DNA of 38,812 nt from Opitutia bacterium (lineage in GTDB: Bacteria > Verrucomicrobiota > Verrucomicrobiia > Opitutales > Opitutaceae): the NCBI GenBank assembly GCA_947467625.1, contig CANIJN010000017.1, positions 1-38,812 on the forward strand, given 5' to 3'. Under the pieces are notes generated by a model, which was given only the letters and a program-made list of their open reading frames with translations, did no database searches and was not told the origin of the DNA. This document shows positions 1 to 38,812 of the stretch, piece after piece (position 1 is the first letter of the stretch; every line of letters begins with the position of its first letter). Position numbers and translations under genes: made by a program.

Positions 1-471
1 AAGCGAGCCTTCCGTGCGGCTCAACTGCGCCGCGAGTGCCTTCATCGATGTGTCGGGCGCATAGGCCGCCAGCGCCAGTTCGCGGTGCTCACGCCGCAGC
101 TTCTCGATGCAGCAATCGAGTGCTTCGAGCTGGCGGCTGCGCACGGGCATTTCCTCCGCCCCTTCGTCAGCGAGCTGGGCGATTACGTCCTCATCGAGCA
201 CCAAGCGGTCTCGGGCGTGACGGCGGCGGGCCATCAGAATCTCATACCGGGCGATCAAACAGGCCCAACGAGGGAAAAGCGTGTGATCTGCGAGCGTGGG
301 AAATTTCCGCCAGGCAACGAGACTTACATTCTGCATCACTTCATCCACCTCCGCTGCGCGCGGCAGACAGGCGTGAACAAACGCCCGCAAAGCTGGTTCA
401 TGATGCGTCCACACTCGCAAAAAAACTTCATTGGGGTCCTGCGGTACGGTGGTTTCGAGGTCGGTTTTCAT
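1..471 (-). CDS. RNA polymerase sigma-70 family (ECF-type) sigma factor, 3' end cut by window start
   Basis: Not in the ORF track because it runs off the window. Reverse-strand translation from the ATG at 471: MKTDLETTVPQDPNEVFLRVWTHHEPALRAFVHACLPRAAEVDEVMQNVSLVAWRKFPTLADHTLFPRWACLIARYEILMARRRHARDRLVLDEDVIAQLADEG...; typical sigma region 2 (DEVMQNVSLVAWRKF) and the start of region 4. Confidence 0.85.
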   Translation of the reverse strand, partial: MKTDLETTVPQDPNEVFLRVWTHHEPALRAFVHACLPRAAEVDEVMQNVSLVAWRKFPTLADHTLFPRWACLIARYEILMARRRHARDRLVLDEDVIAQLADEGAEEMPVRSRQLEALDCCIEKLRREHRELALAAYAPDTSMKALAAQLSRTEGSL

Positions 472-828
472 GATCGTGATGATACCCGGTCACCCTATTG
501 CTGCCGACGGCGTGTGTATCTAACGAAATATTTTTGGAAATGCTGGAACTGCAGCTCGGCGGCCCGAGCCGGTGGCAGTGGTGGTACGGCTGCCAGGAAA
601 TTGGGTCCCCCGGGAATTGGGCGGGAGGGAGACTGCTACTTGATTCCCGACAACGCCGGTTTGAACTCCGCAGCACGAACACGGTGACTGCTCCGGAAAC
701 TTCACTTTCGTGGCCGAAGTGGCGCAAATTCCACGGAATGCTTCCGAAAACTCTCGCCGGTCGTCCCAGTAATTCTCCCGCATGATGCGTAATATCACTG
801 GAATCTCATCGGCCACGCCCTCTGAAAA

Positions 829-1074
829 TCACCTATCAACGCCACTTGGCTTCGCGTTGAAATCACGTCTCCTCCGCCCTCTTTCCCGACTGACCGACGT
901 CCCGTCGATACCTTCGTCGCGCCAACGCTGCCGCCACTGCGCCATCGTCCGCGGATGAACCTTCGGATCGGTCGCGATCCTCCGGTGCCTGTTTCCCGCG
1001 CACGCCGAGCGAACGATCTTCGCTGTCAGGACCTCCTGCTGAGGCGTCACTCCATTTCGAAGCCGACGTTCCAT
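829..1074 (-). pseudogene. Probable remnant of an IS630-like transposase / helix-turn-helix N-terminal domain
   Basis: 81-aa ORF with ...RRIATDPKVHPRTMAQWRQRWRDEGIDGTSVSRERGRRRRD, resembling the IS630-family N-terminal HTH pattern (IA..L.V...TV.RWR.RF...G..GL.D..R.GR); no catalytic domain follows. Confidence 0.45.
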
Positions 1075-1158
1075 TTACACGGTTTGCTCAACCGCTGATT
1101 CCACCGATGCCCTTCGAAGGGCGTCCCACCTCATCATCCAATCAGCCAATCATGGCCG

Positions 1159-2250
1159 TTATTTGAGAGCAGCGACATGAGCACACGCAGGCACGGTCGG
1201 CGCCACCCACTGTCCGGGAAAGAGCATCATGCCGGGGTGACGGGGCGGCCCGCGCTCATTGTGGTGGAGTTGCGCAATCAGCAGCTCGACCGCTTGGGCT
1301 CCGAGTAATTCGTCGCACTGATCGATCCCCGCGATGTTGGCCGGCAGCGCAGCTGACCACCGGAGGGTGGCGACCTGCAGTCGCTTTTGGCGGCAAAACG
1401 CGCGCACCCCGGGCGCAGACAACTGCGCCACAGCGCTCACGATCAGCGCATCCGCACCGCTCCCCCGCAGCCAAGCAGCCAGATCGCGCGGCCGTCGCCC
1501 GTCGTGCACATGCAGCAGTGGTCGGGCACGCTCCGGCTCCGGGTGATTCGCAAAAAATGCACCCGTCCACGCGTGCTTCGCCCGCTCATCGATCACCGCA
1601 TCGACGACCGCCGCCGGCCTCCTGTAGCCGAGCTTCACCAGTTCCAACAACACCGTTCGCATGGCAAAAAAGTGGTGGTGGCCAACGTGGTGGAGCTCCG
1701 GCGTCCACGTCACGTTTCCGATCACTACGGCGGCCAAGCCGCTCCAGTCCCAGTCGAGCGCCAGCGAGGTCTCCGAGGTGAGCACCGGGGAAAGCAGCAC
1801 GCCCGTGATTCCACGCGCGACGATGATCTCCTGCAGCCGCGGCTCTTTCATGCCGGCGTCGTCGGTCCAAAATTCCTCCAACGCGAACCCGAGGCGCTCC
1901 GCGCGGGCCACGGCCCCCTTGAACACGGCGCGCAGGTAGGGATTTTCCGCCGCAACCCGCCGGCTCGTGTGCACCCACACAAAGGCAATGCGCTCCGCCC
2001 GCGGCCGCACGCGCGCGCTGCGGATGTGTGCCATCAGACCCGCCACCCTCGAGTTGGGCCGGTAGCCCAGTTCGATCGCCGCCGCAGCGACCAGCTCACG
2101 CGTGGCCGGCGTAATCTTGGGATGAGCGCGTAGCGCATACGAGACCGTCGCGAGCGAGAGACCCGCGCGGCGGGCCACCGCTCTGAGGGTGACAACGGGC
2201 TGAGGCGTATTGGTCACAGTGAACGAGTTCACCGGAACGACGATTGCCAA
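1159..2250 (-). CDS. LacI family transcriptional regulator (true start may be the GTG at 2216)
   Basis: N-terminal HTH VTLRAVARRAGLSLATVSYALRAHPKITPATRELV..AAIELGYRPN; periplasmic-binding-like C-terminal domain; divergent from a TonB receptor. Confidence 0.93.
   Translation of the reverse strand: MAIVVPVNSFTVTNTPQPVVTLRAVARRAGLSLATVSYALRAHPKITPATRELVAAAAIELGYRPNSRVAGLMAHIRSARVRPRAERIAFVWVHTSRRVAAENPYLRAVFKGAVARAERLGFALEEFWTDDAGMKEPRLQEIIVARGITGVLLSPVLTSETSLALDWDWSGLAAVVIGNVTWTPELHHVGHHHFFAMRTVLLELVKLGYRRPAAVVDAVIDERAKHAWTGAFFANHPEPERARPLLHVHDGRRPRDLAAWLRGSGADALIVSAVAQLSAPGVRAFCRQKRLQVATLRWSAALPANIAGIDQCDELLGAQAVELLIAQLHHNERGPPRHPGMMLFPGQWVAPTVPACAHVAALK
2219..2232. promoter_or_regulatory. 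Candidate LacI operator: GTGAAC-GA-GTTCAC
   Basis: Perfect 6-bp inverted arms with a 2-nt spacer in the LacI/TonB-receptor divergent region, immediately 5' of an alternative GTG start of the LacI gene. Confidence 0.4.
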
Positions 2251-2350
2251 GCAATCCCTGACTGAATGGTCTTTCGACCGTACTTTTTTCAGCGCGCTTC
2301 AAACCGCAACCCACCCCACCCTACAAGCCCCACCACTCGAATTCCACGAA

Positions 2351-5248
2351 ATGAAAACGCCCCTGTATTCCCTTGTTTCCGCCGTCCTCTTGGCACCACT
2401 TGCGCTCTTCGCGCAGTCCGTTCCCACCCAGCCTAGGCCGTCACCGGCCCCAACCGACGCTGTGGTACTTTCGCCCTTCGAAGTGTCCGGCAATCCGAAT
2501 GACTCCTACGAGGCCACCAACACCAATTCCCTCACCGGCATCAGCACGCCCCTCAACAAGGCGCCCATCGATGCCCGCGTACTCACGCGCACGATGATGG
2601 ACGAGCTCGGCGGCGGCGATGTGTTCCGTCTCCTCTCCGACTACGGTGGGCTGGGCGCCATGCTCTTCGGCGGCGGCAACGAGGACCAGCGTGGCATGCA
2701 GGAGGGCGACGCGGCGCAACCCGGCGCTTACAACGCCCGCGGCTTTTCCATCGGCGAGCCACGGCGCGACGGTTTGCTCCGCTCGTCCACCGCGGGCTTC
2801 AACGGCTTCGACGTCGAGAGCGCTGAGGCCGTCAACGGCTCCAACAACCTGCTCTACGGTTCTGGCGATCCCGGCGGTATTGTCGTCATCAATACCAAGC
2901 GCGCCCGCGTCAACCAGCGCGCCTTCACCTTCAGCACCAAGTTCGATTCCGAGGGTTCGCACACCCACACCGCCGATCTCAACTACGGCGCGCGCAAGAT
3001 CGCCTTTCGACTCAACCTTCTCGAAAACGCCGACCGCTACTATCGCCCCATCCTCGGGCTCGATCAAAGAGGCCTGCAGGCGGCGCTCACGCTGCGTCCC
3101 TACCGCTGGATCAGCATCTTTTCCGACTATCGTTTCTACGAGCGCGCCGCGATTATTGCGAGCGGCGCGACCATCCGCACTCCGGCGGGCTTCGTGCTCA
3201 ACAACGGTGTCACCATGGACAATCAGTCGCCTGCCTACATCACCGGCCTTGGCGGCTCCGAACGGCTGAACAATCTGATCACGCTCCGCAACCAGGACTC
3301 CCTCGCCGGCGTGATCCCGCGCCAGCACTGGATCAACAAGGCCAAGGGCATCACCGTCGATCTCACACCGCATCCCGACCTCGCGTTCCAGCTCCGCTAC
3401 AGCCACGACGACCGCATCAACCGCGCGCTCTCGCCGCTCAGCACCCAGTTCCTCCATCCCGATCTGCCGACGAATCTCGCGACCGATGCCAACGGCGCGC
3501 CGCTCCGCCAGTGGGCCGTATTCACCTCGCTCGGCGGCTCGCCGTTCTCAACCGGAGCGCACGGCTACAAGTTCACCGCCGTCGGCCACCGCGACCTCGG
3601 CCGCTGGGGCGATCACCGTCTCAGCGTTTTTTACTCGCGCCTCGACTCGTGGACCATCAGCCGCTCCGCGCGTTTTTATGAAATCAACGCCGACGGCTCG
3701 TGGGTACAAAATCGTGCCGCTCTCACCAACGCTGACTCCGGCCGCACCTTGATGCCCGCGATGTGGCGTCCGATTTTTTCCACCGAGATGCCTGGTAATC
3801 TCCAGTGGCCCCAGGACATCATCACGCACCCCAACGGCAAACGCTACGCGTGGGACACTTCGGTCTCGCCTGGCACCGTGCCAGCGACCGCCAACAATCC
3901 CCTTGGCCTCGGCGGTCCGCTGAACGCGCTCGGCCAGCCCACGAGCACCGCGTTCTCCGACGATGATACCACCGAGAAAGGCTGGGGCACCGGCTTCACG
4001 AGCTCTTTCTGGAAAGGCCGAATCGACACGCTCGTCGGCCTGCGCTTCGAAAACGCTGAGACCGTCCGCACCACCACGACCGTCTCGAAGGGCCCGATCG
4101 ACTACGCCAGCCGCACCTATGGCATCGTCTTCGACACGCCGTTGTCCGGCCTTCGCGGCTACGGCAACTACTCCGTGAATTCCAAAATCAATTTCGCGAC
4201 CGACCGCGATGTCTTCAACGTCGTGCTGCCGATCGGCAAGGGCGAGACGAAGGAAGCCGGCCTCAAGCTCTCGCTCTGGGACCACCGCCTCTCCGGCAAC
4301 GTCACCTACTACCAAACCACGGGGAAAAATTTCGCCGCCACGCTCGGGTCCATCCGCGACGACGTCGATCCCAACGGCATCAACGGCCGCAACGGCGGCG
4401 CCGGCTACGTCTTCAGCCGCACCTCCGACGGCCTGAGCGCGAGCTTGAGCGCGCGGCCGCTCAAGCCGTGGCAAATCACGTTCAGCTGGGCGCAAGCCAA
4501 TGGCTCCGAGCGTAGCGACGTCGTCCTCCCCATTTTCTACAATGACGAGTTCAACACCACGACGGTCGGCAGCCAGCAGGTCGTCGCGATCAAGAACGTC
4601 GCCAATAATTTACTCACGCCACTCATGGTCCCCGTCGACCCGACTCAGCCCGGTGGCGCCACCATCGCCCTTTCGCTGGCGATGATGAAGGATCGCACGA
4701 GCCCGTATTTTGCCAACCTCGACCCCGACTCTGGCGCGATCCTCAACTCGCAGCCACTCGGTCTGCGCACAACGGGCGTCGGCACCACCAAAACCGCACT
4801 CCCGATCAGTGCGCACCAGCTCGGCTTTGTCCCACCCGTACCCGAACTCATCGTACGCAAGTCCGGCGAAGCGTCGTCCGGCTACGCCGAGAATTCCTTC
4901 AGCACGGTCAATCGCTTTCAGGTGAGCGAAGGCCGCTTCCGTGGTCTCGTTGGCGGCCTCGCGACCACCTACGCGAGGAGCTTCCGCGGCTATATGTATA
5001 CCGACGCCGCGGACGCCAATAAACGAAAACTGTTCTACTACCCCGACAAGCTTCAGAACAACGTCTTCCTCGTCTATCGCTTCAAGGGCTTCGCGAAATC
5101 GCAGATGTCCGTGCAACTGAACATCGAAAACGTCTTCGATCGCCAGCGCGTCCTCGCCCTCCCGCGCAGCACCAACGGGACCATCCGCTACTTCCAATAC
5201 CAATACTCCCCGCGCAAAACCGCCCTCACGACTAACGTGACGTTCTGA
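2351..5248 (+). CDS. TonB-dependent receptor
   Basis: Start trimmed to ATG 2351: MKTPLYSLVSAVLLAPLALFAQ signal peptide, VVLSPFEVSGNPNDSYEATNTNSLTGISTPLNKAPIDARVLTRTMMDEL plug, C-terminal ...KTALTTNVTF ending in Phe. Opitutaceae-like VVLSPFEV motif. Confidence 0.9.
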   Translation: MKTPLYSLVSAVLLAPLALFAQSVPTQPRPSPAPTDAVVLSPFEVSGNPNDSYEATNTNSLTGISTPLNKAPIDARVLTRTMMDELGGGDVFRLLSDYGGLGAMLFGGGNEDQRGMQEGDAAQPGAYNARGFSIGEPRRDGLLRSSTAGFNGFDVESAEAVNGSNNLLYGSGDPGGIVVINTKRARVNQRAFTFSTKFDSEGSHTHTADLNYGARKIAFRLNLLENADRYYRPILGLDQRGLQAALTLRPYRWISIFSDYRFYERAAIIASGATIRTPAGFVLNNGVTMDNQSPAYITGLGGSERLNNLITLRNQDSLAGVIPRQHWINKAKGITVDLTPHPDLAFQLRYSHDDRINRALSPLSTQFLHPDLPTNLATDANGAPLRQWAVFTSLGGSPFSTGAHGYKFTAVGHRDLGRWGDHRLSVFYSRLDSWTISRSARFYEINADGSWVQNRAALTNADSGRTLMPAMWRPIFSTEMPGNLQWPQDIITHPNGKRYAWDTSVSPGTVPATANNPLGLGGPLNALGQPTSTAFSDDDTTEKGWGTGFTSSFWKGRIDTLVGLRFENAETVRTTTTVSKGPIDYASRTYGIVFDTPLSGLRGYGNYSVNSKINFATDRDVFNVVLPIGKGETKEAGLKLSLWDHRLSGNVTYYQTTGKNFAATLGSIRDDVDPNGINGRNGGAGYVFSRTSDGLSASLSARPLKPWQITFSWAQANGSERSDVVLPIFYNDEFNTTTVGSQQVVAIKNVANNLLTPLMVPVDPTQPGGATIALSLAMMKDRTSPYFANLDPDSGAILNSQPLGLRTTGVGTTKTALPISAHQLGFVPPVPELIVRKSGEASSGYAENSFSTVNRFQVSEGRFRGLVGGLATTYARSFRGYMYTDAADANKRKLFYYPDKLQNNVFLVYRFKGFAKSQMSVQLNIENVFDRQRVLALPRSTNGTIRYFQYQYSPRKTALTTNVTF

Positions 5249-5291
5249 GTCCAGCCACCCGCTCGCACCCGCCACCCCATCTGTTATTACC

Positions 5292-6191
5292 GTGCTCCAA
5301 GGTATCTTCCCAGTCATCCCGACGCTCTTCACCGCTCGCAACGCACTCGATCTCGCGGGGCAGCGGCGCGTGATCCGCTTCGCCCTCGATGCGGGCGCGC
5401 ATGGGCTCGTCTTCCCGGGCGTGGCGAGCGAATACAGCCACCTCTCACTGCCGGAGCGCGAGCAACTGCTCGCGTTGGTGGCGGCGGAGACGGCCGGAAA
5501 AGTGCCGCTCGTCGGTGGGGCGAGCGCGCCCACCGCGAATGAGGTGATCGCCGCGGGCGCCATCGCCATGCAGCACGGGATTCGGCACCTGATGATCATG
5601 GCGCCGGTCGGCCTGGGTTCGGATGCGGCGACCCAGCGGACGTTTTTTCAGCAGGTCGCAGCGGGATTGCCGGGAGTGGAGATCATTTTGCAGAACGCCC
5701 CGACGCCGACCGGCGCCGGCTTGAGCGCCAAGACCATCATTGAAATCGCGGCCAGCGTTCCGACCATTACCTACATCAAGGAGGAGACGCTGCCCTCGGG
5801 TCCGGCCATCAGCGCGCTGCGTGCGGCCGCCATCCCGAGCGTGCGGGGCGTCTTCGGCGGCGGCGGCGCGCGCTACATCATCGACGAATTGGATCGCGGC
5901 GCGTGTGGCGCGATGCCGGCGGTCGAGCTGACCGACCTACACGTGGCGTTGTGGAGCGCGGATGCCTCCGGCGATCGGGCGCAGGCCCGACGGCTCTATG
6001 GCCTGAGCCTGCCGCTGCTCACGGCCCAGGCGGTGTATCGCATGCGGTTGACCAAGCTCGTGCTCGCGCAGCGCGGCATCGCCGACGCCCGGCACGTGCG
6101 CGCATCCTTGCCGGAGATGGATGCGTTCACTGAGCGTGACGTGGCCACGATGCTCGGCGACTTGCTGGCTGAATTTCCGGGTCGGAAATGA
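5292..6191 (+). CDS. Dihydrodipicolinate synthase / N-acetylneuraminate lyase family aldolase (putative keto-deoxy sugar acid aldolase)
   Basis: MLQGIFPVIPTLFTARNALDLAGQRRVIRFALDAGAHGLVFPGVASEYSHLSLPEREQLL; Schiff-base lysine motif TYIKEE; catabolic operon context. Confidence 0.85.
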   Translation: MLQGIFPVIPTLFTARNALDLAGQRRVIRFALDAGAHGLVFPGVASEYSHLSLPEREQLLALVAAETAGKVPLVGGASAPTANEVIAAGAIAMQHGIRHLMIMAPVGLGSDAATQRTFFQQVAAGLPGVEIILQNAPTPTGAGLSAKTIIEIAASVPTITYIKEETLPSGPAISALRAAAIPSVRGVFGGGGARYIIDELDRGACGAMPAVELTDLHVALWSADASGDRAQARRLYGLSLPLLTAQAVYRMRLTKLVLAQRGIADARHVRASLPEMDAFTERDVATMLGDLLAEFPGRK

Positions 6192-7435
6192 TCACGAAGA
6201 TTCCGCATCTGCGCTGGGGAATCGCCGCGCTGCTGTTTTTTTCCACGGTCATCAATTACGTCGACCGGCAGACGCTGTCGGTGCTGGCGCCGGTTTTGAC
6301 CAAGGAGCTCGGGATTTCCGAGGTGGAGTATTCGAACATCCTCACGGCCTTTCTCGCGGCCTACACGCTCATGTATGTCGGCTCCGGTTTTCTCGTGGAC
6401 CGCTGGGGCGCGCGGCTCGCGCTGAGCGTTTTTATCGTGTGGTGGTCGCTGGCCAACATGTCGCACGCGCTCGCCATCGGCGTGTGGTCGCTGGGTGCGC
6501 TGCGGTTCCTGCTCGGCCTCGGGGAATCGGGGAACTTCATGGCGGCCTTCCGCGTGGTGAGCGAATGGTATCCCGCCAAGGAGCGCGCGCTCGTGCACGG
6601 ACTCATCCAAGGCGGCGCAGCGATTGGCGCGATCATCACGCCACCGGTCGTCACTTGGATTTACTCGCTCTACGGCTGGCGGCCGGCGTTTGCCCTCACG
6701 GGGGCGCTCGGGTTTGTGTGGCTGGTCCTCTGGCTCCTGCTGTATCATTCGCCGGACAAACATCCGCGCATCACCGACGCCGAGCGGGCACTCGTGCTCG
6801 CGGAGACAGTGCCTGCAGCCACAGCGAGCGCGGTGTCGTGGCGGCAACTCGCCCAGTATCCGCAAATGTGGGGCTTGATGGCGGCGCGCTTCGTCTCGGA
6901 TCCGGTGTGGTGGTTCTACCTCTTCTGGCTGCCCAAGTATCTCGTCGAGCAGCGCGGCTTCACCATGGTCGAGATGGGCATGCTCGCGTGGATTCCGTAT
7001 CTGTCGGCCGATCTCGGCGCGCTGTTCGGCGGCTGGTTCAGCGGCCGGTTGGTCGCGCAAGGCAAGCCAGTGCTGTCGGCGCGTCTGACCGTGATGTTGC
7101 CGTGCGCGCTGCTGATGCCCGTGTCGCTGGCGATCCACCACGCCCCGTCACGCGCTGTGACCATCGCGTTGATTTGCGTCGTGACGTTCGCGCACATGGC
7201 CTGGAAAACGAATCAGAACACGCTCACAAACGATCTCTTCCCCAAGCACCTCATCGGCGCCACGTCGGGGCTGCTCGCCTTCGGCACAGGGCTCGGTGGC
7301 ACGCTCTTCGTCTGGATGACCGGCCACGTGGTGCAGGGGTTCGGCTACGGCGCCCTCTTCATCATCATGGGCCTGCTCCATCCAATTTCATATCTCATCA
7401 CCCGCCGCTTCGTCCGGCAGCCCATCGCGGTTTAG
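6188..7435 (+). CDS. MFS transporter, anion:cation symporter (hexuronate/galactonate-like)
   Basis: MITKIPHLRWGIAALLFFSTVINYVDRQTLSVLAPVLTKELGISEVEYSNILTAFLAAY...VDRWGARLAL; ATGA overlap with the upstream gene. Confidence 0.9.
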   Translation: MITKIPHLRWGIAALLFFSTVINYVDRQTLSVLAPVLTKELGISEVEYSNILTAFLAAYTLMYVGSGFLVDRWGARLALSVFIVWWSLANMSHALAIGVWSLGALRFLLGLGESGNFMAAFRVVSEWYPAKERALVHGLIQGGAAIGAIITPPVVTWIYSLYGWRPAFALTGALGFVWLVLWLLLYHSPDKHPRITDAERALVLAETVPAATASAVSWRQLAQYPQMWGLMAARFVSDPVWWFYLFWLPKYLVEQRGFTMVEMGMLAWIPYLSADLGALFGGWFSGRLVAQGKPVLSARLTVMLPCALLMPVSLAIHHAPSRAVTIALICVVTFAHMAWKTNQNTLTNDLFPKHLIGATSGLLAFGTGLGGTLFVWMTGHVVQGFGYGALFIIMGLLHPISYLITRRFVRQPIAV

Positions 7436-7439
7436 CGCC

Positions 7440-8588
7440 ATGCGTATCAAATCCGTCCAAGCCATCCCGGTTCGTCTGCCACGCGATATCGCGCGCTCGC
7501 GCGGCACTGCGGGTTCCCCCACCTCGCTCACCGGCGATGGAGCCTACCGCTGGTCCACTGCCTATCCGGTGCTTTATTCAGAAAATTTCGAGACCGCGCT
7601 GGTGCGCGTCGAGTTGGCCAACGGCCTCGTGGGTTGGGGCGAGGCGCAGGCCCCGCTCGCGCCGGAAGTCGCGTGCAGCATCGTCACCCACCTGCTGCGT
7701 CCGGCGCTCGAGGGCGCGGAGTTCGACGGCACCACGGAACGGATCTCTGCGCTCTGGGATCGCATGTATGCCACGATGCGGGTGCGCGGCCAGAACGGCG
7801 GCTTCATGTTCGACGCGATGAGTGGCGTGGACCTCGCGCTGTGGGACCTCGCCGGCAAGATCGCTGGGAAACCCGTCTGCGCGCTGCTCAGCGCCCAGCC
7901 GAAGCTCCGCATTCCCGTTTACCTCAGCGGCACATCCGGCCACGGCGCGGCGGAACGCGCCGCCTTTGCCGCGCGCTATGCCGATGAGGGGATCTCGGTC
8001 GTGAAGCTCTATTACGAGAGCGAGTGGCAGGACCTCCTCGCCATCGCGGATCGGCTGCCGGCCGGAATGCAGTTCGCGGTCGATGGTCTCTGGCATCTTC
8101 CGCCCGATCGCGCCGTTGCGATGGGCCGAGACCTCGATGCGCGCAACGCCCGTTGGCTCGAGTGCCCGCTGTATCCCGAAGACGTCGCAGCCCACGCCGC
8201 CCTCGCCGCCGCCATCCGCACCCCGCTCGCACTCGGCGAGAGCTACCGCAGCCTGCGCGAGCTGGAGCCGTTTTTACCCAGCGTCGGTGTGCTGCAGCCC
8301 GATCTCGGTCGCTGCGGAATCACCGGCTCGCTGCGCATTGCCGCCGCATTTTCCGGAGAAATCGTCCCCCACCTGAGCATCGCGATGGGCCCACAGATCG
8401 CTGCCGCGCTACACTTCGCCGCCGCCGCGAAAAACTGCTCACTCTGCGAGTTCAATCCGCACGTCTTCAACTCCGCGAACAGTTTCCTGCAAACCCCGCT
8501 CACCCGCAAAGGCGGCGAGTATCACGTTTCCGAGGCGCCCGGCCTGGGCATCGAGTGGAACGCGCGCTTTGACGAAAATTTCGCATGA
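7440..8588 (+). CDS. Mandelate racemase/muconate lactonizing enzyme (enolase superfamily) protein, probable sugar acid dehydratase
   Basis: MRIKSVQAIPVRLPR...; MR/MLE capping domain; barrel motifs VVKLYY, FAVDG, LECPLYPED, LALGES, LQPDLGRCGIT, VPHLSIAMGP. Confidence 0.88.
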   Translation: MRIKSVQAIPVRLPRDIARSRGTAGSPTSLTGDGAYRWSTAYPVLYSENFETALVRVELANGLVGWGEAQAPLAPEVACSIVTHLLRPALEGAEFDGTTERISALWDRMYATMRVRGQNGGFMFDAMSGVDLALWDLAGKIAGKPVCALLSAQPKLRIPVYLSGTSGHGAAERAAFAARYADEGISVVKLYYESEWQDLLAIADRLPAGMQFAVDGLWHLPPDRAVAMGRDLDARNARWLECPLYPEDVAAHAALAAAIRTPLALGESYRSLRELEPFLPSVGVLQPDLGRCGITGSLRIAAAFSGEIVPHLSIAMGPQIAAALHFAAAAKNCSLCEFNPHVFNSANSFLQTPLTRKGGEYHVSEAPGLGIEWNARFDENFA

Positions 8589-9589
8589 GCATACCGACCT
8601 CCGCATCCGCGCAGCGATTCCTCAGCTGCGACTGGGGCACCACCGCATTTCGTCTGCGCTTGGTCGAGGGCGCCACCCGTCGCGTGATCGCCGAGAGCCG
8701 CGGCGCCGAAGGCATCGCGACCACGTTCGCCGCGTGGCAGGCCGCGGGCGGCCTGGCCGAGAATCGTTGGATTCATTTCTCGCGCGTCATCGCCCACTAC
8801 CTCGCCACGATTGCCAATCAAACCAGCGGATCACTCACAGGAATCCCGGTGGTTATTTCCGGCATGGCCTCGTCGTCGATCGGGATGCGCGAACTCCCTT
8901 ATCGCTCGCTGCCCTTGGCCATCGACGGCTCGGGCCTTTCCGCGGAAGGCGTCGCTGCGCGCGATGATTTTCCTCATGCACTCGTCCTCGTCTCCGGCGT
9001 GCGCAGCCACGACGACGTCATGCGCGGCGAGGAGACCCAGCTCATCGGCGCCTGCGCCATCGACCCCGCCGACCACGCCGCGGGCGCGCGCACCCGCGTG
9101 TTTGTCTTCCCCGGCACGCATTCCAAACACGTGGAGGTGCGCGGCGCCCACGCGGTCGCCTTTCAGACCTACATGACGGGCGAATTCTTCGCGCTGCTTT
9201 CGCGCCACAGCGTTTTGGCGAACTCGGTGACATCCTGCTCACACCTCGGTGGCCCCGAGAATCTCGCCAGCTTCGACGACGGTGTGCGCGCCGGTGCCGC
9301 GGACAACCTGCTGCACGCGGCCTTCCGCGTGCGCACCCGCGCTCTGCTCGATAATGCCGCCCCCAGGGAAAACTATCATTATCTCAGTGGACTCCTGATC
9401 GGTGCGGAGCTGCGCGAACTCGCCGCGCTAGACGCGGCCATCACGCTCGTCGGCGCTGATCCGCTGCGCACCGCGTATCAACGGGCCTTTGACGTCTTGG
9501 GCGCCCGCTCACCGCTGGCGGTGCACGACGTCGACGACTGCCTGATCGCGGGTCAGCTGATAATCGCGACGCGGCTCGGACTCCTCTGA
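8585..9589 (+). CDS. dgoK: 2-dehydro-3-deoxygalactonokinase
   Basis: FLSCDWGTTAFRLRLV...RGAEGI...VISGMASSSIGMRELPY...VFVFPGTHSKHVEV...FQTYMTGEFFALLSRHSVL, a characteristic DgoK signature; ATGA overlap with the dehydratase. Confidence 0.92.
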   Translation: MSIPTSASAQRFLSCDWGTTAFRLRLVEGATRRVIAESRGAEGIATTFAAWQAAGGLAENRWIHFSRVIAHYLATIANQTSGSLTGIPVVISGMASSSIGMRELPYRSLPLAIDGSGLSAEGVAARDDFPHALVLVSGVRSHDDVMRGEETQLIGACAIDPADHAAGARTRVFVFPGTHSKHVEVRGAHAVAFQTYMTGEFFALLSRHSVLANSVTSCSHLGGPENLASFDDGVRAGAADNLLHAAFRVRTRALLDNAAPRENYHYLSGLLIGAELRELAALDAAITLVGADPLRTAYQRAFDVLGARSPLAVHDVDDCLIAGQLIIATRLGLL

Positions 9590-9593
9590 CGCC

Positions 9594-10256
9594 ATGACCA
9601 CGACATCGATGTTGCCAGATCCGCTTGCCGAACGCCTGGCCCGCTCCGGCGTGGTGGCGGTCGTCACGGTGGAGAATCCGGAGGATGCCGGTCCGATCGC
9701 GCGCGCATTACTCACCGGCGGCGTCGACGCAATCGAGCTGACCTTTCGCACCGCCCGCGCCGCCGAGGCGATCCGGCGTATCCGCGCCGAGGTGCCAGAG
9801 ATTCTCGTCGGCGCCGGGACCCTGCTGAATCGCGCACACGTGCAAACGGCGATCGAGGCCGGGGCCCTGTTCGGCGTGGCGCCGGGCTGCAATCCCTCGA
9901 CGATCGCGGCCGCCCGCGAGTGCGGACTGCCTTTCGCCCCGGGCGTCATGACGCCCACTGACATGGAGATCGCGCTCGAGCACGGCTGCCGCGTCCTGAA
10001 ATATTTCCCGGCCACAAATCTCGCGGGACCGTCCGCGCTGGAGACGATGGCCGCACCCTTCGCACATCTCGGCCTGCGCTTCATTCCACTCGGAGGGATC
10101 AACCTCGCCTCGCTCCCGCAGTGGCTCGCCTCGCCCGCCGTGCTTTGCGTCGGCGGTTCCTGGCTGGCCCCGCGCGATCTCATCCAGCGCAAGGATTGGA
10201 CTGCGCTCCAACGCAACGCCGAGCAGGCAGCGGAGATCGCCCGCGCGAGGACGTAA
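9594..10256 (+). CDS. eda: Bifunctional KDPG/KHG-type aldolase (probable 2-dehydro-3-deoxy-6-phosphogalactonate aldolase)
   Basis: VVAVVTVENPEDAGPIARALLTGGVDAIELTFRTARAAEAI...VGAGTLL...FGVAPGCNP...FAPGVMTPTDMEIALEHGCRVLKYFPA; follows dgoK. Confidence 0.9.
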   Translation: MTTTSMLPDPLAERLARSGVVAVVTVENPEDAGPIARALLTGGVDAIELTFRTARAAEAIRRIRAEVPEILVGAGTLLNRAHVQTAIEAGALFGVAPGCNPSTIAAARECGLPFAPGVMTPTDMEIALEHGCRVLKYFPATNLAGPSALETMAAPFAHLGLRFIPLGGINLASLPQWLASPAVLCVGGSWLAPRDLIQRKDWTALQRNAEQAAEIARART

Positions 10257-10296
10257 CGCCGCTCATTTCTAACCCCCAAGCCACCCTCTGTTCGCC

Positions 10297-11082
10297 ATGA
10301 AAACCATACCCTCACTCGCCCTCGCCCTGCTGCTCACATCGCTGACCTCTCTGCCAGCCGCTGATCCCAAGCCGACCGCATCGTCCCACGACGACGCCCG
10401 ATGGCTGCGCGAGAAAGGTACGCTGATCTTCCACGACGCCTTCGAGCGCGAGGAAGACGGCAATCTCGCCAAGGCCATCGGCAACGGTTGGAACAGCGCC
10501 ACGGCCGACCGCGTGCCGCAGATCAAAATGGCCGATCTCGACGGCGGCATTCTCAAGATCGCCAGTGCCTCCAAGGAGGCCGGCCACTCCGCGCACATTC
10601 ATCACGAAGCCGGTTTCAGCGATGGTGGCGCCGTCGTCCGCTTCAAGTTCCCCGGATTGACGAAGGGCGAGTCGCTCCAACTCGGCTTCGTCGATCGCGA
10701 GACGCAAGGCATCCACGCCGGCCATCTTTGCTACGCGAATCTCGCTCCGAACGGCATCACGCTCATGGATTGGAAAACCGGCGTCATGAACCTCGAAATC
10801 CGCCAGCGTCGGCAACCTTACCTCGACCGCAAGGAGCCGCTGCCCGCCGATCTCGATGCGTTGCTCAAGACGAAGCAGATTACCGTGCCGTGGAAAGCCG
10901 ACACTGACTGGCATGAACTCGTCCTCCTGACCGAAGGCGACGAGATGCGCCTCAGCCTCGACGGCAAGCTCGTCGCCCGCCACCGCTCCGCCGGCTTCGC
11001 CCACCCGATGAAGCGCTGGTTCAGCTTCCTCGTGCCCAACACCGTGTGGATCGACGACGTGAAGATTTGGAAAGTGAAGTGA
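10297..11082 (+). CDS. Secreted concanavalin-like / DUF1080-like protein of unknown function
   Basis: Signal peptide MKTIPSLALALLLTSLTSLPAAD; LIFHDAFEREEDG..A.GNGWNSATADR and a beta-rich body ending WIDDVKIWKVK. Confidence 0.6.
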   Translation: MKTIPSLALALLLTSLTSLPAADPKPTASSHDDARWLREKGTLIFHDAFEREEDGNLAKAIGNGWNSATADRVPQIKMADLDGGILKIASASKEAGHSAHIHHEAGFSDGGAVVRFKFPGLTKGESLQLGFVDRETQGIHAGHLCYANLAPNGITLMDWKTGVMNLEIRQRRQPYLDRKEPLPADLDALLKTKQITVPWKADTDWHELVLLTEGDEMRLSLDGKLVARHRSAGFAHPMKRWFSFLVPNTVWIDDVKIWKVK

Positions 11083-12749
11083 TAGCCCGCGCCTTGAAAC
11101 CCACCCCCGCCCTCCTCGCAGCCCTGTTGCTCGCATCGCTGGCTGCACTGCGAGCGGCTCAACCACGGGCCTTCGACATCACGGCCTTTGGCGCCGTGAG
11201 CGACGGCGCGACGATCAATACCGCCGCGATCCAACAAGCCATCGACGCCTGCCATGCGGCCGGTGGGGGCACAGTCCTGGTGCCCAGCGGTGTGTTTGTG
11301 TCCGGTTCGCTGCAACTCAAGAGCCGAGTCACGTTGAAAGTCGGGAAGGATGCCATCCTGCGCGGAAGTCCGCGGATCGCCGACTACGCGGTGGAGACGG
11401 CGGAGCTGCACTGGAGCGCCGATTGGAAATTTGCGGCCAGCCAGTGGCGGCAGTGCCTGATCTACGCCGAGAATGCGGAGGAGATCGGCATCGAGGGACC
11501 CGGGACGATTGACGGCCAGGGCGGCACCGAGCGCAAAGTGTTCCCAAACGTGAATGACCCCCGCCGACCGATGCTCGTGCGGTTCGTCGGTTGCCGAAAG
11601 GTGACTGTTCGCGACGTGACGCTGCTCGATCCCGCAGCGTTCACCACGTTCTTCGTGCGCAGTGAGGCTATCCACATCGAGGGGGTCACGATCCGCAGTC
11701 GAAAGTCACCGAATGGCGACGGGCTTGATTTCGATGGCTGCAAGCGAGTCCGCATCAAGGACTGCGACATCGACGCCGGCGACGACGGCATCGCCCCCAA
11801 AGTTTTTCACCCCGGCTGGCCGAACGAAGATTTCGAGATCAGCGGCTGCCGCATCACCTCACGCTGGCACGCTATCCGCGTCGGCACGGAGTCCATCGCG
11901 CCCATCCGTCGGCTGAGCGTGCGCGACTGCGTCTTCACGCAGTGTCAGGGAGGTATCAAGATCGAGGCCAACGAGGGCGCTCAGTTTGAAGACCTGTCGT
12001 TCTCCGGGATCGAAATGAAGCAAGTCTGCCAGCCATTCATGGTGCTGGCGTCCCGATTTACCTTCAGCGCCCATGGCCAATCGGTGCGCCCTCCGGTGGG
12101 ACGCATCCGCAACGTGCGGTTCAGCGATATTCGGGTGGTCGTGGGTTCGGGAGACGACGTCGGCTACAAGGGCAAAAGTGGATCGGAGGATCCGTTCGAG
12201 CGGCTCTGCTCGGCGGTCGTTTCACGCCCGGGATCGCACATCGAGAACGTGTCGTTCACGAACATCGACTTCGCCTTCCCAGGTGGCGGGACGGCCGAGC
12301 ACGCCGCCCGGCTCGACGTGGGCGAGCTGCTGGAGTCATCCAACTACATCAAATGGGCCACGCCCTTCGACGGCGAATTGCCTGCCTCGGCACTCTATCT
12401 GCGGCATGTCAAAGGCGTGCGTCTCACAAATGTGCGGTTCACCGTGGAAAAGCCAGATGCCCGCGCCTTCATCGCTGGAGATGATGTCGACGGCCTGACG
12501 CTCCAAGGCGTCGTCGCCCGCGCTCCCGCGCCGGTGCCCGGCCTCGCCAAACTCGCCGACGCCAAAGACGTCGTTGAAAAGGATTGCCGCGTAGACTGCG
12601 GCGCGAACGTGCCTGTGTTGGTCGCACCGACGGCAGATGAACTGCGCCGCCTCGCCGAGTTACGCACGCGGTCCGCTGCACTCGACCGCGAAATCCAACA
12701 GAAGGCCGACCAGGCTGATGCCGCCGCAAAGAAAGCGGCGTCCAATTAG
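11079..12749 (+). CDS. Glycoside hydrolase family 28-like protein (polygalacturonase/rhamnogalacturonase fold)
   Basis: GTG start at 11079 overlaps the upstream TGA and gives signal peptide VIARALKPTPALLAALLLASLAALRAA; FDITAFGAVSDGATINTAAIQQAIDACHAAGGGTVLVPSGVFVSGSLQLKSRVTLKV; NGDGLDFDGCKRVRIKDCDIDAGDDGIAPK. Confidence 0.88.
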   Translation: MIARALKPTPALLAALLLASLAALRAAQPRAFDITAFGAVSDGATINTAAIQQAIDACHAAGGGTVLVPSGVFVSGSLQLKSRVTLKVGKDAILRGSPRIADYAVETAELHWSADWKFAASQWRQCLIYAENAEEIGIEGPGTIDGQGGTERKVFPNVNDPRRPMLVRFVGCRKVTVRDVTLLDPAAFTTFFVRSEAIHIEGVTIRSRKSPNGDGLDFDGCKRVRIKDCDIDAGDDGIAPKVFHPGWPNEDFEISGCRITSRWHAIRVGTESIAPIRRLSVRDCVFTQCQGGIKIEANEGAQFEDLSFSGIEMKQVCQPFMVLASRFTFSAHGQSVRPPVGRIRNVRFSDIRVVVGSGDDVGYKGKSGSEDPFERLCSAVVSRPGSHIENVSFTNIDFAFPGGGTAEHAARLDVGELLESSNYIKWATPFDGELPASALYLRHVKGVRLTNVRFTVEKPDARAFIAGDDVDGLTLQGVVARAPAPVPGLAKLADAKDVVEKDCRVDCGANVPVLVAPTADELRRLAELRTRSAALDREIQQKADQADAAAKKAASN

Positions 12750-12753
12750 TAAA

Positions 12754-15480
12754 ATGTACATTCTCGTGAAACGCATCCTCACACCACTCACGTCACTGCT
12801 GCTCTTCGCCGCCGCCTTCTCGGGCGCGCGCGGGGTGGAAACGCCCGCGGGCGCGATGACGGAACGGCACCGCGTCTTTCTGGAGACCAACTGTCTGGGC
12901 TGCCACGGGCCTGAAAAGCAGAAAGGTAAATTCAGGGTGGACGACTTGCCGCTCGCGATGACCGATCTGCCCACCGCGGAACGCTGGCAGAAGATCCTCA
13001 ATGCGCTCAATTCCGGCGAAATGCCGCCCGAGGACGAGACGCAGCCCGCGCCCGAGGCGAAGGCCAATTTCCTCGATGACCTGTCCCACGCGATGGTCGG
13101 AGCCCGAAAGCGACTCGCCGATCAGAAGGGTGTTATCGCCCTCCGCCGGCTCAACCGGCGCGAGTATGCCAACACGCTCCGCGATCTCCTCGGCGTGCAT
13201 GTGGACGTGAGTGCGCTGCCCGCCGACACCGGCGGCCCCCACTTCGACACAGTGGGCGCCAACCTGTTTGTGAACGGCAACCAGTTCGAAATCTACGAGG
13301 CGCTTGCGCACGAAGCGCTCGAGGAGGCGTTCAACGCCGCCACCGCCGCCCCAGCGGCGAAGACCTTCCGCCGCGAAGCGGAGACGATTCACCCGACCTT
13401 CCTAAAACGGAATCACGAGTCGCTCGACGCGGTGGATCGGGCCAACCGCTGGATCAAAGCCGTGGATGACGCCGCCGCGCGCCCGGAGAACGCAGCAATT
13501 GTGGCGAAGCTCCGCGAAATCGCCGCGACGGACGACGCCCTGCGCTACCACTGGCAAAAAATCCCCGGCGCCCCGAGCGCCAAGACCTTCGGCTTCAACG
13601 CGGAAGCGGAGGCAAATCCCGCGATCATCTACCGCACCCGGGACCGCACGGAATTCGTGCGCTACGACGAGTATTACCTGCAACTGCCCGCCCTCGACCG
13701 GGGCACCTACCTGACCATGCCCGGTGGCTACGGCGGCACCGGCTTCACCGCGGACCAGGGGCTCGCCATTCCCAAAGACTTTCCTCCGGGCGACTACGTG
13801 GTCCGGATCCGCGCCGGCGCCGCGCCAGGCGCCCCGGCGGAGCGCCGCTTTTTGGAATTCGGGCTGAAAGGATTCGCCGGCGCCGGCCCCGGCACGCCCG
13901 CGCTCAGCACCCACCACCTCACCGGCACGATCGAGGCCCCGGACGTCATCGAAATCCCCTTCACCTTCACTCGGCAAAGCGCCGACCGAAATCACCGCAA
14001 TCTCTTCATCCGCGAGCGCGGCGTCCTCGATGGCGACCGCATCCAGCAACAGATCCGGGCGGCCATCGCCCGCAACGGCTACGGCCCGGAAGTCGCAATC
14101 TGGATCGACTGGGTAGAGATTGAGCGCGTGCCGGTCTCACCCGAGACCATGGCGCCCGGACTCCGCGCGCTCGACCTCCCACTGGTCGCCCCGGCGGCGG
14201 ACGTTCCTCAGGAAAAACTCCGGAGCGCCTTCGCCCAATTCGCGCGGGAGGCCTACCGCGGCGTCCCGGCGACCGACGCCTCGCTGGATCGTCTGCTGCG
14301 GATCTACGAATCCCGGCGAGGCGCAGGCGGCACGCACCGTGAGGCGCTCAAACAGGTGCTCGCAGCGGTGCTTTCTTCCCCTCGTTTCCTCTATCGCGCC
14401 GAGCCCGAGGCCGGCGCGGAGCGTCGCGGGCTCGACGGGCTCGAGCGAGCCACCCGGCTCGCCTATTTTCTCTGGGGCTCCCCGCCGGATCGCACGCTGC
14501 GCGATCTCGCGGTCGCGGGAGAACTCGAGCGGCCGGAGATCCTCGCCGCCCAAGCCGACCGGCTGCTCAACGATCCTCGCGTGTCGCATTTTGTGCGGCC
14601 GTTTCTGAGCCAATGGCTCACCCTCGAACGGCTCGATCTGTTTCAATTCAACCGGAAGCTGTATCCAAAATTCGACGACTCCGTGAAGTCGGCCGCGCGG
14701 CAGGAAGTCTACGAGACCTTCGCTGCCCTGCTGCGGGACAACGGCCGCCTCGGCGCATTGCTCAGCGCAGATCACGTGGTGATCAATGCGCTGCTGGCCG
14801 AGTACTACGGGATTGCCGGGGTCTCGGGCGACGTGTTTCGCAAAGTGGCGCTACCCGCCGACTCCCCGCGCGGGGGCCTGCTCGGCATGGCGGCCATCAT
14901 GGCGATGGGCAGCAACGGCCAGCACACCAATCCGGTGGAGCGTGGGGCGTGGGTGCTGCGCAAGCTCCTCCACGAACCGCCGCCGCCGGCCCCGGCCAAT
15001 GTCCCGGAACTCGCGCGCCTCGGCGCCCAATTGCTCACCGCGCGCGAACGGCTCCACCTGCACCAGCAGGAACCGCAGTGCGCCAACTGCCACCGCAAGA
15101 TCGATCCGATCGGCTTCGGCCTGGAAAACTTCGATGCGGTGGGCCAATGGCGTACCACCGACACCTATCAAGCCCGAGACGAGGCGGGGAAACCACTCCC
15201 GAACGCGCAGAAGACCTGGACCATCGAGGCCGGCGGCGCGCTGCACAAGGGCCCCGCCTTCCGCGACTATTTCGAACTGCGGTCAATCATCGCCGCCAAG
15301 CAGGAAAACTTCTCCCGTGGTTTCGCCTCTGCGTTGATCGAATACGCGCTCGGCCGCCCGTGCGGATTCAGCGACGAGCCCCTGATCGCGAGCATCGTCG
15401 CGCAGGCCGGAACGAAATCGTTCGCGACCCGCGAGTTCATCCATGCTTTGATCCGCAGCAAAGAATTCTCCTCAAAATAA
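12754..15480 (+). CDS. DUF1592/DUF1588/DUF1587/DUF1585-type planctomycete-style cytochrome c domain protein
   Basis: ATG at 12754 (MYILVKRILTPLTSLLLFAAAFSGARG); CLGCHGPEKQKGKFRVDDL, LRRLNRREYANTLRDLLGV, QQEPQCANCHRKIDPIGFGLENFDAVGQWR, ALGRPCGFSD; two CXXCH motifs. Confidence 0.9.
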   Translation: MYILVKRILTPLTSLLLFAAAFSGARGVETPAGAMTERHRVFLETNCLGCHGPEKQKGKFRVDDLPLAMTDLPTAERWQKILNALNSGEMPPEDETQPAPEAKANFLDDLSHAMVGARKRLADQKGVIALRRLNRREYANTLRDLLGVHVDVSALPADTGGPHFDTVGANLFVNGNQFEIYEALAHEALEEAFNAATAAPAAKTFRREAETIHPTFLKRNHESLDAVDRANRWIKAVDDAAARPENAAIVAKLREIAATDDALRYHWQKIPGAPSAKTFGFNAEAEANPAIIYRTRDRTEFVRYDEYYLQLPALDRGTYLTMPGGYGGTGFTADQGLAIPKDFPPGDYVVRIRAGAAPGAPAERRFLEFGLKGFAGAGPGTPALSTHHLTGTIEAPDVIEIPFTFTRQSADRNHRNLFIRERGVLDGDRIQQQIRAAIARNGYGPEVAIWIDWVEIERVPVSPETMAPGLRALDLPLVAPAADVPQEKLRSAFAQFAREAYRGVPATDASLDRLLRIYESRRGAGGTHREALKQVLAAVLSSPRFLYRAEPEAGAERRGLDGLERATRLAYFLWGSPPDRTLRDLAVAGELERPEILAAQADRLLNDPRVSHFVRPFLSQWLTLERLDLFQFNRKLYPKFDDSVKSAARQEVYETFAALLRDNGRLGALLSADHVVINALLAEYYGIAGVSGDVFRKVALPADSPRGGLLGMAAIMAMGSNGQHTNPVERGAWVLRKLLHEPPPPAPANVPELARLGAQLLTARERLHLHQQEPQCANCHRKIDPIGFGLENFDAVGQWRTTDTYQARDEAGKPLPNAQKTWTIEAGGALHKGPAFRDYFELRSIIAAKQENFSRGFASALIEYALGRPCGFSDEPLIASIVAQAGTKSFATREFIHALIRSKEFSSK

Positions 15481-15487
15481 GCCCCCC

Positions 15488-16792
15488 ATGAATGCTCCCC
15501 GCACCCGCCGTCATTTTCTGCGCACCAGCACCGCCCTGATCGCGCTGCCGATGTTCGAGTCGCTCGGCTTCCGTCGCTTCGCGTCGGCTGCACCCGCGAC
15601 CGTCGCCGCCGCGCGCCCGAAACGCATGGTCTTTCTGGGATTTGGCTGGGGCGTGACCGAGCAATCATGGTTTCCCGACGTCGCCCAAAAAGGTGCCGGC
15701 TACACCTTGCCCTCCGGGCTCGCTCCGCTGGCCCGGCACAAGTCCGACTTCACGATCGTCCAAGGCCTCGTCAACAAAGACGTCTCCGGCGGCCATTCCG
15801 GGAGCACGTTCTGGCTGACCGGCGCCAACGAGTTCGGCGAACCGGGTCAGAGTTTTCACAACACGATCTCGGCCGATCAGGTGGCCGCCGATGCTCTCGG
15901 GAAGGAGACCCGGTTTGATTCCCTCATCCTCGACTGCGGCGCGGCGGCGAGTGCCTCGGGCCACGGTCAGGGGCTCTCGCTTTCGTGGGACGCCCGGGGC
16001 AAGCCAATGTCCGGACCCAAGACGCCGGTCGAGGCGTTTCATCGGCTCTTTGCCCAAGATGACACCCCGCTCGACCAGCAGAAGGCGATGCTCCGGCAAC
16101 GGCGCAGCGTCCTCGACAACGCGAGGGAGGGCGCCCGGGAATTGCAGCGCCAGCTCGGCAAAACCGACAACGCGAAACTGGACGAGTATTTTCAGGGTAT
16201 CCGCGACATCGAGACACGCCTGAGCCGCGACGAACGTTGGCTGGGGGCGCCCCGGCCCGCGCCGGGCCTTGCGGAACCGAAGTCCAGCTTGGCGGGCTAC
16301 GAGGAGATCGAGCTCATGTATGCTATCATGATCGCCGCTCTGCGCACCGACAGCACGCGTGTGCTCAGTTATCGGCAGCCGGTATCGACGCTGCTCACCA
16401 GTCTCGATGTCCGCATCGACGCTCACACCATGAGCCACTACCTCGGCAAGGGACCAGAATATCTCGAGGCCTCCGAGAAACGCGACCGGGCACAAAGCGA
16501 GCTGCTCGCGGGTTTCCTCGACGCACTGAAGGCGACCGCGGAGCCGGATGGCAGCTCGCTGTTCGATCACACGACGGTCGTTTACGGGAGCAACATTCGG
16601 ACCGGCCACAACCTCGACAGCTGCCCCACGCTCCTCGCCGGCCGCGGCGCCGGCCTCCGCCTCGGACACAATCTCGTCGTCTCCAAGGACACGCCCCTCT
16701 GCAACGCGTGGCTCACGCTGCTGCGGGGTTCGGGGGCCACGGTCGAGCGACACGGGGACAGCTCCGGGACGATTCCTCAACTCCTCGCCTAG
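15488..16792 (+). CDS. DUF1552 domain protein with Tat-type signal
   Basis: TRRHFLRTSTALIALPMFESLGF; PKRMVFLGFGWGV...; pairs with the upstream DUF1592 gene as is usual for this family. Confidence 0.88.
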   Translation: MNAPRTRRHFLRTSTALIALPMFESLGFRRFASAAPATVAAARPKRMVFLGFGWGVTEQSWFPDVAQKGAGYTLPSGLAPLARHKSDFTIVQGLVNKDVSGGHSGSTFWLTGANEFGEPGQSFHNTISADQVAADALGKETRFDSLILDCGAAASASGHGQGLSLSWDARGKPMSGPKTPVEAFHRLFAQDDTPLDQQKAMLRQRRSVLDNAREGARELQRQLGKTDNAKLDEYFQGIRDIETRLSRDERWLGAPRPAPGLAEPKSSLAGYEEIELMYAIMIAALRTDSTRVLSYRQPVSTLLTSLDVRIDAHTMSHYLGKGPEYLEASEKRDRAQSELLAGFLDALKATAEPDGSSLFDHTTVVYGSNIRTGHNLDSCPTLLAGRGAGLRLGHNLVVSKDTPLCNAWLTLLRGSGATVERHGDSSGTIPQLLA

Positions 16793-16850
16793 TCGTCCAA
16801 TAAATCTGGATATCGGCGCGCTCACTGCCCCGACTCTCGGAACGCAACCC

Positions 16851-17088
16851 ATGAAGCCACTCCGCCTGCCCGTGCTCCTTGCCTTCACTCCGTTCGGCAG
16901 CGCGGCGTCAGTCGTCTTTGAGGGCACGCGCGACTCGGGCGTGGGCCGGCACATCGTCTTCCTCGCCGGCGATCACGAATCTCGCTCAGAGGGGGCCTTG
17001 ATCGTTCCGTGCCGGCTTCACCTACTGCATCCCGGCAAACCATAACCTCCGGAAACCCGCACCAAAGAAAGCGACGGCCCACGAGTAA
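16851..17088 (+). pseudogene. ThuA-like protein remnant with internal deletion/frameshift
   Basis: N-terminal MKPLRLPVLLAFTPFGSAASVVFEGTRDSGVGRHIVFLAGDHESRSEGAL (cf. FEG..GPGKGKHIV..SGDEEYRSEEAL), then in another frame RAGFTYCIPANHNLRKPAPKKATAHE* resembling the C-terminus; the middle is absent. Confidence 0.6.
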
Positions 17089-17130
17089 TGCGGCTGCACA
17101 TCGCCCCGGACGCGGGCTCCCCTGCCCTCT

Positions 17131-17535
17131 ATGAAAATTCGTCTCGCACTCCTCGCCGCCTTTCAGGCCGGATGCTTCGCGGCTGACGGTGATTACCAAA
17201 CGATCCCCGCGGCCCGCACCGACGAACTGACTCCGGCCAACGGCTGGCCCGCGCTCGACCACTATCGGGATTGGAGCCGCTCACTCGGCGGGCCCACGTC
17301 CAACCGTTTCTCCACGCTCGACCACATCACCCGCGAAAGAAAGATCCGGGCGTTTTCCGCCGAGACGGGGGTGGAGCTTTGGGCGGCCGAGCTTCCCCTG
17401 CACGGCACCGCGCCCCCGACGACCTACGAAGTTGACGGTCGCCAGTTCGTCGTGATCGCGGCGACCGGCGGCGGCAAACTCGGCGGCCGCACGGGCGATG
17501 CCTGGGTGGCCTTCGCACTGCCCAAACCGAAATAA
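17131..17535 (+). pseudogene. PQQ-dependent dehydrogenase (quinoprotein glucose/aldose dehydrogenase-like), internally deleted
   Basis: 134 aa: signal peptide and N-terminal YRDWSRSLGGPTSNRFSTLDHITRE joined to the canonical C-terminus IRAFSAETGVELWAAELPLHGTAPPTTYEVDGRQFVVIAATGGGKLGGRTGDAWVAFALPKPK; most propeller blades are missing. Confidence 0.75.
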
Positions 17536-17567
17536 TCCTGGCCCCCGTTCCCACTAAAATTCCCCAC

Positions 17568-18542
17568 ATGAAAAAAAATCCCCTCGTTCAACGCTGCCTC
17601 CTCGCATTAATTTTAATCGCGCCGGCAAGCTCCACACGCGCCGCAGCGGCTGAACCCCCGTCCCTATTCGACCGCCAGAACATCGCTGCGTTGTGGATCG
17701 TGCCTTACGATGCCAAGAAGCGCGGCCCCGAGGAACGGGCGCAGATGTTGCGGGAACTTGGCTTGACCAAGCTCGCCTACGATTGGCGCGCCGAACACGT
17801 ACCGACCTTCGATGCCGAAATCGAAGCGATGCAGAAGCACGGCATCGAAATCACCGCGTGGTGGTATCCCAGCCACAAGCCGGAAATCCTCGATGCCATC
17901 AAGCGCCACGGCATCCATCCGCAGCTCTGGGTGTGCGGATCACGCGCCATCACAGTGACGAACGATGCCGAGCGAATCGAAGCCGAGGCGGCGCGCATCC
18001 GGCCCATCGCGGCGGACGCGGCGGCGCTCGGTTGCAAAGTGGGACTCTACAATCATCGCGAGCCGTGGTTTGAGGAACAGGATCATCAAATCGCGATCAT
18101 TGAGCGATTGCGCCGAGACGGGATCACGAACGTGGGCATCGTATTCAATTTTCACCACTGGCGCGGTTCGCTGGCGGAGTTTCCCGCGCTGTTCAAACGC
18201 ATCCAGCCCTATCTGCTCGCGGTGAATCTCAACGGTATGGGGGCCGACACCACGAAGTACCCCGGCGTGCGCTTCATCGGATCCGATGAGTCGGAACTGA
18301 CGATGATCCGAGTCGTCGAAGCCAGCGGCTGGCGCGGCCCCATCGGCGTCATCCACGAACGCGGTAACCTCGACGCCGCTGAGGGCATCAAGGGCAACCT
18401 GCAGGGCCTCGAGTGGGTGCAAAAGGAATTACGTCAGCCCGGCTCCGGCGGGCCGAAGCCGCAGGAGCCCACGCCCGCCGCCAAAGTGCTGCCCAAGTCC
18501 ACCGTCCCATCGCCAGTGTCCGGTCCAAAAACGTCGAAATGA
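17568..18542 (+). CDS. Secreted TIM-barrel-like protein, sugar phosphate isomerase/epimerase (AP endonuclease 2)-like
   Basis: Signal peptide MKKNPLVQRCLLALILIAPASSTRAAAAE; LRELGLTKLAYDWRAEHVPTFDAEIEAMQKHGIEITAWW...AAALGCKVGLYNHREPWFEEQDHQIAIIERL....GIVFNFHHWRG. Confidence 0.65.
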   Translation: MKKNPLVQRCLLALILIAPASSTRAAAAEPPSLFDRQNIAALWIVPYDAKKRGPEERAQMLRELGLTKLAYDWRAEHVPTFDAEIEAMQKHGIEITAWWYPSHKPEILDAIKRHGIHPQLWVCGSRAITVTNDAERIEAEAARIRPIAADAAALGCKVGLYNHREPWFEEQDHQIAIIERLRRDGITNVGIVFNFHHWRGSLAEFPALFKRIQPYLLAVNLNGMGADTTKYPGVRFIGSDESELTMIRVVEASGWRGPIGVIHERGNLDAAEGIKGNLQGLEWVQKELRQPGSGGPKPQEPTPAAKVLPKSTVPSPVSGPKTSK

Positions 18543-19753
18543 AGCCCCTCCACCCAGCTCTCATCGCGCTGCTGCTCGCGCCGTTTGCCGCGCTCGTCGC
18601 CGCTGACCGCGCCGCCTACGACCCGAACATGCTGCCCAAGGGCCATGACTATTTCGAACTGCGCACCGGCTTGGCGAACAGCCGGCGCACGTTCGAACGC
18701 ACGCACGCCGGGCGCGTGGTCTTCCTCGGCGGTTCGATCACGGCGGGCGGCGCCTGGCGCCAACACACCTGCGACTACCTCACGAAAAAATTCCCCGGGA
18801 CGACGTTCGCGTTCATCAACGCGGGCATTGGCTCGCTCGGCTCCGTGCCGCACGCGTTTCGTTTGGAGCGCGATGTCTTGGCCCACGGGCCGGTCGATCT
18901 CCTGTTCCTCGAAGCGGCGGTGAACGACACCTCGAACACCGCCGACCCCGCGCACATGCTCCGCGGCATCGAGGGCGTGGTGCGCCACGTTCGCACCGCG
19001 AGCCCGATAACCGACATCGTTCAACTTCACTTTGTCATGCCCGAGCACATGACCGACTACAACGGCGGCAAGGTGCCCGCGTCGATCGCGCAGCACGAGA
19101 GCGTCGCGGTCGCCTACGGCAATCCTTCGTTGAATCTCTCGCGCGAGGTCACCGACCGCATCAACGCCGGCGAATTTTCGTGGGACGGCGATTTCAAGAA
19201 TCTCCATCCCTCGCCCTTTGGTCATCAACTGTACGCGAACAGTATCGCGCGACTGCTGAACGCGGCATTCGCAGGGCCCTTGGCCGCAGCCGAAAAACCA
19301 CACCCGCTGCCGCCGCCGATTGATCCCACGAGTTATTTTCGCGGACGTTTCGGCGATATCCGCGAGGCGCGCAACATCCGGGGCTTCACGCTGGAAAAGA
19401 CCTGGAGACCGGCGGACAAAAAAGGCACGCGCGCGGGATTTGTAGATGTGCCCGCGCTCGTCGGTACCGAGCCAGGCGCGGAGTTTGAGTTCTCATTCGA
19501 AGGCACGGGCTGCGGCCTCTTCATCACCGCTGGGCCGGATGCGGGCCGCCTCGAGTTCAGTGTGGACGGCGCTCCCTACCGTAAAATCGAAACCACCACG
19601 CGCTGGAGCCATACGCTGCACTTGCCCTGGGCTGTCATGCTCGACGACCATTTGGCCCTCGGGCACCACACCACCAAGGTACGGATCGCGAGCGACCACG
19701 ATCCCAAGTCCACCGGCACGGCGCTGCGAGTTTTCCAGCTTCTACTCAACTGA
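18539..19753 (+). CDS. SGNH/GDSL-family hydrolase (putative secreted esterase)
   Basis: ATG at 18539 overlaps the upstream stop (ATGA); signal peptide MKPLHPALIALLLAPFAALVAAD; VVFLGGSITAGGAWR (block I), EAAVNDTSN (block III), NLHPSPFGHQLYA (block V). Confidence 0.82.
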   Translation: MKPLHPALIALLLAPFAALVAADRAAYDPNMLPKGHDYFELRTGLANSRRTFERTHAGRVVFLGGSITAGGAWRQHTCDYLTKKFPGTTFAFINAGIGSLGSVPHAFRLERDVLAHGPVDLLFLEAAVNDTSNTADPAHMLRGIEGVVRHVRTASPITDIVQLHFVMPEHMTDYNGGKVPASIAQHESVAVAYGNPSLNLSREVTDRINAGEFSWDGDFKNLHPSPFGHQLYANSIARLLNAAFAGPLAAAEKPHPLPPPIDPTSYFRGRFGDIREARNIRGFTLEKTWRPADKKGTRAGFVDVPALVGTEPGAEFEFSFEGTGCGLFITAGPDAGRLEFSVDGAPYRKIETTTRWSHTLHLPWAVMLDDHLALGHHTTKVRIASDHDPKSTGTALRVFQLLLN

Positions 19754-19928
19754 AGGATTAAATTCCTTGCCCTGCTCGGCATTGCCGGGGGGCCGCACGA
19801 AGCATTTTCCGCTGCGGGTGATGCCCTGCGCACTGGCGACTAAAGCGTCTTTTACGGCGGTAGCGCGGCGCACGCCGTCGAGCGCAACCGGAAGGTCGCG
19901 CTCTCCGCCTAGGCGTCGTTCATCGCCA

Positions 19929-21332
19929 TTAAACATCGGCGTTCGCGCCGGTGCTGTCGGCGAACGATTCCGTTTCGACGCCGAGACGTTGCAGCATGGT
20001 GACGTAGAGATTCGACAACGGGAGATCCTGGTAAGTCGCCTCGAGCTGGTAGGGCTCTTTGCCGCCCAGCCAAGGGCCGCCCGCAGGGGTGCCTTTGATA
20101 TGATTGAGGAACTGCCCGTGCTTGAAGCCCAGGTTCTTTCCACCTGCCAGAATCAGCGGATAGTTACGCGAGAGGTGGAAGGCGCTCGAGGCGGAACCGA
20201 AGAGGAGCAGCGTGTTGTCCAGCATGTTGCCCGTGCCCCCGGCTTCGGGAGTCGCCTTCAGCTTGGCGGCAAAGCGGGCGAACTCTTCGCTCTGAAAGCG
20301 CGAATAGATGCCGAAGTTTTTCCAACCACCCGGTTCCTTCGTCGCGTGGCTCAGTTGGTGGGTGAGTTTAAAGCCCACGGCCCGCGCCAGATAATCGCTG
20401 ATACCGACGCCGTTTTCCCGACCAATCTGGTAGGTCGCGACTCGCGTGGTATCGGTTTTGAAGGCGAGGTAGAGTAACGCGTACATCGTCTGCAGATAGT
20501 TGCGCGGATCTTCCGGCGTCACGTCGAGTTGCAGGTGATCCACATCGACCGTCGCAAACGGGATATTCATCCAGCGCTTGGCCTTTTCAACTTTGATCTC
20601 CGTGTCGCGCACCGACTGGAGATACTGATCGAGCGTTTTCTGATCGTGGCCGGAAAGGAGTTTTTTCAAGGAGCGCGAGTCCTCCAAGAGATCGTCCAGC
20701 GCGCTTTGGCTCAGCGCCAATTTGCGCGCCGCATCGGCATCACTCTTTGCAAACAGCAGGTCGAAAATGCGCTTCGGTTTATGCTCCGCCGGGATAGCGC
20801 GGCCGTTGCGATTGTACGACATGGTCTGCGTGCCCCGAGGAGAGCCCGTGCCGCCGTCGGTGGACATCACGAGCGATGCGATGCGGGTATGCTCACCGGC
20901 TTGGGCGGCAAACACCTGATCGAGCGAGATGCTGTTCCGATAGTCACCACGCCCTCCCGTATTCGCTCCGGTGAGAAACTGGTCGGCGTTCGAGTGTCCG
21001 TGAACATTCCGCACCGCGGGATGAGAAAATCCGGCCAGCACCGTCATATCATTGCGCAGCGGCTCGAGCGGCTCGAGGCACTTGGTCAACGTGAAGTTCT
21101 GCCCGCTGCCATGGGGAAACCAGCTCCAGTCCGCGTGGGCCGGATCTTCCGCGAGCGGCATGGGCACTCCATCGGGAATATAAAAACACGCCAGACGTCG
21201 CCGCTTCTCCAGATTCTTCAGCTCGGCGGCGCTGGCGAGTGCGGCAAATGATTCAAACCAAGGCAGGGCCAGCGCGATGCCCGCTCCGCGCAGGAATCGA
21301 CGACGATCAATGGTGGACAGGTCGGTTTTCAT
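19929..21332 (-). CDS. DUF1552 domain protein with Tat-type signal (second copy)
   Basis: MKTDLSTIDRRRFLRGAGIALALPWFESFAALASA; RRLACFYIPDGVPMPLAED...LEPLRNDMTVLAGFSHPAVRNVHGHSNADQFLTGAN. Confidence 0.9.
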   Translation of the reverse strand: MKTDLSTIDRRRFLRGAGIALALPWFESFAALASAAELKNLEKRRRLACFYIPDGVPMPLAEDPAHADWSWFPHGSGQNFTLTKCLEPLEPLRNDMTVLAGFSHPAVRNVHGHSNADQFLTGANTGGRGDYRNSISLDQVFAAQAGEHTRIASLVMSTDGGTGSPRGTQTMSYNRNGRAIPAEHKPKRIFDLLFAKSDADAARKLALSQSALDDLLEDSRSLKKLLSGHDQKTLDQYLQSVRDTEIKVEKAKRWMNIPFATVDVDHLQLDVTPEDPRNYLQTMYALLYLAFKTDTTRVATYQIGRENGVGISDYLARAVGFKLTHQLSHATKEPGGWKNFGIYSRFQSEEFARFAAKLKATPEAGGTGNMLDNTLLLFGSASSAFHLSRNYPLILAGGKNLGFKHGQFLNHIKGTPAGGPWLGGKEPYQLEATYQDLPLSNLYVTMLQRLGVETESFADSTGANADV

Positions 21333-21371
21333 AGTGGGGTTTTGGCGGTGCGGCAGTCGGGGTTTCCTCGG

Positions 21372-24080
21372 CTAATTCGTCCTGAACAACTCACTGGTTA
21401 CGATCAGCGTGATGAGTTCGCCGAGTCGATCCCCTTTGTTTCTGAATTTCATCGTAAGTTCATCGACGCTCGCCCGGTCACTAAACGTCAGCGGCCGTCC
21501 CAAGGCGTAGGTGGTCAGTTTGTGCACCATCGCGTGGGCAAATTGATCCTGGCGGTCTGCGAGGAGGAAACGCTTCAGTCCATCGATACCCTCCAGTTTT
21601 TGCTTATTGAACAGGAGGCTGGAGGCATCGACCGGCGCCCCTTTGATTTGGTCTCGCCAACTCCCGACGGCATCAAAGTTCTCCAGCGCAATTCCCCACG
21701 GATCGATTTTCGCGTGGCAGGGCATACAGGCCGCGTGGCTCCGATGATTCGCGATCCGCTCTTTCAACGTCATCTTCGCAATCTCCGGATCAGCCAGATC
21801 GATCTCGGGCACAGCCGGGGGCGGTGGTGGCGGGGGATCATTGAGAATGCGTTCGAGAATCCAGATTCCCCGCTTGAGCGGGTGCGAATCTTTCCCGTCT
21901 GAATTCATGGCCAACAGACCCGCCTGAGCCAATAGCCCTCCTCGGCGATCCGCCGGGGTCAGCGACACCCGTCGAAAGTCACTCCCGTAGATTTCGGGCA
22001 GTCCGTAGTGCCGCGCGAGGCGCTCATTAACCATCGCGTAGTCAGCATGCAGGAAATCCAGCACGCTGTGATTTTGCCTCAGCACTTCCCTAAAGAAGGC
22101 GATCGGCTCACCCTGCATCGCTTCTTTCAACTCGGAATCGAATTGCGGATAAACCGTCTTCTCGACGTCCAAAAAATCGAGGAGCTGCAGGCCGAGCCAC
22201 TGTCGCACGAAGTGTTTGGCGAAACGCTCGCTCCGCACATCCGCCAGCATCCGTTGCGTCTGGGCGACCAGCACCGCCGGATCGTTCAGCTTCCTTTGCG
22301 CCGCCAAATCCACGAGTTCTTGGTCGGGCGTGCTACACCAGAGGAACATGGATAACCGCGTCGCCAGTTCGTCGTCCGACAGCCGCGCGACACCCCTGCT
22401 TTCCGGATCTTCCTGAATGAGATAAAGGAAGTTCGGAGACGAGAGCACGGTGGCGAGAACCTCGATCATCGCGGCCTGAAAACCATCACACCCCGGGCGC
22501 AATCGGGCGAACAACGCCATTTTCTGAGCGATCTCCGCTGCAGTTACGTGGCGCCGCCAAGCCCGCGGCAGGAAGCCCGCCAAGACCTCCCGTGCACGGG
22601 CCGTCTCGTCTCCCTCTTGCGCGGACTCGCCGAACACGCGCCGGTGCGATGCCGGTGGCCACTGCTCGTAAACGGGCGCCGTCACTTCCAGATAATCGAT
22701 CTGGATGTCTGCGCCGGTGCCGACGGCAGAACCATGATACACGCTCTGGAGCACGAGGTATTCCGACGGATTTGGAAAGCCGCCCAACGCTTTTACCCCG
22801 CGAAACGGATTGCGGCGCAGCTCGCCCAAAGGAACGGTCCATTCGTAAAACTGCGGCTGGTCAGGCGGCGCTTGGATCGCAATATCAGGACTGCCGATAC
22901 GCTCAGACGAACGGGAATTATTGCTGGGCTGAAAACCAAACTCGAGGCGGAGACTCGGCAAGCTTTTGCCCGTCGAAGCCACCCGAGCCGCGCGGGCGCG
23001 AACGCGCAGGGTGCCGGTGTCCGGCAGCGTATCGCCCAAATCAAATACATGCTGTCGATTGGCCGGTATAATCAGGACATGGGGGGAGAGCGCGGGCACT
23101 TCCGGCCGGATCGCGCTCGGTGGATAGGACATCTTTCCGCCTTGGTAGCTGTAAGTGGCCCGGGCGCCCGCACCGGTTTCCAAGTTTTTAAAATGGGTCC
23201 CACGCGGATCGATTTTTGGCGCGATCACCGGTTTGGCCGTTCTCTGCTCCGTTGGGCTCAGCGCTGGGGTGTCCCGCGCGCCCACATTCATCGTAATCCC
23301 GTAGTGGCTGACCGCCGGACGTTCGCCCCGCACGGTGGCCTTGAGCAGCGCGGTGCGACCGAGTTCGCGGTAATACTCGAACTGCACGACCGACATTTGC
23401 AGCAGGTCAGAGCTGTTCTCAAAACCCTCTTTGGTCCGAGTCTCCGGCGGCAAATCGGCGGCCAGATCGTAGGGCAACCCGAGCAAATCCTGTAGAGCGT
23501 AATTGTATTCGTAGCGCGTCATCCGGCGGAAGGATGAGTGCCCTTCCTCACTGCGTCGCACCTGCGAAGCGACCTGAATTTCCATCGAAAGCCATTCCAG
23601 TATTTTGCTGCGATTTTCACCGGACAGCTCCGGTTCATCCTTGGGCGGCATTTCGCCTTTACTGAGCACGCCCGACACCTCCAGCCACCAACTGACATCC
23701 GGACCGCGGAGCAGATCGGGATTCAGGGTATCGACCCGAAAATTGGCTTTCTGCTTCTCAGCTCCGTGACACTTGAAACAGGTCTCCCGCAAAATGGGCT
23801 CAATCTCCCGCCGGAACACCGCAAGCTTGGGCTGCGAGGTTTCGCTGCCGGCGGACGCGACCGCGTGATGCGAAAACCGCGACCGCAGCGCACCGGCCGC
23901 CTTGACCTCATCGAGGGTGGGGAGCGTCACCGTATCCGGCGCGTCTCCGCGTCTCGGCAGTTCCACCGTGGATTTCGGCGGCGTGACGTTATTCGGCTGC
24001 GCCGGGGCGAGCGCCGCCCCGAGAAACGCCAACGCGAGCAATGCAGCGCGGGGCTGCCAGGTAGGGGGCTTGGGTTTCAT
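21372..24080 (-). CDS. DUF1592-type cytochrome c domain protein (second copy)
   Basis: ATG at 24080 (MKPKPPTWQPRAALLALAFLGAALAPAQ); IEPILRETCFKCHGAEKQKANFRVDTL, FRRMTRYEYNYALQDLLGL, HAACMPCHAKIDPWGIALENFDAVGSWRD; two CXXCH motifs. Confidence 0.9.
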   Translation of the reverse strand: MKPKPPTWQPRAALLALAFLGAALAPAQPNNVTPPKSTVELPRRGDAPDTVTLPTLDEVKAAGALRSRFSHHAVASAGSETSQPKLAVFRREIEPILRETCFKCHGAEKQKANFRVDTLNPDLLRGPDVSWWLEVSGVLSKGEMPPKDEPELSGENRSKILEWLSMEIQVASQVRRSEEGHSSFRRMTRYEYNYALQDLLGLPYDLAADLPPETRTKEGFENSSDLLQMSVVQFEYYRELGRTALLKATVRGERPAVSHYGITMNVGARDTPALSPTEQRTAKPVIAPKIDPRGTHFKNLETGAGARATYSYQGGKMSYPPSAIRPEVPALSPHVLIIPANRQHVFDLGDTLPDTGTLRVRARAARVASTGKSLPSLRLEFGFQPSNNSRSSERIGSPDIAIQAPPDQPQFYEWTVPLGELRRNPFRGVKALGGFPNPSEYLVLQSVYHGSAVGTGADIQIDYLEVTAPVYEQWPPASHRRVFGESAQEGDETARAREVLAGFLPRAWRRHVTAAEIAQKMALFARLRPGCDGFQAAMIEVLATVLSSPNFLYLIQEDPESRGVARLSDDELATRLSMFLWCSTPDQELVDLAAQRKLNDPAVLVAQTQRMLADVRSERFAKHFVRQWLGLQLLDFLDVEKTVYPQFDSELKEAMQGEPIAFFREVLRQNHSVLDFLHADYAMVNERLARHYGLPEIYGSDFRRVSLTPADRRGGLLAQAGLLAMNSDGKDSHPLKRGIWILERILNDPPPPPPPAVPEIDLADPEIAKMTLKERIANHRSHAACMPCHAKIDPWGIALENFDAVGSWRDQIKGAPVDASSLLFNKQKLEGIDGLKRFLLADRQDQFAHAMVHKLTTYALGRPLTFSDRASVDELTMKFRNKGDRLGELITLIVTSELFRTN

Positions 24081-24342
24081 GGGGGGCCGAGGGGACTCAA
24101 TAAAGAATGTGAATCTCGAGATTAGGCTGACAAGGAAACTCCGAGTACAGGTTCCACGTTTCCGCTCCAATCAGTGGAAGCGCACGGTGAACGCACGCTG
24201 TATTCAGAATTCAAACGTACCCGTAAGGACGTGATTGCGGGAGCGGCGGATGCCCCTGAGCACGGCAACGATAGCGTTGGGCCTGCCGGAGATCGCAGGG
24301 GTGTCGTCATCCGATTTCACGAGCCGCGGCGGTGGCGCAGGG

Positions 24343-25362
24343 CTAACGCAAGCGCACCCTCGCCGCCGCCGGCTCCACCCACCGGCCGGGAAACAGCAGC
24401 ATGCGCGGCGAGATCGGCACGCCGAGTTCGTGGCTGTTGAGTTGGCTCACGACCAGATCGACCGCGTTCGCCGCCACCATGTCGTAAGCTTGATCGACTC
24501 CGCCAATCTCCGGCGCGGTCGGCAGCCAGTGCAGAGTGTAGATCGGTCGCTCCCCCGCCTCATCGCCCCCCATCGCACGAAATTGTTCGAGGGTTGCGTA
24601 GTCGCTGACGACGACCGCATCGGGCTGGCTCTCCTTAATCCGTCGTGCGATCGCGCGACGGCTTTCGGGCAGCCCTATCCACAACAATTCCGCCGCCGCG
24701 GCGCGAGTCGGGTGGAACACCGCAAACGCCGCCTCCCACGCCCGCCGAGCCCGCTCGTTTACGACCGCCTCCAGAATCGCCATCGGCCGCCGACAACCGG
24801 CCGCAGCCAGTCGCTCCAGGGCCATACGCATCGCGAGATAATGATGGTGTCCGGCGTGGTGGAGGTCCGGATTCCACCGGGCGCTCCCAATCACCGCCGG
24901 CGCGAAACCGCTCAAATCCAAATCCAGCGAAACCTCGGCTGCGTGCATCACCGGCGACAAGAGCAGGCCCACGATTCCCCTCGACTTCATCACATGCGAC
25001 AAACGCCGGTCGCTCATCCCGCGCTCGCCCGTCCAGAACGGCTCTACCCCATAGCCCAACGCCTCGGCCCGCGCCTTGGCACCGAGAAAAACACGTTGGA
25101 GAAACGGATCTCTCGCCGACTCCGCGCGCGAAGTGTGCACCCAAACAAACGCGATGCGTTCTCCCGCCGCGACCGGACGGGAGTTGCGGATATGGGACAT
25201 CAGCGCCGAGAAACGCGGGTTCGGTCGATAGCCCAACTGCGCGGCCACCTTTTGCACCAACGCCCGTGTTTCCGGGCGGATTCGCGGATCGTCCCGCAGC
25301 GCATAGGAAACCGTGGCGAGACTACAGTCGGCGGCGCGGGCGATTTGTTGTAGGGTGATCAC
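24343..25362 (-). CDS. LacI family transcriptional regulator (paralog of 1159..2250)
   Basis: MITLQQIARAADCSLATVSYALRDDPRIRPETRALVQKVAAQLGYRPNPRFSALMSHIRNSR...ERIAFVWVHTSR; shares ERIAFVWVHTSR, GHHH and MLLFPG.WV motifs with the first LacI. Confidence 0.93.
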   Translation of the reverse strand: MITLQQIARAADCSLATVSYALRDDPRIRPETRALVQKVAAQLGYRPNPRFSALMSHIRNSRPVAAGERIAFVWVHTSRAESARDPFLQRVFLGAKARAEALGYGVEPFWTGERGMSDRRLSHVMKSRGIVGLLLSPVMHAAEVSLDLDLSGFAPAVIGSARWNPDLHHAGHHHYLAMRMALERLAAAGCRRPMAILEAVVNERARRAWEAAFAVFHPTRAAAAELLWIGLPESRRAIARRIKESQPDAVVVSDYATLEQFRAMGGDEAGERPIYTLHWLPTAPEIGGVDQAYDMVAANAVDLVVSQLNSHELGVPISPRMLLFPGRWVEPAAARVRLR

Positions 25363-25411
25363 GACAAGGATGCGATGGCACTGGAGAGGTCATGCGCCGG
25401 TTCCGACGAAG

Positions 25412-25475
25412 GCAATCGTGCTAATTGAAGGGTTTCAAAGAAACGACAGTAGCATCCCCGTTGGTGCCGGCTAAA
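25412..25475 (+). repeat. Regulatory/leader repeat copy A
   Basis: gcaatcgtgctaattgaagggtttcaaagaaacgacagtagcatccccgttggtgccggctaaa; near-identical to copy B at 28844..28905; each is followed about 80 bp later by ATGAGAAA. Confidence 0.75.
25432..25444. promoter_or_regulatory. Candidate operator GTTTC-AAA-GAAAC upstream of unit 2
   Basis: Perfect 5-bp inverted arms, 3-nt spacer, between the divergent LacI gene and the plus-strand unit; overlaps a second inverted repeat TTGAA-GGGT-TTCAA. Confidence 0.35.
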
Positions 25476-25558
25476 CGTTGCTGACCTCCCAAACTCTCAG
25501 GCCCGTTCCTGCCTCGCTTCCCCGTAGCCAGCATCCCTCATTCTATGCGCCCCTTTCG

Positions 25559-25881
25559 ATGAGAAACTTACTTCGTTCCACCGCGCTCGCCGCCGTTGGG
25601 GTGTTAGCCGGTGCGCGCGCCGCCAATCAGGCCGATTCGCGACTCATGCTGAGGGATGATCGTCGGCCCACGATGAAGCAGAGTCGCTGCTCGTCGGCAA
25701 CGGCCGCGCGGGGAGATGGTGCACGGCGGCTTTCGCACCGAAATCAAAACGAAACTCGCCGCACTCGCACCCTACCCCATCGCTCCCCACGGCCGACCAA
25801 AGCCTCGCCGTCGGTCGCGAGCACGTACTCACTTTTTCCACGACCGCCGGCCAGATTTACCGCATCACTGCAGCTCGCTGA
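25559..25881 (+). pseudogene. GH95-like (alpha-L-fucosidase-type) remnant, internally deleted and frameshifted
   Basis: MRNLLRSTALAAVGVLAGARAANQADSRLMLRDDRRPT (signal/N-term), frameshifts giving DEAESLLVGNGR and GEMVHGGFRTE (cf. GH95 ALPVGNGRLGAMV.GG), then DQSLAVGREHVLTFSTTAGQIYRITAAR* as a plausible C-terminus. Confidence 0.55.
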
Positions 25882-25939
25882 AAAACGCGACGCACGCGCC
25901 CTCTCCTCTTCAAGCCACACTGCCACGAATAGATTCTCT

Positions 25940-28831
25940 ATGAAGCCCCTGTATCAGACGTTCACGTTCCTCTGTCTTGTCGGTGCACTGTGCGCGATTG
26001 CTGCCGAGCCGCCCGTGGTCGGGCCGGCCGCGCGGCTCACCGTCACGCCCTCGGGCGAGCTCGAAGTCGCGATGGCTGACGGCGCGGTCGCCCGGTTTGC
26101 CCCACTCGTGGCCGTGTTGGCCACACGGGCGAATCCGAATGTCGATATGCGCTGGGGGAAGTTTCCCGACGCCGCCTTGAGACTGAACGATACGGGCTCG
26201 CTCTACAACGTGCTGACGTGGGGTGCGAAAGACACCGGCGGGAAAGTCTCAACAGCGCACGTCGAGGACGGGTTCGACCCGACGGTTGATCGGGGCTACG
26301 GGGCCGGGCGCACCGCGAATCTCTTCGCTGCGGGCAAACTGAAGACCTTGCGTGCCAGCGCCAGCCGCTCCGACGGCAACAAAATCACGTGGGACTTCCC
26401 CGCCGATGACACGGCCACCGTGCGGCTCGAACTCGATCTGCCGACGGACGGCACCGCGCCGCGCCTGCGGCTGAAGACGACCGTGAAGGCGGACGGGTGG
26501 TATTCGTTTGGCTACGTGGGCGCCCCCGAGACTCCGGCCAACGCAGTCGAGGAACTTTGGCAGCCGCTCATCTACAACGAACGGCGTTTTCCGCATGAAT
26601 CTTTTCTCGAGGCCGCCTATCGCTGCCCGCTGCCGACCACCTTGGTCACCCATGGCGGCGTGACGACCGGCGTGCTCGCCGACCCCGCCGAGTACCCGTT
26701 TCAGCCGCTGCCGAATTTCGCAAACTCCCGCTTCGGCGTGGCCCTGCGCAACGCCCGCGGACTCGCGCAGCCGATGCTCTTCGCCCCGCTGCTCGGTGGC
26801 GCCGGTTCGCAGATGAAGGCCGGCGAGTCGCGCGAGTTCGTGATGCGGCTCGTCGTTGCCAAAGCGAACCTCTCCGCCACCTACGAGCGCGTGGCCCGCA
26901 CCCTCTACGGCTTCGCCGATGTGCGCCACAACGCTCTGGGTTCGCTCAACGCCACCTTCGAGCGCATGCTGGAATTCGGCCTGAGCGACTACGCGAAATT
27001 CAATGCCGACCTGCGCGGTTTCGCCTACGACACCGATGTGCCCGGGGCGGTGAAGAACGTCTCCGCCCTTCATCCACTCGGCCTCGCCCTCGTCACCGAC
27101 CGCCCGGAAATCTACACGCGGCTCGCGCGCCCGCTGATGGAGTATTTCGTGTCGCGCGAGCGTTTCCTTTTCACGACCGATCCCAAAGTAAAGGGCCAGT
27201 CCGCCTCTTCGCACCTGAGGGGGCTGGGCGCGCCGCTCACCGAATACGCGAATCTCTACGCGATGTCGGGCCAACGCACCCCGTTCTTTCGCACCTCCGC
27301 CGAGAGCTTGTTCGGCCGGGACCGCGTCTTAAATCTTCAAGGCAATATTCGCGGCGACAACTGGTCCAACGCCCTCGGCCTTTACCGTGCGACGGGGGAA
27401 AAGCGTTGGCTCGACCATGCCATCAAGGATGCCGACGCCTATCTCAAGACCCGCGTCGGAGTGCGGGCGGCGGACTATTCGGACCCCGATTCCCGGGGAT
27501 TGTTTTTTTGGACGGCGTTCACCCCGCAGTGGATCGAATTGTTTGAACTCTACGAAGAAACCAAGCTGCCACGCTTCCTGGCTGCAGCCCACGCCGGCGC
27601 ACGGGACTACGCGCAGTTTGTCTGGCTCGCACCGCGCATTCCCGGCGGTGACGTCCGCGTAAACGAGGATGGCCTGGCGCCGGCCTACCGGTCCGGACCA
27701 CGTTTCCCGCGGATCAAGGCCGAGCCCGAAACCGTTCCCGCGTGGCGCACGTCCGAGATCGGCCTCACCAGCGAGTCCGCCCCGACCAGCAAAGGTGCCC
27801 GCGGCATTCTCCTCGCCTGCTACGCACCGTGGATGCTGCGCATCGCTTCACTCACGAACGATGCGTTTCTCCACGACATCGCCCGTTCCGCCATCATCGG
27901 CCGCTACACCAGTTTTCCCGGTTACCATATCAACACCGCGCGCACGACCGCCTATGAGAAACCGGACTTCGCCCGTCGTGGAAAAGACGAACTCAACTCG
28001 GCGACTTCGATTCACTACAACCACATCTGGCCGCACATAGCCTTGCTGCTCGACTACCTCGTGGCGGACGCATTCGCAAAGTCGCGCGGTGCTATCGATT
28101 TTCCGGCGCGCTACGCCGAGGGTTACGGCTACCTGCAACAACGCGTGTTTGGCGATCGCCCCGGCAAGGTCTACGACGAAAGCGGTCTCTATCTATGGAT
28201 GCCGCGCGGCGTGCTCACCGTCGATCACCCCGAACTCAACTTCGTGATGGCCCGCGGCGACGCCAAACTCGCCATCGCCCTCACCAACCAGTCGAAGTCT
28301 GCGGTCAAATCTCAGGTCACGCTCTCGCGCGAGCGCATCGCGCTCGCCCCGGGCGCCAACGCGAAAGTCACCGTGTGGGAAAACAACCGGCGCATCCGCG
28401 AGGAACCGTTGCCGGCCGATGCCCGCATCGCCGTGGACGTCGCCGCCGAGGGAATTACCACGCTGATCATCAGTGGCGTGAAGCCGCGCGTAGCGTTTCA
28501 GAATCAGATTCTCGGCCGCGCCGCACGTCTCCCGGCGGAAAGTGTCGTCGACCTCGGCTGGCGCGGCGCGCGCGGCGTCGTGCTCTCATTCGGCGCGGGT
28601 GAACTCACGAGTGCTTACGTTTACCTGCCCGATCAGGAGCGCGTCGTGACGAAGTGCACGGTCCACTATCGGCAAGGCGGCGGCGAGTTCCTCACCATGA
28701 CGGACGCAGCGTATCCCTACGATTTTACGCTGCCCGTCGCGGGCGACGCGCCATTGGAGTTCTGGTTTGAGACTCAGTCAGACGCCGGGCCTGCGGAGAA
28801 ATCTCCCGTCGGGCGTCTGCTCCTGAAGTGA
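25940..28831 (+). CDS. Large secreted protein of unknown family, candidate polysaccharide-degrading enzyme with helical-toroid-like middle region
   Basis: ATG at 25940 (MKPLYQTFTFLCLVGALCAIAAEPP signal); the ORF-track extension to 25478 runs through the GH95-like remnant. Helical repeats (ALGLYRATGEKRWLDHAIKDADAYLKT, FFWTAFTPQWIELFELYEETKLPRFLAAAHAGARDYAQ); C-terminal beta-rich domain. No family recognised with certainty. Confidence 0.6.
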   Translation: MKPLYQTFTFLCLVGALCAIAAEPPVVGPAARLTVTPSGELEVAMADGAVARFAPLVAVLATRANPNVDMRWGKFPDAALRLNDTGSLYNVLTWGAKDTGGKVSTAHVEDGFDPTVDRGYGAGRTANLFAAGKLKTLRASASRSDGNKITWDFPADDTATVRLELDLPTDGTAPRLRLKTTVKADGWYSFGYVGAPETPANAVEELWQPLIYNERRFPHESFLEAAYRCPLPTTLVTHGGVTTGVLADPAEYPFQPLPNFANSRFGVALRNARGLAQPMLFAPLLGGAGSQMKAGESREFVMRLVVAKANLSATYERVARTLYGFADVRHNALGSLNATFERMLEFGLSDYAKFNADLRGFAYDTDVPGAVKNVSALHPLGLALVTDRPEIYTRLARPLMEYFVSRERFLFTTDPKVKGQSASSHLRGLGAPLTEYANLYAMSGQRTPFFRTSAESLFGRDRVLNLQGNIRGDNWSNALGLYRATGEKRWLDHAIKDADAYLKTRVGVRAADYSDPDSRGLFFWTAFTPQWIELFELYEETKLPRFLAAAHAGARDYAQFVWLAPRIPGGDVRVNEDGLAPAYRSGPRFPRIKAEPETVPAWRTSEIGLTSESAPTSKGARGILLACYAPWMLRIASLTNDAFLHDIARSAIIGRYTSFPGYHINTARTTAYEKPDFARRGKDELNSATSIHYNHIWPHIALLLDYLVADAFAKSRGAIDFPARYAEGYGYLQQRVFGDRPGKVYDESGLYLWMPRGVLTVDHPELNFVMARGDAKLAIALTNQSKSAVKSQVTLSRERIALAPGANAKVTVWENNRRIREEPLPADARIAVDVAAEGITTLIISGVKPRVAFQNQILGRAARLPAESVVDLGWRGARGVVLSFGAGELTSAYVYLPDQERVVTKCTVHYRQGGGEFLTMTDAAYPYDFTLPVAGDAPLEFWFETQSDAGPAEKSPVGRLLLK

Positions 28832-28843
28832 AAAAACTCGAAC

Positions 28844-28905
28844 GCAATCCCCTAAATTGAAGGGTTCAAAGAAACGAGGATAGACTCCTGATGGTGCCGG
28901 CTAAA
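28844..28905 (+). repeat. Regulatory/leader repeat copy B
   Basis: gcaatcccctaaattgaagggttcaaagaaacgaggatagactcctgatggtgccggctaaa; matches copy A at 25412..25475. Confidence 0.75.
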
Positions 28906-28984
28906 TCCTCCGAATTTTCCCTATCGGTGAACGAGGACAACCTTGGTCGGCCGTCATCAACCCCACCTCTACCCGCCCCTATCG

Positions 28985-29107
28985 ATGAGAAAATCCCTCC
29001 CTCCCGCCGGTCAGGTGCCAAGGTCGGCGATCACACTCCTGCGCCAAGAGATAGTCCGCGACGCAGTGCCCCGGCCACGTAGTCTTCGGCTGCGTCCCAC
29101 GGCATAA
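28985..29107 (+). other. Short 40-aa ORF (leader peptide or gene remnant) after repeat copy B
   Basis: ATGAGAAAATCC... = MRKSLPPAGQVPRSAITLLRQEIVRDAVPRPRSLRLRPTA*, ending 12 nt before the next start codon; its cccctatcgATGAGAAA context matches cccctttcgATGAGAAA of copy A. Confidence 0.35.
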
Positions 29108-29119
29108 CCATCACCGCCC

Positions 29120-32008
29120 ATGCGTCCACCTCGTCGCCCCGCCCTTGCCTTGTTTATGCTTCTGCTCGTCGCACGCGCGAACGGTGCCGATGCGCTCGAC
29201 GCCGGCTTCGCTACGCCGCCTCCGGTCGCCCGCCCGCTCGTGTGGTGGCATTGGATCAATGGCAACGTGTCCAAGCACGGCATCGAGGCCGACCTCGCCG
29301 ACATGAAGCGCGTCGGGATCGCGGGTGTGCAGATGTTCGACGCGAGCATCTACCTGCCCGCCGGCCCCGTGCGCTACGGCACCGACCTCTGGCACGAGCA
29401 CGTGCAGCACGCGATCGCCACGGCGGACAAACTTGGCCTGGAGTTTCACCTCATGAACACGCCCGGCTGGTCCGCCAGCGGCGGCCCGTGGGTCACGCCC
29501 GAGCGCTCGATGAAAAAGCTCGTGTGGAGCGAAACAGCGGCGACCGGTGGCGGCGCGCTCACGCTCGCCGTGCCGCCGCCGAAGATCGAGCCGCTGAAGT
29601 TCCGCTCCCCGCCCGTGAAAAAAATGGAGAATTTTTTCCGCGATATCGTCGTGCTGGCCGTTCCGGCCGAATCCACCCGCCGCACTCCCGATTGGGAATT
29701 CAAGACCAAGCTCAAGGAGAAGACGCTCACCGCTGCGCCGCTCGACCCGGATGCCTCGGGCTGCATCTCCCGCGCGCAGGTGCTCGACCTCACGGCGGAC
29801 TTTGATGCCGCCACCGGCACGTTGCGCGCCAAGCTCCCCGCCGGCGAGTGGACGATTTTGCGCTTCGGATTTACGTCCACTAGTTCGACGAACCATCCCG
29901 CCGTGCCCGAGGGCCACGGCCTGGAGATCGACAAAATGGACGCGGACGCCGTGTCGTTCTACTTTGATCAGGCGCTCGGCCGCATTTTGCGCGAGGCCGG
30001 CCCGAGCGTCGGCCGCACGCTCAAAGGACTGCTTTTCGACAGCTTCGAGGGCGGCCCGCAAAACTGGACGGACACGTTCCCCGCGCAGTTCCGCGCGCTG
30101 AAGGGCTACGATTTCGTGCCGCTCCTGCCCGTGCTGACGGGCCGCGTGGTGGAGAGCCCGTCGTTCACCGAAGCGGCGCTGCGCGATTTCCGCGGCGCGG
30201 TCGAGCAGCTGATCGCGAAGAACTATTTCGGCACGATGCAGCGGCGCGCGCACGAGCGCGGGATGGTCGTTTACGCTGAGGCGCAGGGCGGACCGCTGAA
30301 TCCGGTTTCGGCGAACGAGTTTGTCGATGTGCCGATGAATGAATTCTGGATGCCCGACACCGCACCGCGTTTTCCGCGCATCAAGCTCGTCGCGTCCGTC
30401 GCCAATGTCCTCGGGCGCCCGCTCGTCGCCGCCGAGTCGTTCACCGCCAAGCCCGAAGACGGCCGTTGGCTCGCGACGCCCGCCACGCTCAAAGATCCCG
30501 GCGACTATGCGTGGACGGCCGGCATCAACCGCTTCATTTTGCACCACTACGTGCACCAACCCACCGACGACGGCCCCGGTTTCGGCCTCGGCCGCTACGG
30601 CACGCATTTCGGCCGCCTCAACACCTGGTGGCCGCTCGCCGGCGCGTGGATCGACTACGTGGCGCGCGGACAGTTTCTCCTGCAACAGGGCCGCACCGTT
30701 ACTGACATCGCGTTCCTCAACACCGAGGACCACGGCTACGCCTTCCCCGGCGACATGGTGACGACGCCGGCCGGCTACGATTTCGACATCGTCTACCCGC
30801 ACCATCTCGCCGCGATGACGTGGCGCGACGGCGCGCTCACGCTTCCGACCGGGCCCACGTATCGCGTCCTCATGCTGCCGGCGAACTGGACCGCCGATCT
30901 CACGACGCTGCGCCGCCTCCGCGATTTCGCCCGCGCCGGTGCACCGATCTACGGCGATGCGCCCGCGGCTCCCGCCGGTGTGCGCGATTACGAGGCGCGC
31001 GAGGAATTCGCCGCGCTCGTCCGCGAGTTGTGGGAAGCTCCCCGCCCGCTGATCCGGCGGGGGGCCCTGCCCGCTGCGCTCGGTGCAATCGGTCTCGCGC
31101 CCGACGTGGTGCTCCCGGCCCCGCCCGCGGGGGGCGAACTCCGCTTCATTCACCGCCGCACACCCGACGCGGAAATCTACTTCGTTTTCAATCACTCGGA
31201 TCGCGACGTCGCCGGCGACTTCACCTTCCGCGTCACCGGCCGCCAGCCCGAACTTTGGAACGCCGTCACTGGCGCGCAGGCCGATTCCCCCGGCTATCGT
31301 GCGACGGCCACCAGCACTACGGTGCCGCTCGAGCTTGAGCCCCGCGGCTCCATGTTTGTGATTTTCCGTCGCCCGCTTCTGACCCCGCGCGCCGATGCTC
31401 CGAAGACTGCGGTCGCCGCGACGCTGCCGATCGCCGGACCGTGGCACGTCGTATTCCACGACGGTCGCGGCGCCCCGCCCAACGCCACCTTTGCGACCCT
31501 CGCCTCGTGGACGGAACACGAAAACCCCGCCATCACGTTCTACTCGGGCACCGCCACGTATCACACCACCTTCGTGATTTCCGCCGCCAATTTCCGCGCT
31601 GGCGCGATCGCCACACTTGAACTCGGCACGGTCGCCGATCTCGCCGAAGTCCGGCTCAACGGAACGCTCATCGGCACCCTCTGGCAGCCGCCGTTTCGCG
31701 TCGACGTCACGCGCCACCTGCGCGCCGGCGACAACCTCCTCGAAGTCCGCGTGGCCAACCGTTGGATCAACCGCGTGATTGGCGACGAGTCACTGCCCAC
31801 CGATCTCACTTATCAACCCGAGGGCACGAATAAGTTTACCGACGGAAGGCTCAAACAACTCCCCGCCTGGCTTTACGACCGCTCTCGTCTCTCCGAGCGG
31901 AAGCGCTACAGCTTCACCACGTGGAAACACTACGAGGCAAAATCTCCGCTCGTCCCCTCCGGTCTGCTGGGCCCCGTCAAGATCGATTGGAGAACGCCAG
32001 CGCCGTAG
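29120..32008 (+). CDS. GH106-like glycoside hydrolase (putative alpha-L-rhamnosidase) with C-terminal sugar-binding-like domain
   Basis: RPLVWWHWINGNVSKHGIEADLADMKRVGIAGVQMFDASIYLPAGPVRYGTDLWHEHVQHAIATADKLGLEFHLMNTPGWSASGGPWVTPERSMKKLVWSE; C-terminal FRAGAIATLELGTVADLAEVRLNGTLIGTLWQPPFRVDVT...LLEVRVANRWINR. Confidence 0.85.
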   Translation: MRPPRRPALALFMLLLVARANGADALDAGFATPPPVARPLVWWHWINGNVSKHGIEADLADMKRVGIAGVQMFDASIYLPAGPVRYGTDLWHEHVQHAIATADKLGLEFHLMNTPGWSASGGPWVTPERSMKKLVWSETAATGGGALTLAVPPPKIEPLKFRSPPVKKMENFFRDIVVLAVPAESTRRTPDWEFKTKLKEKTLTAAPLDPDASGCISRAQVLDLTADFDAATGTLRAKLPAGEWTILRFGFTSTSSTNHPAVPEGHGLEIDKMDADAVSFYFDQALGRILREAGPSVGRTLKGLLFDSFEGGPQNWTDTFPAQFRALKGYDFVPLLPVLTGRVVESPSFTEAALRDFRGAVEQLIAKNYFGTMQRRAHERGMVVYAEAQGGPLNPVSANEFVDVPMNEFWMPDTAPRFPRIKLVASVANVLGRPLVAAESFTAKPEDGRWLATPATLKDPGDYAWTAGINRFILHHYVHQPTDDGPGFGLGRYGTHFGRLNTWWPLAGAWIDYVARGQFLLQQGRTVTDIAFLNTEDHGYAFPGDMVTTPAGYDFDIVYPHHLAAMTWRDGALTLPTGPTYRVLMLPANWTADLTTLRRLRDFARAGAPIYGDAPAAPAGVRDYEAREEFAALVRELWEAPRPLIRRGALPAALGAIGLAPDVVLPAPPAGGELRFIHRRTPDAEIYFVFNHSDRDVAGDFTFRVTGRQPELWNAVTGAQADSPGYRATATSTTVPLELEPRGSMFVIFRRPLLTPRADAPKTAVAATLPIAGPWHVVFHDGRGAPPNATFATLASWTEHENPAITFYSGTATYHTTFVISAANFRAGAIATLELGTVADLAEVRLNGTLIGTLWQPPFRVDVTRHLRAGDNLLEVRVANRWINRVIGDESLPTDLTYQPEGTNKFTDGRLKQLPAWLYDRSRLSERKRYSFTTWKHYEAKSPLVPSGLLGPVKIDWRTPAP

Positions 32009-32055
32009 CTCAGGCCCTCACACCTTCGTCCATCTAATCTCATTATCCAAACCCT

Positions 32056-35000
32056 ATGAATCCCCAACGATCCTTCACTTCCTCTGTGCCCAATCGAACG
32101 TATATTTCCGTCCGACGTGTTGTTTTGATTCTGTTAGCGTCGCTCTTTTTTGTTCTTGGCGCTCAGGCCCAATCCTCGGGCGAGTCCATGGGCGTGGTCC
32201 AAGGCACGGTGTCCAACGCGGTGAGCGGTTCCCCGCTCGGCCGCGCTAAAGTCGCCATCCGAGGCACGGCCCAGGAGACGCTGACGGATGACGACGGCCG
32301 GTTTTATCTCCGGGGAGCCCCGGCCCAGGAGATCGAGTTGGAAGTTTCCTATTTGGGATTCGGGTCGCAAAGGTCACGGGTGACGGTGCCGCCCGGCGGA
32401 CAGGTTGCGCAGGATTTCAAGCTCAGTCGCCAGGGAACCGATCATCGCGGCGCGGAAGCCCAGACGATTGTGCTGGAGACGTTCCAGGTGGTCGCGGAAC
32501 AGACCATGAGCGGCCAGGCGGTCGCGATGAACGAGCAACGCCATGCGGCCAATATCAAAAACGTGGTCTCGTTCGATGAACTCGGTGACCGCGGCCAGGA
32601 AAACATCGGCGATTATGTGCGCTTTCTCCCCGGTGTCACCATTCTGGACGACGGCACAAATCCCGGTCGGATTGCGCTGGGCGGTTTTCCCGCGGAAATG
32701 TCCAACATTCAGATCGACGGCATGGATGTGCCTGCCACCGGCATTGGCGCGACCAGCAGTCGCACCGCGGCGCTGCAGGACGTGCCAATCCTGAACATCG
32801 AGCGCGTAGAGGTCTCGAAGGTGCCCACGCCCGACCTGCCCGCTTCCGGCTTGGGCGGATCGATGAACCTGATCGCGAAGACCGGAGTGGGCCTCAAGCG
32901 CCCGGTCGGTCGCTACCAAGTGTATATGAATTTCGACAACGTGGACGGCTTGAGTTTCAACGGCGGTTCGCCGCAACCGCACGACCGGGCATCGCCGCGC
33001 CACAAGGAGCCCTCGTTCAGCCTGAGCTACGCCTTCCCGGTAGGGAAGACGCTCTCGGTGAGCCTGGGGGGCTCGCGCTCATGGCGTCAGCGGCCGACAG
33101 ACGACACGCCCTCCGAGGTCGCCTTTTGGAACCTCAAGAAGACCTATTTGGCAACCGGCGCGCCGAAGGATTTGGCGCTTGCGATCACGCAGTGGCGGCA
33201 GGAGGCCTCGATCTCCCGGACCGAGAATCTCCAGCTCGGCCTCGATTGGCGGCTGACCACCCACGACACCCTCAGCCTGCAGGTCCAGGAACGCTCGGTG
33301 GTCGAAAAGAAGGCCCAGAGCTTCATGACCGCGCGCGTGAACGCCGGCTACGACGCGATCGGCAATGCGGATTACACCCAAAGCCGCGGTGCGACCGGTA
33401 GCTTCGAAATGGGCACCCTCAATCCGTCAAATTTCGACGCGACTACCGACACCAGCATGCGTTCGCTGAAGTATCAGCATCGCGGCCCGGCGTGGAACAT
33501 CGACGCGCAGGCCTCCTACTCTGCCGCCGACCGCGAGCGCAGCAGCCTCGGCAAGGGCTACTTCAACGGCGTCCTGGCCAGCGTCCTCGCCGCCAACATC
33601 CGCGGCGACGGCATCGGGAAGGGTGCGAGCATCGGACCGGAAACCTATACGATCACCCGCGCCAACGGCACGCCGGTGGATCCCTTCAACGCCAACAATT
33701 ATACGCTCGGCACGGCGAATGAAGAGTATGCCCTGTACCAGACGGACCTCACGGCTGGGCGTCTGAACGTGAGCCGCGCGATCGGCCGGAACCTCACGCT
33801 CAAGGTCGGCGGCGCTTTCAACCGTCTCGAAAAGGACGACACCCGTCCGGTCAAGAACTACACCTTTGTCGGCCGGGCCGCCGGTCAGACCGCCGTCTCG
33901 CTTTATGACCTCGTGGACGATTCGATCGACGTGAAAGTGAACGGGAACCCAGTGCGCTGGATCAGCCCGGTGAAGGCCTATGATCTCTTCGTGCAACACC
34001 CGGAGTATTTTACCCTGAACAACACGTTCATAGCGAATCGGGCGCAGAACTCCAAGCGGATGCTCGAGGATATCCTGGCCGGCTACTTTCGGTTCGATCT
34101 GCGCCTGCTCTCCGGCCGGTTGAACGTCACCAGCGGTGCCCGCTATGAGAGAACCGACCTCAAAGGCTGGAGCCTGAAGCGCGACAACTTCGCCATCTAC
34201 CAGCGGGATGCAGCGGGAAAACTGCTACTCACGAGCACGGGCGCGTTGATCCCCGTCACCAACAATGCCGACGATCGCCTCAGGCTAATCAATCAGGAGC
34301 GCGGCAACATCGAAAGCCAGGGTTACGGCGGGCTCTATCCCAGCCTGAACGCCAATTACGCGATCACCGACAACTTAGTGGCGCGGGCCGCCTATGCGCG
34401 GACACTCGGCCGTCCGGACGTGCAATACGTCGTCGCGGGAGTCACGGTGCCCGTTCCCACCGACACCAATGCGACGACGGCCGACATTATCGTAGTCGGC
34501 AATCCCGGCCTGAAGCCTTGGACCGCGGATAGTTTTCACCTGTCCCTCGACTCCTATCATCTCAAGGGCGGATTCGGCTCCATCGGAGTCTACCAGAAGA
34601 GGGTCAGTAATTTCTTCGCCCAACGCGGCCGGCCGGCCACCGCGGCCACACTTGCGGCCTACGGCATCCCGAAGGGCGACATCGCCTATATGTTGGCCGA
34701 TAACTGGGTCGTGCGCCGCTGGGAAAACGTCGGTGACGCCACTCTGAATGGCCTTGAGCTGAGCTACCGCCAGGATCTGCTGTTCATGCCGTCATGGTTA
34801 CAGTTAATGCAGGCTTGGGTGAACTACACGCATCTGAAGGTAGGCGGACGCAATGCGGCGGATTTCGTGGGTTTCAGCCCCGATACTCTGACGGCGGGGT
34901 TGAACTACATCCGGCCGCGCTTCTCCGTCCGGCTGACTGCGGCCTATCAAGCCGAGACGAAGCGATCGGAGGTTGTGGTCACTCCCGGTACCTCGGCCGA

Positions 35001-35232
35001 AGGGTTCATCCCGCAGTCCACCTTTGAATACCAGGCGGCCTACACCCGCTACGGCATCAGCGCGGAATACGCCCTGAGCAAGACCTTCGCCCTCTACGTA
35101 AACTGGGACGACGTGTTCGCCAAGGACCGCTTGGTGTATCGCCGGGCCCCGGATACGCCGGCCTTCGCCCAAACCGCCCAACGCTACGTCAGCCCTTCCT
35201 ATATCGTGATCGGCGTGAAGGGCAGTTTCTGA
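32056..35232 (+). CDS. TonB-dependent receptor with N-terminal carboxypeptidase-regulatory-like domain
   Basis: GVVQGTVSNAVSGSPLGRAKVAIRGTAQETLTDDDGRFYLRGAPAQEIELEVSYLGF; plug NIGDYVRFLPGVTILDDGTNPGRIALGGFPAEMSNIQIDGMDVP; C-terminal YVSPSYIVIGVKGSF. Confidence 0.93.
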   Translation: MNPQRSFTSSVPNRTYISVRRVVLILLASLFFVLGAQAQSSGESMGVVQGTVSNAVSGSPLGRAKVAIRGTAQETLTDDDGRFYLRGAPAQEIELEVSYLGFGSQRSRVTVPPGGQVAQDFKLSRQGTDHRGAEAQTIVLETFQVVAEQTMSGQAVAMNEQRHAANIKNVVSFDELGDRGQENIGDYVRFLPGVTILDDGTNPGRIALGGFPAEMSNIQIDGMDVPATGIGATSSRTAALQDVPILNIERVEVSKVPTPDLPASGLGGSMNLIAKTGVGLKRPVGRYQVYMNFDNVDGLSFNGGSPQPHDRASPRHKEPSFSLSYAFPVGKTLSVSLGGSRSWRQRPTDDTPSEVAFWNLKKTYLATGAPKDLALAITQWRQEASISRTENLQLGLDWRLTTHDTLSLQVQERSVVEKKAQSFMTARVNAGYDAIGNADYTQSRGATGSFEMGTLNPSNFDATTDTSMRSLKYQHRGPAWNIDAQASYSAADRERSSLGKGYFNGVLASVLAANIRGDGIGKGASIGPETYTITRANGTPVDPFNANNYTLGTANEEYALYQTDLTAGRLNVSRAIGRNLTLKVGGAFNRLEKDDTRPVKNYTFVGRAAGQTAVSLYDLVDDSIDVKVNGNPVRWISPVKAYDLFVQHPEYFTLNNTFIANRAQNSKRMLEDILAGYFRFDLRLLSGRLNVTSGARYERTDLKGWSLKRDNFAIYQRDAAGKLLLTSTGALIPVTNNADDRLRLINQERGNIESQGYGGLYPSLNANYAITDNLVARAAYARTLGRPDVQYVVAGVTVPVPTDTNATTADIIVVGNPGLKPWTADSFHLSLDSYHLKGGFGSIGVYQKRVSNFFAQRGRPATAATLAAYGIPKGDIAYMLADNWVVRRWENVGDATLNGLELSYRQDLLFMPSWLQLMQAWVNYTHLKVGGRNAADFVGFSPDTLTAGLNYIRPRFSVRLTAAYQAETKRSEVVVTPGTSAEGFIPQSTFEYQAAYTRYGISAEYALSKTFALYVNWDDVFAKDRLVYRRAPDTPAFAQTAQRYVSPSYIVIGVKGSF

Positions 35233-35260
35233 CGGCTCACTCACAACCCCGAAATCACCC

Positions 35261-37594
35261 ATGAAGAGATCGACCCCGATACTGTTAATCGGCCTCGCAG
35301 CCTCGCTCGGTGCCGCCGAGGTGCCCCGTTTTGAAGCGGACGTGCTTCCGGTGTTGTATCGTCACTGCTTCAGCTGCCACAGCGAGAAACCGGCGAAACC
35401 CAAGGGCGGGCTACGGTTGGATTCGGCGCAGCGGATTGGCGACAGCGATGTCGTCGTGCCCGGCATGCCCGACGCAAGCGAGTTGCTGCGGCGCGTGTCG
35501 CTGCCGCCCACCGATCCAGACGTGATGCCGCCGCTGAAGGGCGGCGCGCAGCCGCTCTCCGATGCCGAGCGTGCGTTGCTGCGCTCTTGGATCACCGCCG
35601 GCGCGAAACTGGACGGATGGGTGAAATTCCAGCATCGCGAGGCACCGCTCGGTGAGCCCGGCGCGACGGTAGCGCGCACGGCGGTGCCGGAGGTCGCCCG
35701 CCACGTGGATACCTTGATCGATCGCCACCATACGGCCAAGGGCACCACGTTGAACGCGCCCGCCAGCGACGAGGTGTTTCTGCGTCGCGTCTACCTGGAC
35801 GTCGCCGGCCGCATCCCGAGTCAGGAGGAAAGCACGCGCTTCCTCGCCGACACCCGCGAGGACCGGCGGGGCCGGCTGATCGACGCGTTGCTCGCTGGCG
35901 AGGGCTATGTGAGCCACACGTACAACTGGAAGGCGGACCAGCTCCGCCTCAACCCGCGCGCGCTGGCCGGCGGGCAACCGGCGTGGCTCTACGACGACTG
36001 GGTCAAGGACGCTATCCGCACGGGCCAGGCGCATGACGAGACAGTGCGCCAGCTCATCACCGCCAAAGGCTACCTCTGGGAAAACGGCGCGGCGGGATTC
36101 TACCTGCGCGATCTCGGCATGCCCCTCGACCACGCCTCCAACCTGTCACGCGTCTTCCTCGGCACGCGAATGGAGTGCGCCCAGTGTCACGACCACCCGC
36201 TCGAGCCCGTGACGCAGAAGGATTTTTTCCAGATGGCGGCCTTCACCGCCGGGGTGTCCAACCTCAGCAGTCCCGGCGGCTATTCCAATGACAACGTCAC
36301 GCAGTGGCCGGAGATCAAAGCCCGCTTGGCGCGAATGGACGCAGACAAGGCGCTGCAAGATGGCGTGAGCCGTGCGATCTCTCCTCTGAAGCGACTCACG
36401 AAGGACACGGAAAAACCGCTCACCTTTCCGGCGACGTATGTCTACGACAAATCTGTGCAGGGCCACCCCGTGGCTCCCCGGACGCTCTTTGGCGATGAGG
36501 CTCCGGTCATCGACGGCGACCGCCGCCGGGCCTTTGCGGAGTGGATGACGTCGCCGCGCAATCCACGGTTTGCCAAGAACGCGGCCAACCGACTCTGGAA
36601 ACGCGTCATGGGCGCCGGCCTGATCGAGCCCGTGGACAGCCTCACGGCGCTGCCGCATCCGGAGCACCGCGAGTTGCTCGAAGTTCTCACGTCCGCACTG
36701 ATCGGCTTTCGTTTCGACGAGCGGGCGTTCCTCGCCGTGCTGCTGAATACGCGTCTGTATCAGAGCGAAGCCGTGCGCGAGCGACCCGAGCCCGGGTCGG
36801 CCTTCGGGTTGCACGGCCCGCTGCTGCGGCGACTATCGGCGGAACAAATCTGGGACTCGCACCTCGTGCTCCTCGTGCCGGATCTTGATGAACGCAAATC
36901 CGCCGTGCGGCACGAGGGATCCCTTTTGAATCCGGCGCGGTTACGCCGGCTCACCACCATGAACGCCGATGAGATTATCGCGCGGTCCCGCGACGAAATG
37001 GCCTACCGCGTCCGGCGCCGGGAACACACGCTCCGGCTCGCAGAGCAGAAGAAGGAACTCGCCGCCGCCCAAGCCGGCGGGAATGCCGCCGAAGTGCGGC
37101 GCGTGCAGGCCGACCATGTCCGGGAGAACGAGACTTTTTATAGTCCTGAACTGCAGGCGTTGGAAATGGGCGATGCCCAACCGTCGCCGGAAACCGATCC
37201 GCGCTGGCAATCGCTGCCGCGAAATTTTCTGCGCGCCTCGGAGATTCCGCTGCCGTTGCCGCTCGGCCACTTTCTGCGCCAGTTCGGCCAGTCGGATCGG
37301 CGCGAGATCGACGCGTTCAACCGCGATCCCAACACCACCCACGCCCTAGCGTTGATGAACGGCGAACTCGCCGCGCGCATCCTCGCACCAGACTCCCATC
37401 TGCGGCGCCAGTTGGCGGCGGCCGACGGGCGCAGCGAACGAATGACAGCGCTCATCTACCGCGCCATCCTCGTGCGCTCTCCGAGCGCCGGAGAGCTCTC
37501 GACCATAGCGACGCTCACGGCCACGAGCCTCACGCCGGTGGAGGACACGATTTGGGCGCTGCTGAACTCGCCCGAATTTCTCTTCCAACGTTAA
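35261..37594 (+). CDS. DUF1549/DUF1553 domain protein with cytochrome c-like motifs
   Basis: FEADVLPVLYRHCFSCHSEKPAKPKGGLRLDS; FLRRVYLDVAGRIPSQEE; MECAQCHDHPLEPVTQKDFFQMAAFTAGV; AANRLWKRVMGAGLIEPVDSL; two CXXCH motifs. Confidence 0.9.
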   Translation: MKRSTPILLIGLAASLGAAEVPRFEADVLPVLYRHCFSCHSEKPAKPKGGLRLDSAQRIGDSDVVVPGMPDASELLRRVSLPPTDPDVMPPLKGGAQPLSDAERALLRSWITAGAKLDGWVKFQHREAPLGEPGATVARTAVPEVARHVDTLIDRHHTAKGTTLNAPASDEVFLRRVYLDVAGRIPSQEESTRFLADTREDRRGRLIDALLAGEGYVSHTYNWKADQLRLNPRALAGGQPAWLYDDWVKDAIRTGQAHDETVRQLITAKGYLWENGAAGFYLRDLGMPLDHASNLSRVFLGTRMECAQCHDHPLEPVTQKDFFQMAAFTAGVSNLSSPGGYSNDNVTQWPEIKARLARMDADKALQDGVSRAISPLKRLTKDTEKPLTFPATYVYDKSVQGHPVAPRTLFGDEAPVIDGDRRRAFAEWMTSPRNPRFAKNAANRLWKRVMGAGLIEPVDSLTALPHPEHRELLEVLTSALIGFRFDERAFLAVLLNTRLYQSEAVRERPEPGSAFGLHGPLLRRLSAEQIWDSHLVLLVPDLDERKSAVRHEGSLLNPARLRRLTTMNADEIIARSRDEMAYRVRRREHTLRLAEQKKELAAAQAGGNAAEVRRVQADHVRENETFYSPELQALEMGDAQPSPETDPRWQSLPRNFLRASEIPLPLPLGHFLRQFGQSDRREIDAFNRDPNTTHALALMNGELAARILAPDSHLRRQLAAADGRSERMTALIYRAILVRSPSAGELSTIATLTATSLTPVEDTIWALLNSPEFLFQR

Positions 37595-37614
37595 CCGCCC
37601 TTTCCCCAGCCCCC

Positions 37615-38812
37615 ATGAAATCAATCGTCACCGACCTATCCCGCCGCGCGTTTGTCGAACGCTTCGTCAAAACCTTTCTGGGCGTGAGTCTGCTGCCGGG
37701 CCCCAGTGCCTTGCGGGGCGCCGGCGCGCCAGCCCGCGCCCGGGCCAAGAGCGTTATCTTTCTCTACCTGCGCGGGGGACTTTCGCACATCGACACCTTT
37801 GATCCAAAGCCCGGCCGCCCCGAGATGGGCGGCGTGAGCGCCATCGGGACCACTGCGGACGGCGTGCAGGTCTCCGAGTGGTTTCCGCAGATGGCGCGGC
37901 AGATGCACCATGTTTCGCTCGTGCGCTCCATGACCTCGACGCAGGGCATCCACGAGCTCGGCGCCTACTCGGCGCATACCAGCCACTTCATGACCCCAAC
38001 GATCCGGCACCCGTCGCTCGGCTCGTGGGCCGCGAAACTGATCGGCTCGCAAAACCGGTTTCTGCCGGGCAACATCCTCATCAACGGCAGTCCGCAGCAT
38101 CCGGGCAGTGGATACTTCCCCGCCCACCTCGCCCCGCTGCCGATCGTCGATCCGGGCGCGGGCTTGCAAAACTCCGTGCTGCCCGCCGCGGTGAGCGAGG
38201 CGGATTTCAATCGCCGCGCCGCGCTCGCACGCGCCATCGGCAGTCACTTCGTGCAGCAGACGCCGCACCGCGACGCCGCCGCCTATCTCAAAGTTCAACA
38301 GGAGGCCGCCGCCCTCATGAAGAGCGAAGACCTCAAGGTCTTCGACATCACGCGCGAAGACGCAAAGACACAGGCGGCCTACGGCGCGCAAACCTTCGGC
38401 AAGGGTTGCCTGCTGGCCCGCCGCCTGGTCGAGGCCGGCGTGCGCTTCATCGAGGTCGAAGACGATCAGAACTGGGACACGCACAACGATCAGATTAAAT
38501 CCATGCGCCTCATGACGCCCTCGGTGGATCAGACGATGGCCGCCCTCCTCGCAGATCTCCATCAGCGCGGTCTACTCGCGAGCACGCTCGTGGTCATGGC
38601 GACGGAGTTCGGCCGCACGCCTCAGATCAGCACCGTCACCGCCGGGCGCGGGCATCATCCGGGGGTGTTTACGTGGTGGCTGGCCGGCGGTGGCGTGAAA
38701 GGCGGCTATGTCCACGGCCAGTCCGACGCCATCGGCGAACACGTCGCGGAGAATCCCGTCACCATGCCCGATCTCAACGCGACGGTGGCGATGGCCCTCG
38801 GCATGGACATCG
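37615..38812 (+). CDS. DUF1501 domain protein, Tat-type signal, 3' end cut by window end
   Basis: Not in the ORF track (no stop in window). Translation MKSIVTDLSRRAFVERFVKTFLGVSLLPGPSALRGAGAPARARAKSVIFLYLRGGLSHIDTFDPKPGRPEMGGVSAIGTTADGVQVSEWFPQMARQMHHVSLVRSMTSTQGIHELGAYSAHT...; typical DUF1501. Confidence 0.9.
   Translation, partial: MKSIVTDLSRRAFVERFVKTFLGVSLLPGPSALRGAGAPARARAKSVIFLYLRGGLSHIDTFDPKPGRPEMGGVSAIGTTADGVQVSEWFPQMARQMHHVSLVRSMTSTQGIHELGAYSAHTSHFMTPTIRHPSLGSWAAKLIGSQNRFLPGNILINGSPQHPGSGYFPAHLAPLPIVDPGAGLQNSVLPAAVSEADFNRRAALARAIGSHFVQQTPHRDAAAYLKVQQEAAALMKSEDLKVFDITREDAKTQAAYGAQTFGKGCLLARRLVEAGVRFIEVEDDQNWDTHNDQIKSMRLMTPSVDQTMAALLADLHQRGLLASTLVVMATEFGRTPQISTVTAGRGHHPGVFTWWLAGGGVKGGYVHGQSDAIGEHVAENPVTMPDLNATVAMALGMDI

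Follow-up and report, generated by a model that had tools for sequence, protein, structure and literature searches.

An unclassified family of candidate secreted carbohydrate-active enzymes with a predicted (alpha/alpha)6 toroid in an Opitutaceae glycan locus

Introduction

What is the role of a secreted 963-aa protein encoded next to an alpha-L-rhamnosidase and the remains of a GH95 gene, and to which enzyme family does it belong? The question is raised by a 38,812-nucleotide stretch of DNA (hereafter the window; contig CANIJN010000017.1, assembly GCA_947467625.1) from an Opitutia bacterium of the Opitutaceae, in which an initial annotation, made from the letters alone, had proposed a novel secreted carbohydrate-active enzyme (CAZyme). 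In lakes and seas, carbon bound in methyl-pentose polysaccharides turns over slowly, and the pathways that degrade these polymers are incompletely known. Freshwater Verrucomicrobia are reported to be rich in GH29, GH78, GH95, GH106 and PSCyt genes (PMC5615132), and marine Verrucomicrobia to be fucose and rhamnose specialists (PMC8857213). Here we report that the protein very probably cuts polysaccharides, and we hold with high confidence that it is an unclassified secreted CAZyme.

Results

The gene and its decayed neighbours

The frame called by the initial annotation was recovered with the same coordinates, start and stop (Table 1). Close relatives begin at the ATG equivalent to 25940 and carry a similar signal peptide, which spans about residues 1-22 here; a longer open reading frame from a TTG at 25478 arises because the leader of the decayed upstream GH95 gene shares the frame. 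Against five relatives, substitutions fall mostly at third codon positions, with dN/dS of about 0.1; against the relative at locus L044 they number 25/24/161 by codon position (dN 0.024, dS 0.257). The third-position bias and the low ratio therefore indicate a real gene under selection, and strong purifying selection acts on it.

The upstream GH95-like remnant suspected earlier is borne out by two pieces, window 25731-25832 (residues 591-624 of a relative's GH95, E 1e-4) and 25792-25878 (residues 811-839 of that GH95, E 1e-3), and by locus L032, where an open, intact GH95 frame occupies the site. The stretch 28839-29000 is a probable second GH95 remnant; at L042, L043 and L045 a GH95 gene directly follows the family gene. 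Elsewhere the genome holds one intact GH95 gene and another split across two frames. The same type of leader had been noted initially, and a 69-bp element, 78% identical between its two copies, is indeed present at 25407-25475 and 28839-28905. The palindrome TTGAA-N3/4-TTCAA with its AGAAAC tail has exactly two copies in the genome, both at this locus; with no further exact copy, no wider regulon was found. Allowing up to three mismatches, the palindrome recurs at 14 relatives' loci (L032-L038, L042-L045, L076, L093 and L100), each time oriented like the family gene, and it is a likely candidate for the operator of the divergent LacI regulator.

Table 1. Features of the window and of the 963-aa protein
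Feature	Position	Strand	Description
GH28	11046-12749		
LacI-family regulator	24343-25362	-	divergent from family gene; PF00356, E 6.5e-13
Leader element 1	25407-25475	+	palindrome TTGAA-N4-TTCAA at 25425-25438
Decayed GH95 gene	25559-25939	+	signal-peptide start, short 3' pieces
Family gene	25940-28831	+	963 aa, secreted, unclassified family; ATG 25940, stop at 28831
Toroid domain	26870-28123	+	residues 311-728; invariant acids D366, E401, E612
Leader element 2	28839-29000	+	palindrome at 28857-28869, then GH95-type start only
GH106 alpha-L-rhamnosidase	29120-32008	+	PF17132, E 7e-188; N-terminal signal-like stretch
TonB-dependent outer-membrane receptor	32056-35232	+	
PSCyt1/PSCyt2/PSD1 planctomycete-type cytochrome c protein	35261-37594	+	
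DUF1501 protein	37552-38811	+	incomplete at contig end
Domain bounds (AlphaFold2 model)	residues ~28-310, ~311-728, ~729-963		beta-sandwich; (alpha/alpha)6 toroid; C-terminal beta
Toroid collar residues (conservation, model)	K372, N373, R406, R621, R655, Y662, H663, N665, R668, H692, N694, H695		

Searches against known families

Pfam and NCBIfam searches with the 963-aa protein gave nothing at E up to 1, and a PDB sequence search gave no match of note; a plasmid search gave zero matches, and no curated NCBI family names any of the 23 relatives scanned. The lack of a GH or PL placement reported initially thus stands for Pfam, NCBIfam and PDB sequence searches, none of which returned the confident match to a characterised family that was to count against novelty. 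"Unclassified" is meant relative to these three resources, and a recent CAZy family may already include the protein. The titles and abstracts of the literature on GH189-GH194 and PL43-PL45 describe nothing like it.

Family profiles were built from 23 and later from 58 relatives. Against the PDB, their better matches are weak and lie inside the toroid, namely GH76 structures (E 6e-5), GH105 (yteR) and similar six-hairpin enzymes; the GH88/GH105 and GH76 similarity is weak, covers about 80-100 residues and leaves the beta domains unmatched. GH127 (PF07944) is weakly matched by the toroids of 46 of the 58 relatives (best E 1.3e-5) and GH88/GH105 by eight (best E 1.2e-3), and weak toroid matches are confined to the six-hairpin families GH127, GH88, GH76 and GH9. 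The curated GH127 cut-off (24.9) is exceeded by a single divergent paralog (25.2, i.e. by 0.3 bits) and is not reached by the 963-aa protein, which has no match to PF07944 at E up to 1; for GH88/GH105 the best divergent paralog scores 23.2, below the cut-off of 26.6. Profile-profile comparison with hhalign gave a probability of 38-66% for GH127, 0.5-0.8% for PL26 and 0.4-1.1% for GH95, and neither the PcRGLX domains nor the GH95 catalytic profile gave a Pfam match. PL26 was also tried as a distant parent, weak PL26 and GH127 matches sharing frames in some genomes, and was rejected at hhalign probabilities below 1%.

The cysteines that form the zinc site and nucleophile of GH127 (E-x-C and CC) have no counterpart here: no cysteine is strictly conserved in the family, and CC..N occurs in 0 of 58 sequences. 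Most GH127 proteins of this bacterial family carry the E-x-C motif, and hhalign places the region of E612 near the GH127 loop that bears it.

Distribution of the family

A scan of representative genomes yielded 213 matching stretches, and the best 76 loci among them were retained. The family is found in Verrucomicrobiota, Planctomycetota, Lentisphaerota, Bacteroidota and bins named Acidobacteria and Hydrogenedentes; among 150 genomes from the same bacterial family 26 carry the gene, as do 15 of 289 (about 5%) across the phylum. The family tree has two main groups with phyla mixed within each, and several loci hold one member per group, at two of them with a GH43 gene in between. Divergent members bear additional modules, CBM96 and a T9SS-type secretion-tail domain in one (L099:6075-9863) and PA14 in another (L083:564-3845), and many Bacteroidota members have lipobox-like cysteines close to the N-terminus. 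Cultured relatives occur in Cyclobacterium, Algoriphagus and Parapedobacter.

Predicted structure and conserved residues

The AlphaFold2 model of the 963-aa protein, made with an alignment of 58 relatives, has a mean pLDDT of 90.8 and a pTM of 0.92 (pLDDT 88 for the toroid folded alone). It predicts an N-terminal beta-sandwich, a toroid of twelve helices (about 336-714) and a beta region at the C-terminus (about 720-960), just the order of helical-toroid middle and beta-rich ends that had been read from the sequence. The models thus display the twelve-helix toroid that defines the six-hairpin (alpha/alpha)6 superfamily, and comparison with known alpha/alpha-toroid folds, as the initial annotation had recommended, gave toroid TM values of at most 0.52.

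No PDB chain fell below E 1e-3 in the Foldseek search with the toroid. The best matches were D-mannose isomerase and cellobiose 2-epimerase (AGE type; E 1e-3, TM up to 0.52), and GH88, GH76, PL27 and PL2 were further fold matches. Among the 50 listed full-length PDB matches were GH95, GH94, GH65, GH97 and GalM-like chains; within that list the highest query-normalised TM, 0.28, belonged to the PL27 enzyme 5no8, the others being at or below 0.20, and 5no8 reached a TMq of 0.42 against the toroid alone. All of these values, taken on the predicted model, are too low for family membership. A search of a viral fold library gave nothing useful.

Conservation was scored on the 58-sequence alignment. 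Of 33 conserved polar toroid residues, 26 map to loops that connect an outer with an inner helix or to the first turns of inner helices, regions that make up 57% of toroid positions (hypergeometric p 0.006). D366, E401 and E612 are the only strictly invariant acids of the toroid, and E401 sits on an outer helix. Divergent paralogs have D or E at the D366 position and retain E612, R406, R655 and Y662. We infer from this pattern a putative catalytic pocket that combines a pair of acids with a collar of basic residues.

Genomic context

The adjoining GH106-like gene and the GH28 gene of the earlier description were both found (Table 1). Around relatives lie genes for GH95, GH106, GH43, GH29, sulfatases, SusC/SusD, FAD oxidoreductases (PF12831), GFO/IDH/MocA proteins, PSCyt2/DUF1501, LacI regulators, GHMP galactokinases and a raffinose-synthase-like protein. 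Linkage was counted on all Opitutaceae loci of at least 14 kb that belong to the tree group of the window gene (clade A; n=14): GH106 is present in 10 of 14 and GH95 in 6 of 14. Because genomes carry few GH106 genes, the chance expectation is about 1.5% per locus, for loci that are related and not phylogenetically independent. One apparent neighbour, cluster C6unk879, was discarded, since it appears to consist of antisense frames overlapping the family gene, with no Pfam match.

The FAD oxidoreductase (PF12831) lies near the family in many loci, mainly of the second tree group (among them L055, L058, L060, L065, L070, L077, L084, L087, L091, L093 and L098). At L032:12889-17328 a 1480-aa protein fuses a 3-keto-disaccharide hydrolase domain, a GDSL esterase, DUF7133, HEAT repeats and cytochrome c; fusions of this type also occur at L036, L044, L057 and L064, hinting at oxidative glycan breakdown. 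Window 5292-10256 encodes a DHDPS-family aldolase, an MFS transporter, a galactonate-type dehydratase, a DGOK kinase and a KDPG-type aldolase, an oxidative sugar-acid pathway of the De Ley-Doudoroff type. Three planctomycete-type cytochrome c units (window 12637-16792, 19929-24170 and 35261-38811) surround the glycan genes, twice as DUF1592/1588/1587/1585/1595 with DUF1552 and once as PSCyt2/PSD1 with DUF1501.

Discussion

The proposal of an unclassified secreted CAZyme has gained from the absence of a family match and the predicted toroid and beta domains, and further from the polysaccharide utilisation loci of relatives and the CBM96 and PA14 modules of divergent ones. The explanation that we favour, to which we give about even confidence as a whole, is an unclassified CAZyme acting as a toroid hydrolase with an acid pair and working alongside GH106 and, in relatives, GH95. 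The catalytic domain would be the (alpha/alpha)6 toroid of the six-hairpin glycosidase superfamily, a fold predicted with high confidence, flanked by a predicted mutarotase-like beta-sandwich and the C-terminal beta domain. Helix order and conservation suggest that the substrate is held on one conserved face of outer-to-inner loops, where acid-base catalysis, with protons handled by the putative pair D366 and E612, would hydrolyse the glycosidic bond, and where a basic collar of K372, R406, R621, R655 and R668 with three histidines may grip an anionic sugar, for example a uronate or a sulfated residue. From the gene context, the GH106 partner would take off L-rhamnose and, in relatives, the GH95 partner L-fucose or L-galactose, with uptake via the TonB receptor and control probably by the divergent LacI regulator.

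The reaction would be that of an inverting hydrolase or a lyase, and hydrolysis is the likeliest choice, which we would grant an evenly balanced chance of being right. As a polysaccharide lyase, the protein would neutralise a uronate with its basic collar and abstract the C5 proton by His, Tyr or Lys, for example beside rhamnose as PL27 does. The active face is rich in invariant K, R, H, Y and N, a rhamnosidase is the neighbour, and 5no8, which gave the best full-length TM among the 50 listed matches, shares with the model the order of a beta-sandwich followed by an (alpha/alpha)6 barrel (PMC8377490). However, its TM lies below the level of membership, 5no8 is absent from sequence and family-profile searches at E up to 10, and the two acids conserved in toroid loops are not required by lyases, so that we consider a lyase rather unlikely.

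Divergent membership of an established six-hairpin family of CAZy (GH127/GH146 or GH88/GH105, for instance) would account for profile matches that are weak but recurrent and for the proximity of E612 to the GH127 E-x-C loop. This reading is already disfavoured and improbable in our view, because the protein itself matches neither profile at E up to 1, only one divergent member passes the GH127 cut-off, and both a strictly conserved cysteine and the CC motif are missing. AGE-type enzymes are compact cytosolic proteins, whereas the protein here is secreted, carries two additional beta domains and is encoded amid secreted glycoside hydrolases; a secreted AGE-type epimerase or isomerase of a sugar or glycan is therefore very improbable, even though AGE enzymes head the toroid matches, at Foldseek E-values that barely attain 1e-3, and the active face carries three invariant histidines. 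Least probable of all is a role as a non-catalytic glycan binder or scaffold: none of the family members found has a known activity, but about 26 polar residues, acids included, cluster on one face and are retained across phyla.

For the favoured toroid hydrolase we infer as substrate a glycan, probably acidic, that contains rhamnose and fucose or L-galactose. The rhamnogalacturonan suggested initially is possible and partly supported, in that it agrees with GH106, GH28 and the galactonate-type pathway of the window, but the GH95, GH29, GH43 and sulfatase genes around relatives would suit any glycan, often a sulfated one, that is rich in methyl-pentoses. If it comes from plant debris, the substrate may be rhamnogalacturonan or an arabinogalactan bearing Rha-GlcA ends; an algal or cyanobacterial exopolysaccharide is equally likely.

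More tentatively, and at somewhat less than even confidence, these proteins may be founders of a new CAZy family of PVC and Bacteroidota bacteria with an undescribed cleavage specificity, for example at an acidic sugar in an algal or cyanobacterial exopolysaccharide rich in methyl-pentoses; a link to oxidative steps, suggested by the nearby FAD and GFO/IDH/MocA oxidoreductases, is possible. A CAZyme family with more than 200 matching stretches in representative genomes would then be missing from Pfam and NCBIfam, and its recognition would supply a missing piece in the prediction of glycan degradation by Verrucomicrobiota and Bacteroidota. The cultured Cyclobacterium, Algoriphagus and Parapedobacter relatives make the family directly testable.

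Among known systems, the GH127 beta-L-arabinofuranosidases share the (alpha/alpha)6 catalytic domain and a weak profile similarity over the toroid helices, whereas the protein here lacks conserved catalytic or zinc cysteines and places a beta-sandwich before the toroid. GH88/GH105 and GH76 share the fold and short helix-repeat signatures. The PL26 rhamnogalacturonan exo-lyases (PF21345 family), whose Pfam domain names imply a three-domain plan, are common in Opitutaceae, this genome included, and are similar in size and plan, but the hhalign probability is below 1% and the protein has no Pfam match. PL27, a rhamnose-alpha-1,4-glucuronate lyase (BACCELL_00875, 5no8), has the N-terminal domain order of the model and a rhamnose-linked context; it differs in the absence of a sequence match, in a full-length TM of 0.28/0.37 and in lacking the C-terminal beta domain of about 230 residues found here. 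GH65, GH94 and GH95 are built from an N-terminal supersandwich, a toroid and a C-terminal beta domain. Their TM values are at most 0.23 and hhalign with GH95 gives at most about 1%, but their domain order is that of the protein described here, and GH95 (2eab) and GH94 stand high in the full-length fold search.
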